This document shows, in pieces, positions 1 through 64,000 of a DNA stretch of 64,000 bases. Source of the stretch: Ricordea florida (lineage: Eukaryota; Cnidaria; Anthozoa; Corallimorpharia; Ricordeidae); contig OX453280.1 in the NCBI GenBank assembly GCA_949710005.1, positions 13,012,605 to 13,076,604 of the forward strand, written 5' to 3'. A program made the position numbers and the translations under genes. The notes under the pieces were generated by a model. That model searched no databases, had not been told where the DNA came from, and worked only from the letters and a program-made list of their open reading frames with translations. Every line of letters begins with the position of its first letter. Position 1 is the stretch's first letter.

Positions 1-581
1 TTCATCGGGGGATGACGGATGAAGAACCCGTAGGGTTCACTCGTGGCATCTTGAAAACAATCCATCACAAATCCAACACGTCCAGGGTAAGCTTGTTGTG
101 CCAAATTACGAACACCCACCGCATCTCTCGGGTTTTTAAACGCCACCACATAATGCGAATTTAATGAAATGGTACGTGCATACTTGCCTGGTGGAAATAG
201 ATTTTGCGTCAAGTAAATGCAAGTCACGTCATTGTGATGAGATCCTCTGGTAAAGAGATCCACCACGTGTTGATCTTCGCTGCAATCCCGCATTAAATGG
301 TCCAATTAAAAAATACCGGGTCTTTGATCTTGCCGAAATAGAGCCTGAATGTTAGCAGGAATCCCTTTGTGAAAATGAATCCCTTGCCTTTGCATGGTAT
401 GAAAACACGGTTGAGCTTCTCCGTAACAGTAAACAATGCATCTGGGAGCTCGATCAAACAACCGTTTGGCATGTTGTAATAGTTGTCTGGTGAAGGTTGT
501 TTTCCCACATTGACTGGGTCCCGCCACAATCATACTACACGGTGACTTGAATAAAGGTTCCTCGTACATGAACGCCGACAT
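1..581 (-). pseudogene. A32/FtsK-type genome packaging ATPase, partial and interrupted
   Basis: The ATPase of this class pumps viral DNA into the capsid. The reading frame starts at an ATG at 581 and soon shows a Walker A loop (GPSQCGKTT). An in-frame TAA at 306-308 falls where the Walker B strand should be, immediately before LDHLM. Beyond it the same frame stays open to the window edge and keeps family-like sequence, including a YLTQNLFPPGKY stretch and AFKNPRDAVGVRNL. The 3' end is outside the window. The gene follows the protease on the same strand, as in related elements. A second copy at 23186 begins the same way (DEPLFK then GPSQ) and also has a stop, there inside Walker A. Confidence 0.8.
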
Positions 582-1213
582 GGTTGGGACACTTTCCAAC
601 AGGGAAATGAACTGTCTTTCACAATTTCATCTTTTTTATTTTCTACAACGATTGTTACAGCATTGCTTTCTTGATACATTACATTGATTACAATCCTGAA
701 CGATGTCACGCATGGTCTGACGACGGCGACGACGACGACCAGGTACCAAGTGATGTTTGACAAACGCTTCCACGCTTCCACATGAGCATCGTTGGCTTGC
801 TTATTCTTGGGGGTGAACGATTGTTCGATGGCTTTCATACTCTTCCCTCTCGTTCGAAAATACAAATAATACAGACAATAATATCCACATGCAAAGGAGT
901 TGAGGGATTGTAGAGATGTCTTGTTACGTCCGGTTCTTTTCTTGCCTTGGCTCAAATACTTGGTAAAATGGGTAGAATAAAACGAGGGTGGAAATCCATA
1001 GCTATCAAAAAATTCACTCTTGGTCTTATCTGGAAAATACATGGCAATCCAATGTTCTCCCGGTTGACTGGCAGGATCCGTGCTGGCAATAAGAGAGGCA
1101 GGATACGTAGGTATTCGACGAGGCAGTCGGTTACTTGGAAACACGCCCAAAAATGTCGAAGCAATACATGGATCACTCATACTTAGTGTTCTCAACTTGT
1201 TGGTATACAACAT
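530..1213 (-). pseudogene. Adenain-like cysteine protease (virion maturation protease), frameshifted
   Basis: Adenain-type proteases cut virion precursor proteins during maturation. The frame starts at an ATG at 1213. It shows the family order of catalytic residues: His in EHWIAMYF, an acidic residue in FFDSYG, Gln in LQSLN and Cys in ACGYYCLYYL. An exact 8 bp tandem duplication at 766-781 shifts the frame near the C-terminus, so the last roughly 50 codons of the open frame (to 530) are not native. In the shifted frame a Cys-rich tail (CNQCNVSRKQCC) continues to about 636 and matches the tail of the copy at 22622-23144. The gene lies between capsid and ATPase on the same strand. The catalytic core looks intact and only the tail is displaced. 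Confidence 0.85.
766..781. repeat. 8 bp exact tandem duplication inside the protease gene
   Basis: The octamer GCTTCCAC (plus strand) occurs twice in a row. The second element copy has a single unit at the equivalent place, so this duplication is probably the lesion that shifts the protease frame. Confidence 0.8.
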
Positions 1214-1217
1214 GATT

Positions 1218-2611
1218 TAAGCCAGGTTGTAGGTCACGTTCTTGTCAGCATCAATTTCCATCACATCCACTTACTCTGCATAGACAATCATCGTCAGTAC
1301 TGTGTTGGTGGGATCTGAGAACAGCCCTTTTATGCTGACTTGGCCTTTGTATTCCGGGTGCATATGAACCGCTGCCCCGCTTCCATCAGGGGTTAAATCC
1401 CACATGAACAGAGCAAATCCGTCAAACCAATTGTTTCTGCTTATTTGTAGTCCAGGACCTCGGTGCATGTGACCGCTTCCCAACAGCAGTGAATTGTAAC
1501 CATTCACGTTCCCGTTGTCATCCAATTCAATGGCTGATGTTGGATATTCTTCTCCATTGACGAGCAGCTTCGGGGTCTTCAAGCCAAACAACTGAAAATT
1601 AAAAGGGGTTTGACCCATGTTTCCCACATAGGCATCTTTTCGCACCAAGCCAATCACAACACGTCTGGGTATTTTGCCCAAGAACAGATCGTTTCTCTGA
1701 AAGCTGGATTGTCCACTGGCAATGTTGTAGGCTTGCACATCCCCTCTTTCCAAATTGTACAGGGCAGGTCTGGGGAGGCTTCCTTTCACTCTTCCTGTCA
1801 TGATGTTGAGATGCTGTAGGCGCACAGAATCATTGATTTTCACATAAGGCACCACAAATTCACAGTCCAGGATTTGCAGTTTTTCGGCACCAGTCGTTGA
1901 CATGAGACAGAAGGCTTCATTGTGGATGTCAATGCGAATGTTCATGTTCACATCCCCCACCAGGTACTTGTCTGTGTGGAACAGAGCATGAGCAGGAGTC
2001 CCTTGCATTTGAACGATATTACTGCTATCAATGAACAGTTGTCTTTCCAGCAAGTTTGGAATACCAGCACCAGCAGTACCTCCTGTTGTTTCCGTCAAGT
2101 TGAATTTTCCTGATTGATCAGTATACCATAAGATACAAGTCAGGTACGATTGAGCACTGGCTGGGTCGTAACTCAACAGATTTTCAATGTACGCTTTGTA
2201 AGCATAAGTGTCATTTTGCTGAGTGACCAAGGTATTGTTGAGCTTGATGGACATCTGTTTGATGATGCTGTGCATGAAATTGTTGACCGGAATGCATTTC
2301 TTTTCAGCCAAATCATCGCCATTGGCTTTGGTGACTTTGAGCTTGACCTGTGAATAACACTTGGATAGATCAATGTAGTCATGGGTGGTTTCAATGTTGA
2401 ATTCAATGGGACTGCCACGTTGAATTCTTGATTCCGGGTGATACGATTGCCAACGTCCACTTAGTACACTTGTATCCGTGGGAGGTAATTTAAATAATTC
2501 CAAAGCCGTATTTCCACCATGCTCCGAGGCATAATGTTTGGGAGCTTGCTCCAATTCCATCATGATGTTATCCTTGTCGTTTCCTAGCTCCGAATGAGAG
2601 TGCTTCACCAC
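1218..2611 (-). pseudogene. Major capsid protein (double jelly-roll, hexon-like), with an in-frame stop near the C-terminus
   Basis: This is the largest structural protein, about 446 codons before the first stop, and its length and composition suit Maverick/adintovirus hexon-like capsid proteins. Recognisable stretches are ELFKLPPTDTSVLSGRW near the start and GFALFMWDLTPDGSG near the end. The open frame runs back to 2611 without an ATG at its edge. The first in-frame ATG pair is at about 2563, and a splice-acceptor-like TTTTCAG sits exactly at 2611-2617, so a spliced start is possible. A TAA at 1271-1273 ends the open frame. The same frame then continues for 17 codons to 1218 with residues (VDVMEIDA, KNVTY) that are conserved, without a stop, in the second copy near 22560-22619. 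The stop is therefore probably a lesion. Confidence 0.85.
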
Positions 2612-2620
2612 TGAAAATCA
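2611..2620 (-). promoter_or_regulatory. Splice-acceptor-like site at the capsid gene start
   Basis: On the minus strand a pyrimidine-rich run ending TTTTCAG abuts the capsid reading frame. The second element copy has a matching acceptor-like sequence ending CTTCTAG at 22314-22320, a few bases before its capsid ATG. Conservation of the AG at this place in two diverged copies supports a real acceptor. No donor has been identified. Confidence 0.4.
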
Positions 2621-2622
2621 AT

Positions 2623-2688
2623 TTATCCAAAAATGTCCCTTTTTCTTTGTGAACGCGTTTTGTGACGCATGGCTCTTAATTGGCGCAT
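2623..2688 (-). CDS. Conserved 21-residue basic micro-ORF between core and capsid genes
   Basis: An ATG-to-TAA ORF of 21 residues overlaps the last codons of the core protein in another frame and ends just before the capsid acceptor. It starts MRQL, has an Arg/Lys-rich middle (KTRSQRKR) and ends DIFG. The other element copy has a 22-residue counterpart at 22241-22309 with the same start (MRQL), basic middle and DIFG end. Substitutions between the two preserve the frame and charge. It could be a genuine small peptide or the 3' exon of a spliced product. No known function is recognised. Confidence 0.5.
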   Translation of the reverse strand: MRQLRAMRHKTRSQRKRDIFG

Positions 2689-3241
2689 AAATCTTTTGGC
2701 TTGGGCTGATCTTTCGCGTATCGTCCTCCTGTTTGTATCACTCTCTGTCTGGCCATGACGATCCTCTGTCTCTTTCTCTTTTTTCTCACACCTCCTGGAT
2801 TGACTCCCACCGTTCTTCTGGCGGGTACTGCTGCTGCTGCTCTTCTTGTTCCCACCGTTCGTCTTGTGGCTGGTCTTCGTCTTTTACTGGGTGGAGGTCT
2901 CAATAAATTTTCTTTCCAATTTTCGGTGGCTCCTTGAACTGCTTGAGCTAGTAGACTTGGACCTCGTCGTTTGGGAGCTCTCCTCCTCCTTCCTGCGACA
3001 CGTTGGGCAACCACCCCTCCGAGAGCCGTGGCACCTTTTCTAAATAATGATCTAGCAATGGAGGTGCTGCTCTTTTGGCAAGGGGTACTGCTGTTCTGAG
3101 TCCAGCACGAAACAAAGGTCCCAAAAATGCTCCTATGCCTCCTCCTCGCTGAACAATATGGGGCACAGCCGCGCCTCTAAACACAGTAATGGATCCTCCT
3201 ACTTGTCTCATGGGAATGACGTAAGGTGGAGCATGCATCAT
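2676..3241 (-). pseudogene. Basic virion core (pX/pVI-like) protein, split across two frames
   Basis: Two overlapping frames seem to be one gene. The first (start 3241, MMHAPPYVIPM) has a glycine-rich hydrophobic segment (GGGIGAFLGPLFRAGLRTA) like the membrane-active or core peptides of adenovirus-type virions, and ends at 2948. The second frame is open from 3014 to 2676 without an ATG at its edge. It is very rich in Arg/Lys with patches such as GRRRRAPKRRG and PPSKRRRP, suggesting DNA condensation. The natural switch point is the GGGG run near 3013-3020. The second element retains only the last codons of this gene (about 22218-22252). The core role is inferred from composition and position; two genes are also possible. 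Confidence 0.6.
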
Positions 3242-3499
3242 TCAATGCGGTAGTCGGCTTCTCTTGAAGTGTAACGTTCCCTGAACCACAGAGTCTGCAA
3301 ATGGTATCTCTTGACCTGTGTCATCCGTTATAAGGATGCTGATGGTAGCAAAATGTGTTTGGGACAAGTCAAAATACATAGGATTCACAAAATCTTGATT
3401 CACCACGGGTTCTTTGGAAATGGTCGGCACCACTCGCAGTAGATTGGCATTGATATTTCCCACAGGATGAGGTGCCACAATATCTGTATAAACACACAT
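3242..3499 (-). CDS. C-terminal domain of an LPSN-family virion protein, as a separate ORF
   Basis: This 85-codon ORF begins MCVYTDIVAPHPVGN and matches only the C-terminal third of the neighbouring family members (the IYSDIV...G..RANILRV region and the terminal TLHF motif). It lies 19 bp after the stop of the N-terminal-type ORF at 3519-4124, in a different frame, with a short repeat of TTTATTGGG units between them. It is either a split gene from a frameshift and small deletion, or a domain that now stands alone. It is followed directly by the core gene at 3241. Confidence 0.6.
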   Translation of the reverse strand: MCVYTDIVAPHPVGNINANLLRVVPTISKEPVVNQDFVNPMYFDLSQTHFATISILITDDTGQEIPFADSVVQGTLHFKRSRLPH

Positions 3500-3518
3500 G
3501 TTATTGGGTTTATTGGGT

Positions 3519-4124
3519 TTATTGTTCCGTTTTGTCCAACTTCACCTTATGCTGAGGTGAATACCAAGCGGTGGCATTCATTTGTCGTGCCAACATGAGA
3601 CGATCTTGAGTCAACACAGCTTTATCCCCTCTTTCACCTTGAATGTATTGGTAACTCTTGAAACTCAGTTGAGGTGTAAGAAATCCAAGCTCTATGGCTA
3701 GAGGAAGACTGAATCCCAGTTTTGCTTCCTTTTTCAATTCAATCGTTGTCACCTTTTCATTGTCCGCATTGTTCTCTATGACGATGTAATCAGCCAAATC
3801 TATACCCTGATGATCGGCGCGCATGGCAAGTTCATCGTGAATGGTCTGGAAAATGAGTCCACTGGTCGAGAGGTGTTTTGTTCTTGGTAGATGAAAGTGA
3901 CCAGAATAGACATGTCCATCAGGGTTTCCCATTTCCGCATAAGCCAGGTAAGCGCCTTCATCTTGATTATAGGCATTGGCATAAATGAGATTGACGAGAG
4001 CCACTTTCCAATATTGATTCATGTAAAGTCTCTCAGGCAGGTCTACGGTAAAATTGCCTGGTCTGTTGGTTTGACGTTTGGTATTGCTGGGTAGCGTCAT
4101 ATAAAAACGACCATCAGACGTCAT
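3519..4124 (-). CDS. LPSN-family virion-type protein, N-terminal part
   Basis: The ORF has 201 codons and starts MTSDGRFYMTLPSN. It contains the signature of the family repeated four times in a row here: a short N-terminus with F-x-LPSN, then F-x-V-x-LP, then a W-x-VAL-x-x-I-Y strand. It ends before the C-terminal domain, which follows as a separate ORF. Its ATG overlaps the stop of the upstream gene by the four bases ATGA (4121-4124). The family is common in metazoan Maverick elements as far as I recall, and a penton or minor capsid role is inferred from location between core and integrase genes; no direct functional evidence is visible. Confidence 0.65.
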   Translation of the reverse strand: MTSDGRFYMTLPSNTKRQTNRPGNFTVDLPERLYMNQYWKVALVNLIYANAYNQDEGAYLAYAEMGNPDGHVYSGHFHLPRTKHLSTSGLIFQTIHDELAMRADHQGIDLADYIVIENNADNEKVTTIELKKEAKLGFSLPLAIELGFLTPQLSFKSYQYIQGERGDKAVLTQDRLMLARQMNATAWYSPQHKVKLDKTEQ

Positions 4125-5056
4125 CGTTTTTTCCTGAAATGTAACGTTACTTCCACCACCCCATGTAAAAATGGGATTGGTTCCCCTGTATCACCTCTTA
4201 AAAGGATTTCAATGGTGTTGAACGATTTCAAACGTACATCATGATAGAAGAGATTGAAAAAGTTCTCGTGAATAATCTCTCCTGGGTTACCTCTGGGAGC
4301 CACTGCTCACAAAATGTTGGCACGCACATCACCAACCACCTGGGATGCCACTATATCCGAATAAATGTAGATGGTTTGAAAAGAAATGGCTGTTAGAAAC
4401 CAGTGAATCGGTTTATCCAGAGTCGTTGCCAACCAATAGGCATCAGTACTATGAGTAAAATCCCCACGATATTCATCAGCACCCAAACGTAAGAAAGTAT
4501 TAAGAGGATCAGATGCATCCAAACCACTCTGTCGAAAATAGCGTCTTCCATAAGGTTGATCCTCATACACTTCTGCAATTTCCAGTTTGTTGACGATCCA
4601 AGGATTGAGGGCCAGCGCCGACGCTCTCTGGATGGTAATGGTAGGATGATTATTCTCGTAGGTGAATTTGAATTCTTGATCCATCAATCGATCTCCAAAC
4701 GTAAATCTCAATCCTCCTTCCATCCCGCGAATCACATCTTCAGCGGTTCTGTAATCTCCTTCATGAATATGTAAAGGCACCCAGTACTCATCCTCATACT
4801 TTTTGATATCGTTTAATTTGTCGGGTCTTCTGGCACGACCAATTCTGGCAAAGAACAGACTCTCTGGTGTATAATGCTGGGATATATTTATCCATGTGTG
4901 CGGATAAATAATACTAGCCAACGCCACTTGCCATTCATCTCCATGAAGTTCATAGTTGTTGGGTAAGGCAATTTTAAAACTGGATCCGTTGTTGTTCGGA
5001 TAAATGTCAGTACTTGCGTTACTCGGAAGCAACAAGTAAAAATCGTCGCCATTCAT
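4121..5056 (-). pseudogene. LPSN-family virion-type protein with one in-frame stop
   Basis: The frame starts at 5056 with MNGDDFYLLLPSN and runs to a TGA at 4307-4309. The same frame continues without a shift to 4121, ending LHFRKKR like its neighbour. Aligned with the intact member at 5053-6066, the TGA replaces a residue in the conserved ANIL/APRG junction, where that member has Arg, consistent with decay of a CpG-containing codon. Start and stop overlap the neighbours by ATGA on both sides. Confidence 0.7.
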
Positions 5057-6066
5057 TCTCGTTTCTTACGAAAATGTAACGTGAGTGTCACAACACCTCC
5101 TTTGAATGAAATCGGTTCACCTGTGTCTCCTCTTAAAAGCACTTCAATGGTCTTGATACGATTGAGTCGTACAGGATTGTAAAAGAGGTTGGGAAAATTT
5201 TCATGAACAATCTCGTTCGGTTCTCCTCTTGGTGCAATCACACGAAGCACATTGGCTCGTACATCTCCCACGATCTGTGTTTCCACCACATCTGAATAAA
5301 TGTACATGGTTTGAAAACTGAGACCTCCAGTACTACTATCTTTTCCACCAATAAACCAATGCACTATGTCATTCAGGTTGTTTTGCACTCGGTACATCGC
5401 ATAGTCATCCTCATCAGGTATATCATCGGCAGTAAAACGGTGATCCCATCCAAAAAAGGCATAATTGGAATCATCGAACCGACCATTAGGGTTTGGAAAA
5501 TCGCCATCAAGGGTACCATAGATAGGAGATGTGTCAACATAACCAGGTTGTGTGAAATGTTCAAGTTCGAGAGCTTTGTACAGATACCTATTAAAGGCCA
5601 ATCCTGAAATCTTTTTTATCTTCAATTCTGTATGATCATCCACGTCTTTGATTTGCCATTCTTCATTGACCAGATCGTCTCCAAATTCTTGTCGTAAGGC
5701 GTGATCGACTCCTCTCACGACATCTCTCACTGTTTGGTAGTTACCTTCAGCCAAGTAGACTAGTACCCAACCATTGTAATATCCGGGTTTATCCTTGTAG
5801 TTTTCAGGTCGGCGATCCAGACTAAGTAAGGCCATAATTTTTCCCACATGATTGGGTTGAATCTTGCTCTTATCATCAGCGGGTGCAATGTTGACCCACG
5901 AATGAGGGTAAACGATACTGGCTAGAGCCACTTCCCATTCACCGTACAATTCAAGCGTGTTGGGTAGCGTCACTGTAAAACCGGTGGGACCATTGTGGGG
6001 AAACGTATGGGTACTGGCGTTACTTGGTAGATAAAGATAGAAATTGGACGGAGCCTTTTCAGTCAT
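5053..6066 (-). CDS. LPSN-family virion-type protein, full length
   Basis: This is an uninterrupted family member of about 337 codons. The open frame extends to 6114, but the ATG at 6066 is preferred because it places the FYLYLPSN motif at the usual distance from the start and overlaps the upstream stop by 8 bp (6059-6066). The order is the N-terminal LPSN and LPNTLELYGEWEVALASI strands, a variable acidic middle, then FQTMYIYSDVV, RANVLRV, GDTGEPI and the terminal LHFRKKRE. The repeated beta-strand-like motifs suggest a virion spike, penton or cement protein, which is inference. Confidence 0.72.
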   Translation of the reverse strand: MTEKAPSNFYLYLPSNASTHTFPHNGPTGFTVTLPNTLELYGEWEVALASIVYPHSWVNIAPADDKSKIQPNHVGKIMALLSLDRRPENYKDKPGYYNGWVLVYLAEGNYQTVRDVVRGVDHALRQEFGDDLVNEEWQIKDVDDHTELKIKKISGLAFNRYLYKALELEHFTQPGYVDTSPIYGTLDGDFPNPNGRFDDSNYAFFGWDHRFTADDIPDEDDYAMYRVQNNLNDIVHWFIGGKDSSTGGLSFQTMYIYSDVVETQIVGDVRANVLRVIAPRGEPNEIVHENFPNLFYNPVRLNRIKTIEVLLRGDTGEPISFKGGVVTLTLHFRKKRE

Positions 6067-7333
6067 GGTACCACGTGAATCTTGTTTCTGAAGTGAAGTG
6101 TTTCTCTGCATCAAGCTTTAAAGCAATTTCTATTTCGCTTAAACGTTGTTCATGAAGCTTGTGGTAATGAATGTTGGCAAATACTTTGCGTTCCTGTTCT
6201 CCTTCTTGAAGATTTTCATGGGGAGTGATCCATTGCAACACTCGTGATTTTCCACGCCCATCAAACCACGGTTCAATATTCAAATTGGATTCAACAAAAC
6301 AGGACTCCGCGGGTCGATAAGCCACAGGGATATATTTCCTTACCCCGTGGGGTGGATCGATATAAAACGTCCAGGCTTCTTCTTGAGGTAAACAAACAAA
6401 CATGAGATGGGGAAGAGACGAATCGATTCGAAACCGTCCATCTCTGTAAGGCGGTCTAATGTTGTCATTGTTATCCACAAATCCCAGGATGCGTGCAAAC
6501 GGTAACGAAATCCTGAAGGTAGCTCCTGGTTGAAGATCAAAACGAAATTTTTCTTGCTCGTATCTCATAGCAATACCCACGAAGAAATGAGTCTTGGCCA
6601 GGTTCCTCAAAATAATACGAAAACGATGAGAATAGTAATCATCCACATCAATAAAATGGGACAACCAATTTTGGGTCCAGGTGTTGTTAAAGCAAAAGTC
6701 CACATCATTCTCAGTCGCTTCAATAAAAGGGCGAAGATTCACACCCATCGTTTCATCATCATCATTGGTGAGCTCAAAACAATGTTCCCCTTCAGGTATC
6801 TTGAATGTATCCGTTTGGTTGGCGAAAGGTGGTACCACCGTATAATCTTGGGTTTGTAACCCATCTGAAGAGTCGGGATGTCTCAAAGCCACAAATCCCA
6901 ATAGTCTGGCCATGGGTAATGGAAATCTAAGAGCTCGATCCGCGGGAATGTTCCATCGAACCTTTCTGGTGGTTGGTTGATAATTGGATTCGATTTGAAT
7001 CTCAGCTAAATCATGCACCAGGGCATCCGTGACATGTTCAAACACACTGTAGTAACCAGGATAGGGAGCAGGAGGAAGTGTTTTGGTGACCCAAGGTTTC
7101 CCTTCTCCAGTACTGTACTGCCATCTCACATCATGTGTCTCATCCAGGGATACTTTTCTGGGTTGATACCATGTTTTAAAAAACACAATCTCAGTGAGTC
7201 CAACTTCCCAGTCTCCTAGCAATAAAATCTCTTGAGGTAACTCGATGTTGTAATGATGAGATCTGTTATCCAAAAAACGATCATTGAGGGTGTTGCTTGG
7301 AAAAATCAAGTAGAAATCCTCTTGGGCCCACAT
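6059..7333 (-). CDS. Long, diverged LPSN-family protein
   Basis: At 424 codons this is the longest and most diverged member of the tandem family. It starts MWAQEDFYLIFPSN, followed by the expected IELPQEILLLGDWEVGLTEI strand. A second half contains FRISLPFARILGFVDN and a C-terminal helix-like segment rich in Glu and His. It is uninterrupted. It heads the LPSN cluster, immediately downstream of the integrase on the same strand. Confidence 0.7.
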   Translation of the reverse strand: MWAQEDFYLIFPSNTLNDRFLDNRSHHYNIELPQEILLLGDWEVGLTEIVFFKTWYQPRKVSLDETHDVRWQYSTGEGKPWVTKTLPPAPYPGYYSVFEHVTDALVHDLAEIQIESNYQPTTRKVRWNIPADRALRFPLPMARLLGFVALRHPDSSDGLQTQDYTVVPPFANQTDTFKIPEGEHCFELTNDDDETMGVNLRPFIEATENDVDFCFNNTWTQNWLSHFIDVDDYYSHRFRIILRNLAKTHFFVGIAMRYEQEKFRFDLQPGATFRISLPFARILGFVDNNDNIRPPYRDGRFRIDSSLPHLMFVCLPQEEAWTFYIDPPHGVRKYIPVAYRPAESCFVESNLNIEPWFDGRGKSRVLQWITPHENLQEGEQERKVFANIHYHKLHEQRLSEIEIALKLDAEKHFTSETRFTWYHD

Positions 7334-7377
7334 GTTGACATCAATGATTCAAAACCAGTGACAAGACCTCTTTTTAT

Positions 7378-8519
7378 TTACACATCTTTCATGTAATGGG
7401 CGGGAATCCATTGATCATATTTACTGGGCCACCCTCTCCAGCGTACTAAATATTCTTTTCGACGACCCGTCCCTCGAGTATCGAGGATTTGTTCCACTTT
7501 GAAAAATCATCCTCCTTGATTCGCACTCGTTCCAGTTCAGGTTCATAGAACATGCCTTTTAACCATGTCCCGTCATATTCCTTTAATCGATAGGTGGGTA
7601 CTGTGGTACGATTACGTCTGGCCACGGTAAACACTTCTTCCGTCCAATTGGGTGTGTACCCCTTTTCAAAGATACCTCTCTCTTTGGAGATACGTACCTG
7701 ATCCCCCACTTTAAACTTGAAACGCATCCGTTTGACTCGTTTCACAAAATTGTCCCCATACAAATAACGCCATACATCTTGAGCATTGTCCTGGGTGACC
7801 AGGTTGGGAGCAGTTCCTATACTGCGATGTGTTGAACTATTGTAACTTTTCACCAAATCATCCAACACATCCAAGTAACGATAATGATTCACTTGAGTAA
7901 AATAGCGCCACATGCGTCCTTTAATGGTTCTGTTAAAACGTTCCACGATTTGGGCTTTGGTTTCACTGTAGGTAACAAAATGATCCACGTGTTTGGATTC
8001 CAAAAACGCTTGAAACTGACGGTTCGTGAATTCTGTTCCTTTATCCGTTTGCAAACGTTCAGGGATGCGTTCATGTTGTTTAAAAATGTGATCAAAAGCT
8101 TCCACCAAACTTTTACCCGTTTTGTTTTTCAAAGGCACCACCCAGGCATATTTGGAGAGCACATCAATGACGGTCAAAAGATAACGAAATCCATCATTCT
8201 CCTCCTTCAAGGCTTGTACATCCACAAGATCCGCTTGCCATTGTTCATCCATACCATTGACCACCACCCGACTGCGTTTAAACTGCTTTCGCACAGGCTT
8301 GTGTAACGTATACGGAACCTGAGATTCGAGCCATTTCCTGGCTATGGAGGGTTTGATTCCTTTGACGCGAGCGGCACCAACCAATCGCTTGGCGCCAACA
8401 AAGGCAGCAGGTTTCCCTGGTTGGTAGTACAATCTTTCTAGCATGGGTATGGATTGTCTTTCCGTCTTCCATTTCTGCCGCCGCGTCTTCATACTCTTCT
8501 TGATCGTCCGAAATTTCAA
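7378..8519 (-). pseudogene. Maverick-type integrase with C-terminal chromodomain, frameshifted
   Basis: Integrases of this class insert the element into host DNA. The open frame (8519-7446) has the rve catalytic core: first Asp in QWQADLVDV, second Asp in LQTDKGTEF, and Glu in KAQIVERFNRTIKG. An SH3-like region follows (FKVGDQVRIS). After the T-run near 7500-7510 the natural frame is lost. In the next frame a chromodomain-like segment (YLVRWRGWPSKYDQWIPA) continues to a TAA at 7378-7380. The HHCC zinc finger is not obvious upstream of LERLYYQP. Chromodomains are known to direct some integrases to modified chromatin. The lesion separates the two parts. Confidence 0.87.
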
Positions 8520-8652
8520 TCACAATTCCTTTACAGCAGGCAATATGACACCTTATTTGTTTAAACAAGTTTCTCAACGTGAGAGAAGGTAGAGATCCAC
8601 GTCCCAAGCAAGGCCTTGTAACACTAACACAAGTGGAGCCTCCGGATTGTTT

Positions 8653-8985
8653 TTATGGCTTCCTCATGTAATTATACAAATACATCATCACCAACCATGG
8701 TAAACTGGGTAGTGTCATATCTTGTTTCGTCAACCACTTCTGTATGACATGTTTTTGTCCCACCGATAAGGTCAGAAAGTCAAGCATCCGCATAAACGCT
8801 GCTACATGGCCCCAACATACGGGTGGTTGCCTTTCTTCCACTCGTCTCCAACATTTCTGTAGATCCCACACTGTACATGGGAGACAACAGGCAGGTATGT
8901 TGAACACATCGGTTTGGATTGAACGGCTCAACTCTGGATCCATTCTTGCAATAGCATGAATCATCGATAGTTTTAGCCTCTTCAT
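8653..8985 (-). CDS. Possible Bcl-2-like protein
   Basis: This 110-codon ORF starts with an ATG and is alpha-helical in composition. A CWGHVAAFMRML segment resembles the BH1 signature of Bcl-2 proteins (W-G-R-V-x-A-F), and it is followed about 30 residues later by a Trp-containing hydrophobic segment (LPWLVMMYLYNYM) that could be BH2 or the tail helix. Bcl-2 homologues have been reported in adintoviruses, which makes this plausible by context. The match is weak and no BH3 groove motif is clear. Otherwise it is an unrecognised small gene just upstream of the integrase. Confidence 0.35.
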   Translation of the reverse strand: MKRLKLSMIHAIARMDPELSRSIQTDVFNIPACCLPCTVWDLQKCWRRVEERQPPVCWGHVAAFMRMLDFLTLSVGQKHVIQKWLTKQDMTLPSLPWLVMMYLYNYMRKP

Positions 8986-8989
8986 CTTG

Positions 8990-9192
8990 AACTACAAAGA
9001 AAACAGAAGATGAGTCTGCACGTTATGTAGCTTGCGGCAACAGACGATTTAAAGATTGAACCTCACAGTCCTGGAATGAGAACTACAAAGAAAACAGAAG
9101 ATGAGTCTCCACCCTATGTCGCTTGCAAGCCTCACAATTCTGGAAGCGTTTGGCCTACAGGAGAAGATGACTCTCCACTTTATGTAGCGAGC
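8990..9192 (+). repeat. Imperfect tandem repeat, period about 86-90 bp
   Basis: Two long units (8990-9036 and 9079-9126) share GAACTACAAAGAAAACAG and the following ATGAGTCT...TATGT-GCTTGC. A shorter third unit (about 9161-9188) repeats GAAGATGACTCTCCA...TATGTAGC. The units encode related peptides (TEDESxxYVAC, GEDDSPLYVAS) in two plus-strand frames, suggesting a repeated coding motif. Confidence 0.6.
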
Positions 9193-9198
9193 CGATGA
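9076..9198 (+). CDS. Small ORF with repeated ED(E/D)SP-YVA motif
   Basis: A 40-codon ORF begins MRTTKKTEDESPPYVAC and ends SPLYVASR. It contains two copies of the E-D-x-S-P-x-Y-V-A motif. A third copy precedes it in another frame (TEDESARYVACGN, 8995-9055). It sits on the plus strand just upstream of the histone-tail ORF and could be part of the same transcript. No family is recognised. Confidence 0.35.
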   Translation: MRTTKKTEDESPPYVACKPHNSGSVWPTGEDDSPLYVASR

Positions 9199-9315
9199 AA
9201 AGAATATGTTGGTTGAGTGTTCTTGTCACTGGTGGAGTCAAGAAACCTCATCGCTACAGGTCCGGAACAGTATGGACTCCATGAAGAAGAGAGAGAAAAA
9301 ACGTTCCATGAAGAT

Positions 9316-9526
9316 ATGGCTCGTACGAAGCAAACAGCACGTAAATATGGAAACGGGAATCCGAAGACAGGACGAACTACAAGAGGGCGGAACCGAAGAA
9401 TGCTATCAGGAATCACCATCACAGCATCTTTTGAACATTTTCGAATTGACTAGGCTACCAGGGTTGAGGCCAATGGAGAATTTATGTAAGAGATTTCTAA
9501 ATCCATTGGAAAAGATTCACCAATGA
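9316..9526 (+). pseudogene. Histone H3-tail-like ORF, probably with a frameshift
   Basis: From an ATG at 9316 the first ten residues are MARTKQTARK, identical to the N-terminal tail of histone H3 including K4 and K9. A basic stretch follows (KTGRTTRGRNRR), and the frame stops at 9451-9453. Next to it, in the frame ending at 9526, YQESPSQHLL, then LTRLP and MENLCKRF loosely resemble the H3 alpha-N/alpha-1 region (YQ-x-S...LL...LP...F). The natural switch would be near 9380-9400. The open frame also extends upstream to 9217, but the ATG at 9316 is the meaningful start. It lies on the plus strand between two minus-strand genes. Either a diverged H3 gene or a tail mimic is possible. The tail identity is certain and the fold assignment is weak. 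Confidence 0.6.
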
Positions 9527-9651
9527 AGAACAACAGAAAAAACGTGAATATCAAAGTACCTTTTTTTTCTTCCACCAAAAGACTTCCACATAAAAAAATG
9601 TCGTCACTGCACTTCAATATCCGTACGGTAGTGTATCATAATCTTGTTTGA

Positions 9652-12600
9652 TCACACGTTGTTATAAACCAGTTTATATTTCTTGTCTTGGGATTGCGTC
9701 ACCAATTGTTTGTTCTTTGTATCACGTACAATCTTATGAGGGTTATGAACAGCGACAGGTTCACAGTCATTGGCTCGTACCATGTCCACCATGGTATGAA
9801 AGTTAACTTTCTCTGTCGTCCGGACATTCAACGTAAATCCCCGTACTTTACATACAATTTTTCCCTTGTATGTCTTGTAGGCATAATTCTTGGGGCCTGC
9901 CGAAACAAAGGTGATGATATGATCATCACTGTCCAACTCGTTGGTGAGTTCCCCCAAATAATCGCCCAATGAGGGTTCCCACTGTCCTTCTTCCGATATG
10001 TAAACAAGGCTGTCTGTGTCGTAATAACACACTCTTCGATCCAGGTTCTCCATAACACGGTACAATTTAATTCTCGCTTGAGCTGTGGTGAAGGCAGCCA
10101 AAACAACATTGGTCCTGTCGGAAGCTTCCACAAAGTCATTCTCTTGGACATAACACACTTCCACCATGTCATCAGAGACAAGATGGACATCTTTTATGTT
10201 GACACTGGCGTTGGTAAACAGTTCAAAATAACGTTTCGTATCATTCACCACTTCCAACTTGGGTCTGTTTGGACGCTGTCCCAATTTTCCTCACATGTTG
10301 TTTAGTATTTGTTTCCACACACTTCTGGCGCCTGCGTTATACTGGATATTCTCCTTCTCCAAAAGAATCCCTTCATGTTGGTGGTATTCTTGAATGTATC
10401 TGTCTTTGTCTTGGTCGGTCTTACACCAAGCAGGCCAACCCGAGACTTCCTGTTTCTTCTTCAAAAACATATCGATATAGTCTTTAAACAAAGTTTGACT
10501 TTTTTGATCAAAATGCCATACTTCATGTATTTTCACCACCCGGTATCCCATCTCACGTGCCAAGTCCAGTTCTAGACTCACCCATGTGCCAGTCAAGGTT
10601 CTTTCTTCATCCGTGTGTTGTTGCACTTGAATGGTAATACGGGATGATATAAACCGCGGGGGGCAAGCACATCACATTTGATGACACCAAAGTAATCTCC
10701 CACCTGGGCAGGATTTAAATTGTCCGTAAATATTCTGGGATGTCCCACAGGATACACGCCGTTCTTATTGATATCTGGGTATAGACTTGTAAAGTCCACA
10801 TACTTGATCTTCTTTCCTTCCACCAACAATTTCGTGGCATTGGTACGTCCCCCATAAAAGGCATCACGCTGGTTCAGGGGAGAAACAAAATCCAATGCAT
10901 CCACAAATGCTTTCACTTCTTGGTTCTCTTTTAGGAGCTATCGCCACTGACATTCCCACATTTCCACCACGTCAATGCCTTCTTTCTTCAAATAGTTGGT
11001 TCTTTCCAAGGTATGTTGATACAATTCATGCATCGAACAATTGCTGATGCGATTCATGGTGGACCCGGGAAAACACTTGATACAGCCATGAAAAAAGCAA
11101 CCATGAAACTCATAGGCTGTATTGGTAGCTTCACAATATCCATCCAACAAATAGGGTCCCACACGCTTTTCTCCTTCACTTCTGCCATGACGAATCACTG
11201 CATTGTTCTCATGGGCCACATGAGCCAGCCACTGATAGGCGCAATGCGATTGATTGGCTTTTTTCTGTAGCCTAGAAGAGGGATAATGGCAATGGTTTTC
11301 TCCTTCAAAAACATGGTACGAAAAATTAAATTGCATAAAGATGCAATGGTCATACTTTCTTTGAAAGGGTGAATATGACATAACCCTTTCACCGTTTCTA
11401 TGAATTGACAGCAACATCGCCGCAAAATGTCCACATCAGATCGACAATAAGCCACCAGTTCTTCTTGCATATTAAACACCACCTTCTTTGTCTGTTGTTC
11501 TTGGTACCAGGTCAGGAACGCATCACGAGCTTCTGGTTTCATACCGTCAGGGTCATAGTATTCAACATCTGGTATGGGTCCCACATAATGTTGGTTTTCT
11601 TCTGTATTGAAGAAATGGGGGAAATAACCTTTCTTGAGTTCTTTCATGCCAAATGTTTTGGGTAACTTTGACAGCGGCATAGGAAAAAAATTTAAACTGT
11701 CAATAAAACGCACATCCACATCTGGTACTCGCATCTCCATGATCTTGGCGCCATTCATGATGAGGGTTGGTTTCACATTGTTCTTGTACAAATAATCAAA
11801 AATAAAATAAGAATCAGAACCCTTAAAGTTATGGGCTATGCAGGTTGCTCCTGGCATCTGGTCAAACAGCCAGGAGCAAAATGCCTCGCACGTTTTAAAC
11901 ATCCACTCCTTCCCGTGTTGATCTTGCACCACCACCAGATTAGGTACATGGATTCCAGTGTTTTGAGTACATTCAAAATCAAAAAATAAATAAGTGTCAT
12001 CTTGTTCCTCATCATCAGCAGCATCTCTCTTTCTTTTCTTGCCTTGTTTGGGTACTTGCATGAAACACTGATGATTTTTGTCGACAAACTTGTCACATAT
12101 ACGACACATCACTTCTCCACATTTGTGTTCATTGACATTGCGTCGAGTCCGGTCCAGCATTTTACCGCAATCTTTACACTTGAGATACTGTTTGCAAACA
12201 GAGATTCCACCCTGAGGCCCCATTCGACGATGATTCTCAAAACATCCAGGTCCCTGAAATGATCTTCGGCAATAAGCGCAATAGATCCATGAGGATATAT
12301 CACCACGACATCCTTCTTGAAAACAAGACAAACATTTCTTCTTACATCGATGATGCCTTCCCTCTTCTGTGTTATATCCCTTTTCACATTCCAAACAATA
12401 ATAATTGCGTCCCATGAATCCAGGCATGGAGGTGATGAAATCATAATGACCATGATGTAAATATAAATAAATCACTTTCTCCTGGGTGGTCCCTTTGAAA
12501 ATAATACTGTTAAAATGTTCCGCACTGACAACCACCAGTTGATAGTGAGGCAATACGGCTTGAAACTTCTTCGCCTCTTCAATACCACATGGTTGTAGGG

Positions 12601-13237
12601 GGACTCCTGCTTTATGGTGTAATGTCAAAGCTCTTGTTCTTTGTACGGGGCGACCATATTTTATGGAATTATACTTTGGGTCCTTCTCCAGTTTGGCCAG
12701 ACCAACCACAATGGCTCTGGCCATACATAGTTCGTCCTGGTTCTTTATTCTAATAAGACATCGTTTGTCCCTCAAACGCTTGCTCATATTGATGACTTTC
12801 TTTCTTCCACTCCCCGCGGGAAGAGAAACGTGAACTAAATTCACATCAAATCTTTGATTCACATACAAATCCTCATGGGACTGTAACACTCGTTCCACTT
12901 CAAACATAATTCTTTGAGATGTGAGGTCTTCAACAGGCATGAATGGTAGACTGATGGGTGAAGATAGTTCGCGAGTTTGCATGACAAAACGAATCTGATC
13001 TCGCTCATTCATTCCACGGGTCATATCTGCCATGGCTCTTTCCAACACATGGTTCAAATTGGATGCTCCTTCTTGAATAGTCTTGGCTTGGGGAATATCA
13101 ATGGTTAAATGATAATCAATTCCCGAGGTTTTGAATCTGGGAATGTGACGTCGATTCTGTTCTTTCAGATCATAACTGGGTAGTTGTTGTTGTCGTTGCT
13201 GCTCTTGTGGCTGTCTTCTCCCACGACGTCCTCCCAT
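9652..13237 (-). pseudogene. polB: Protein-primed family B DNA polymerase, in several fragments
   Basis: The start is the ATG at 13237 (MGGRRGRRQ). About 1195 codons suit a Maverick polymerase. In order: Cys/His clusters (CLECEKGY, HRCKKKCLSC, CRICDKF), exonuclease motifs I (FFDFEC), II (AHNFKGSDSYF) and III (YCRSDVDIL), palm motif A (DFTSLYP), the motif B region, and motif C (YYDTDSL). Four lesions break it: a frame change in the A-run near 11261-11275, an in-frame TAG at 10938-10940, a frame change near 10600-10626, and an in-frame TGA at 10291-10293 inside motif B. It would have replicated the element by protein priming. As assembled it cannot encode a full polymerase. Confidence 0.9.
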
Positions 13238-13272
13238 TTGCTCACTGCAACATTGAATAGTAAAATATAAGT

Positions 13273-13875
13273 TCAAAAATCGAACATGTTGACATCAAGA
13301 GGAACAGGCTGAACAATTTGGTAAAACATGTCAACTTGCCCCTCTTCCTGTTGTTGTTGTTGTTGCTGTTGTTCAAGGATGGTTACGGCCTGTAATAACT
13401 CCTCATCACTATTCATTGGTTCAGCATCACCTTCTTGTGCCGTTTCATCATCACTTTCTTGTTCCATTTCATTCATGGCTTGTAATAAATCATGATCACT
13501 CACTGCGGGCGTAACCATCTCTCCGTCAATCATCAAACCCAACAAAATGCTTTGTTTATCAGGACGAGAAAATTGATGGAGGACCCATTTTGAATCAAAA
13601 CAAGTCATTTGTTCGGCGGTGTAACCCATCATCGTGCAAGATTGCACCCAAGGGCGAATGATATGAGATGGTTTGACACATGTCAACGCTCTTTCCATAA
13701 ACCTTGAAATCTTTGCTTCATCATCCGCCTCGCAACTATGATCTTTTTCGTATGGAGTTCTATGAGAACATCCATAACAGGCCTCATTCGCCAAAGACTT
13801 GATTCGTTTCCAAAGGCATTCACAATAGACGCGCCAAAACTGAGCTTCTACATTCTCTTTGATTTCCTCATCCAT
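13273..13875 (-). CDS. Unrecognised acidic protein with a Cys/His cluster, upstream of polymerase
   Basis: This intact 200-codon ORF starts MDEEIKENVEAQFWRVY. It has a possible zinc-binding cluster (CYGCSHRTPYEKDHSC, residues about 33-48), a Trp-containing middle, an acidic Ser/Glu/Asp-rich stretch, and a run of eight to nine Gln near residue 170. Its C-terminal MFDF stop lies 36 bp before the polymerase ATG. A TATA box lies 60 bp upstream of its ATG. It is probably the first gene of the leftward transcription unit. A regulatory or polymerase-associated role is only a guess. Confidence 0.6.
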   Translation of the reverse strand: MDEEIKENVEAQFWRVYCECLWKRIKSLANEACYGCSHRTPYEKDHSCEADDEAKISRFMERALTCVKPSHIIRPWVQSCTMMGYTAEQMTCFDSKWVLHQFSRPDKQSILLGLMIDGEMVTPAVSDHDLLQAMNEMEQESDDETAQEGDAEPMNSDEELLQAVTILEQQQQQQQQEEGQVDMFYQIVQPVPLDVNMFDF

Positions 13876-13933
13876 GTTTGCTTCTTCTTCTTCGCTCCAC
13901 TAGTTGTGGTGAAAATACTACAACTCACTCTTC

Positions 13934-13940
13934 TTTTATA
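13934..13940 (-). promoter_or_regulatory. TATA box for the leftward unit
   Basis: TATAAAA on the minus strand lies about 60 bp before the ATG at 13875, in the divergent region between the two arms. Confidence 0.5.
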
Positions 13941-14050
13941 CTCTCTGAGGCATACCCTGTTCTTTACCTGTTTTACCAGTCTTTTCCGGTTCATCAGGTT
14001 TTTCATACCTGTCAAACAAGTTTTTCTTGTTAAAAAAACCCGTTTTGATA

Positions 14051-14073
14051 GGGGGTACCCCCCACCCCCCTCT
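14051..14073. repeat. GC-rich direct repeat, copy 1
   Basis: A 23 bp G/C block centred on a KpnI-like GGTACC palindrome and followed by ACCCCCCTCT. A near-identical copy lies at 15652-15674. Copy 1 is in the divergent promoter region, copy 2 in the small-ORF region. The function is unknown. Confidence 0.5.
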
Positions 14074-14127
14074 CTTATTTTTAAAAAACCAGACAAACAG
14101 ATTTTAAACCGGCTTCCCCCAAAAAAG

Positions 14128-14135
14128 TATATAAG
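14128..14135 (+). promoter_or_regulatory. TATA box for the rightward arm
   Basis: TATATAAG lies about 110 bp before the first rightward ATG at 14239. With the minus-strand TATA at 13934-13940 it defines a divergent promoter region of roughly 200 bp. Confidence 0.55.
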
Positions 14136-14238
14136 CAATGACGCTGCTTCCAGTCGGTGTCTTTTCGCTCATCTCTTTGTAGGCGAAGGTGATACAGGGT
14201 GATATTTGTTCCAGTGTTTTTCCAAGTTGACGGTCAAG

Positions 14239-14873
14239 ATGCCCAAGCGTAGACAACAGAGCCAAAGAGGTGCTGCCAAAAGACCAGCAACAAGTTCTTC
14301 TTCCTCTTCTTCTTCTTCCAGCGACCCTGTATCGCCTTCGCCTTCTGGGTCGTCCCATCCGCTGCTGATCCTGTAACAACACCATCTGTTTCTGCTGCTG
14401 ATGCAACACCATCTGTTTCTGCTGCTGTTGATGATGTAGTACCACCTGAAACAACTGAGCAACAGCCGGACAACCAGGAACCAGGAGCAGTGGCAGCCAA
14501 CCCTCTGACTATACCGCGAGATCCACCCATTGACGGTCCTTGTCTGGTTTGTTTTGAAGGCGAAGCAGCCCCTCCAACACCATGTTGTAAAAAGCCACTG
14601 TGCGATCCTTGCCTGAAACATTGGTTGGACAACAGACGGTTTGACTGCCCGCATTGCAGGAAACAATTGCCATCCACGTACATCATGACCTCTGAAGAAG
14701 CCACAGATGCCCTGTTACAAGACTCAGAATTCCTACGAAGGATTCGGCTGGTAAGAATTGATTATGACACTATGATAGCTATTTTGGAAGCCATATTTGC
14801 TATGGCTTTTTTGGTCGTAGGACTTTATTATTTATATTTGATCATAAGAAATGTACAATCTCGTTTACTTTAG
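14239..14873 (+). pseudogene. RING-like zinc finger protein with C-terminal transmembrane segment, frameshifted
   Basis: The first frame starts at 14239 with a basic MPKRRQQSQRG and a long Ser run, then stops at about 14374. The next frame is open across the same point (ADPVTTPSVSAADATPS) and continues through a Thr/Gln-rich linker. It then has a variant RING-type cluster: CLVC, CC, C, DPC, then CPHC about 15 residues later. A hydrophobic segment near the end (AILEAIFAMAFLVVGLYYLY) is a likely membrane anchor. One frame change near 14350-14365 separates the halves. Membrane-anchored viral RING proteins often act as E3 ubiquitin ligases, so an immune or cell-surface role is possible but unproven. 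Without the basic start, the second half alone may be functional from an ATG at 14490. Confidence 0.6.
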
Positions 14874-14914
14874 TTTTTTTCTTTTTTTAGACTTATAATG
14901 AACTGATACTGAGT

Positions 14915-15076
14915 ATGAAGGATAAGCAAGAACGAAACTTGAAATGTTCCAACATTGATTCGATTGTCAAGGACTTATTACAAAAAGCCATTTGTATAAG
15001 TTTTAATTTATGGGATGATTATACACCAATGGATTATTGCGAAAGACGAGTTCTTTTTGATTCGCTCATTGGTTAA
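14915..15076 (+). CDS. Small ORF of the right arm (53 aa)
   Basis: The ORF starts MKDKQERNLKC and has an IDSIVKDLL helix-like segment and a DYTPMDYCERR middle. It follows an acceptor-like AG at 14890. It may be distantly related to the IDDC family at 16068, 20578 and 20770, but the match is weak. No known family is recognised. Confidence 0.4.
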   Translation: MKDKQERNLKCSNIDSIVKDLLQKAICISFNLWDDYTPMDYCERRVLFDSLIG

Positions 15077-15103
15077 TTTTTTTCTTTTTCTTATCTATAG
15101 GCC

Positions 15104-15304
15104 TTGATCAAACTCAAAGCGACCAAATCAACACTTAAGTATAAGTTACAACAGCAAAATAGAGTTCCTTTTAATCCATTTCGATTCTTTTATAATTATT
15201 ATACGATGCGAGAATTGTTGGAGAGTGCCACCAATATTGATGTCATATACAATCCAGCTTTCATCAAAGAAATATGTGAACTGTTAGATATGCTCCATTG
15301 TTAA
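15104..15304 (+). CDS. Small right-arm exon/ORF (66 codons)
   Basis: The frame is open from the acceptor-like TATAG at 15102 to a stop at 15302-15304. There is no ATG near its start; the first is at 15206 (MRELLESATNID). A start supplied by an upstream exon is therefore likely. The composition is aromatic and Asn-rich, with ICELLDMLHC at the end. No family is recognised. Confidence 0.4.
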   Translation: MIKLKATKSTLKYKLQQQNRVPFNPFRFFYNYYTMRELLESATNIDVIYNPAFIKEICELLDMLHC

Positions 15305-15322
15305 ATCTTTTTTTTTGTTGAC

Positions 15323-15438
15323 GTGAGGTTAGGGGTGGCTGTAAGGGGAGGTTGGAGGCCACACTGTAAATATTAAAAAAGAAAAGAAAAGTTATTCTGT
15401 GAGGTTAGGGGTGGCTGTAAGGGGAGGATGGAGGCCAC
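15323..15438 (+). repeat. Two 40 bp direct repeats, 76 bp apart
   Basis: A unit starting GTGAGGTTAGGGGTGGCTGT occurs at 15323-15362 and 15399-15438 with one mismatch. The spacer is A-rich. The unit is G-rich, non-coding, and just before the acceptor at 15471. It could be a regulatory or G-quadruplex-forming element. Confidence 0.65.
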
Positions 15439-15473
15439 TAAAAAAAAATAACTTTTCTTTTTTTTTCAGACCA

Positions 15474-15736
15474 TGGAGCATATGGTATCATGCATACAGG
15501 TTGTCCCCAACACAGCAAAAAATTCAAATTCAAACAACAAAAATTCAAACAACAAAAAATTCGTTTGCATTTGTATGTACAATATTGTGATTAAAAAGAA
15601 CTTTTTATTTTTTTTTAATTTTTTTTTATTTTTTTTAATTTTTTTTTGGTGGGGGGTACCCCCACCCCCCTCTTTGATGTCTTTTAAAAAAAATATGATT
15701 GAATACACTTTTTTTTTTTTCTTAGGCGATGAGTAA
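15474..15736 (+). CDS. Low-complexity ORF, doubtful
   Basis: An ATG lies three bases behind an acceptor-like TTTTTCAG. The first 40 or so codons (MEHMVSCIQVV, then Asn/Lys/Ser repeats) could be an exon. The rest is translated homopolymer and should not be trusted. Confidence 0.25.
15652..15674. repeat. GC-rich direct repeat, copy 2
   Basis: Second copy of the 23 bp GGTACC-centred block described at 14051. It lies inside a T-rich tract between two acceptor-like sites. Confidence 0.5.
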
Positions 15737-15834
15737 TATCATAGACATTCAAATACCTCATAATATTGTTGTCACCATGAAAGTAGGAGATAATGAATAC
15801 AAGATTGTCAATCTTTACAAACGAACTCTATAAA
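15729..15834 (+). pseudogene. Small right-arm ORF with probable frameshift
   Basis: Behind an acceptor-like CTTAG, an ORF starts MSNIIDIQIPHNIVVTMK and stops early after an A-run at 15780-15783. The next frame stays open with protein-like sequence (VGDNEYKIVNLYKR) to 15834. A one-base change in the A-run is the simplest reading. No family is recognised. Confidence 0.35.
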
Positions 15835-15854
15835 TTGTCTTTTCTATTTTCCAG

Positions 15855-16040
15855 ATGTATCCAGAAACACGCTATAATAAATCACAACTACGAATCGACA
15901 GATCATTTATAGTCTTTAAAGAGATACGTGAATGGGAATATTCCATGTTACATGTTCACAAAAAACTTGTGCTTGATTTTTTACTCAAAACATTTCAAAA
16001 ACCCTCTTTTTTCATGAAGAGAGAACACAACCTCTTATAG
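15855..16040 (+). CDS. Small right-arm protein, YPE family (61 aa)
   Basis: The ATG directly follows TTTTCCAG. The ORF starts MYPETRYNKSQLRIDR and continues with a Phe/Lys-rich segment. The element 3 arm has a related exon at 17416 (IYPEIRSYHPEW), also directly behind a TTTCCAG. Conservation of the acceptor and the N-terminal motif in two diverged copies supports a real exon. Confidence 0.55.
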   Translation: MYPETRYNKSQLRIDRSFIVFKEIREWEYSMLHVHKKLVLDFLLKTFQKPSFFMKREHNLL

Positions 16041-16067
16041 TTTTCTTGTTTCTTTACCTTTTCACAG

Positions 16068-16415
16068 ATGGTTCGATCAATTGATGATTGTTCAAGATAC
16101 ATTACTAATAAATATCAAGAATTAGTGGATGTTCCTATGGCTCAATTTGATCTGTTTGATGCTTATAGCCTGTTACGTACTCGTGATTATCTGTTTGATT
16201 GTAGAAGGATAGCTTTTCGTTTATTAACTGAATATATAAATTTTTTTATCATTACAGATAATGAATGCGTTGACCTTATGACGTTTGTTATGCATGATTA
16301 CTACAGTAATTTCAATGACTATAGTCCACGTGATTATCACACCTTCTGGATTCGTGAAACCTTGGATTTTTGTTATCTAAGACTTTGTCGTTTTTTCGTC
16401 CATCATGAATTTTAA
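16068..16415 (+). CDS. IDDC-family small protein (115 aa)
   Basis: The ATG directly follows CTTTTCACAG. It starts MVRSIDDCSRYITNKYQELVD and later has FDLFDAYSLL and a Cys/Tyr-rich second half. The S-I-D-D-C...N-x-Y/F...V...DLFD pattern recurs in element 3 exons at 20578 and 20770, so this is a small paralogous family specific to the right arm. No known domain is recognised. The place in the element corresponds to early accessory regions of adenovirus-like viruses, so host interaction is a reasonable guess. Confidence 0.55.
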   Translation: MVRSIDDCSRYITNKYQELVDVPMAQFDLFDAYSLLRTRDYLFDCRRIAFRLLTEYINFFIITDNECVDLMTFVMHDYYSNFNDYSPRDYHTFWIRETLDFCYLRLCRFFVHHEF

Positions 16416-16439
16416 TTTTTATTTTTGTAGATTTATTAC

Positions 16440-16523
16440 ATGCTTGCTGAATGTGCAAGATATGTTATGGATAACCACGGTTTCGTTCATAAACCCGTTA
16501 TTTGCTTTATAGGAAGACCATGA
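16440..16523 (+). CDS. Tiny right-arm ORF (27 aa)
   Basis: After an acceptor-like TTTTTGTAG at 16430 the frame reads IYY and then MLAECARYVMDNHGF to a TGA. It is very short and supported only by its position behind an acceptor. Confidence 0.3.
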   Translation: MLAECARYVMDNHGFVHKPVICFIGRP

Positions 16524-16710
16524 ACATTTATGATCATGGAGTGCCAGAAGATGGAATTACCCTATTCTCTTGTAAAAAACAAACATGGTTATGATTCTTT
16601 AAAAGATTTCAAATGATATATGGTGTGTGTGTTTTTTTTCTATCTGTTAGGAATGCATTCAAAATGTCATTTAAACCCATTCAACCATTCATGTCCCTTC
16701 ATTTGAGAGA

Positions 16711-16845
16711 ATGCCTAAAAGGCGACGCATTAAAAGATACAAAAGAGTGTTCAAAAGAATAAGACAGTACGGGGGAAACCAAAGCACATTAAGGAAACTC
16801 GTTGAACGTTACAAGCGCCCTCAACCTTTCATTGGAACTTGGTGA
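16711..16845 (+). CDS. Short basic protein of the terminal gene pair (44 aa)
   Basis: It starts MPKRRRIKRYKRVFKRIRQ and ends QPFIGTW. The stop overlaps the next ATG as TGATG. The element 3 arm has the same arrangement at 21509-21664, where a basic protein (MVKTRQRFSVVRHKRYGG, ending FFGSWQNRF) precedes the pX-like gene. Strong positive charge suggests DNA binding or a virion core role. Confidence 0.55.
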   Translation: MPKRRRIKRYKRVFKRIRQYGGNQSTLRKLVERYKRPQPFIGTW

Positions 16846-17042
16846 TGGCAACAAGAAAGAAAAAAAGAACGCAAAGAAGAAGAAGACGCACCATGCGTGG
16901 TGGAGCACTCTCAGCAGCTGAGATAAGACAAAGACTGGACAAAAAATATGGCAAAAGATCCCATTATGCAAGAATAGCAAAAAAAATGGCAGGACTCATG
17001 GTTTCTTTTGCAAATTGGTTCGGTAGAAAACTACACAAGTGA
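16845..17042 (+). CDS. pX-like (mu-like) basic peptide with MRGGAL motif (65 aa)
   Basis: It starts MATRKKKRTQRRRRRTMRGG, followed by AL and then a second basic helix ending WFGRKLHK. The block of arginines followed by MRGG resembles the adenovirus core peptide precursor pX, in which the same motif precedes a hydrophobic segment. A related but broken copy lies at 21664-21918. As the last gene before the terminal repeat it probably encodes a virion core or DNA-condensing peptide; this is inference. Confidence 0.6.
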   Translation: MATRKKKRTQRRRRRTMRGGALSAAEIRQRLDKKYGKRSHYARIAKKMAGLMVSFANWFGRKLHK

Positions 17043-17234
17043 AAGAAGAACAATAAAGAATCAAGATGAATTGTACCATTGTTTTTTTATTGACGCTCTC
17101 GTTCCAAATATGGTGTAGGGGGATGCTAAGCTCCCCTTTCCCGCCAAAACCGGTTCAAACCGGTTTTTTCCGGCCATTTGCATAATTTCGACACCGCCGC
17201 CATTTTTAAATACCCTGACAAAAATTTTTTCAAC
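17043..17234. other. Non-coding right end of element 1
   Basis: No gene is seen. The stretch contains a small palindrome of CCGGTT units near 17150-17172 and leads into the terminal repeat. Confidence 0.5.
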
Positions 17235-17282
17235 AGCCAATCAAAAGCCTCCATTTGTGCCATAGTGGCCCCCCTTACTACT
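17235..17282. repeat. Terminal repeat, right end of element 1
   Basis: A 48 bp block (CAGCCAATCAAAAGCC...CCCCCTTACTACT) is nearly identical to 25270-25317 and similar to 22166-22214. Read from the outside it begins AGTAGTAAGGG, consistent with Maverick ends that start 5'-AG. Both this end and that at 25317 are followed by CAC, so the exact boundary may be up to 3 bp further. Confidence 0.7.
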
Positions 17283-17415
17283 CACGAATAATTTTGTCAT
17301 CGTAACGTGTTTAGCTTTTCCAATGAGATTCTCTTTCATTCCGTTAAAGCGTATCTTCTATCTCTCGTAGGGCAGTTTTTATCTTCATTTTTCACTTAGC
17401 GGTTTTGCTTTCCAG

Positions 17416-17571
17416 ATCTATCCAGAAATTCGTTCCTATCATCCAGAATGGAGTAATAGACGTTTCATGGCATTCACGCCAAAGCCCTTTGCTTTTCTTT
17501 ACTGTTTATGCATAAACGAAATACAGAGAAATTCCTTCTTAATGACATGTTCAAATCATCTTCTTTTTTAA
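17416..17571 (+). CDS. YPE-family exon (51 codons)
   Basis: An exon-like frame behind TTTGCTTTCCAG reads IYPEIRSYHPEWSNRR and ends at a TAA that lies on the Helentron-like junction. It is related to the ORF at 15855 in element 1. It has no ATG of its own at the acceptor, so an upstream exon would supply the start. The C-terminus may have been changed by the insertion. Confidence 0.45.
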   Translation: MYPEIRSYHPEWSNRRFMAFTPKPFAFLYCLCINEIQRNSFLMTCSNHLLF

Positions 17572-17832
17572 CTCGTGGATACGCGAAGCGTATTTGCGAG
17601 TTTTTGTGGGGACTCCGATATGCAAATTGTCACTCATTCACTCCGGTGTAGACACTGTTCGTAATGAGTGGGATAGAACTCGGGAGCACCGATATGAAGA
17701 CGACAATTGTCGTCACCGAGTCTACTGATCAAAGTTCATGCCGAAAGTGTATCGTACCGGTGCTAGAGTTTGTGGTGATTTTGTAGCTTAACAGCACGAT
17801 CAGCGGTCTTACTAAAATCAAAAGGAGTTTGA

Positions 17833-18420
17833 ATGTCTCCAGTTAGGACAATGGAGACTGAATTTCATGAGCCTTTGACTCGGCCAGGCGCTAAACGTGA
17901 CGAGAAGATAACCGTTCACTCTTCCGACGTCGACCGCCCTCAAGATTACAGGCAGTATATGAATTTCAGTTGGCTCGAAAATGATCTGAAGATGAGAAAA
18001 TATCTTGCTAATGTAGTAAGCCTTGATGTGGAGAACTCATAGAGCGAAATGAGCACTTGAATGAGAACTTATATGAGCGAAATGAGCACTTGTTATTGAA
18101 CGAAACGACTACTGAAAACAGAATAAATTGACGAATCCATGATGTGAAACCGAAGAACTTCTGTGGCCAATCAGGATAACAAACATCGCATGGAGGACAT
18201 TTCTACTTATTTAAGTGTTAGTACTAATAGGAATGGAGTTGGAGAGGTATTGGGACGGTCAAGAAGTATGTCAACGTTTACTTCTAAATATGGAGGCGCC
18301 TGCCGTGACGGAGACACATTAAGATTAAGAAAGTCATTAAAGGGTTCGAAAAGAATAAGTCATGTAGAAAATGTATTAAGCGTTATATTATATACAATAC
18401 ACCACAAGCCTTTACAATGA
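17833..18420 (+). other. Unrecognised ORFs inside the Helentron-like relic
   Basis: Two frames are open here, 17833-18042 (MSPVRTMETEFHEPLTRPG) and 18163-18420 (MANQDNKHRMEDISTYLS). Neither is recognised. They may be chance ORFs or degraded element genes. Confidence 0.25.
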
Positions 18421-18755
18421 AAAGTTTTCTATCTATTCATTGAATTTCCAAATTTGCGTTGAAGTGAGTTAGATTGTGTTGAAGTAGACCTGTTTTGCTT
18501 ACTGTTGTGTGACTTAAAACACAGATGTATTGCTGTGTTTTGTGTATTGCTCTGTTTCTTGCATGTTAGACCTAGAAAGTGCTGAAACCAGTGAAATATT
18601 TTATAATGAGCATATACTGAAAAGTCGAGGAGAAGTGGCTGAATAATATGTAAATAGCGCAGCTATAAATAAACACAATGATTGGGAAGAGTTTCTAAAA
18701 TCCAGGACTAAACAAACAGATGCACCTTATTCCAAGGAATCTATCGAAGAACATG

Positions 18756-18823
18756 CCAACAAAACTGAGCAATTGAAGCTATTATTACTCCAACAAAACT
18801 GAGCAGTTAAAGCTATTATTACT
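18756..18823 (+). repeat. 34 bp tandem duplication
   Basis: CCAACAAAACTGAGCA... is repeated once in tandem (18756-18789 and 18790-18823) with two mismatches. It lies in the degraded coding region of the Helentron-like relic. Confidence 0.7.
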
Positions 18824-18899
18824 GATTCTAAAAAAGATGATATTGATGATGGATAGTGCGAAGTTGAGGACTGCCATTCAGGTGCCTTAGATACTTTTA

Positions 18900-19515
18900 T
18901 TATAAGAACCAGATGTCACTGAAAATGTGGAAAAGATCATTAGTTTTGCTCCAGGTAAAGGAAACAGACCTTTAGTGGTATTTATGGACAAAGAATCTGA
19001 ATGCATATCATTTCTTACAGTTTACTGTCGACAAAACAGAGCTGATAACCAAGAAAGAACAACATCTGTGCATTACAGTACAGTATGCAAATGGCTAAGA
19101 TGGAAGAATTGCCCAGTTAGTACTTAACATCTTGTACAAATTAAAAGACTGCAAGTATTCCTTTAAGAAAGTGTAACTCCAAAGGGGAGAAATATACCAC
19201 TGATGACCTAAAATCAGATGATAATGTAAATAAACTAATTCAACTTGATGAAGGATTGAGAGTCTTAAGGATTTTAAGATCATCACATACTTTGAAAAAT
19301 TGCAGGAAAGACTTGTTTGGAATGATTCGTCAACTGAGCACTAAATGGTTTTCTTCATTATCGGCTGCAGAATCAAGGCGGATATTTCTGTTGAAAACAT
19401 TGAATAGACTTGTAGACAACAAAAACTATAATGATGATAAAATTGACAATGTCATGGCAACAAAAGTCAGACCTATTCAGAAGGACCCTGTTACATGTGT
19501 TAGAAACTTTTAACA
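18900..19515 (+). pseudogene. Helitron-like N-terminal domain protein, remnant
   Basis: Frames with recognisable protein sequence alternate here. One (18927-19127) has FAPGKGNRPLVVFMDKESEC followed by ISFLTVYC, and VHYSTVCKWLR. A later one (19256-19513) has MIRQLSTKWFSSLSAAESRR and ends QKDPVTCVRNF. These stretches are typical, as I recall, of the region preceding the Rep/helicase part of Helitron proteins. Stops and frame changes lie between them, and no Rep or helicase motif is seen. It is a relic. Confidence 0.6.
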
Positions 19516-19943
19516 CACAGACAGTGAGCAGCAGGATACCAGAACTACATTTGGTTTCAGCTCCATTTAATCCTGTACCCTTACGTTAAGTTATCAAATT
19601 TTTTAACAACTGTATGCTTGCCACCTGCCTTATAACTGATGCTTAATGTAGTCAAATGATTGGCGTCATGTACTCACTGTATGTTTATTTCGAAAAGCTT
19701 CTCAGCTCCCTGGTCACTTTCATGCTATGAAAAAACACTTCGATAATTTTAAAATTATTCCTTTTTTCTCTCATCTAACTTCTCTATTTTGTAAACGTAT
19801 CCACGAGTTCACCATAGTCCTACTTTGCTTTTTTTATGAATGGAGAACACTACTTAAAACGATGATCGATTTCCACCTTGCATAATAATTTTATCTCTTT
19901 TTTATTTCAGCTGATACAAGCTATTTAAAGAATAACCTTAAAC

Positions 19944-20192
19944 ATGAGATCATCCCGCTTCAGACGTAATGTGATTTCAACAGGAACAAATCTAATTAAT
20001 ATATTTACATCTGTTATCGTTAACCGTGCCGCTGGAAATTACGATGAAGCCATCGACAGTTTTGACGATCATTGCTATCAAACACACATTCCAAACGACA
20101 TATGTTCTCTTTGTCAATTTCCAAAAAATCTATTATGTGTCATGGAAATCGATCCCGGTCTATTGATGTTTTTTGACGAGACAGATGAGTAA
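19944..20192 (+). CDS. Small right-arm protein, element 3 (82 aa)
   Basis: After an acceptor-like TTTATTTCAG at 19910 an ORF starts MRSSRFRRNVISTG and contains an acidic middle, a CSLCQFPKNLLC cysteine pair and an acidic end. The cysteines could bind zinc. No family is recognised. Confidence 0.45.
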   Translation: MRSSRFRRNVISTGTNLINIFTSVIVNRAAGNYDEAIDSFDDHCYQTHIPNDICSLCQFPKNLLCVMEIDPGLLMFFDETDE

Positions 20193-20215
20193 TGATCTCA
20201 ATTTTATTTTTTTAG

Positions 20216-20383
20216 ATGAATATTGATAGAATCATGTATCGAAGCAGAAACGATCAAAAAGGGTGGATGGCTGAATTCATAGTAGACGGACGAGTAGTGA
20301 TGCGTTATTTAGGCGGCACCAATCTCCGTCAAGTCGTGACTAAAATGAATGACTTATTCTTCTATCCGTCAAGTAGTGACTAA
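20216..20383 (+). CDS. Small right-arm protein, element 3 (55 aa)
   Basis: The ATG directly follows TTTTTTTAG. The ORF starts MNIDRIMYRSRNDQKGW and has an alternating FIVDGRVVMRYLGG pattern that suggests beta strands. No family is recognised. Confidence 0.45.
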   Translation: MNIDRIMYRSRNDQKGWMAEFIVDGRVVMRYLGGTNLRQVVTKMNDLFFYPSSSD

Positions 20384-20436
20384 AATATATTTTATAATCA
20401 TCACCATCATTAATCATCATTCTTGTCTTTTTATAG

Positions 20437-20703
20437 ACTATTATTCGTATGCATGAACGAAGAAATCCTAGCCGCCATTTGAAGAAAGAAGAAGATATTA
20501 AGTACGGCTTCCCGGCTCTTCGGTCAAGACTTTATTCGTTTTCTATACTATTAGCTATTCCTTTTCATTTTTTACAGATAATCCAGTCAGTTGATGACTG
20601 TGTAAGTTTTCTTTTGGATAGGTACAACGAACCTATCGTAGATGAATCTGATCTATTAGATATTAAATGCGTTTACGGTGACTTATATGTTTTCGTTCGA
20701 TAA
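20437..20703 (+). CDS. Two joined right-arm exons ending in an IDDC-family exon
   Basis: One frame is open from an acceptor-like TTTTTATAG at 20436 (ATG at 20449, MHERRNPSRHLKKEED) through a second acceptor-like TTTTTTACAG at 20577. The part after the second acceptor, IIQSVDDCVSFLLDRYNEPI, then VDESDLLDI, belongs to the IDDC family seen at 16068 and 20770. More likely there are two alternative exons than one protein. Confidence 0.5.
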   Translation, partial: TIIRMHERRNPSRHLKKEEDIKYGFPALRSRLYSFSILLAIPFHFLQIIQSVDDCVSFLLDRYNEPIVDESDLLDIKCVYGDLYVFVR

Positions 20704-20769
20704 GAACATTTCAAGATGTACTCCGTCTATCGTCTTTTTCAAACAATTAACATTATTCAATTTTTATAG

Positions 20770-20973
20770 ACAATCCAGGCAATTGATGACTGTGCAAGTT
20801 TGTGTATAGAAGGGTTCAACGAAACCGTAGAGGAATGTGATCTATTTGACATTTTAGAAATCTACGATGAGTTATTATCTGCCACAAGAGTTTATAAGAA
20901 CCTCCTTAGAAAATGCTTACGAATGCAAAACAATGTAGATTACCAATGCTATTGTGAATATTACTTTTTTTAA
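20770..20973 (+). CDS. IDDC-family exon (67 codons)
   Basis: Behind AATTTTTATAG the frame reads TIQAIDDCASLCIEGFNETV, then EECDLFDILEIYDEL and a Lys/Arg and Cys-rich tail. It is closely similar to the exon at 20578 in both acceptor context and protein, which points to duplication within the arm. There is no ATG at its start. Confidence 0.5.
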   Translation, partial: TIQAIDDCASLCIEGFNETVEECDLFDILEIYDELLSATRVYKNLLRKCLRMQNNVDYQCYCEYYFF

Positions 20974-21147
20974 GACAATAGTGATGATGATGATGATGAT
21001 GATGATCAAGGGTTTATAACACCTTTTTTACGAGATCTTTGCAAATGTGCTTTTCAATGCACACTATGTGAAATGCCAGACGTTTGTACGCATCAGTGCA
21101 ATCACTGTAGAGATTATCAGACATGTCTCAATCCCTATCATACTTAG
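20974..21147 (+). CDS. Asp-run plus Cys-rich exon (57 codons)
   Basis: The frame begins DNS and then eight Asp (a GAT repeat), followed by FLRDLCKCAFQCTLCEMPDV and further CTHQCNHC and TC cysteines. Nine cysteines and two histidines in about 40 residues suggest a zinc-binding module. It follows TTTTTTTAAG. There is no ATG near the start. Confidence 0.4.
   Translation, partial: DNSDDDDDDDDQGFITPFLRDLCKCAFQCTLCEMPDVCTHQCNHCRDYQTCLNPYHT
20984..21006 (+). repeat. GAT trinucleotide run
   Basis: About eight GAT units, which encode the Asp run of the Cys-rich exon. Confidence 0.6.
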
Positions 21148-21374
21148 AGCTTATCAATATTTTGAACCGACGAATATTACATTTTTCTTATCGAGACGTA
21201 AGTTCAAAACGTTATTCTTTCAGTAAAATTCCATCCATCTATTTAAAAAGAGCGTTTTATCTTTACAACAATAGTTTTTTCCATAATGAGAAGCCTCTTT
21301 TTTTCAGATGTTTCAAATTAAATGTGGTCCTTCCTTTACAGAAGTATTGTATCATTGGTAGTTCGAACATTTAG
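21123..21374 (+). other. Overlapping right-arm ORF, uncertain
   Basis: An 83-codon ORF (MSQSLSYLELINILNRR) overlaps the end of the Cys-rich exon in another frame. It includes an acceptor-like TTTTTTCAG at 21307, after which a 17-codon ORF (MFQIKCGPSFTEVLYHW) runs in a different frame to 21361. Which frame is used cannot be told. Confidence 0.3.
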
Positions 21375-21508
21375 AAGTAATTAGTTAGTCTACTCTTGTT
21401 ATACTGTTTCATGTTTCTCATTAAACTCCATTCATGTGTGTCTCGATATTTGCGTCTATATAAGAAGCTCTAATCCATTCTTTTCCTTTCATTTTACGTC
21501 CGAACATC

Positions 21509-21664
21509 ATGGTTAAAACACGACAACGATTCTCTGTTGTCAGACATAAACGATACGGAGGTAAACGAGTTGTTGTTGGAGGAAGAAGAACGAGAACGAG
21601 AGCAAGTCTCGTCAACTACAGACCCACACCACCTTTCTTTGGCTCTTGGCAAAATCGTTTCTAA
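21509..21664 (+). CDS. Short basic protein of the terminal gene pair, element 3 (51 aa)
   Basis: It starts MVKTRQRFSVVRHKRYGG and continues with GGRRTRTRAS and an aromatic end (PPFFGSWQNRF). It is the counterpart of the ORF at 16711. The stop overlaps the next ATG as TAATG. Confidence 0.55.
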   Translation: MVKTRQRFSVVRHKRYGGKRVVVGGRRTRTRASLVNYRPTPPFFGSWQNRF

Positions 21665-21918
21665 TGACCTACAGAAAGACACGACAACGACAACGATGAC
21701 GACGCCGACGACGCCCCATGCGTGGAGGAGCTCTCGCCAGAAGAAAACCTAGAGTCATCGACAAAATTGCGGAAGGAGCTAGCATTGTTCCTTTCAGGAC
21801 CAGCACCAACTTTTCTTACCGCCGCTGGGAAGCTTGGAAGCCAAGTCTACAAAGGCGTTCACGATGCTTATCTACAATACAAGTCCTAAATAATCGTGTA
21901 CACAACCATGATCATTAA
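21664..21918 (+). pseudogene. pX-like basic peptide, broken copy
   Basis: From the ATG at 21664 (MTYRKTRQRQR) the frame meets a TGA at 21697-21699 within the arginine block, then continues RRRRRPMRGGALARR. This is the arginine block and MRGGAL motif of the ORF at 16845. Further on, another frame gives a more plausible hydrophobic continuation (FLTAAGKLGSQVYKG) to about 21888, so a frame change near 21800 is likely as well. Confidence 0.55.
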
Positions 21919-22165
21919 ACGTTTTTTATTCCTTATTATACATTGGTGTGTCTTGTTCCAACGACGATTTGCAATTCGCTACATCGGGTATAAAATTGCA
22001 TCTTGAAATCCTCCATTTCTTTATTTTCTCCTTTACTCAAACTCCTTCTTTTATAACCCCCTTCGCGCTCCCGGGGTTTTTCCCACCAACCAATCACTGT
22101 CCTCCACTTTCCCGCCTTTTTTGGCAACGCTGCCAACACCACCTTTTTTCATTCAGCACCTATTT
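21919..22165. other. Non-coding right end of element 3
   Basis: No convincing ORF. The second half shares a TTCCCGCC-TTTTTTGGCAACGC block with the equivalent end at 25204-25230. Confidence 0.5.
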
Positions 22166-22214
22166 CAGCCAATCAGAAGCCTCCATTTGTTCCTTAGTGA
22201 CCCACCTTACTTCT
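22166..22214. repeat. Terminal repeat, right end of element 3
   Basis: A 49 bp block similar to 17235-17282 and 25270-25317 (CAGCCAATCAGAAGCC, ending CCTTACTTCT). Immediately after it, sequence homologous to the core gene of element 1 begins, which marks the junction. Confidence 0.65.
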
Positions 22215-22240
22215 AGGGAACAGCCCAGGCAAAACAATTC

Positions 22241-22309
22241 ATGCGTCAATTAGGAATGATGCGACGGCAAACGCGAAGTCGCCCTCGGAGAATAGACATT
22301 TTCGGATAA
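22241..22309 (+). CDS. Conserved micro-ORF, element 2 copy (22 aa)
   Basis: It starts MRQLGMMRRQTRSRPRR and ends DIFG, matching the 21-residue ORF at 2623-2688. It overlaps the last codons of the core gene remnant (EQPRQNN...) exactly as in element 1. Confidence 0.5.
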   Translation: MRQLGMMRRQTRSRPRRIDIFG

Positions 22310-22323
22310 ATTGACTTCTAGCC

Positions 22324-22619
22324 ATGAAAACCTATTATTTGAGACCAGGAAACGACGACGACAATATCACGAAATTAGAGCAAAGTCCTAAACACTATGC
22401 CTCAGGGTTATACCTATGGTTATGCCCTGTTCATGTGGGACTTAACTCCAGACGGAAGCGGTGCTGCGTATCACATGCACCCAGAGTACAGAGGTCAAGT
22501 CACCATTAAAGGTGTTCACGGCACCAACAGACACAGTTCTCACGTTGGTCGTCTACGGAGAGTATGTGGACGTCATGGAAATCGATGCTAACAAGAACGT
22601 GACTTATGACCTGGCTTGA
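22324..22619 (+). pseudogene. Major capsid protein, internally deleted
   Basis: The first 25 or so codons (to KLEQSPKHYAS) match the start of the capsid gene at 1218-2611. A deletion of about 1.1 kb then joins them to the C-terminal region (YALFMWDLTPDGSG). A frame change near 22515 follows, and in the shifted frame the C-terminus continues to the TGA at 22617-22619 through VDVMEIDA and KNVTYDLA. This copy has no stop where element 1 has its TAA. Confidence 0.75.
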
Positions 22620-22621
22620 GC

Positions 22622-23144
22622 ATGTTAAGCACGCGCGATCCGTACGTTGCTTCCACGTTTCTGGGTGTGTTTCCAAGTGAACGATTACCCAAACAAGTAC
22701 GCAAGTATCCCGCCTCTCTCATTGCCAATACAGATCCTGCCAGTAAACCAGAACAGCATTGGATTGTCATGTATTTCCCAGAGAAGACAAAAAACGAATT
22801 TTTGGATAGCTACGGACTTCCGCCCGCATTTACAAGAATACTTTTACAAAGTACCTGAAAGGGAAAAGGATGTTACGCAACACGAAAACACTACAAGACT
22901 TCAACTCTTCCGTGTGTGGATATTATGGTCTTTTTTATTTGTATTTTCGAACGCGAGCTTATAAGCCATCGAGTGATGTTTCACCCCGAGCAATAAACAA
23001 GCGAATGACAAACACGTCGAAGCATTTGTCAAACATTATTTGTCACGTCGTCGAACCAAACCCACCATGTGCAACGCTTATGATTGTAATCAATGCAATG
23101 TGTCAAGAAAACAATGTTGTTCTCATAGAAATAAAAAAAGTTGA
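22622..23144 (+). pseudogene. Adenain-like protease, second copy, frameshifted
   Basis: It starts MLSTRDPYVASTFLGVFPS and keeps the catalytic His region (EQHWIVMYF) and acidic residue (FLDSYG). The frame changes near 22845, after which SSVCGYYGLFYLYF shows the Cys region. Part of the intervening sequence is altered. The tail (CNQCNVSRKQCC) matches the shifted-frame tail of element 1 and ends at 23142-23144. Confidence 0.75.
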
Positions 23145-23185
23145 AGGTTAAAACACGATTCATTTGTATGTTGGAAAGTGCAACG

Positions 23186-23275
23186 ATGTCATCTTCTTAT
23201 TACGATGAACCCTTGTTTAAAACGCCATGCAATATGATCATTACGGGACCCAGTCAGTGAGGAAAAACAACGAAG
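23186..23275 (+). pseudogene. Packaging ATPase, N-terminal remnant
   Basis: An ATG at 23186 opens MSSSYYDEPLFKTPCNMI, then GPSQ and a TGA at 23258-23260 inside the Walker A loop, followed by GKTT. Homology then stops, so the rest of the gene is deleted. Compare 1-581. Confidence 0.75.
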
Positions 23276-23933
23276 AAGAAGGTCGTTTCCTGACCCTAGG
23301 CGTTGACGATTTCGATGCAAGAGAAATTGTGGACGAAATGGAGGAACTAAGTCGAACCACCAGTAACGACTTTGATTCCAATCGATATCTTCGTAGCACG
23401 TTTGGAGATGCGACGGTCAACCGCGTTCGACAACAACAACTATATCCCCTCCACTAGCCTATGATCCTCTCACGGCGTCTCTCGCTGGCACCTTCGGGTT
23501 TGGTTCTCGATCCCCTACCATTCGATCTTTAGCCGCTACACCGCCAAAGGTAAGGAACAGTTCTTCCACCGGAGTACGGTTAGCTTCGCTCTGCCATGCA
23601 CGCAACCTCGTCAAACACAACGTGTTGTCGGGTACAAAGGAACTCCGCCAACGAAGCCACTTCGTTTACCCGACATTACAAACATTACACCATTACGAAC
23701 AGCGCCCTCTATCGGAGAGGTAAGAGTGGGATTTTCATCACCAACAACTCCTGTTTCACCAGGCTCATCAGAACGCGCCCTGCTACACCTACCATAAGTA
23801 CATCCACACCTATCAGAAGAAGAACACCAAGACGACGCCCACAGCAACAACGGCAACACAGGGGCCCGAGGAACCAGGACAAGTTCAGGTCAGGAAACCA
23901 TTATCCAGAGCGTGCAACTGCTAAAGGTTCTTA
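23276..23933 (+). pseudogene. Decayed virion-type ORF(s) after the ATPase
   Basis: Several frames are open in turn: an acidic segment (VDDFDAREIVDEMEELSR, within 23227-23457), a Ser/Thr/Pro-rich segment (DPLTASLAGTFGFGSRS), and a Pro/Arg-rich segment (RRRTPRRRPQQQRQ, 23596-23934). Together they resemble one Pro-rich structural or regulatory protein broken by frame changes. No family is recognised. Confidence 0.4.
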
Positions 23934-24229
23934 ACACGGCGTTTTCACAGGTGAGGTTATTTTTAGAGCGGCTTCTCCAGCGAAAAAATGTTGTTTCTGC
24001 TGTCTCAGTTATCTCATCGGAGCTACTATTCTCTATGTAAATACCTTGACTATCGTCAGAAATGCTGTCCGAACACTCCGATGAAGACTCGTGTATGTCG
24101 GCTATGTTCGTTGTCGATACAGGCAGTTATCATGCTACATATCAATCATGCACTAGCTTGTGATTGGTTCTTCCAAACCAATTCGCGGGAGAGACGATCT
24201 AAAAATAACCTTACTTGTGAAAACGCCGT
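23933..24229. mobile_element. MITE-like element, about 300 bp
   Basis: Inverted termini of about 33 bp (ACGGCGTTTTCACA-GT-AGG, then TTATTTTTAGA) bound a short non-coding segment inserted between the Pro-rich ORF and the zinc-finger ORF. The target-site duplication is not clear. It has no transposase. Confidence 0.6.
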
Positions 24230-24235
24230 TTCACA

Positions 24236-24662
24236 GACCTTGTATGGGAGTTGCACGCTCTGCCAAAACAGTCTGACCACTTTCACCGCCAAAAAATTCC
24301 CATTTACCTGCTACACCAAATGCTCCACAGACGATTGTCCTTTCTTCACCAAAACAGACAAGTTGGATGATTACTCCAGCGTCTTGCTGTACAAAGTACA
24401 ACCACTGTACAAACATCTTCCAACGTTTTGCGAGCAGGGTGATATCGCCAGCATGGTTATGGCTACCACGGAGGAAAACTTCAACAGACATTTCTTCAAA
24501 TGTGGAAACAACAAAATGAACGATTTTCCATGGGATTACTTCCAGTGGGCTGACGAAAATCCTAACTCCAATACAATGCCGGTAGAAACACCCACAAACC
24601 ATCAGCCACATCACCACCACCACCTACACAAGAAAGAAAAAGAAAGACACGCCCGTCTATAA
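24236..24662 (+). CDS. Zinc finger protein with a GRF-type finger-like region
   Basis: The open frame reaches back to 23988, but its first part is MITE sequence. The native part starts near YGSCTLCQNSLTTFT. It has CTLC and C...C..DDCPFF pairs and then NFNRHFFKCGNN and DYFQWADENP. The F-F-K-C...F-Q-W-A-D pattern resembles the GRF zinc finger found in nucleic-acid processing enzymes. The His-rich end is probably out of frame, because near 24590 a Pro-rich alternative frame leads into the next ORF. Confidence 0.45.
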
Positions 24663-24913
24663 CATCCATGGATGTCGACGGAGAACCCAGGCGGTTTGAT
24701 GGTAATCTCATGCCCGGGAAAGTTGCTCGTTACAACAGAAACGAGTTGGTAATAAGTCAAGTCAATGATGACGCCCGTTTCTTATACAACGATTGGATGA
24801 TTCCCAAAAAATTCATCACCCCAGAATTCCAGAGCTTAAAATCGGATGTCATTATGGTCGGACCCTACACCGACAAGGCAGAGAAAGAAACCCGCTCTCC
24901 CACCACACATTAA
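24600..24913 (+). CDS. Unrecognised last ORF of element 2
   Basis: From an ATG at 24668 the protein starts MDVDGEPRRFDGNLMPGK and ends at 24913. The frame is open upstream with a Pro/Lys-rich linker, so it may be the C-terminal part of the zinc-finger protein after a frame change. No family is recognised. Confidence 0.35.
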
Positions 24914-25269
24914 GAGCAGACTAGAACAATCAACAGTATCGACAACATGTTGAACAACTTTGTTTAAATGACTCAAGAAGAAACACTTCTTAATCACGTT
25001 GTAACAGTGTTGAAAAAATATACATTAAAGTTTGTTTATTTGAAAACAAATGGTTCCTTCACTATTTAAAAGAAAGCCATCATAGTGCAAGCTACCGCTT
25101 GCACGTTCCAATAATTTAATAATAATTTAATAATAGTAATTTTATCCCAATCCCTTCTCCCTTTATACGCGCTCTCGGTTTTCCCGCCAATCAGCGCGCT
25201 CCCATTTTCCCGCGCTTTTTTGGCAACGCCTCCAACACCCTTTTCACCCAAACGTGAATGGAGCTTTTT
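24914..25269. other. Non-coding end of element 2
   Basis: No gene. It includes a TATAC-containing promoter-like stretch (about 25162-25168) and a TTCCCGC-CTTTTTTGGCAACGC block shared with the end of element 3. Confidence 0.45.
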
Positions 25270-25317
25270 CAGCCAATCAGAAGCCTCCATTTGTGCCATA
25301 GTGGCCCCCTTACTACT
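25270..25317. repeat. Terminal repeat, end of element 2
   Basis: A 48 bp block nearly identical to 17235-17282. It closes the virus-like part of the window. Confidence 0.7.
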
Positions 25318-25920
25318 CACCTGTCATGCTTTCCTTGAGCCCTGTGAGGTTGAAGTTGAGGATAGGGTAGATCCATGAGAATTTGGCTAGTTGCAGCTGG
25401 ACGCTTAAGTTGTAGTCATTTTTCCTGTATCTGAAGTCTATCATATCGTTGAGGATCCGTGCTTTTAAGTCGCTTGCATACTCTAGCTCGGGCCGGGAAA
25501 ATGACTGAGCCATATTGCAGGCGGCGAGTGGACGGTTTTGCTGAGTCGTCTCCATCGAGGTGAAAGGTGTCCAAAATGTAGGGATTCGCTTCCGGGGAAT
25601 TCTGTTTTGCAGTTTGCTGAAAGAAGACATGTTTGATGTTTTGGATGCCGGCTGTTATCAACCACGAGCCGCTCACATTTCTTCAGTTCCTCGAAGAACG
25701 AATAGCGGTTGAGAGGAATAAGAATTTCAGCTGTGTGGTTGTTTTGTAAAAACAACCAGCGCAGGCGGATTTAAGGATTTAATTCGGCGGTCGCTGTTAT
25801 TTTTGTGATTGAACAATCCAGCAATTTTTTGATAAATGTGACTTCGCTGACGTTGTCGGCTTCGTAGACGGACTTACCAGCAGATTTGACAGTCATACGT
25901 TTTATCAGGAAAAGGCACCG
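25313..25920 (-). pseudogene. Decayed coding region next to element 2
   Basis: Three minus-strand frames are open in overlapping pieces (25483-25755, 25416-25676, 25313-25630) and read as parts of one protein, for example ILIPLNRYSFFEELKKC, YILDTFHLDGDDSAK and KARILNDMIDFRYRKNDYN. Further upstream another frame has VYEADNVSEVTFIKKLL. The pattern of indels suggests a relic. It may belong to another virus-like structural protein family common in cnidarian genomes, but that is recollection only. Confidence 0.3.
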
Positions 25921-26168
25921 TTGATTGAGGCTGACTGTACGGAGGCGGTAACAGCAGCCCCGTCTGCAAGAGCCTTGAACGTGAAATCAACAGGAAGTAT
26001 GCGTTATACCAGTCATAAACAGAACCTCGTAGTCATAGTGTTCGATAGGTTTCAAGTTCCCTTTGATGCATGTTTTTATCACACCTACGATGTGCCGTTC
26101 AATTATTCTATTCATTTTGATCGTGGCCATTGGACTCCACTCTCCTTACCTTCATACTTTTCGACTAA

Positions 26169-27345
26169 CATAACTAGAAATACGACTCCCGCAAAAACCT
26201 CGCGAAGCTAGTTTTTGAAGAAGTCACAATGCTTTTATATTTTATTTTTTATATCAGCGTAATCCCCATTACTTTATTTGTTATGCTGTGTTTGGTACAT
26301 AATTAGTGACACCTGGTGCAAATTACATGATCAGTATACCGCTCTTTCACTGCCACTGAGATTGCACCAGACGGAATAGAAGTAAAATTATTTATTTTCT
26401 TGACAGGGAATACAGAGTCGATGAAGTACCACAATAATATTCACTTAACACAAATTTAAAATGATTGTCAATCTTTTGCAGGTGAAATCTTGAAGAATTG
26501 GTATGAATGCTTGTGTTTACCATGGTGTAAAAACCTGTTTTTTTTTTTAGTTTTATTTTCTTAGTCTCTGCTGCTTTGTCTTCTTTGTTGTACATCCCTT
26601 TTAAACACAATATGTTCTTACACCGAGGATGAGTTGAATGCTCCAATTATTTTTTGTTTATGTTTTTTGGTTATAATTGCATGAGATTCACTGTAAGAAG
26701 AATCTTCTGATTAGATATTTTATTGTCTACTGCAGTCATTATTTCATTCCTAGGTAACCACAATTGAGAGCATTATGAATAGTGCATGTTTCAATTTGTG
26801 TACTTTCTTCAGTTGCAATAGTACCCCCAGTGGTAGATAGAAAAATTCCTCTTCCCTCAAAGGAGATGCCATATGAACAGAAGTGAGATACCATGTCATC
26901 ACTTTAAAAAAAATTGGGGGTAGAACAATTGGATTCTACAAAACTTTTGAATAAAGGTTTGGTAATAGTGAGTGCCGACTGTATAGTATGTGGTTGTGCT
27001 ATTTTTAGGTCATATCATTAAAACAATACATTTAAGAAAGAGTTATTGAAATCTTATTGAATTGATATTGAAAAAGATGGCTGCACTACATACTCTGTAT
27101 AAGTAAAGTTAAAGTTAAAGTATATACCACATGAAAGTTTAATTGTGCTGTTACAGAAACAGGCAAAATATCCATACCCAACCAGAGAATAGTATATTAT
27201 TTTGAATTTATGAAAATTTCTATTAAAAAAACTGCAGAAGAAAGATTTAATATAAGGATGGTATTTCATCGAAAAAGTCATGGCAGCCAGAGGTATTGAA
27301 CTTGTAACCAATGACATATAGTAACGAGAATCACTATCACTATCA
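26169..27345 (+). repeat. Interspersed repeat R1, plus copy
   Basis: The segment begins at the border CTAGAAATACGACTCCCGCA and includes a conserved non-coding or decayed block (26392-26646). It is an inverted copy of 33190-34398. Borders of the same type recur at 44826 and 53784. No transposase is recognised. Confidence 0.6.
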
Positions 27346-27360
27346 GAAGATTATATTATT

Positions 27361-28360
27361 CCTCGCGAAGCGAGGTTACTAATCGTGTCGCTTCCGGTCA
27401 GACCACGTGGCTCGCAAGCCCGAGTAAATCGAGCCGAGAGTTTTTATATATGTATATTTATATATATATATATATCTATATTTTAAAGGTGTCCGTTCGC
27501 AGGCCAGGTTACCTGGCAATAGTAGCGCACTTGAGAACTGCTGAACCGCCATTTCGAATTCGGTGATGCCTTTTTGAAAGAAATGTAAATTTTGTGGAAA
27601 CCGATTTCACTCGTCCTGGAAGTACATCCCAGCAAGATGATCTCCGAGATATTCAAGAAAGATTAGCTCGAGATCGTCGCCGAGTAAGTTCGAATACCGT
27701 GAAAATCAACACAAGGAAAGCACGACTCAAAGCAGGGATAGAGAAACGACAGCGGGGAGAATAACGACAGACATCCGTCATTGCAGCAAAGACAAAAACT
27801 GCTCGCCCTAGAAAAAGCCAAACGAAACAGCAGGGAAAAGGACCAGGAATTCAACCAAGTTAGTTTGGAATTTGAATGTGTTATTGATAGAAATACAGAA
27901 CATGAGTGAACGGTTACATAACGAAATATATTAGCGTACTAAATTTAGCAAAACGGCTTAGAAGGGAAACCGAGTAGAAACAACTTCAACGATTGGAGAT
28001 GTCTCTGGAAAATAATTCTATTAGTCTAAAAACGGAATCGGAAGATGACCAACAGATTACAAGAGAATGTAAATAGGTATTTTTAATATTAAAACGATAG
28101 CGTTTCCATTTTGAAGAAATTCCCAACACAGAGAGTTACAGTTGTTATAACAATCATTTACAACGATGTGATCTGATATCATTGCAACAGTGAAAATATT
28201 GTCAATTTTCTTGATTTAGCAGTTATGTTTAGCATTTTCAACAGAATATATACCCAGTGTCACTATAAAGTACTGGTTCTGCAATATCATCAGTGAACAA
28301 TGCGATCATTTGAAAATAAAGCAAATGTTATAACTTACTTCTGAGTAGCATTTCTCTTTG

Positions 28361-28362
<2 letters not shown>
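27361..28362 (+). repeat. Interspersed repeat R2, copy 1
   Basis: It starts CTCGCGAAGCGAGGTTACTA and continues through a TA-rich segment and a CAGGCCAGGTTACCTGGCAA palindrome. It is a direct copy of 34496-35490 and an inverted copy of 38390-39320. The same start occurs at 44220 (minus) and 52677 (plus). No protein is recognised. Confidence 0.6.

Positions 28363-28390
<28 letters not shown>
28363..28390. repeat. TA dinucleotide microsatellite
   Basis: About 14 TA units directly abut the Penelope-like left arm. Other TA runs lie at 32453-32473, 34579-34614, 39277-39296, 44046-44063 and 44111-44135. Confidence 0.8.
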
Positions 28391-28395
<5 letters not shown>

Positions 28396-28471
28396 AAAAC
28401 GTTAGATAAAGCAAGGACGGACAACTTCTGACGATAAAAAAGTTAAAAAGTTAAAAATTTAATAGAAAAAA

Positions 28472-28496
28472 CGTTTCGGTCTTAGACCTTCGTCAG
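28472..28496 (-). ncRNA. Hammerhead-ribozyme-like core, PLE1 left arm
   Basis: On the minus strand CTGACGA, a GGTC/GACC hairpin and GAAA follow one another. This is the arrangement of a hammerhead core with a short stem II. The first stem II pair next to CTGACGA would be A-C, so the fit is imperfect. Penelope-like elements are known to carry hammerheads. Confidence 0.4.
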
Positions 28497-29080
28497 TTAC
28501 AGGAGAAAAAGGACGGAAACTAAGTTTAAATACGGTTACAGTGTGGGAGATTACATACCGAAATGAAAAATACTATCGTGCTATTAATACATCGTGATTA
28601 ATACAATACAGGGAAAAAAATGCAAAACGAGAAATACAATGCTGTACTATAAATTACGTCATACAGGGTGATAATTAATAGACCAAACGAAAAAGATACA
28701 ATGCTGTGCATAAATTACATTATAAAGCGGGATAATTGCAGAACTAGGTTAAATTCAACCTAAAAACTAAAATAGTTAAAATAGATAAAGCGGACTCTTG
28801 CAATGCGGTAAATATTACGGGAAAACTAGTTTACAAAGATATGCAGAAGAAACCTACGTTTACGCTGGACAGGGTTAATAACAAAATCCCAAATCGAGGC
28901 CTTTGGAGCATTAAAGGGTTGACAAACAACAAAATCCCTGGAGGGGCCCTTAAACAATAAGCTGTAATAAGATCCCAGGCAGGGCCTTTGAGCATACCTA
29001 ACACCCAAAGAGCTGGCAAAATCCAAGGAAGGGCTTTTGGACTGCTTTATGGCGCAAACGCATATTTACACAAGAGAAAG

Positions 29081-30436
29081 TTAATTATAACAAATTCTGT
29101 TTTTGGAGTGAAATTCTTTTCTTTTATTTAAGCCATGGGGAGCCATAGAAAACAGTTGAGCACTCCAATAAGCCTCTTTCGTAATTAAAAACCTATCGAT
29201 CTCGTCTAAGTCATTAGGGGCCTGCACCTGATCAATGCATTGGAATTCAAAATCATCCAAGGAGTGTGGAATTTTATTGAAATGTACTGCTACCTCACAA
29301 GTGGTTTTGTTTGTGAGCATAGCAGACTTGTGGTTACGAAACCTAACCCGAAAATCGGTGGTAGTTGATCCTACGTACTGTAAACGACATTTCTTGCAGG
29401 AAACTAAATAGATCACGTTTTTAGAATCACAAGAAAGCCTTGAATGAATGGTGTATTTTCTGCACGTTCTAAAACTTAGAAATGATTTAGATTCAACAAA
29501 GAAATTTCGACAGAGATCGCATCTATTTCTTTCACATTTAAAGCAGCCATTGTTTGGCTGAATTGTTTGTCCCTCATCGGCGGTTTTAAAACGAGATGGT
29601 GCTAATAATTCTTTCAGGTTTTTTGTTCTACGAAAAGATGGTATGATAGAGCCTTGAGGGAAAAGTTCTTTCAATTTAGGGTTGGATTGCAAAATCAACA
29701 AATGCTTTCTAATTATGCTACTCACATTAGGCAAGTTAGGATTAAATGTGAGAACAAATGGAAATAATTTCCTCGATTGTTTTCCGCGTTGCCGTAGTAA
29801 ATCAATCCTAGAAATGGTGGAGGCTTTGGAGAATTGATCGTCAACTAATTTTGGGGGATAACCCTGATTAACAAGATAACCTTTGTACTCAACTGTTCTC
29901 TCGGCAAGGAAAGTTTCTTCAGAGCAATTTCTCTTCAATCTAGTCGCTACTCCAAAAGGAATAGCCTTGAAGACATGCTTGGGATGGCAGCTAGAGGGTG
30001 GAAGGTATAAATGGCTATCTGTAGGTTTAGAATAAACATCAGTTCTAATAAACCCTTCCACAAGATGTAAAGTAAGATCAAGTACGTGAAGCTCACGTTC
30101 AGAAAAAACTAACTCGAATTTAATAGTAGGGTATAGAGAATTGATATAATCAGTAAATTGATGTAAGGCAGGAAGGCCTTGCTGCCAAAGATCAAAGACA
30201 TCGTCACGATAACGCCACCACAAGGATGGCTTTATCGGACCGGAAAACTTAGCTTTAAGATCAATTTCACCCATGGCTAGATCGGCATAACTACATGCAT
30301 TTTTTGGACCCATGGCCGTACCATGAATCTGAAGAAAGAAATTCTCTTTAAAAACAGAATGGTTGCTTTTCAAACAGATTTTTACGGCTTCTAGTATGCA
30401 AGATGTGGACGGAATTTTGTTTTCCCTAGCATTCAA
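29081..30436 (-). CDS. Penelope-like reverse transcriptase with GIY-YIG domain, 5'-truncated
   Basis: The frame runs from the palindrome centre to 29081, about 451 codons. It begins inside the RT domain (KNACSYADLAMGEID), contains the catalytic YRDD box (WWRYRDDVFDLW), a thumb-like region, then a CxxC-rich linker (CFKCERNRCDLC) and a GIY-YIG-type endonuclease (VIYLVSCKKCRLQYVGST, with R and H in VRFRNHKSAM). No stops interrupt it. The N-terminal RT fingers are missing, so the copy is truncated. Confidence 0.85.
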   Translation of the reverse strand: MNARENKIPSTSCILEAVKICLKSNHSVFKENFFLQIHGTAMGPKNACSYADLAMGEIDLKAKFSGPIKPSLWWRYRDDVFDLWQQGLPALHQFTDYINSLYPTIKFELVFSERELHVLDLTLHLVEGFIRTDVYSKPTDSHLYLPPSSCHPKHVFKAIPFGVATRLKRNCSEETFLAERTVEYKGYLVNQGYPPKLVDDQFSKASTISRIDLLRQRGKQSRKLFPFVLTFNPNLPNVSSIIRKHLLILQSNPKLKELFPQGSIIPSFRRTKNLKELLAPSRFKTADEGQTIQPNNGCFKCERNRCDLCRNFFVESKSFLSFRTCRKYTIHSRLSCDSKNVIYLVSCKKCRLQYVGSTTTDFRVRFRNHKSAMLTNKTTCEVAVHFNKIPHSLDDFEFQCIDQVQAPNDLDEIDRFLITKEAYWSAQLFSMAPHGLNKRKEFHSKNRICYN

Positions 30437-30453
30437 AGCTTTGAATGCTAGGG
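30424..30453. repeat. 30 bp perfect palindrome at the centre of PLE1
   Basis: CCCTAGCATTCAAAG is followed at once by its complement, with no spacer. It is the visible junction of the two mirror-image arms. Confidence 0.85.
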
Positions 30454-30653
30454 NNNNNNNNNNNNNNNNNNNNNNNNNNNNNNNNNNNNNNNNNNNNNNN
30501 NNNNNNNNNNNNNNNNNNNNNNNNNNNNNNNNNNNNNNNNNNNNNNNNNNNNNNNNNNNNNNNNNNNNNNNNNNNNNNNNNNNNNNNNNNNNNNNNNNNN
30601 NNNNNNNNNNNNNNNNNNNNNNNNNNNNNNNNNNNNNNNNNNNNNNNNNNNNN
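30454..30653. other. Assembly gap, 200 N
   Basis: Exactly 200 N, probably a fixed-size placeholder. If the arms are a perfect mirror, the missing sequence would be about 328 bp, because 30654 mirrors 30095. Confidence 0.9.
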
Positions 30654-31668
30654 TGAGCTTCACGTACTTGATCTTACTTTACATCTTGTGGAAGGGTTTA
30701 TTAGAACTGATGTTTATTCTAAACCTACAGATAGCCATTTATACCTTCCACCCTCTAGCTGCCATCCCAAGCATGTCTTCAAGGCTATTCCTTTTGGAGT
30801 AGCGACTAGATTGAAGAGAAATTGCTCTGAAGAAACTTTCCTTGCCGAGAGAACAGTTGAGTACAAAGGTTATCTTGTTAATCAGGGTTATCCCCCAAAA
30901 TTAGTTGACGATCAATTCTCCAAAGCCTCCACCATTTCTAGGATTGATTTACTACGGCAACGCGGAAAACAATCGAGGAAATTATTTCCATTTGTTCTCA
31001 CATTTAATCCTAACTTGCCTAATGTGAGTAGCATAATTAGAAAGCATTTGTTGATTTTGCAATCCAACCCTAAATTGAAAGAACTTTTCCCTCAAGGCTC
31101 TATCATACCATCTTTTCGTAGAACAAAAAACCTGAAAGAATTATTAGCACCATCTCGTTTTAAAACCGCCGATGAGGGACAAACAATTCAGCCAAACAAT
31201 GGCTGCTTTAAATGTGAAAGAAATAGATGCGATCTCTGTCGAAATTTCTTTGTTGAATCTAAATCATTTCTAAGTTTTAGAACGTGCAGAAAATACACCA
31301 TTCATTCAAGGCTTTCTTGTGATTCTAAAAACGTGATCTATTTAGTTTCCTGCAAGAAATGTCGTTTACAGTACGTAGGATCAACTACCACCGATTTTCG
31401 GGTTAGGTTTCGTAACCACAAGTCTGCTATGCTCACAAACAAAACCACTTGTGAGGTAGCAGTACATTTCAATAAAATTCCACACTCCTTGGATGATTTT
31501 GAATTCCAATGCATTGATCAGGTGCAGGCCCCTAATGACTTAGACGAGATCGATAGGTTTTTAATTACGAAAGAGGCTTATTGGAGTGCTCAACTGTTTT
31601 CTATGGCTCCCCATGGCTTAAATAAAAGAAAAGAATTTCACTCCAAAAACAGAATTTGTTATAATTAA
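30654..31668 (+). CDS. Penelope-like RT/GIY-YIG ORF, right arm, 5' part in the gap
   Basis: The protein from ELHVLDLTLHLVEG to HSKNRICYN equals the C-terminal 338 residues of the ORF at 29081-30436. The RT catalytic box falls in the gap. Confidence 0.8.
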
Positions 31669-32252
31669 CTTTCTCTTGTGTAAATATGCGTTTGCGCCAT
31701 AAAGCAGTCCAAAAGCCCTTCCTTGGATTTTGCCAGCTCTTTGGGTGTTAGGTATGCTCAAAGGCCCTGCCTGGGATCTTATTACAGCTTATTGTTTAAG
31801 GGCCCCTCCAGGGATTTTGTTGTTTGTCAACCCTTTAATGCTCCAAAGGCCTCGATTTGGGATTTTGTTATTAACCCTGTCCAGCGTAAACGTAGGTTTC
31901 TTCTGCATATCTTTGTAAACTAGTTTTCCCGTAATATTTACCGCATTGCAAGAGTCCGCTTTATCTATTTTAACTATTTTAGTTTTTAGGTTGAATTTAA
32001 CCTAGTTCTGCAATTATCCCGCTTTATAATGTAATTTATGCACAGCATTGTATCTTTTTCGTTTGGTCTATTAATTATCACCCTGTATGACGTAATTTAT
32101 AGTACAGCATTGTATTTCTCGTTTTGCATTTTTTTCCCTGTATTGTATTAATCACGATGTATTAATAGCACGATAGTATTTTTCATTTCGGTATGTAATC
32201 TCCCACACTGTAACCGTATTTAAACTTAGTTTCCGTCCTTTTTCTCCTGTAA

Positions 32253-32277
32253 CTGACGAAGGTCTAAGACCGAAACG
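32253..32277 (+). ncRNA. Hammerhead-ribozyme-like core, PLE1 right arm
   Basis: Mirror copy of the motif at 28472-28496: CTGACGA, GGTC/GACC hairpin, GAAAC. Confidence 0.4.
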
Positions 32278-32453
32278 TTTTTTCTATTAAATTTTTAACT
32301 TTTTAACTTTTTTATCGTCAGAAGTTGTCCGTCCTTGCTTTATCTAACGTTTTTAAATTCATTTTTGTGGTGAGGCTTGGACTGTGAATCTTCATTGATC
32401 CTCCTGACGCAGTGGCATTCTTTGTTGGCTTGAGGCATTTTATAACCGTTTTT

Positions 32454-32479
<26 letters not shown>

Positions 32480-32486
<7 letters not shown>

Positions 32487-33189
32487 TCTCTGATTGGAAG
32501 GTTTCAATAATATTACGCATAGACAGCAAATTTCATAGCCTTTTCACAATGGGTCAGTTTTACCTTAGAGTTCAAGGACCCCCCCCCCCCCCCTGATAAT
32601 ATTGCAATCTAAAAAACCTGGCCCATTTCCCACAAATGAAATGTTAATTCAAGCCGTAATTAAGATATTAACCTTGTCACTTTCTGCTGTTTACTTCATT
32701 TTTATGATGTCAAATATCAATATTTAATAACAACTACAACATACAGTTAACATTTTACGTTGGAAAAACTTTATAAAGAATAAAATAAATTTTGTAATGC
32801 CAAAATGTTTGTGATCTTTCTCACATATTCATTGCAAGTGTGCTGTATGTAGTAACAAGTGTTTCAAGTTTTTTAAATGCCCTATGCTTTCAATAATGAT
32901 TTTCCACACAAACTTTATAGACAAATAACCGCACTAGATTCTAAGCCTTTAAGAAGAAATGGTATTGTTTGGAGCTGTTTTGATTACTACCACCTCTGAT
33001 GGAAAGCCTATTAAGAAGATTTTTGTATTGCTTGTAGTAGTAGAGTAACAAAACCTTTACAAAGGTTAGGACATGCATCCCACCCCATAAAAATATATTA
33101 TGTTTAACGTAAAAAATATAACAATAGTAATAATAATAATATAAATACCAGTAATAATAATAGTAATGATAATAATAATGATAATAATA
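32480..33189. repeat. Interspersed repeat R3 with ATA-rich microsatellite
   Basis: The segment (including a C-run at 32580-32593 and TAATAATAAT stretches at 33120-33190) recurs at 35500-36180 and, inverted, at 38090-38390, with related pieces at 54740-55100. No coding sequence is recognised. Confidence 0.55.
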
Positions 33190-34398
33190 TAATGATAGTG
33201 CTTCTCATTACTATATATCATTGGTAACAGTTCAATTCCTCTGGCTGCCATGACTTTTTCGATGAAATGCCATCCTTATATTAAATCTTCCTTCTGCAGT
33301 TTTTATAATAGAAATTTGCATATATTCAAAATAATATAATCTTCTCTTGTTGGGTATGGATATTTTGCCTGTTTCTGTAACAGCACAATTAAACTTTCAT
33401 GTGTTATATACTTTTGACTGATTGATGTTGATTTCACATTATTTTTTTACAGGAGTACATAGTGCAGCAATCTTTTTCAACATATTTAGATTTCAATAAC
33501 TCTTTCTTACATGTATTGTTTTTATGATATGACCTAAAAGTAGCGCAACCACATACTATACAGTCGGCACTCACTATTACCAAACCTTTATTCAAAGCTT
33601 TTGTAGAATCCAATTGTTTTACCCCCAATTTTTATTTTTTGGATGTAATGAGATTGTATCTCACACTTCTGTTGATATGGCATCTCTTTTGAGGGAAGAG
33701 GAATTTTTCTATCTACCACTGGGGGTACCATTGCAACTGAAGAGAGTACACAAATTGAAACATGCACTATTCATAATGCTCTCAATTGTAGATACCTAGC
33801 AATGAAATAATGACTGCAGTAGACAATAAAATATCTAATCAGAAGATTCTTCTTACAATGAATCTCATGCAAATATAACCAAAAAACATAAACCAAAAAT
33901 AATTGGAGCATTCAACTGATCCTCAGTGTAAGAACATATTGTGTTTAAAAGGGATGTACAACAAAGAAGACAAAGCAGTAGAGATTAAAAATAAAAAAAA
34001 AACAGGTTTTTACACCATGGTAAACACAAGCATTCATATCAACTCTTCAAGACTTCACCTGCAAAAGATTTACAATCATTTTCAATTTGTGTTAAGTGAA
34101 TATTGTGGTACTTCATTGACTCTGTATTCCCTGTCAAGACAATAAATAATTTTACTTCTATTCTCTCTGGTGCAATCTCATTGGCAGTGAAAGAGCTAAA
34201 TGAAGGTCAATTTTTAAGCACTGTGTTGACCGGTATACTGATCATGTAATTTGCACCAGGTGTCACTAATTATGTACCAAACACAGCATAACAAATAAAA
34301 TAATGGGGACTACGCTGATATAAAAAATAAAATATAAAAGCATTGTGACTTCTTCAAAAACTAGCTTCGCGAGGTTTTTGCGGGAGTCGTATTTCTAG
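33190..34398 (-). repeat. Interspersed repeat R1, minus copy
   Basis: Inverted copy of 26169-27345. The shared block includes 33903-34145, and the border TGCGGGAGTCGTATTTCTAG lies at its right end. Confidence 0.6.
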
Positions 34399-34495
34399 TA
34401 TAAGGATGGTATTTCATCGAAAAAGTCATGGCGGCCAGAGGTATTGAACTGTAACCAATGACATATAGTAACGAGAAGAACTATCATTCCTCGCG

Positions 34496-35490
34496 AAGCG
34501 AGGTTACTAATCGTGTCGGTTGCGGTCAGACCACGTGGCTCGCAAGCCCGAGTAAGTCGAGCCGAGAGTTTTTATATATGTATATATATATATATTTATA
34601 TATATATATATCTATATTTTAAAGGTGTCCGTTCGCAGGCCAGGTTACCTGGCAATAGTAGCGCACTTGAGAACTGCTAAATTTCGGCCATTTGGAATTC
34701 GGTGATTCCTTTTTGAAAGTAATATAAATTTTGTGGAAAACGATTTCACTCGTCCTGGAAGTACATCCCAGCAAGGTGATCTCCGAGATATTCAAGAAAT
34801 ATTAGCACGAGGTCGTCGCCGAGTAAGTTCGAATACCGTGAAAATCTGAACACGAGGAAAGCACGACTCAAAGCAGGGATAGAGAAACGACAGCAGGGAG
34901 AATAACAACAGACATCGCAGCCAAGACAAGAACTGCTCGCTCCAGAAAAAGGCAAACGAAACAGCAGGGAAAAGGACCAGGAATTCAATCAAGTTAGTTT
35001 TGAATTTGAATGTGTTATTGATAGAAATACAGGACATGAGTGAACGATTACATAACGAAATATATTGGCGTAGTACTTTTAGCAAAACGACTTAGAAGGG
35101 ACACCGAGTAAGAACGACTTCAACGATTGAAAATGTCTCTGGAAAATAATTCTATTAGTCTAAAAACGGAATCGGAAGACGACCAACAGATTACAAGAGA
35201 ATGTAAATAGGTATTTTTCATAATAAAACGATAGCGTTTCCAGTTTGAAGTAATTCCCAACACAGAGAGTTGCAGTTGTTATAGCAATCATTTATAACGA
35301 TGTGATCTGATATCATTGCAACAGTGAAAATGTTGTAAATTTTCTTGATATGTTAAACATTTTCAACAGAATATATACCCTGTGTCACTAGAAAGTACTG
35401 GTTCTGCAATATTATCAGTGATCAATGCGATCATTTCAAAATAAAGCAAATGTGATTACTGAATTCTGAGTAGTATTTCTCTTTGCTATA
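34496..35490 (+). repeat. Interspersed repeat R2, copy 2
   Basis: Direct copy of 27361-28362 with scattered substitutions and small indels. It continues into R3-type sequence at 35500-36180. Confidence 0.6.
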
Positions 35491-36350
35491 TATATATGTA
35501 TGTATTCTCTGATTGAAAGGTTTCAATAATATTGCGTAGAGACAACAAGTTTCATAGCCTTTTCACAATGGGTCAGTTTTACCTTAGAGTTCAATGACCC
35601 CCCTCCCCCCCTGATAATATCGCTATCTAGAACCCCTGCCCTTTTTCCACAAATGAAATGTTAATTGAAGCCTTAATTTGCAAAGTTAGACATAACATAT
35701 TAACTTTGTTACTTTCTGCTGTTTACTTTCTTTTTATGATGTCAAATATCAATATTTCATAACAACCACAACATGCAATTAACCTTTTACATTGGAAAAA
35801 CTTTATAAAGAAGAAAATAAATTTTGTAATGCCAAAATGTTAATGATCTTTCTCATATATTCATTGCAAGTGTGCTGTATGTAGTAACAAGTGTTTCAAG
35901 TTTCCTAAATGCCCTATGCTTTCAATAATGATTTTCCACACAAACTTTATAGACAAATGACTGCACTAGATTCTAAGCCTTTAAGAAGAAATGGTATTGT
36001 TTGGAGCTGTTTTGATTACTACCACCTCTGATGGAAAGCCTATGAAGACGATTTTTGTATTGCTTGCAGTAATAGAGTAACAATACCTTTACCAAGATTA
36101 GGACATGCATCCCACCCCATAAAAATATATTATGTTTAACATAAAAAATATAACAATAATAATAATATCAATACCACAGTTTGTGTGGAAAATCATTATT
36201 TATTTTTTTTTTTTTTCGTAATGACATTTTTATTTCCATTTCCATGCATGGCCGTATTTACATCACATTGTGCATTTACATTACAAAGCATTACTCAATT
36301 ACAGTACATTGCCTAGACATTTAGTTACGTTTAACTCTAACTCTGCCTGT

Positions 36351-36426
36351 CTAACCCTAACCCTAACCCAACCTATCTAACCCTAACCACGACCCTAACC
36401 CAACCCATGTAACCCTAACCCAACCC
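36351..36426 (-). repeat. Interstitial telomere-like TTAGGG-type repeats, degenerate
   Basis: CTAACC-type units, with CCCTAA perfect in places and CCCAAC variants, run for about 75 bp. They lie within the 3' part of the LINE rather than at a chromosome end. Confidence 0.65.
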
Positions 36427-36549
36427 TTCCCTAGCCCATTTCTTAACCCAATACGCAACCATATTACATTCATCCTGACTTACTATTTAATGCACTCAGC
36501 GTGGAGGAGAAGACAGCCCTAGGTGGAGTAATCTTTCCTCAGAACGAAT

Positions 36550-36801
36550 TTAAGAAAAAATGCCGCATGGAAGCCGAGTTAAAACAGAGTTAAGAAATAT
36601 TTTCAATTCGATATTTGGGGGATATCTTATCCATTCGTTTTTCCAAATAGCTTCATCATTAGCGTCCGAGAAAGTTTCTTGTAGAAAATAAAATTTTGCC
36701 TTTTGATCTTTAAGAAACGAAAAGATACTCCTCCTTTTGACTTTGTCTCTCAATCCACGCACATTAAGTGATAAAATTGTACATTTTTCTTCTGATTGCA
36801 T
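36550..36801 (-). pseudogene. LINE endonuclease, N-terminal fragment
   Basis: The fragment starts MQSEEKCTILSLNVRGLRD and continues with FYFLQETFSD, the opening motifs of an AP-type endonuclease (S/L-N-x-R-G-L and Q-E-T). It ends after about 83 codons, where the body of ORF2 is deleted. Confidence 0.75.
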
Positions 36802-36860
36802 GATGGATGATTAAGCATACGCTATACACCAAACTGAGTTTATGAAAACACACACAACTT

Positions 36861-36904
36861 ACAAACAAACAAACAAACAAACAAGCAAATAAACAAACAA
36901 ACAG
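36861..36904. repeat. AAAC-type microsatellite
   Basis: About eleven ACAA/AACA units with two variants, between ORF1 and the endonuclease fragment. Confidence 0.75.
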
Positions 36905-37011
36905 AAACCCTCCCCAAAAAAACTGGAACTGTGAGCTTCCTTCTGCTATGTAAGCTTAGCTTACCTTAGCCCAAGACCTTCGCAAATTTTGATAGGTGAA
37001 AGAACTTTCAT

Positions 37012-37893
37012 TTAAAGATTATAAAGGTCGCCTTCTTCATATATTCTAACCGGTTTTCCGTCTGGAGATGTTTTGATATAAATTTTCCCGTCTAATGTCC
37101 AGCAACTGTTTATCAAATCGTCTTTCCGCATCTGGTTTGCCTTTTTCACTACTTCTCTTCTAGAGGAAGTTAGACTTTCGTTAATGAAAATACGGCCGCC
37201 TGTACGTGTGGCCACCGAGCAGCTTGGAAATACATGATTTACGCGAACATGTTTCAACTTTGCTCTTGACTTATACAATTGGGTTTTAACCTTGTGTCTT
37301 ACAAATTTCACTATTATCGGTCTGATACCTTTTTCTGATCCTTTCCTGTTTACATGATGCGAAATCTCGATGTCCTCCGGGCCCATTGAAACTTCAAGTG
37401 TTTCAGAGAGTTTTAAAGCTGCTTCCTCGGTCGAATTATAAGCGCTTTCTGGTATCCCGCAGATTTCAATAGAGTTTTTCCGAGTGTATTGCTCAAGTTC
37501 ATCTTGAAGATTGTACAATTCCGTAATTTCCTCGGCTTGTTCTTTAATTTTCTTCCGAGCCAGCGCCAGATCTTCATTCAATTTGTTGTTGAGGTTCATT
37601 GTCTTTTCCACTAACACCTTCGTGGCATTCAGTTCCCTCTTTTGTGACTCGAAATTATTCTTTAGTTCGGCCATCTCACTGGATAGTTTGTTGTTGCATT
37701 CGAGAATGGCGGCTGATGTGGACTGGAGGTCGACGAGCATCTTTCTTATTTCAGACAGGCTTGGTTCTTCGTCGTCTTCTTCTGCTGAATCTTCCTGCTC
37801 GCTGGCCGCCAGGTTTGTACGTTTTGGGTTTCTTGGTTCTTCTTCTGTCGAACTACGATCACTTCGTTTCTTTTTGCGCCCAGACTTGAACAT
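37012..37893 (-). CDS. LINE ORF1 protein (coiled coil, RRM-like C-terminus)
   Basis: This 293-codon intact ORF starts MFKSGRKKKRSDRSS. It has an acidic Ser/Glu-rich N-terminus and a long heptad-type coiled coil (residues about 60-150), then LEQYTRKNSIEICGIPES, the usual start of the nucleic-acid-binding region in ORF1 proteins of this class. A basic C-terminal domain follows (FVRHKVKTQLYKSRAKL). It would package the LINE RNA. The clade is not determined. Confidence 0.75.
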   Translation of the reverse strand: MFKSGRKKKRSDRSSTEEEPRNPKRTNLAASEQEDSAEEDDEEPSLSEIRKMLVDLQSTSAAILECNNKLSSEMAELKNNFESQKRELNATKVLVEKTMNLNNKLNEDLALARKKIKEQAEEITELYNLQDELEQYTRKNSIEICGIPESAYNSTEEAALKLSETLEVSMGPEDIEISHHVNRKGSEKGIRPIIVKFVRHKVKTQLYKSRAKLKHVRVNHVFPSCSVATRTGGRIFINESLTSSRREVVKKANQMRKDDLINSCWTLDGKIYIKTSPDGKPVRIYEEGDLYNL

Positions 37894-38089
37894 CAGAACT
37901 TTATGACGAACAACCGATCTAAATTGTATTTAGTTTTGACCTCTATAGATAGACATTTTGACATTTGCGAAGGGTTTTGGGCTGCGCTCAAAATAACCGC
38001 CCTCCCGGGCCCAGTCCACGCATGCTCTCTTTTCTACAAATTTCTTTTCTACAAAATTTATTTTCTTCTTTATAAAGTTTTTCCAATGT

Positions 38090-39320
38090 AAAAGGTTAAT
38101 TGCATGTTGTGGTTGTTATGAAATATTGATATTTGACATCATAAAAAGAAAGTAAACAGCAGAAAGTAACAAAGTTAATATGTTATGTCTAACTTTGCAA
38201 ATTAAGGCTTCAATTAACATTTCATTTGTGGAAAAAGGGCAGGGGTTCTAGATAGCGATATTATCAGGGGGGGGGGGGTCATTGTACTCTAAGGTAAAAC
38301 TGACCCATTGTGAAAAGGCTATGAAACTTGTTGTCTCTACGCAATATTATTGAAACCTTTCAATCAGAGAATACATACATATATATATAGCAAAGAGAAA
38401 TACTACTCAGAATTCAGTAATCACATTTGCTTTATTTTGAAATGATCGCATTGATCACCGATAATATTGCAGAACCAGTACTTTCTAGTGACACAGGGTA
38501 TATATTCTGTTGAAAATGTTTAACATAACTGCTAGATCAAGAAAATTTACAACATTTTCACTGTTGCAATGATATCAGATCACATCGTTATAAATGATTG
38601 CTATAACAACTGCAACTCTCTGTGTTGGGAATTACTTCAAACTGGAAACGCTATCGTTTTATTATGAAAAATACCTATTTACATTCTCTTGTAATCTGTT
38701 GGTCGTCTTCCGATTCCGTTTTTAGACTAATAGAATTATTTTCCAGAGTGATTTTCAATCGTTGAAGTCGTTCTTACTCGGTGTCCCTTCTAAGTCGTTT
38801 TGCTAAAAGTACTACGCCAATATATTTCGTTATGTAATCGTTCACTCATGTCCTGTATTTCTATCAATAACACATTCAAATTCAAAACTAACTTGATTGA
38901 GTTCCTGGTCCTTTTCCCTGCTGTTTCTTTTGCCTTTTTCTGGAGCGAGCAGTTGTTGTCTTGGCTGCGATGTCTGTTGTTATTCTCCCTGCTGTCGTTT
39001 CTCTATCCCTGCTTTGAGTCGTGCTTTCCTCGTGTTCAGATTTTCACGGTATTCGAACTTACTCGGCGACGACCTCGTGCTAATATTTCTTGAATATCTC
39101 GGAGATCACCTTGCTGGGATGTACTTCCAGGACGAGTGAAATCGGTTTCCACAAAATTTATATTACTTTCAAAAAGGAATCACCGAATTCCCAATGGCCG
39201 AAATTTAGCAGTTCTCAAGTGCGCTACTATTGCCAGGTAACCTGGCCTGCGAACGGACACCTTTAAAATATAGATATATATATATATATAAATATATAAA
39301 AAGTTATGATGCTTCGAGCC
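38090..39320 (-). repeat. Interspersed repeats R3 and R2, inverted copy
   Basis: The segment is the reverse complement of about 34600-35830. It includes the ORF-like block 38800-39139, which matches 34746-35085 on the opposite strand. With the left copy it brackets the LINE. Confidence 0.65.
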
Positions 39321-39490
39321 AACAGGGATGCCACACGCCAGAAAGATCCAAAAGGATTCGTAGTCCAAACCTCGAGTAATGAAATTTGTAGGCAATTGTG
39401 GAAAACGAGGACGGACAACTTCGAGCGAAAAAAAAAAATATATATATACAGTAAGAAATCTAAAAAAAGTTTTAAAATTTAATAAAAATA

Positions 39491-39517
39491 GACGTTTCGG
39501 TCAATGACCTTCATCAG
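39491..39517 (-). ncRNA. Hammerhead-ribozyme-like core, PLE2 left arm
   Basis: On the minus strand CTGATGA, GGTC-ATT-GACC hairpin, GAAAC. It has the same layout as PLE1 but the canonical CTGATGA. Confidence 0.45.
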
Positions 39518-40072
39518 TTGCAGTGCAAGTGAATAAGAAATTACAATGTCCTTAAATAGGTTTACAGTATAAAAGATGACATAATATAACAAAGATGATT
39601 ACATAACAGGGCGTGGTAACACATGAAAATGAAAAAATTAACCAATGATAAACAATCGGTGATTACTAAGCGAGAAACTATGACAATGCGATACAAAACT
39701 CAAGAAACGCAAACCAAATATGAATAAATAATCGGATATAATACAAATAAAATTAATGTTAAAAAACTATAACATGATTCGTCAAGTCAGCCAAAAGTGT
39801 GAAGGGACCCGCGTGTAAAATATTCACAGTATTCATAAAAGGCCATCCTAGGAAAAACTTGTAATAAAAACCCCAAACAAAGCCCTTGAAGCTATGCCGC
39901 GGCAAGGCACAACAGGCGCCCTGAACAGGGCCCTTAAACAACAATAATGTAATAAATTCCCCGATGGGGGCCCTTGAGAAAACCTTGCACTAACAAAGCT
40001 AACAAGATCCAAGGTCAGGGCCTTTGAACACCTGAACTAAGATAACCGCCAAATTAGCAAGTTATTTTTACG

Positions 40073-41614
40073 CTAGTTGTAGTTTATTCTTTTTTTCGAG
40101 TGGAATTCCTGACGTTTATTCAAGCCAAAAGGTGCCAGAGAGAACAACTGTGCGCTCCAATATGCCTCTTTAGTGATTAAAAGCTTTTCGATGTTACTTG
40201 TATTGTTTGCATTTATCTGCACTTGATCAATACACTGGAAAGAAAAATCGTTTAAGTCGTGCGGTGTTCTGTTGAAATGAACCGCTACCTCACAAGTCTT
40301 TTTCTTGGTCAGCATGGCAGACTTGTGGTTGCGAAATCTAACTCTAAAATCTGTTGTTGTAGAACCAATGTATTGTAAGTTACATTTCTTACACGAAGCC
40401 AAATAAATGACATTTTTTGAATCACAAGAAAGTTTCGATCGTATCTTATAGCTCTTGCCTGTTTGAAAACTTTGGAAAGAATTTGATTCGACAAAGTAAT
40501 TGCAACAGAGATCACATCTTGTTCTTTTGCATTTAAAGCAACCCCTAACCTCAATAGCCTCTTCAACTTCAATGTTAGAGCCATAACGAGATGGCGCTAA
40601 CAATTCCTTAAGGTTTTTAGATCTTCGAAAAGAGGCTATGATGGAATTTGGCGGGAAAAATTCTTTTAATTTGGGGTTGGATTCCAAAATACCTAGGTGT
40701 TTTCTGATGATGCGACCAACATCAGGTAAATTTGGATTAAATGTTGTTACAAATGGAAACAATTTCTTCTCAGCTTTGGCACGAGTTCTAAGTAAGTCAG
40801 TTCTAGATGTAGTTAAGGCTTTAGAAAATTGATCTTCCACTAGTTTTGTGGGATAACCCTGATTGACTAGATAACCCTTGTATTCAGTTGTTCTCTCGGC
40901 AAGAAATACTTGTTCAGAGCAGTTTCTCTGTAACCTAGTTGCTACGCCATAAGGGATAGCCTTGAAAACGTGTTTGGGGTGAGCACTTGATGGTGGAAGA
41001 TACAAGTGGCTATCAGTTGGCTTTGAATAAACGTCTGTCTGAATGAAACCCCCGATGAGATGTAGAGTTAAATCTAGCACGTGAAGCTCGCTTTCAGAAA
41101 AAACTAATTCAAATTGAATGGAAGGATATAGAGAATTTATAAAGTCAGTAAACTCATGCAGTGCAGGGAGGCCTTGTTGCCAGAGATCAAAAACATCGTC
41201 ACGGTATCGCCACCATAAGGCCGGCTTTATGGGGCCAGAAAATTTAGCTTGATAATCTATTTCCCCCATGGCAAGATCCGCGTAACTACAGGCGTTCTTT
41301 GGGCCCATGGCTGTGCCATGAATTTGTAGGAAAAAGTTTTCCTTAAAAACCGAGTGATTGCTCTTCAAACAAATTTCTACTGCTTCTAAAATGCAATTAG
41401 TGGATGGAAGCTGGTTTTCTCTAGCATTCAGTGCCTTCTTGACTGCAGTAAGACCGAGTTGATTATCTATGTTGGGGAATATTGACACAACATCCCAAGA
41501 AACTAAAAGGGTGCCTTCGGGGAAAGGGCCACTCCTATTAAGATCCTCAATTCTGTTAAGTAAGTCGGTCGTATCCTTGATGAAAGATGGCAACTTACGA
41601 GCCAACGGTTGCAA
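40073..41614 (-). CDS. Penelope-like RT with GIY-YIG domain, left arm
   Basis: The ORF has 513 codons and no ATG at the edge; the frame continues upstream to about 41735. It holds RT motif A (LLVSWDVVSIFPNID), motif B region (GTAMGPKNACSYADLAMG), catalytic WWRYRDDVFDLW, a Cys-rich linker (CFKCKRTRCDLC), and a GIY-YIG endonuclease (VIYLASCKKCNLQYIGST). It is uninterrupted, so the copy may be young. It probably lacks the extreme N-terminus. Confidence 0.87.
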   Translation of the reverse strand: MQPLARKLPSFIKDTTDLLNRIEDLNRSGPFPEGTLLVSWDVVSIFPNIDNQLGLTAVKKALNARENQLPSTNCILEAVEICLKSNHSVFKENFFLQIHGTAMGPKNACSYADLAMGEIDYQAKFSGPIKPALWWRYRDDVFDLWQQGLPALHEFTDFINSLYPSIQFELVFSESELHVLDLTLHLIGGFIQTDVYSKPTDSHLYLPPSSAHPKHVFKAIPYGVATRLQRNCSEQVFLAERTTEYKGYLVNQGYPTKLVEDQFSKALTTSRTDLLRTRAKAEKKLFPFVTTFNPNLPDVGRIIRKHLGILESNPKLKEFFPPNSIIASFRRSKNLKELLAPSRYGSNIEVEEAIEVRGCFKCKRTRCDLCCNYFVESNSFQSFQTGKSYKIRSKLSCDSKNVIYLASCKKCNLQYIGSTTTDFRVRFRNHKSAMLTKKKTCEVAVHFNRTPHDLNDFSFQCIDQVQINANNTSNIEKLLITKEAYWSAQLFSLAPFGLNKRQEFHSKKRINYN

Positions 41615-41747
41615 GTAAAATTCACTGAAGGCTGAAAGATTTTCTATAGCCGTACCACAACACGATGTGATAAGCCTGAGTGGGTTCCCTGCTTTGTGGG
41701 TTTTAATATTACCGAAGGCGACCCCTGGTTTGGCTTTTTTGTTAATT

Positions 41748-41830
41748 ATCCAATTAGCTAATTGGATAACACATCAACATTTAACATCTAATTGGATAAC
41801 ACATCAACATAACACACATTGGATAACATA
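41748..41830. repeat. Short repeats at the centre of the PLE2 inverted pair
   Basis: The spacer contains TAATTGGATAACACATCAAC twice and a partial third unit. It separates the two arms and is unrelated to the RT. Confidence 0.65.
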
Positions 41831-43423
41831 TCACGTTGTGGTACGGCTATAGAAAATCTTTCAGCCTTCAGTGAATTTTACTTGCAACCGTTGGCTCGTA
41901 AGTTGCCATCTTTCATCAAGGATACGACCGATTTACTAAACAGAATTGAGGATCTTAATAGGAGTGGCCCTTTCCCCGAAGGCACCCTTTTAGTTTCTTG
42001 GGATGTTGTGTCAATATTCCCCAACATAGATAATCAACTCGGTCTTACTGCAGTCAAGAAGGCACTGAATGCTAGAGAAAACCAGCTTCCATCCACTAAT
42101 TGCATTTTAGAAGCAGTAGAAATTTGTTTGAAGAGCAATCACTCGGTTTTTAAGGAAAACTTTTTCCTACAAATTCATGGCACAGCCATGGGCCCAAAGA
42201 ACGCCTGTAGTTACGCGGATCTTGCCATGGGGGAAATAGATTATCAAGCTAAATTTTCTGGCCCCATAAAGCCGGCCTTATGGTGGCGATACCGTGACGA
42301 TGTTTTTGATCTCTGGCAACAAGGCCTCCCTGCACTGCATGAGTTTACTGACTTTATAAATTCTCTATATCCTACCATTCAATTTGAATTAGTTTTTTCT
42401 GAAAGCGAGCTTCACGTGCTAGATTTAACTCTACATCTCATCGGGGGTTTCATTCAGACAGACGTTTATTCAAAGCCAACTGATAGCCACTTGTATCTTC
42501 CACCATCAAGTGCTCACCCCAAACACGTTTTCAAGGCTATCCCTTATGGCGTAGCAACTAGGTTACAGAGAAACTGCTCTGAACAAGTATTTCTTGCCGA
42601 GAGAACAACTGAATACAAGGGTTATCTAGTCAATCAGGGTTATCCCACAAAACTAGTGGAAGATCAATTTTCTAAAGCCTTAACTACATCTAGAACTGAC
42701 TTACTTAGAACTCGTGCCAAAGCTGAGAAGAAATTGTTTCCATTTGTAACAACATTTAATCCAAATTTACCTGATGTTGGTCGCATCATCAGAAAACACC
42801 TAGGTATTTTGGAATCCAACCCCAAATTAAAAGAATTTTTCCCGCCAAATTCCATCATAGCCTCTTTTCGAAGATCTAAAAACCTTAAGGAATTGTTAGC
42901 GCCATCTCGTTATGGCTCTAACATTGAAGTTGAAGAGGCTATTGAGGTTAGGGGTTGCTTTAAATGCAAAAGAACAAGATGTGATCTCTGTTGCAATTAC
43001 TTTGTCGAATCAAATTCTTTCCAAAGTTTTCAAACAGGCAAGAGCTATAAGATACGATCGAAACTTTCTTGTGGTTCAAAAAATGTCATTTATTTGGCTT
43101 CGTGTAAGAAATGTAACTTACAATACATTGGTTCTACAACAACAGATTTTAGAGTTAGATTTCGCAACCCTAAGTCTGCCATGCTGACCAAGAAAAAGAC
43201 TTGTGAGGTAGCGGTTCATTTCAACAGAACACCGCACGACTTAAACGATTTTTCTTTCCAGTGTATTGATCAAGTGCAGATAAATGCAAACAATACAAGT
43301 AACATCGAAAAGCTTTTAATCACTAAAGAGGCATATTGGAGCGCACAGTTGTTCTCTCTGGCACCTTTTGGCTTGAATAAACGTCAGGAATTCCACTCGA
43401 AAAAAAGAATAAACTACAACTAG
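41819..43423 (+). CDS. Penelope-like RT with GIY-YIG domain, right arm
   Basis: This 534-codon ORF is nearly identical to the minus copy. Differences seen include SIQF versus TIQF, SCDSKN versus SCGSKN and RNHKSA versus RNPKSA; the last replaces the His of the endonuclease motif in this copy. The ATG at 41819 lies in spacer sequence and native RT sequence begins at CGTAIENLSAF. Confidence 0.85.
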   Translation: MDNISRCGTAIENLSAFSEFYLQPLARKLPSFIKDTTDLLNRIEDLNRSGPFPEGTLLVSWDVVSIFPNIDNQLGLTAVKKALNARENQLPSTNCILEAVEICLKSNHSVFKENFFLQIHGTAMGPKNACSYADLAMGEIDYQAKFSGPIKPALWWRYRDDVFDLWQQGLPALHEFTDFINSLYPTIQFELVFSESELHVLDLTLHLIGGFIQTDVYSKPTDSHLYLPPSSAHPKHVFKAIPYGVATRLQRNCSEQVFLAERTTEYKGYLVNQGYPTKLVEDQFSKALTTSRTDLLRTRAKAEKKLFPFVTTFNPNLPDVGRIIRKHLGILESNPKLKEFFPPNSIIASFRRSKNLKELLAPSRYGSNIEVEEAIEVRGCFKCKRTRCDLCCNYFVESNSFQSFQTGKSYKIRSKLSCGSKNVIYLASCKKCNLQYIGSTTTDFRVRFRNPKSAMLTKKKTCEVAVHFNRTPHDLNDFSFQCIDQVQINANNTSNIEKLLITKEAYWSAQLFSLAPFGLNKRQEFHSKKRINYN

Positions 43424-44108
43424 CGTAAAAATAACTTGCTAATTTGGCGGTTATCTTAGTTCAGGTGTTCAAAGGCCCTGACCTTGGATCTTGTTAGCTT
43501 TGTTAGTGCAAGGTTTTCTCAAGGGCCCCCATCGGGGAATTTATTACATTATTGTTGTTTAAGGGCCCTGTTCAGGGCGCCTGTTGTGCCTTGCCGCGGC
43601 ATAGCTTCAAGGGCTTTGTTTGGGGTTTTTATTACAAGTTTTTCCTAGGATGGCCTTTTATGAATACTGTGAATATTTTACACGCGGGTCCCTTCACACT
43701 TTTGGCTGACTTGACGAATCATGTTATAGTTTTTTAACATTAATTTTATTTGTATTATATCCGATTATTTATTCATATTTGGTTTGCGTTTCTTGAGTTT
43801 TGTATCGCATTGTCATAGTTTCTCGCTTAGTAATCACCGATTGTTTATCATTGGTTAATTTTTTCATTTTCATGTGTTACCACGCCCTGTTATGTAATCA
43901 TCTTTGTTATATTATGTCATCTTTTATACTGTAAACCTATTTAAGGACATTGTAATTTCTTATTCACTTGCACTGCAACTGATGAAGGTCATTGACCGAA
44001 ACGTCTATTTTTATTAAATTTTTAAACTTTTTTTAGATTTTTTACTGTATATATATATATATTTTTTTTTTCGCTCGAAGTTGTCCGTCCTCGTTTTCCA
44101 CAATTGCC
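41834..44108 (+). mobile_element. Penelope-like element 2, right arm (plus)
   Basis: Mirror image of 39391-41662, about 2.27 kb, starting within the RT at CACGTTGTGGTACGGC and ending CCACAATTGCC. A 5 bp difference next to the junction marks where the arms diverge. Confidence 0.82.
43979..44004 (+). ncRNA. Hammerhead-ribozyme-like core, PLE2 right arm
   Basis: CTGATGA at 43979-43985, a GGTC-ATT-GACC hairpin and GAAA at 43998-44001. Mirror copy of 39491-39517. Confidence 0.45.
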
Positions 44109-44556
44109 TATATATAAATATATATATATACATATATAAATACTCTCGGCTCGACTTACTCGAGCTTGCGAGCCACGTGGTCTGACCGGAACCGACACGA
44201 TTAGTAACCTCGCTTCGCGAGGAATAATGTACGCCAGAAAAAGAAAATCGCTTGGAAAATGGAGGACTTCTCAAGTGACAACCAACGCAGCGCGGGTCGC
44301 CGTAAGGAATTTTTTGTTGTAATTACTGCCGTACGTCTCGTTTTCTCGCTGACGGAAAAAAAATATGTTTAGTTCTAGTGGCGACATTTTTTCAAATGGA
44401 GTTGCAAATTCTTTCTGTATTTGAAAGCATTCTGCAAAAAATATAATTCAATTTTGGTTCTCAAGTGAACAAGTGACATCAAATTTGGTTACGCAAAATT
44501 GAATTTGCATTTGTAAACAAATCCTTTCTCGTTAGTTTTTATCGATAAACTCCGGG

Positions 44557-44739
44557 TTAAAAACATAAGCCATTACCTCTGAACACGGCCAAGCCAAATT
44601 TAGTCCCTTTCTTGGAGTTTTCAGGAACTGCTTCGTTGTTAATTTGGATGATTTCTTTGCTTGTCATGGATGCAAACCGGGACGCCATATTTACGCAGCG
44701 GAGCGAAAAATTCGCAAGTTGCTCGGAGGTAAATAGCAC
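44557..44739 (-). pseudogene. Possible tyrosine-recombinase-type (Crypton-like) fragment
   Basis: A 60-codon frame contains MASRFASMTSKEIIQINNEA, then VPENSKKGTKFGLAVF. The pattern of an acidic helix followed by N/S-T-K-K-x-T-K-x-G-L resembles the N-terminus of cnidarian tyrosine-recombinase-like proteins. It is an isolated fragment. Confidence 0.3.
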
Positions 44740-45571
44740 AGGATATTCGGAGTTTGACTAGCCAATCAGAGCGCACCTTCAACGCTATCCACTGTTTTAG
44801 TATATACTAAATATATATATACATATACTAGAAATACGACTCCCGCATGACTCATGGTGGTTTTTCCCATGAGGGATAGAACCCCAATTTATGTATTTAC
44901 TTATTGTTAAATCATTATCACTTTTTTACTTTCTCAGTTCTTGTAATTATTATCATGACTATTATTGTATTATTACCATTATTTTTATTATTGTTATTAT
45001 TATTATTATTATTATTGCTGATGTTGATATTATTATTATTGTTATTTTTTTTATGTTTAACATAATATACTGTTATGGGGTGGGGGTGTATGTCCTATTC
45101 TGGGTAAAGGTATTGTTCATCTACTACTACAAGCAATACAGTTTTCTTCTGAATAGGGTTTGTATCAGTTGTGGTAAAAATTACTCATCTCTGAACAATA
45201 CCATTTCTTCTTTTCGGCTTAGAATTTAGTCATGGTTGCCACAGCCACAGGATCTTGAAATTCCCTTACTTTTCCCTGACAAATGTAAAATTTCCCTTAC
45301 CAACGAAATAAGAAAATTCACAAATTAGTCCTGGTAATGGCCTCCAAAGTCACCTCACAGCCCATCTCTCCACCCATTTATTTAATAAGCTTTCAGAAAG
45401 TCACATACAGTGCATATGGATTGATAGTTTCTTAAGGTAACAAAGTCATGGAAAAAGGATTGATTTTCTAGGCAATCCAAAATCAGCTTGTCATTTAATT
45501 CTACTACTCCAACACATTTCATGTCACATCCTCAATTACACCAAACCATAGCTGAGTAGCCCATTTCCATT
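44740..45571. repeat. Interspersed repeat remnants with TTA-type microsatellite
   Basis: R1-type border at 44826-44846 and ATT/TTA runs at 44940-45050. The following block recurs at 53784-54660. No gene is recognised. Confidence 0.55.
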
Positions 45572-45850
45572 GAGAGAAGTCAGGGAAAAGTGAAATTTAA
45601 GAGTTTTAATTTATTTATTGCCAATAGCCCATTTCCGAGTTGCTACATGCCTCAGTTTCATAGCGAGTCCAGGTGCAAGACCATTCAAATGGAAATGAGT
45701 TTAATTTGCATAAGAATACTCTATCATTTCCATTTGAATGGTCTTGCACCTGGACTCGCTCTGAAACTGAGGCATGTAGCAACTCGGAAATGGGCTATTG
45801 GCAATAAATAAATTAAAACTCTTAAATTTCACTTTTCCCTGACTTCTCTC
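45572..45850. repeat. Foldback element with 127 bp arms
   Basis: Arms 45572-45698 and 45724-45850 are inverted copies with one noted mismatch and a 25 bp loop. It is either a MITE or foldback element. The arms are AT-rich and non-coding. Confidence 0.85.
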
Positions 45851-46520
45851 AAAGACTTTAACTTTAATTTCTCTTACTGGAAATAAAAATCCCTGACTTT
45901 TCCCTTGCTTGAAGAATTTTTTCCCTGACCATTTCCTGACCTGCAGCAATCATGCCAGTGCAGTCATTTGTCCATACAGTTAGTGTGGAAATTCATGATT
46001 GAAAGCATAGGGCATTTAGGAAACTTCAAAGACGTGTTATTACATACAGCAACCTCGGAATGAATACATAAGAAAGATCATAAAAATTTTGGCATTACAA
46101 ACTTTAGTTTCTCCTTTGTAGAGTTTTTCTAATGTAAAATGTCAACTGTATATTGTAGTTGTTATTAAATATGTGTATTTGGCATCATAAAAATGAATTA
46201 GTCCGTACAGTTAGTGTGGAAAATCATGATTGAAAGCACAGGGCTTTTAGGAAACTTTAAAGACTTGTTATTACATACAGCACCCTTGCAATGAATATAT
46301 AAGAAAGATCGCGAAAATTTTGGCATTACAAACTTTAGTCTTCCCAATGTAAAAGGTCAACTGTATATTGCAGTTGTTGTTAAATATTTGACATCATAAA
46401 AATGAATTAAACAGCATTAAGGAAAAAGGTTAAGATGTTATGCCTAAAGGAATTTTTCATTTGTGGGAAAAATGTGGGGGCTAAGAGAGTTTTTCCCAGG
46501 GATACCTGGAACTCAAAGGT
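45851..46520. repeat. R3-related repeat fragments
   Basis: Two partial copies of a block beginning GTTAGTGTGGAAA-TCATGATTGAAAG lie at about 45979 and 46211. Related copies are at 54700 and 55155. Non-coding. Confidence 0.5.
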
Positions 46521-48742
46521 AAAAATCCATTTACAAAAGGCTATGGAACTTGTCAGTACCAACAAAACCTTTTAATTACTTAATACATACGGTATATGTA
46601 GCAAAGATATATAGCAAAGAGAAATACTACTCAGCGAAAAGCGACTTCCAAAATGATCTTGAAACTCTGACGTGTGCACGTTTTACACCGGGCATACTGA
46701 CTCAACACTACGCGTGGCTACAATTATCGTAAATGATTGGAGATTGTAAATTGTTGTCAGTTACCTTTCTATAACGTTTTGAATCGGGTAAAAACTTCAT
46801 TCATTGTTTTTGTTGACATGGTATCCTTTTGCGTGCAATTAGTACGTTTTCACAACCATTGTTTTCGATGTTTCATTGGAAATAATAGCGCTTGTAAAAA
46901 TCTGTCCTCAACAAAATATATATCTCAGGACCTACTGAGTCTAAGAAATCGCTCGAAACGGGAATGCACTCCTTAACTCAAGGCAGTGATAGCTAAGAAT
47001 ATTTCACTGATGCGTCGAATATTCCGGTATTGTAAAATTTTGAGTTGCGAATGTTTGTTTACGCGCGTGCCGACAATCACCTTTCCTTGTCGCGTCATTA
47101 ATTGAAGTTTGGAGGCACAAAGGTCCAGAAGTTCACCCCAGCCAGGATAGACAGCGGCGAGAAAAGGAAAACAAAAAGGTTTTAAGGCAAGTAATAACTG
47201 ACGTGTTGGTTTTTGTCTCGTGCATCACACCGGTCACCATATATGGCTGCCTTATTAATTTCGTTTGGGAACTGAGACGCCCCCGCATTTATTTCATTCT
47301 TAACGAAAAGTACCGAAAGAGGCCTACGACAAATATTCTCAAGTTGCGGTCCCGTCACCGTCCAAGAGAAAAACTCCACAGCTGCAAAATGTGACTCTCA
47401 ATTTAAACGAGTAACTTCTGGAAACATAACGCGATGTCAATATATTAAATAACACCACGGTGTCTGAAACGAAGATCAATGGCAAATTCAAAGATAATCC
47501 TGCTGTCATGATTGATTGGCATTGAGAAAAAGGTTCGATTGCAATACTGTATGTGTGTGAAATAATGAAACGATTAAAAGAGACAAGTGGAAATACACAC
47601 TCGGTTGAGAAAACAAACTCGGTTAAGAGAACGGACTCCGTGTTGTCATCTTAAGAGGACAATTCTCTTGTGTATTAAATCTGCACTCATTAAAAGGCTA
47701 TAATAATTCCAAAAAAAAAACAATACAGACACCACCAAAAACATCGTAATTGGTAGAATGAAGGATAACTCTTAGTTGAAAAGGTGTTGTTATGAGTTTG
47801 AACTCAGCTCCTGGCGTTTTGGATACGTAAAGGTGGAGTGAACTTTCTAGCTTCCGAATAGCTGAATAAATCCAATTGTACAAGGCCGATAACTAAATGC
47901 AAAGCCACGATGCTTTCTCTTCCGCATAAATGCCCAACAGTGATTAAGAAAGACAGATGATTTTATTTGTCTTCTTGATTTCTGTATTAGCATACGTTTG
48001 GAAACCAAATTAGGCATGTTGCGATAGAGTCTCGGTGGCTACTGACTGCAGCCAGTTTTTTGTTTAAGCATGGTTCCTTAAATAGCGGTCGTCACATTCA
48101 TTAAAGTAGTTGATAAATGCCACACCGTGAACAGCGATTCATATGATCATCCTACTCGAAGCGGACGTTGAAATATGCGGTCTCTTTTCAATCTAAGAAT
48201 GAATTGGGTTTCTTTGTAAAATTGGATTTCTTTAAACAATCCGTTTAAGATTACAAACTTAATTTCCTTCTAATAATTTTCCCGAGAATACATCCACAAA
48301 TATTTATTACACTGTATTTCTATAAGAGAATTAAGAGTAAGTCTACTTGATAATCTGTTAAATGAGTCTTTTTTTAGATGTTTGACAGCTAATTAATTCA
48401 ATGTTCAACGAGCACATTTTGCATGGAGTTAAATAAAAGAATACGTCGCTTAAATTGAATATTATTTCTAAACATGATTCCTCCTGCTGTTTAAGTGTTT
48501 AAATTGCTACTAATCTTTATCAATATTTGTGTACAATGCATGATTTAACAGCCACGCCAAATGAACAAATGAAAAAAACACTTTTCTTGAAATTTTTGAG
48601 GATGGGAAGGTCAAGTTTTTGAACGCAAGGCATAGACCTACTCTTGATAAAAAATGTACTGTAGATTCCCTTAATTACAAAAAACGTTTAATAGGAAATA
48701 TATTAGTGTGCACTGGTGAAGGAGGGACCTACCAGAGGCCAC
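46521..48742. other. Non-coding stretch before the GPCR gene
   Basis: Only short ORFs without recognisable features are present. It is partly AT-rich. Nothing supported as a gene; the part nearest 48742 should include the GPCR 3' UTR. Confidence 0.5.
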
Positions 48743-49945
48743 TTAGTTTACAAAACCATGATTGTAGTGGACGAGAAAAACGCTTTTCGTTGTCAAGCTT
48801 TTTTGCGGGTTTTTTTCTTTCCGTTTCGTTAAGACTCCGATCCCAAGTCGAGGGCTTCGTGGACGAAATGTCGCCATCTCAAATCCGCTAACGCGATCAC
48901 GTGAGTGAATGCCACCGTTTATGTCCATCTCTGAAACCGGCATTACGGATTTCCTCCAACAAGACCTCAATAGGCGTTTGGCTCCAATACGATAATCCTT
49001 GTTAAATATCATGTATATGCATGGGTTTATGGCACTTATGGCGCTTCCTAGAAATGATCCGGTGAAAAAGATCTTGTCTGGGATGCCACAATTGTAGTAC
49101 TTTTCGTTATAATAGGACAAAAAGAAGACCACGTGGTACGGGAGCCAGCAAATTGCAAAGCACACAACAACAGTGATGAACATTTTAAGAGCTTTTCTTC
49201 TACTTTTAAGATGCAGACGACTTGTGGCAATATTGTAATTCCCAGGGACCTTTCTTCGCCATATTTTGTAGATGGTACTTCCATACAATGCCGATATGAA
49301 GATCAAAGGAAGCAGGTAAAAAAGTACAAAAAGAGTGGTGGTGTAGTCCCTAGAAGCCTGCAAGGAGTGGAATAGATCTGGCCATTCTTCTACACAATAC
49401 AGCGATCCATCTTTCTTTATGATTATGTTTGCAACCCACATGGGCCAACTGGCACCACATGGAATCAGCCACGTACTAAATATTAAAACCTTGGCCAATT
49501 TTTCTGTCACTAGCCTCTTCAGAGGAAGAACGATGGCAAAGAATCTGTCAAGAGCGATCGCTAAGAGACTAAGTATGGAGCAATAAACACAAACCAATTG
49601 GCAGAATGGCAACAGCTTGCAGAGTACAACCCCAAATGAGCCACTCAGCCACTCGGAAGATCTTCTGATCTCAACCACCACAGGCTCTGGCATATTGATC
49701 AGAGTGGTGAAAAGATCAGCTATAGCCATGTTGACTATGAGGTGATACGCGACAGTTTTCATGCGTCGGGTGCGACGTGTCACCGCTATGATCAAAATAT
49801 TTCCCATCAGTGAAATTGTTATTATGACAATGTACGCTGCCACTCTTACCCCCACTTCAAAGTCAGTGTCCTTGTGAAGGGGAGGGCATTCTTCTTCATC
49901 ATCATCGGTAAAGGTGCCATTATTAGAACTGGAATAATCGTCCAT
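48743..49945 (-). CDS. Rhodopsin-class (class A) G protein-coupled receptor, neuropeptide type
   Basis: The start is the ATG at 49945 (MDDYSSSNNGTF); the open frame goes further but without an ATG. About 400 codons in one exon. The N-terminus has an N-glycosylation site (NGT) and is acidic. Seven hydrophobic segments can be counted. Class A marks are: TM1 GNILI, TM2 NMAIADLF, TM3 LAIALDRFFAI (DRF in place of DRY), a Cys at the top of TM3 and in loop 2 (LYCVEEWPD) for the disulphide, TM6 CFAICWLPYH, TM7 NPCIYMIF. The pattern resembles neuropeptide Y/tachykinin-like receptors, but the ligand is unknown. The basic and Ser/Arg-rich tail is cytoplasmic. It is the only convincing host gene here and is flanked by repeats. 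Confidence 0.9.
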   Translation of the reverse strand: MDDYSSSNNGTFTDDDEEECPPLHKDTDFEVGVRVAAYIVIITISLMGNILIIAVTRRTRRMKTVAYHLIVNMAIADLFTTLINMPEPVVVEIRRSSEWLSGSFGVVLCKLLPFCQLVCVYCSILSLLAIALDRFFAIVLPLKRLVTEKLAKVLIFSTWLIPCGASWPMWVANIIIKKDGSLYCVEEWPDLFHSLQASRDYTTTLFVLFYLLPLIFISALYGSTIYKIWRRKVPGNYNIATSRLHLKSRRKALKMFITVVVCFAICWLPYHVVFFLSYYNEKYYNCGIPDKIFFTGSFLGSAISAINPCIYMIFNKDYRIGAKRLLRSCWRKSVMPVSEMDINGGIHSRDRVSGFEMATFRPRSPRLGIGVLTKRKEKNPQKSLTTKSVFLVHYNHGFVN

Positions 49946-50805
49946 GATGTTTACAAGCTGAACCAAGTCAGTTCTGTGAGAAACAAAACAGGGTATGCGA
50001 TGTTTCAGTATGCACCTGTCTTCTATTTAACTACTGTGACTGCTTATAGAAACAAGGTCCTTCATGTAATGTGTCACAATCAGTTATTACAACGGACTAG
50101 AGTAAGTTAAAATTAAATTGTTTCTTCAGCTGATAAATCATATTTATTGTCTTGAACTGAATCCTGTTTGATTTTGTACAGTAACAATTGCAGGACGTCC
50201 TATCGCAATACCGTCCATAGAATACCTTTTCTACACGGGTGTTTCAATTACTGAAGGTTTCCCCTACTCTTACATGGAGGCATTACATGTAATCTTCAGA
50301 ATTTTACCAATAAAGTGGAAGCCGAAAATTGTTACAAATATTCTTTTTGTTTAAGAGTAGGGATGAGAGATTTTCCATGCATTTACATAGTATTTATGTG
50401 AATTGCAGTGTCAGATTTTTCACATTCATCTAAAGCAATCGCTTGAAAGATTGCTATGGCAACCTACTTTTCTTTTCGATAAAACTCTTAATCAATTTTA
50501 AAAAGCTAGGACTTATTGAAAATTACAATGAGCAAGAGAGACAAATCTCAGAGTTCTCTTGAAGAACAAGGTAGCATGCGCAAACAAAATTAATTATTGT
50601 AGGATTGAAACGTGAAATCTATGCATTCCACGGTCACCCATTAATTCATATTTTAATTTTCACGCACTTTCTTTATATCACACCTAAGATCATTTCAAAT
50701 TCAATTTTCGTTTGACAGGGAAGCATTTGTAAGTACCTGCATATATCTTTCTGCTATCGTTTCTTCTTCTCATTCATATACTTGATCTATTTTTCCAGTC
50801 GAGCC
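49946..50805. other. Upstream region of the GPCR gene
   Basis: AT-rich and without recognisable coding sequence. It should contain the promoter, but no clear TATA box is assigned. Confidence 0.4.
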
Positions 50806-50962
50806 AACTTGTTTCAAGTAACTTCGGCAAGATTTCCGCACAGGTCCCTACTTAATGCACATGCGCATTTTTTTGTTATGGCAGAATGAAACAGTATGGC
50901 TACAGCATGCATAATGAAGAAGGGACCTGTGCGGAAGTCATTCCGCAACTTCTTTCAAGCAA
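50806..50962. repeat. Imperfect inverted repeat, MITE-like
   Basis: TTCCGCACAGGTCCCT at 50834-50849 faces its complement AGGGACCTGTGCGGAA at 50921-50936, and weaker pairing continues outward on both sides. The loop is about 70 bp. Confidence 0.6.
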
Positions 50963-52675
50963 CTGATTTCAACCTACTCACAGTTTTATAAGATCGAGTT
51001 GAGTTCGAAGGCTCCCGAAATAAATTCACGTAATTAAACTCAATGTTCAACTTTGTCGATAACAATTATAAAGGATATCGGGATACAAATGACATAAGTA
51101 TAAAATTAATGAGAAAAGTTAAGTTCGATGGAATAAACTAAACAGTATGATTTCGCATAAAATATTCATGAATTTAACAGCCAAAAACGAGAAAAATAAA
51201 TTTCTTTAAGACTTTATCTCTCCCATAGCAGTAGCAGTGGGAACTATTGTGTACATTTTTGGCAATTATTCTGCAAGCTTATGTAAGGAATCCTCTTTTT
51301 TGTGGTATAGTATTTACACAGGGAGAAACAAGGAGGTGCAGTTTTCTCTAGCAGTAATATAAGTTCACATCTAAATTTTCATAATCTTTGTGGTTAAAAT
51401 GATACTTTGCAATACACCAACAGTATATATTTTTCGTTCATTTTTTGGCTAACAAACCCCAAATTTTGAAAAAGGGCCTTGCAGACCGGAGACAGATATT
51501 TGGTCAATATTGATATTCCCACAAATCGTTAAATCAGGTATTGATTACTGAGTGCATGTGATAATTTTTTTAAATACACGAATTCAAGGTCTTATTGTTA
51601 GTCACTTGATGTACGTATTTGGATAGGTACCCAAAAACATACTAGCTAAAATAAAAAGAAATATGCAGCAATACATTTATAGCGTTTATTTTTTGGATGA
51701 TACTAATGCGGTGTTTTTCCATGGAGTGTTAAAAGCTCTATGGAAAGCCACTGAACATTTTGGTGCGGTAGTGCTACTAGCTTGTGTGTTTCCAACCTAG
51801 GATGAGACTATGTTGTGTGTTCCTTGGCGATAGATACCCGCAAAACGGTGGTTTCGTTCGACGATAGTGGTTTCGATATACTTGGCTGGGAATATTATTC
51901 TCTTACGATTTTAGTTTTCTTGTTAAACCCACCGTGTAAACAATCGTTGAAGCGACATATTGTATGTAACGAGTAAAAATATTGTAAGATAAATACAGGA
52001 AGCACATCCTCAAATCGTTATCATAGCGGTTAGAATCAGGAGCAGAGCTTGGTTGTTACTTATCACGGCAGAAAACCACGTTAGTTTTATGCTGTAATGT
52101 ACGTTGTACTTGTAAAATTAACCACTACAAGATTATAAAAAGGCAGCTGTGCTACACTAACCGGTAGGATTAATCTCTATTTCTTCAGTTGTTTTAAATT
52201 TTGAATCGATGTCCTTTCTTAAAATCTCTGTAGCAGTCCAGGAATAGAGCAGGGGTTATGGAACAGTTCACAATGCAATGAATTTTGCAACTTGGAATCT
52301 TCAATGCAAAAGGCTTAATACCCCGTGGCGTTTTAGGAGCCATCCCAAAATGTATTCAAAACAAAGCAGGTCACTTGCTTCTGATTCGAACGATCAGCGT
52401 AAAAAATTGCAATGGTATAAATAAAAGCAATACTTTTTTGCTGTCCAAAAAATGTTATCTACGTTAAGTAGAAGATGCCGTTTTCTTCGATTTCAGATAA
52501 TTGCATGGGGAAGATATACAATTTTAAATTAGGCCACAACAATGACTGATTTTTTAAATTTTTGCTTCGTTACCATCACAACATTTTCACCCAGTATGGC
52601 AAATATTTCTTGTTTTCAGAATTAAATGGTTCGTTTTGGACTTGTTATTACCTATTGTTATCATTTTTATATTTC
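50963..52675. other. Non-coding stretch
   Basis: AT-rich; no gene, RNA or clear repeat is supported. Confidence 0.5.
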
Positions 52676-52770
52676 CTTGCGAAGCGAGGTTACTAATCGT
52701 GTCGCTTTGGGTCAGACCACTTGGCTTGCAAGCCCGAGTAAATCGAGTCGAGAGTTTTTATATATGCATT
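52676..52770 (+). repeat. R2-type repeat border, isolated
   Basis: GCGAAGCGAGGTTACTAATC followed by the CGTGTCGCTT and CCCGAGTAAATCGAG blocks, as at 27361 and 34496. The rest of R2 is absent. Confidence 0.6.
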
Positions 52771-53011
52771 TAGTATAAATGCTCGGGTGATTATACAAAA
52801 CCGCGCACTCTGATTGGTTCGCTATCTCGGATTATCAGCCGATAATCACCTCGACGAACAAAATGGCTGCCAGTCGTTCGCGCGCTTTTGATGAAATAGA
52901 ATTTTTTTGTGTGTTGTACAATGCTTTATCTTTTCCTTTTTTGAAATAATCAACTGTGTATTTATACAAGAACAATTATTCGCCTCAGGCTCAGTGATTA
53001 TTGTTAAATAC

Positions 53012-53095
53012 AGTTGAACCCCGCTATTTCGAAGTCCCAAGGGAAATGGAAAAAAGTTTGAAATAGCGGGGTTTCGAAATAACCAGCGAAGCGTA
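53012..53095. repeat. Single end of a pogo/Tigger-like or similar transposon
   Basis: CAGTTGAACCCCGCTATTTC followed by an inverted ATAGCGGGGTTTCGAAAT about 50 bp later. Sequences of this kind are typical of pogo-group ends. No partner end or transposase is seen. Confidence 0.35.
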
Positions 53096-53263
53096 AAATT
53101 CGTGACAATGAATCATTCAACCTCGTCCCCAGGGGTCCCTTTTGTCATGCGCGAGTAATCGGGACCCCTGGTCAAAGGGATTTGAACACGCATTTTCATT
53201 GGCTGTTAAAAGACAAAAGCACAACAACCGGAAGTTTAGATCACTTGCAGCACAAGCAAAAAT

Positions 53264-53371
53264 ATGGTAGAACTCTCGATAACGCCAACAAAAGATGTTA
53301 CGCGAGTTTGTCGAACCTGCAACAAAAACATAATATTTAAGAATCACCCGCTAGATCTATTTGGTGAAAAG
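53264..53371 (+). CDS. Possible first exon of a zinc-finger gene (remnant)
   Basis: Thirty-six codons start MVELSITPTKDVTRVCRTC and end LFGEK directly before a GTATCA donor-like sequence. A Cys pair followed by L-F-G suggests the N-terminal zinc-binding domain seen in many arthropod and cnidarian C2H2 proteins. Downstream frames to 53727 are open in pieces with Lys/Arg-rich sequence but broken, so it is probably a relic. Confidence 0.3.
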
Positions 53372-53783
53372 GTATCAAAAGAAAAAAATTATTTCCGCCC
53401 TTAAAGATGATTTCCCGCCATATATGTCCATGTCCTGCTACAACAGCAAGAGTCAGTTCGACGTTTGAAAAGAGGAAAGAAAACGACAAAATGTCCATCC
53501 TTTAAATGCCCGCAAACGCGACGTGAGCTAAAAAAGAAGAAAACTTGCGAAGACGAACCATGAAAAGGGCCCAGCAGATCGCTGTTTCAGACGCACATGG
53601 ACAAAGCTTTCAAAACTCGACCACGTCCAGTAATTTGTCTTTCACCTTGGCAAAAGGCGACTGGAAGAAACGGAAACAGTCAACACCATCAAAACAAGAC
53701 GGAATTCTTTTGGAGTCTGGTTTGTGAAACCCAGTGGTATTTGCCGAAATTTAAACAATGACACATAATAATATATAATATAT

Positions 53784-55830
53784 ACTAGAAATACGACTCC
53801 CGTAAAACCTCGCGAAGCTAGTTTTTAAAGAACTCGTAACTGTTTTTCCTGAGGGATAAGACCCCAATTTTTGTTTTTACTTATTATTATATCATTATAA
53901 CTTTTTGTATTTTCTCATTTCTTGTATTTATGATGATTATTATTGTATTATTATTATTATTATTATTATTATAATTACTGGTATTGATATTATTATTATT
54001 GTTATTTTTTTTTATGTTTAACATAATATAGTGTTATGGAGTGGGGGTGTATGTCCTAATCTGGGAAAAGGTTCCTCTGCTACTACAAGCAATACAGTTT
54101 TCTTCTGAATAGGGTTTGCATCAAAGGTGGTAAAAATTACTCAACTCTGAACAATACCATTTCTTCTTTTAGGCTTAGAATCTAGTCATGGTTGCCACAG
54201 CCACAGCATCTTGAAATTCCCTGACTTTCCCTGAAAAATGTAAAATTTCCCTTACCAACTAAATTAGAAAAGTCACAAATTAGTTCTGGTAATGGCCTCC
54301 AATCTCTCCTCACAGCCAACCTCTCCCCTCATTTATTAAATATGCTTTCAGAAAGTCACATACAGTGTACATGGATTATAGTTTCTTAAGATAACAAAGT
54401 CATGGAAAAAGGATTGATTTTCTTGGAAACCCAAAATCAGCTTTTAATCCATCATGTAATTCTACCAATCCAACACATTTCATGTCACATTCTTGATTGC
54501 ACCAAACCATCGCTGAATTGGCAAGAATTAAATCAGTACTCTTAAATTTCACTTTTCCCTGACTTCTTTCAAATACTTAAACTTTCCCTGACTTGATTCG
54601 AAATTCCCTGACTTTTCCCTAACCTTGAAGAATTTTTTTCCCTTACCATTTCCTGACCTGTGGCAATCATGCTAGTGCAGTCATTTGTCCATACAGTTAG
54701 AGTTGAAAATCATGATTGAAATCATAGGGCATTTAAGAAACTTCAAAGACTTGTTATTACACACAGCAGCCTTGCAATGAATATATAAGAAGTGTTTCAA
54801 GTTTCCTAAATGCCCTATGCTTTCAATAATGATTTTCCACACAAACTTTATAGACAAATGACTGCACTAGATTCTAAGCATTAAAGAAGAATTGGTATTG
54901 TGTGGAGCTGTTTTGATTATTACCACCTCTGATGGAAAGCCTATTAAGAAGATTTTTGTATTGCTTGTAGTAGTAGAGGAACAATACCTTTACCTAGATC
55001 AGGACATACATCCCACCCCATAACAATATATTATGTTAAACATAAAAAATATAACAAAAATAATAATGATTATTTTTGCAAAATAATAATAATAATAATA
55101 AAAATATCAAAACCAGTAATAATGATCATGATAATAATAATTGTTGTTCATAAAGTTAGTGTGGAAAATCATGATTGAAAGCATATGGCATTTAGGAAAC
55201 TTGAAACACTTGCTACTACACACAGCACACTTGCAATGAATATCTCAGAGATCATAAAAATTTTGGCATTACAAACTTTAATTTCTTCTTAATAGTTTTT
55301 CCAGTGTAAAGGTCAACTGTATGTTGTGGTTGTTATCAAATATTGGTATTTGACATCATAAAAATGAAGTAAACAGCAGTAAGTAACAGAGTTAATATGT
55401 TATGTCTAATTTTGCAGATTAGGGCTTAAATTAACTTTTTATTTTTGGGAAAAGGGCAGGGGTCCTAGATAGCAATTTTATCACTGGGTCATTGAACTCT
55501 AAAATGATGGCACTGATGACTGATAATATTGCCGAACGAGTACTTTGTGACACTGGGTATATATTGTGTTGAAAATGCTAAACGTAACTGCTAGATCAAG
55601 AAAACGTGCAATATTTTCACTGTTGCAATGATATCAGATCACATAGTTATAGATGATTGCTATCACAACTGCAACACTCTGTGTTGGGAATTTCTTAAAA
55701 ATGGAAAGGCTATCGTTTTATTAAGAAAAATACCTTCATACATTCTCCTGCTCTCTGTTGCTCGTCTTCTGATTCCGTTTTTAGACTAATAGATCCATTT
55801 TCCAGAGACATCTCTAATCGTCCAAGTCGT
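53784..55830. repeat. Interspersed repeats (R1 border, R3- and R2-related blocks)
   Basis: ACTAGAAATACGACTCCCGT at 53784 marks an R1-type border. The following blocks match 44826-45560, 45960-46500 and inverted R3/R2 pieces near 55140-55850. ATT microsatellites lie at 53937-53975 and 55083-55101. No coding sequence is recognised. Confidence 0.55.
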
Positions 55831-55965
55831 TCCTAATCGGTTTTTCCTTCTAAGTCGTTTTGCTCAGTTTAGTTCGCCAGTATATTTTATTTTATTTGTG
55901 GGCAACAATATTTGACTTTTTGACATTTTATACCTTGTCAGATTGATACGTACGGAAGCCGAAAA

Positions 55966-56213
55966 GGGACAATCCAAAAATAATTTTCAAATCCGAAAAA
56001 GTATTTCAAATCGCAATAATTTTTGCAAATCCTTGTTGCAAAGTCAAATCTCAAAAACTATTACAAATCCTAATAAAATTATTGGATCCACAAATAATTT
56101 TTTCACGAATACGAAAATAGTTTGCGATCCAAAAATCGACATAAAATCCAGAAAAATATTTTGAAAATCGCAAAAAAATATTTTGTCACGTGCCATGCTT
56201 GCGCCCGCAGTCA
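55966..56213 (+). repeat. Left terminal inverted repeat
   Basis: AT-rich with recurring AAATC spacing; inverted copy of 63750-64000 with scattered substitutions and small indels. It ends at the shared GCGCCCGCAGTCA. Confidence 0.85.
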
Positions 56214-56381
56214 GTTTGCGTCAGAGGCTTGCCAACATAACCGTCATTTTGAATCCAAAATGCCACGAGAGAGTTTAGGTTAATGCGAAGTTCGATCATG
56301 TTTTGCCATAAATGTGGAAGGCCATTTTTGAACATTGAGATATTCTGCCGTCTGTTGGGACTCTTAAACACGGACACTGTC

Positions 56382-56390
56382 TATATAAGG
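56382..56390 (+). promoter_or_regulatory. TATA box for the left gene of the transposon
   Basis: TATATAAGG lies about 150 bp before the ATG at 56535 and just inside the left terminal repeat. Confidence 0.55.
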
Positions 56391-56534
56391 AACGTTGGAC
56401 TGGGCGAGCCGTCAGTCATTTCATTTTAGACGTCTACCCGTCAACATCTCAGTACGAGGTTCACGGCTCACGCAAAAGTAACTGCCACCCGACGATTTTA
56501 TAAGTGAAAAAGGTACGAAAAAAACTCCATAAAT

Positions 56535-57833
56535 ATGCTTGGATCTTCAGCTGCTACTGCCGCAAAACGCATCAGGGTGAGTAAAACCGTCATTTCATGT
56601 CTGAGGCGAGTGATACTTTTGTTCGAACGGTCCATTGAGCCTTCTTTTTTGTATGTTTTGAAGACCTCTTTGGTTCATTTATTTGCAGTTAACTGTTGAG
56701 ATACCGGAGCATCAACAGGACGCCATTATCCGTCTTCTAAATGAACAAGATACCTGTGAAGTGATTTCCGTTAGACGGGTAAAATCTGGAGATGCCGGTT
56801 AGAAATTGTCGTAATAATGTCTCTTCATGTTTCGTTATAAAATATTTTTTATTTCAACGTCTGATTATCTCCTTGTTTCCTTCTCATCAACCTTAGAGTT
56901 TCCTAAATCTTTGGTAAAGGAAAGATACTTGTATATTCCCCTCTTTACGTTACAGGTTTCTTTCACTTTCTTTTCGAAAAGCGCGCCAGTTTTGCTACGA
57001 TTACTACTTTGTAACTTGATATCCTTTCGTCAGAGGTTAGGTCATCCTAAACATCCGATACTCAATTACGAACGTGTCCACTTTGCCAAAGGCATGAAAA
57101 TTCCATAATGTTATAATTTTGCCATCACAATATATCAAAAAACGACCAAGGAAACATTCCCATAACCGCAAACTGAGTTTGATACTCCTAGAAAAGATAA
57201 AATTCCTGTACTTTTCATAGTTACATCGCACATGAAAACTTCCCTACATATTCCTTGAATACTCATACCTGCAAGGTTATTCGAGCAACAAAGCAAGGTA
57301 ATTCGAACATGTAATCAACTATATTCGCTGTTCGGCCACAAGAAAAAAAAATGCCGTTTTCTAATTTTCTCTTCCCAGGCAGGAAACGTTTCGCTGTGCC
57401 GAGAGATGTAGACCCCTCACCACCAACACCAATTAGCCTCTTCCAAAGGAACGATACCACGTCCAGCGAAGGCGCCCAGCCGCGAGAGGGGCACCCAACA
57501 GGTGAACCTGGCGGAGAAAATGAAATCCCTCCTTCGAACTGTCACTTCTGCCTGCAAACGCCGTGTATCACCCTCTCGGCCTTCAAGCCGATGGGCCGCT
57601 GCGCGGCAAGGATCACGAATCATACAAAACGCCGCAAAGATTACAAATGGTTCTGGCGGACACTAAGGGACTGTGGACTGTGGAAAAACCCTTCATACCT
57701 TGCAAGGAAACAAGAGCGCGGGTGTATGATTGATGACGTAAGGGAGGTTATGCCGCACTGCGTTGTAAAGGACATTCGTGGTCGTTGGCCAAATCCCCCT
57801 AATGTACTCTACCAAGGCCATCGGCGTTCATAA
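56535..57833 (+). CDS. Three-exon gene of the transposon, Cys-rich C-terminal domain
   Basis: Exon 1 is 56535-56576 (MLGSSAATAAKRIR, donor GTGAGT). Exon 2 starts at 56689 after TTTGCAG (LTVEIPEHQQDAIIRLL). It can end at 56778 (GTAAAA) or, in the phase that fits exon 3, at 56797 (GTTAGA). Exon 3 runs 57379-57833 after TCTTCCCAG. The C-terminal domain has NCHFCLQTPC, a basic Trp-rich stretch (KDYKWFWRTLRDCGLW), and REVMPHCVVKDIRGRWPNPP ending in YQGH. This arrangement occurs, as I recall, in uncharacterised cnidarian proteins and is somewhat like the P2X7 cytoplasmic domain. The role in the transposon is unknown. Confidence 0.6.
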
Positions 57834-58129
57834 ATGAAGCAGGATATAACCGAGATATAACGCCGACACGGAACAATAATAAACCGTGGACTAATGGTAT
57901 CTGCACTGAAAATGTAACTCGTGTCCCGTACTCCTACACGTAGCTTTGTGAATGCAGCAAATCTCGGCACATGCCATAACAATACTTTTAACAGTCCTCC
58001 CAAAACCTGTTTACATAAATTTAGCCAGCAAGACGTCAATATAAACTACAAAATTTTGAAGCATGTTCTACACTTCACCTTCTCGTGAAGCTAAATGCAG
58101 TGCTAGAACATAATGGAAATTAACAAAAC
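57834..58129. other. Converging 3' ends inside the transposon
   Basis: No gene is seen. The plus-strand gene ends at 57833 and the minus-strand gene's last recognised exon starts near 58130. Confidence 0.4.
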
Positions 58130-61100
58130 ATTTTCTACAAAGACAAGAAAAATGATTCCCAGATCTCGTCCTTGAAATTGAAGGTCTTTTCAGTGAGGAC
58201 CCTGTGTGGGGCAATCCTGTCTGGCTGACGGCTTGTTTGGTAGTACTGCAAGGAGGATGCCTCACGCTGCACATTTTCATTCTGTTAAATGAACAGACTC
58301 CATCTGAGTACTTCAATGAATAAACTCACTTTTTTTAATAATCTTACCCACAAAAAACAATGAGACCACTGTTTTGCAGAATTTTCTATAATTGACTTAT
58401 AGGACATTTACTTTTTAAAGGTACAGAATCATCAACTACTCCTCTAAAGACTGTAATTATGTAGCACATAATATGTACATTATAATGGTGCCAGATGTTA
58501 GCACAGAGAGAGGTCCTGTCATGATGTAATATAAATTCATGTACATTAGTACTTTGCTGTTGTATGGTACATTCAAATTACGTAAGGTAAACATGCTTAA
58601 ATTACATTACCCAGTCGAGAATGGCCAACTGTATTCGCATTTCGTATGTGTCTGCCCGACTGAAATGAATACGCTTTGAGGCATAAATTAGCATCACCAT
58701 GTACAGCGATTCAATCCAGTATGTATCACGACACTATGGGTAAAAAGGTTATCAGAAGTTAGTGCCATCTGTAAAATACAATTATTGCTAATTTCCTAAC
58801 ATAGTCAAACATGTACTATGCAGATATAATTTGTTTTCACATAAACCACAACAAGCTTTGTTCAATTTGTTTCGAAGTGATTGTGTATTCTAAACAATGT
58901 CCCCTACCCAACCAGAACCCAAGTTGCATGGTACACAGCAACAAAGGCATGCCATTCCCACTTTTTCCTCAATTTCCAGGTTTATTATACTCATGCAATG
59001 GAATGCTACAATTGAATTGTTAATGAGTATTACCGAACAATAATCCTCAGGATTTTTAAAAATTGCTGTGCCCTCCACAGCTTTCCTGTATGCAGCAATA
59101 GCTCTTTCACTGACAAGAGGTTTCTTGCTGCAAATGTAACCATCTTGTTTGCAGCGAGAGTCCTGATGGCATCTAGTATGGTTACCCTGCATAAGAAGTT
59201 ACATACCCCTAATCATAAAGTGAATTTGTCAAAAAATGCCATACAAAACTCAATTAATGCTCTTGGAAGCTAATTATTTGTTCTGTACTGAAAAATGTAA
59301 TTGATATACCTGGTAATGATCCACAATGTTGATAATGTAGCTCCTCAGAGTATTGGCATCACCATTGCAATTTTTCATTGCATAGTAGAAGTGAGTCCTT
59401 TGTACATTTCACTGAAACCAGATTACCCATGAACTCTCATTATAATGAAAACAACAAACAATTGTTCACTTTCCAATAACCATTGATATTTTTCATTGTA
59501 GTCCAAGGGTTCAACAAGTAATACTTTTCCATCATGTTACCTTTATCAGACAATTCTGCAAACCAACTTTTCTCTGCATCCCGAACAAGACCACTAGCTA
59601 CCTTTTTAATTGCTTTCTTCACACCCTTTCCACCTATGCAAACAAAAGTTATACAAAGGAAACAACAATTTGATGAACTTGATCTTACCAATTATTCCAC
59701 TTGAATACCATTAATAAGATTGCTATATTAAAACATACCATGCCAGCTGTCATAGGAGTTTCTTATCCCCTTAGTTCGGAGCCAGTGTTTCAAGGCTGGC
59801 ACATAGTCATAAGCCACTTCACCAACCCGATGACCTACATGTACATATTGGAAAGAAAGAAAAGCAATTGTTTTGTACCAAATTGATAATTTCACCTTAG
59901 ATCAAGTGTCACTAGTGGCTTCTTCAATGTTCGATTATGGCTTTGGTAACAACTATTTAAAAAAAAATTAGAAATACAAAGTATAACCCATTATAGTAGC
60001 ATGTGGCAATACTCGCACTGGAAGGGCAAATAAACAATTAATTTTTGTTGCTCACCGAGAGTTGATAAACAATCAATAATTTGTTTGGTCATGGGTACTT
60101 CCCGTGATGCTGCTGCACTCATTTCCTCTTTTGACCAGTTGAGACTGTATACAACCTTTTTGTTACTACAAATGAAACCCCCCCAAAAATTAAAAGAAAC
60201 ATACATAATTAGTTGATGAATAATGGAACCCACCAAGGCAATCAAAGATTTGAATCAACTCAGGTTACCAAAGACAGTTAGCCTACCTGTAGGATAATGC
60301 TGAAACTGTGGTATGTTGGGCTGCACGACTGGAGTCATGCCTTGCATCAGTTATTATTATCTTAAAATAAAAAGTTAAACACAGTTACCAATAAGATGGT
60401 GAAAATCTTGACATCACAAAGGGAACAATGAAGCTATTAGCTAAAATAATAAATGGAGCTGTTGCATCCTATTTCTAGATTTAATTCACAAATTATAATA
60501 TTATAGTGCATATAACAAATATTGCTGACATAACGTTATCCTTGTTTACAAAAATTATGTGTGGCAATATAAAACTTATGGAGATACTAAGCAAACATTT
60601 TTATTAGACTTAATTTACGTAACATTATAATCAAAGGTGTTTTATATTAGCAACAAGTGTTGGAATTTAAAGTTCTGCAACTACAGTCTCGTGTGCACCA
60701 ACAGAGCTGTGTGGACAAATATCTTTTGACTTTATACCAAATATTTACAAAATTATATACTAACATCACCGCGTAGTAAATACTGAGGATCTTGCTGTGC
60801 CTCTGTCCGAGCATCCAGTAGCTTCCTTTCATATACACATTTTACTGCATCCTTGTAACCCAAAGAAGAATGGACTAACAATGTCCAAGACAAAAGAAAC
60901 AAATGTTATTATTACATGGAATGACGACAAGTTTTTCCCACTTCATAAAGACTGTAGAGAAATCACAAGACATAAGGGAAACATTCAACTGGAATATAGA
61001 TATTAAATAACTCCATAAAAGATAGTACACCGGAGCGATAGTTGGTCGTACATTGGGCAAGCAGCAAAATCCAACTTGCAGTGCACAAAGAAATACAAAC

Positions 61101-61952
61101 GACATTACCAGTAGATATATATTGCTGTTCCACATGGCCTATGCCAGCTGCGTCGCAGGAATTTACATATTGGGTCTCTGTTAGACCCGAACAAGTAAAG
61201 CCATGAACCATCCTAAAAAAGCAAAAGCAAAGAGAACTGTTGAATATTTACTTAATTATATCTGAAAGTTAACTTACTTACCAAAATTCGCACAGAGCAA
61301 CAGATCAAAAGAAAAACTCATAAATAATTCGAAAATGTATACATCACCTCAAATTGGCTGTAAATTTTCCAGCAACAGTGCTGCTCGAAAACCATCTAAC
61401 CGAATGACCAGCGAGGCAAGAGATTCTTATTCTTGCCGCATGTCCATGCTGGTTGACCGAAAAAGATGCTAAATCCAAACTAAAACCACACAGAGGGCAA
61501 TTCCCGTAGTACGTAGCCATAGTTGCAACAAGGCGCTGCAAGGCGTCTCTTGAAGCAATAAAATAATCTTCCAGCGGCTTGCTGGGCGTGTGAATGCCAA
61601 AACAGCCAGTAGTGTTTTCCCCACTAGCCAAGACATAGGGAGGACGAATGTCTGTTTGGGTTGCGACATCAAATGGGCCGTGTTTGCTGGTGCCTTGTTC
61701 TCGACTCGAAGGAGGAATCGCCATTTCACTTTGCGTAAAATCTTGGAAAACCTGTAATAACTTTTCCATCATAATAAGATTCCCCATCGGTGTCCGGCTC
61801 GTGATACGAAGGAAACTTTTCACGTGTTGTAGTTGTGACTTTACGCGTTGCAAACGACCTTCCATTTCAGGTTCCACTTCGAGTTGTATACTATGTCTAA
61901 TCCTCGCACGACCATCTATTACTTTGGCTTTCTTTGCAGTAAAATCGGCCAT
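58130..61952 (-). CDS. Multi-exon transposase-like gene
   Basis: The ATG at 61952 opens MADFTAKKAKVIDGRARIRH. Seven exons join in phase at GT-AG sites: 61952-61348, 61212-61109, 60874-60765, 60360-60287, 60165-60056, 59834-59739, 59633-59541. Exon 1 has two CxxC-like pairs (CPLCGF, ISCLAGH). Exons 3-4 give GDIIITDARHDSSRAAQHTT, with an Asp expected of a DDE catalytic core. Exons 6-7 give NSYDSWHGGKGVKKAIKK, a D-x-W-H-x-x-K pattern found in several transposases. More exons follow at about 59402-59316, 59190-59030 (HTRCHQDSRC), 58740-58600 (WIESLYMVMLIYASKRIHF) and 58280-58130, with joins not resolved. It is the likely transposase. The superfamily is not assigned. Confidence 0.65.
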
Positions 61953-62148
61953 GGCGAAACGAAAAACTTACAAGGCAAATGATGATGCTAGATATGTAAA
62001 AATAGCAATTACGTGGCGAGCAAAGGATCTCGATTCAAGGAGGAAGACGGATGAAGATAACATACCATACCTTCCGCAAACGTCTTCCGCCATGAATCGA
62101 AAACCTGTCCCGAATGGTCCCGAAAACAGGATAAAAATAACTAGCTGA
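61951..62148 (+). CDS. Plus-strand ORF sharing its start palindrome with the transposase-like gene
   Basis: A 65-codon ORF starts MAKRKTYKANDDARYVKIAI at the ATG of a CCATGG palindrome whose other strand is the start codon of the minus-strand gene. It reads through what would be that gene's 5' UTR. It might be a real divergent gene, an exon, or chance. Confidence 0.3.
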   Translation: MAKRKTYKANDDARYVKIAITWRAKDLDSRRKTDEDNIPYLPQTSSAMNRKPVPNGPENRIKITS

Positions 62149-62522
62149 GCATGACCACACTAGAAAAACCTCATAGAAGGAAACTGAAGGCTCAGCAAAA
62201 GGATAAGTCGAGCGCGTGGAGCTTAGGCTGAGAATCGAACTCGCGCGGTTGGACGAACGGTCAGGGGCGCCAAATTCAAATTTGTTGGTACGAGAAGTTC
62301 AAAATTTATTGCATTCGCACAGAATGAAAGTTAAACTTCAGGTTTTCCAACTTAAGTGACCAGATTTGAGTAACTTCTACTGAGAATGATGAACGCACAC
62401 CCTGTTACATATCCTTATTCTAAATTGCTGGCTTCCCTCCTACTTGCTCACTGGGTCCGCCATGTTGAATACAGGTGTTCAAGGAGAGATTGCGTGAAAA
62501 AGAGGGGGAGGAGCTAACCCTT
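62149..62522. other. Spacer inside the transposon
   Basis: No coding sequence is supported. An acceptor-like CCCTTTTATAG lies at its right end. Confidence 0.4.
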
Positions 62523-62531
62523 TTATAGGCA

Positions 62532-62855
62532 GTGTCCTTGTTTAAGAGACAAGAACAGGAACGTGTGTTGTGTAGTTCGGCTGACCAGAGATCCGCCATA
62601 ATCCACTACTTTGAAAGGGGATTTCGTTATGAGACCATAGTTCACTTTTTAGCAAAATACCATGAGATTTCTATGAACGTCAGGACTTTGAAGAGAAGGT
62701 TAAGTGAGTATGGGTTGCAGAGAAGAAATCAAGTTCATTCCGAGCACGCTGTGCGGGAAATAATTAAACGTGAAATTGAGGGCCCTTCATCGCTTCTCGG
62801 CTCTGAGGAATCTATTGCCATACTACAGGCATTGAGACAAACATACTTGCCCTAG
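62532..62855 (+). CDS. Helix-turn-helix ORF, N-terminal part of an integrase-like protein
   Basis: A 107-codon frame has no early ATG and follows an acceptor-like TTTTATAG. It reads RSAIIHYFERGFRYETIVHF, LAKYHEISMNVRTLKRRL and then EYGLQRRNQV. This is the winged-helix/HTH layout found before the catalytic core of some integrase-like proteins in cnidarians and fish. After ...EGPSSLLG the expected continuation is missing and a short unrelated tail follows, so the ORF may be truncated or spliced onward. Confidence 0.45.
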   Translation: MSLFKRQEQERVLCSSADQRSAIIHYFERGFRYETIVHFLAKYHEISMNVRTLKRRLSEYGLQRRNQVHSEHAVREIIKREIEGPSSLLGSEESIAILQALRQTYLP

Positions 62856-63033
62856 AACACTGAGATACAGTGCACGGGCAGAAATCAGGCCAGATCCAGA
62901 ATTTCAATCTGACATCTATAAGATAAGAAAAGACCCAGAGCATAAACTGCTAGGAGCGTTAAAGAAATTCCACTACCGTAGCGTAGAGATAAACAAACTG
63001 GAACTTAGAGAACTTGAGCGAAAGTATTCTTAA
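62851..63033 (+). other. Unrecognised ORF after the HTH region
   Basis: The frame reads RYSARAEIRPDPEFQSDIYK, then KFHYRSVEINKLELREL to a TAA at 63031-63033. It has no ATG and may be another exon. No family is recognised. Confidence 0.25.
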
Positions 63034-63224
63034 GAAAACCTTATTGAGCAAATGGCATTTAATACAGGATCAACCTTTACTGAGTGAGATATACAAAGAG
63101 CCTCCCATCATATTGTACAAAAGAGGAAAATCGCTCAAAGACATACTCGTGAGATTCAAACACTAAAGGCAAAGAAACCACACTTGCGAACAGCGGGAGT
63201 CGTGTAGGCCTGTCACAACTATTT

Positions 63225-63683
63225 TTAATCCTTTTGATCTGGATATAGCAAAATGTAGTCTCCACAGAAAAATTGATCATGGTCAGCATGTTTTTTAACG
63301 GCTGCCCGTAACACTTCCACGGCTCCAAAATCTTTTCCCACTTTCAACGCAACCTTGCTTCCTCTTACTACTGCCAATTTCCCTTCTTCGTTTTCACGTA
63401 TTAAGCCAACGTTAATGACAACTCTGTTATCAACAAGTTTACTTCTCGAAGAAGATCCTGGACCTGTGGGGGCTTTTCTTTTCAAATATTTGCTTGGCTT
63501 GAAAAATCCACGACGTTCCTCGGCTTTTGAGGCTAAGAACTGCGACATTGGCTTCGCCGAAGACGAAGCATTTTCCTGGTCTGAAGTGCTTTCTCTTCCA
63601 CTCAGTACTTTTGCCCCACATTTGAAACAGAACTTATCACCACAATTTACTTTAGACCCACACGAAACACAAAACTCCGCCAT
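63225..63683 (-). CDS. Zinc-ribbon protein at the right end of the transposon
   Basis: The ATG at 63683 is chosen because it directly precedes the zinc ribbon (MAEFCVSCGSKVNCGDKFC, then FKCG); the open frame extends to 63773 into the terminal repeat. A Ser-rich linker and basic segment follow, then a compact domain (VVRGSKVALKVGKDFG ... HADHDQFFCGDYILLYPD) that resembles a ubiquitin-like fold in length and pattern. The end at YPDQKD may be a read-through of a donor. It would be transcribed away from the right terminal repeat. The function is unknown. Confidence 0.5.
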   Translation of the reverse strand: MAEFCVSCGSKVNCGDKFCFKCGAKVLSGRESTSDQENASSSAKPMSQFLASKAEERRGFFKPSKYLKRKAPTGPGSSSRSKLVDNRVVINVGLIRENEEGKLAVVRGSKVALKVGKDFGAVEVLRAAVKKHADHDQFFCGDYILLYPDQKD

Positions 63684-63749
63684 TTTCAGTGAAAGGTGGA
63701 GCGAATGAGCGAATGCAATGGTGGGAAATGTACGACGCTGATCAATCAA

Positions 63750-64000
63750 TGACTGCGGGCGCACGCATGGCACGTGACAAATTATTTTTTGCGATTTTCA
63801 AAATATTTTTCTGGATTTCACGTCGATTTTTGGATTGCAAACTATTTTCGTATTCGTGAAAAATTTATTCGTGGATCCAATAATTTTATTAGGATTTGTA
63901 ATAGTTTTTGAGATTTGACAAACTTTTCAACAAGGATTTGCAAAAATTATTGCGATTTGAAATACTTTTTCGGATTTGAAAATTTTTTTTGGATTGTCCC
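63750..64000 (-). repeat. Right terminal inverted repeat
   Basis: Inverted copy of 55966-56213, ending GGATTGTCCC at the last base of the window. Confidence 0.85.

Follow-up and report, generated by a model that had tools for sequence, protein, structure and literature searches.

A multicopy family of Maverick/adintovirus-like elements carries, in the gap between two of its genes, DNA that derives almost beyond doubt from histone H3. In the copy analysed here, an open reading frame (ORF) in that gap opens with the exact H3 N-terminal tail, MARTKQTARK (10/10 residues), behind an ATG on the plus strand, as the sequence-only reading had noticed. Our preferred account, to which we give somewhat better than even chances, is that an H3 N-terminus was captured without the histone fold and has been kept as a tail mimic. 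The window, that is, the whole 64-kb stretch of DNA analysed (C9:13012605-13076604 of a 537.8-Mb assembly of 48 contigs, which was also the genome searched), holds the following features of the element and of its gap.

306..581, minus strand: P-loop ATPase fragment, an ORF of 91 aa with weak AAA and P-loop matches, all below cut-offs
530..1213, minus strand: adenovirus-type cysteine protease (PF00770, 2.2e-5, above cut-off)
1271..2563, minus strand: capsid-like protein of the element, with no Pfam match and with 45 homologues that reach 96% identity
7446..8492, minus strand: retroviral-type integrase (PF00665, 1.2e-14)
8653..8985, minus strand: orf110, an ORF of 110 aa conserved in relatives, left border of the gap
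8989..9192, plus strand: three 47-nt repeats in the orf110-polB gap, without H3 signal
9206..9526, plus strand, frame 2: 106-codon ORF of the ORF list, holding the family motif
9216..9272, plus strand, frame 3: second H3 piece (H3 29-47), 43 bp 5' of the tail
9316..9345, plus strand: exact H3 tail MARTKQTARK, by translation and comparison with H3
9316..9453, plus strand, frame 1: 45-codon ORF opening with the H3 tail (ATG 9316, stop codon 9451-9453)
9407..9457, plus strand, frame 2: family motif QESPSQHLLNIFELTRL, standing where subfamily vi (below) has the H3 alphaN helix (RYQKSTELL)
9652..13237, minus strand: DNA polymerase B (polB), right border of the gap (PF03175, 5.8e-23 for 11195-13237)

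The viral-type polB, the retroviral-type integrase and the adenovirus-type cysteine protease belong to the general gene set of Maverick/Polinton elements and adintoviruses, and they bear out the earlier proposal that the tail lies inside an element of this kind. The ORF at 1271..2563 is called capsid-like on our assumption that it corresponds to the capsid proteins of Mavericks; a few of its homologues, from arthropods and a mollusc, are labelled 'F54H12.2-like'. Stops and frame changes interrupt the window's polB, which marks this copy as a decayed insertion, a worn member of a multicopy family; the window apparently starts inside the element or close to its edge. Also on the minus strand, a 200-aa ORF adjoining polB (13273-13875) has a match to the telomere protein TERB2 that falls below cut-off (PF15101, 1.7e-5), and four adjacent, paralogue-like ORFs without Pfam match (3519-7333) have in common an F(Y)x(L)xLPSN-like stretch near their start. 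An inverted, diverged (~70%) partial second copy of a similar element lies at 22218-23271 and matches window positions 496-1415 and 2526-2711. The right half of the window is rich in interspersed repeats, with a pair of 100% identical 1.7-kb inverted arms (28391-30095 with 30654-32358) and a 4.7-kb near-perfect palindrome (39389-44110, 97.6%). Rfam gave no match at E up to 1 in window positions 1-30000.

From its ATG, frame 1 reads MARTKQTARKYGNGNPKTGRTTRGRNRRMLSGITITASFEHFRID and then stops; the sequence-only reading was right about the start of this ORF, but had carried it to 9526, which is where the frame-2 ORF ends. The same reading had missed the second H3 piece. This reads SVLVTGGVKKPHRYRSGTV, which includes VTGGVKKPHRYRSGTV and is identical to H3 29-47 at 15 of 19 residues (H3 numbering here counts the Met); it is the top H3 tblastn match of the whole window (E 2.4e-5), and the ORF containing it has matches among H3 chains of known structure (best E 3.6e-5). 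Standing 5' of the tail and in another frame, it inverts the order of H3. A frameshift-tolerant alignment of positions 8986-9651 to H3 scores 91, and none of 200 dinucleotide shuffles exceeds 42. Besides the two pieces, there is scant H3 signal in the window locus. In the same alignment, the score was equalled by 117 of 300 shuffles downstream of the tail and by 266 of 300 for 8986-9215; for 9346-9540 alone and for the stretch 3' of the 29-47 piece, 9 of 300 shuffles did so in each case. In a codon-distance test against H3, the observed value was reached by 400 of 400 shuffles 3' of the tail, 372 for 8986-9215, 273 for 9346-9540 and 66 for the stretch 3' of the 29-47 piece. Three other candidates were dropped: the 47-nt repeats as further degenerate tails, on the shuffle tests; a frame-2 likeness to H2B (2/2000 shuffles), taken as chance because it shares DNA with the exact H3 tail and was one of 16 comparisons; and minus-strand coding of the conserved pieces, whose fit was judged by hand to be poorer.

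The tail is far from absent in related elements. With up to 3 mismatches, its 26-nt sequence occurs at 53 places in the genome (reversed-pattern control, 0), which comprise eight host H3 genes with a 136-aa reading and 45 tails at 44 non-H3 loci; 35 of these element tails are exact MARTKQTARK, and the other ten have replacements or a stop. A degenerate MARTKQTARK pattern matches at least 85 places: 38 carry one tail sequence in two C9 clusters, where the one read (L098) is a 136-aa H3; 11 are other host H3 genes, all of 136 aa; and 36 belong to the 45 element tails (the 35 exact ones plus one with an R-to-S change), no additional exact tail appearing among the matches listed. The clusters, at 8.44-8.58 Mb (28 places) and 16.89-16.93 Mb (10 places) and often with a spacing of ~5.2 kb, are presumably tandem histone arrays. 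The tail and 48-62 pieces of the elements are closest to dispersed H3 genes (L023, L024, L036, L095 and others); for the 29-47 piece, the nearest gene is mostly L098 of the clusters. An integrase search of the genome gave 117 matches. Subfamily vi aside, 55 integrase loci reach 76% identity or more (split matches of a locus were merged by hand), and 40 of them have a tail within 3.5 kb. Of the 21 stretches examined, 18 contain pieces of host-H3 DNA with E below 1e-5, and every such match is on the plus strand. The three stretches without an H3 match lie by more distant integrases (L102 and L103, 69-71%; L104, 55% group); that of L104 extends to polB, and those of L102 and L103 have no orf110 or polB match and maybe do not reach the gap.

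Beyond this genome, searches of the viral contig set with integrase, polB, capsid and a capsid alignment gave no relatives, and the H3 and MDSMKK patterns had no match there; MDSMKK had none in the genome contig set either, and the tail ORF had no match in the protein set searched. A relative's protein, P0046, is an out-of-frame reading of a homologous stretch, where the tail frame permits MARTKQ(R/G)xRKS. It was rejected as a real protein, as its alignment to the window passes through all three frames, with indels, and its predicted fold is uninformative (pLDDT 40), and an estimate of codon constraint from P0046 and the window alone was dropped because back-translation masks first positions.

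Within the family, the tail occupies a recurrent place. The order integrase, orf110, tail, polB, with the tail on the strand opposite to orf110 and polB, is found in seven of nine 7-kb contexts (L060-L062, L064-L067), so that the tail does recur in related elements of the same genome between integrase and polB, the place where the sequence-only reading had advised looking in other anthozoans; L063 lacks integrase and orf110 matches, and L068 lacks polB matches. In L061, the tail ATG is 30 bp from the divergent orf110 start, and the tail ORF ends at about the end of the convergent polB. Sequences following the tail were sorted by hand into five classes: class i is as in the window, class ii continues with SSSGG...QESPSQHMLNIFELTGL (14 copies), class iii with SFVWKQESV and class v with SSSKKTIQK, and class iv has a one-base shift after K9 (3 copies). 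At one locus, L013, there are two tails at a distance of 142 bp. The 29-47 piece stands 5' of 26 of the 34 tails examined (25 of 33 loci), in many class i, iii and v copies but in none of the four class ii copies examined; the distance from its GG codon to the tail ATG is mostly 58 or 85 bp and it is mostly out of the tail frame. The tail gap of L066 contains, at 2728-2865, an inverted fragment of polB (residues 159-204 of the N-part), and the L027 gap looks similar by eye; the gap thus acquires fragments of the element's own genes besides host H3.

Subfamily ii offers the clearest coding arrangement. In 14 of 14 copies, an AUG-initiated ORF runs in frame and uninterrupted from the tail to QESPSQHMLNIFELTGL, and the offsets between the two (63, 72 or 87 nt) are all multiples of 3. 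These ORFs have 57 to 133 codons (57-66 in 13 copies) and consist of the H3 tail, a short Gly/Glu-rich linker, the motif QESPSQHMLNIFELTGL and a Lys-rich stretch; among copies of the family at large, the C-terminal end of the tail ORF differs.

The codon pattern of the tail is of the coding type, which was the outcome of the check on selection suggested beforehand. Diversity at first, second and third codon positions is 0.013/0.039/0.262 over 45 copies (0.026/0.075/0.247 over 23 unique sequences), and it jumps to 0.34/0.57/0.48 in codons 11-12 (34 copies). Tail variants present in at least two copies are synonymous in eight cases and not in two, and the ratio for singletons is 2:8 (Fisher p 0.023, on small numbers), where random single changes would give 21:69; the rule of up to 3 mismatches gives no advantage to silent sites. 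Shared variants that are mostly silent, together with singletons that are not, form the pattern expected of purifying selection before insertion and neutral decay after it. Positions 1 and 2 show 0/20 differences in every pair of seven element variants, all preselected as exact MARTKQTARK, so that the counts of shared and singleton variants are the figures free of bias; for polB and integrase, the corresponding divergence between the window and subfamily ii is 0.06-0.13.

Silent divergence from the window tells a similar story. The number of differing third positions in the tail (out of 10) and the third-position divergence in the C-part and N-part of polB are, respectively, 0, 0.05 and 0.08 for L066 (class i); 3, 0.31 and 0.20 for class ii; 3, 0.04 (78 codons) and 0.10 for class iii; 3, 0.24 and 0.25 for L025; 2, 0.20 and 0.23 for L012; 4 (by hand), 0.31 and 0.26 for class iv; and, for L013, 1 (L013b) or 3 (L013a), 0.17 and 0.20. 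Tail silent divergence is roughly of the size seen in the polB C-part, with a looser fit to the N-part and with class iii out of line. On the grounds of codon-position diversity, of shared and singleton variants and of this polB-like silent divergence, the MARTKQTARK of tail-bearing subfamilies was probably inherited with the element and constrained at the amino-acid level, and we regard past protein-level selection on the tail as likely. On the other hand, diversity over the three codon positions is distributed alike in the eight host H3 genes (0/0/0.289), and the tails, which differ from the nearest host H3 at 1-3 third positions and from each other at 1-5, are no closer to one another than to host genes; hence, repeated copying of host H3 might look like selection.

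The family motif, QESPSQHLLNIFELTGL, was located by fuzzy matching for 42 of the 45 tails (the L013 motif counted twice), and in its own frame it has a codon-position diversity of 0.116/0.024/0.278 over the 42 copies. It is in the tail frame in 19 of them (all 14 of class ii plus L012, L013a, L016, L025 and L031), of which L013a and L031 have a stop in between, leaving 17 of 42 in frame and uninterrupted. Class i copies, L016 excepted, have a tail-motif offset of 91 or 94 nt (+1), 91 nt in the window, which puts tail and motif in different frames; there the motif belongs to the frame-2 ORF, which in many copies starts at MDSMK, 5' of the tail ATG. The 23 out-of-frame copies have a motif diversity of 0.083/0.010/0.26. 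Expression of both tail and motif in class i is possible through splicing, frameshifting or separate ORFs. In the window, the frame-2 ORF contains CYQESPSQHLLNIFELTRLP and MENLCKRF, and the likeness of this neighbouring frame to the start of the H3 fold, remarked on in the sequence-only reading, withstood comparison: ESPSQHLL stands where subfamily vi has the exact H3 KSTELL. Reading the motif instead as H3 alpha2 (QEASEAYLVGLFEDTNL) was matched by 13 of 2000 shuffles for L046, 137 for L012 and 610 for L025, with a weak second domain in phmmer, and it was dropped because subfamily vi has the alphaN sequence RRYQKSTELL joined to NIFELT(G/E)LP.

These observations suggest a mechanism in which an ancestral element captured a host H3 N-terminus, and the tail was inherited with replicating elements under amino-acid constraint. 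Its ORF, if translated, would yield a soluble H3-tail mimic. Removal of the Met would display ARTKQTARK(S), with R2, K4 and K9, as well as S10 in subfamily ii, to the host proteins that read, write or erase H3 marks; these include PHD, WD40, chromodomain, LSD1-type and K9-methyltransferase proteins. Bound by the mimic, they might be diverted from silencing the element's DNA or else recruited, to the benefit of the element, and the family motif may act as a binding or dimerising helix. As a function of the predicted product, tail mimicry seems to us an even proposition. The account is the simplest to cover the patterns of both tail and motif together with the in-frame ORF in class ii. Several facts count against it: the tail is off the motif frame in the window and in subfamily i, many copies have an upstream ATG in frame 2, subfamily vi has no exact tail, ten of the 45 tails carry replacements or a stop, and the C-terminal end is variable. 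The sequence-only reading had offered a captured histone or a tail mimic; an H3-derived tail stands and a whole histone does not, and the window gene is degenerate, with open tail-to-motif ORFs in other copies.

An unlikely but substantial alternative is that the gap collects or refreshes short pieces of host H3 DNA, through recurrent capture or for a role of the nucleic acid as such, the ATG being incidental; the pieces could pair with host H3 mRNA, tag the element as self against small-RNA silencing or serve as recombination partners for H3 genes. All H3 pieces are H3-sense on the plus strand, so that polB, orf110 and integrase transcripts would carry them as antisense, and three different pieces (1-11, 29-47 and 47/48-62) are found at one spot. 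They are distributed by lineage, with 1-11 in subfamilies i-v and a near-identical 48-62 in subfamily vi. The latter, with 21 integrase matches at 84-88% identity, is absent from the tail list: the genome pattern search found no exact tail at its 21 loci, and NIFELT(G/E)LP stands ~0.6 kb from the integrase start in all 21 (lists compared by eye). In the three gaps of this subfamily that were read (L099-L101), ALREIRRYQKSTELL, identical to H3 48-62 at 15/15 residues, is fused to NIFELT(G/E)LPKE, so that the subfamily reads RRYQKSTELLNIFELT(G/E)LP; no in-frame ATG precedes the H3 48-62 ORF in these three copies, and L099 and L100 each have a second, out-of-frame copy of the H3 48-57 part at a distance of 62 bp. 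The L101 piece differs from host gene L095 at 1 of 42 bases (a first position that leaves the amino acid unchanged) and at no third position, and H3 48-61 of L099 and L100 at one third and one first position. As polB third positions differ by 0.46-0.49 between subfamily vi and the window, the vi piece was probably taken up or refreshed from the host recently. A recent fragment of a host H3 gene, which the sequence-only reading had named as the outcome that would speak against its own proposal, thus describes the 48-62 piece but not the tail, the silent divergence of which is about that of polB, as coding descent would give. The 29-47 piece, which follows immediately upon a stop codon in 13 of its 26 copies, the inverted polB fragments in the gap and the nearness of tails to host H3 genes all suit the same alternative, and H3 DNA or RNA as such is the best explanation for subfamily vi and for the 29-47 piece. 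Against it, the window's 29-47 piece does have an in-frame ATG (9195, giving a 29-codon ORF), the ACA at Thr6 of the tail is absent from the eight host H3 genes compared, and the family motif is no longer host H3, yet keeps a coding signature.

The tail-mimic and nucleic-acid accounts may both be true, in different lineages. A joint version, in which a single spot took host H3 DNA more than once and the piece was used as a tail-mimic peptide where it has an ATG, or as antisense or self-tag RNA where it has none, appears to us rather improbable. The same grade of doubt attaches to the notion of a plain relic, the crumbling and now functionless remains of a captured H3 gene. The window copy is broken, as are most copies of subfamily i, the H3 pieces keep neither the order nor the frame of H3, singletons have a neutral look, and the window data on their own, with nothing aligning to H3 3' of the tail, favour such a reading; it was revised because the genome search found 45 tails at 44 non-H3 loci. 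A relic also sits badly with the sharp edge in the window, where ten exact codons adjoin unalignable ones, with the mostly silent shared variants, and with the intact subfamily ii ORFs, whose linkers change in multiples of 3. That the locus is a full viral H3, a single diverged gene with one frame change whose product is packaged or incorporated into nucleosomes, is very improbable: although tail, 29-47 and alphaN pieces all occur across the family, they are out of order, neither Pfam nor the frameshift-tolerant alignment 3' of the tail recovers a histone fold, the C-terminal part is family-specific, nearly all subfamily ii ORFs are of only 57-66 codons, and the predicted fold of P0046 adds nothing. 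Coincidence, or a single host H3 fragment confined to the window copy, is negligible as an explanation given the 44 loci, the empty control and the significant second H3 piece, and the earlier judgement that chance was very unlikely holds.

An exact ten-residue H3 N-terminus that recurs, with a coding-type codon pattern, in a Maverick-like family would allow a test of whether Maverick/adintovirus elements act on host chromatin, and the many copies, in varied states of decay within one genome, make selection and the exchange of H3 between host and element directly measurable. If the gap has indeed taken up H3 repeatedly, a mobile element would be sampling one host gene again and again to deal with host chromatin. 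No article linking 'histone H3' with 'adintovirus' was found in the open-licence literature, and the titles and opening abstract lines of the matches listed for 'ARTKQTARK' with mimic and virus mention no such viral protein.

In its polB, rve integrase, adenovirus-type protease and putative capsid-like protein, the element resembles Mavericks/Polintons and adintoviruses such as the Stylophora coral adintovirus (PMC11071308), to which the H3 locus is an addition, the word 'histone' being absent from the main text of that paper. H3-like sequence has precedents among DNA viruses of aquatic animals: the Manila clam xenomavirus has a single viral H3 gene (PMC9145170), and xeno-class adomaviruses have 'Histoid' genes (PMC11071296), one of which shares a sequence with adintovirus-like virion genes and so stands beside capsid genes of the present lineage. 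In the xenomavirus H3 the histone fold is retained and the tail has diverged strongly; the present family has an exact tail, and no histone fold was found in it. Likewise, the bracovirus histone H4, a captured host histone turned on host chromatin, has the fold and an extended tail (PMC9145170), as opposed to the H3 tail and alphaN pieces of this family. Short viral mimics of the H3 tail are described in influenza H3N2 NS1 (ARSK), SARS-CoV-2 ORF8 (ARKS) and adenovirus protein VII (AKKRS) (PMC10208167), in which, as here, viral sequence imitates a modified part of the H3 N-terminus. Those mimics span four or five residues of unrelated proteins; the sequence described here comprises ten exact residues at the N-terminus of an ORF, derives from H3 DNA and belongs to a family of mobile elements.
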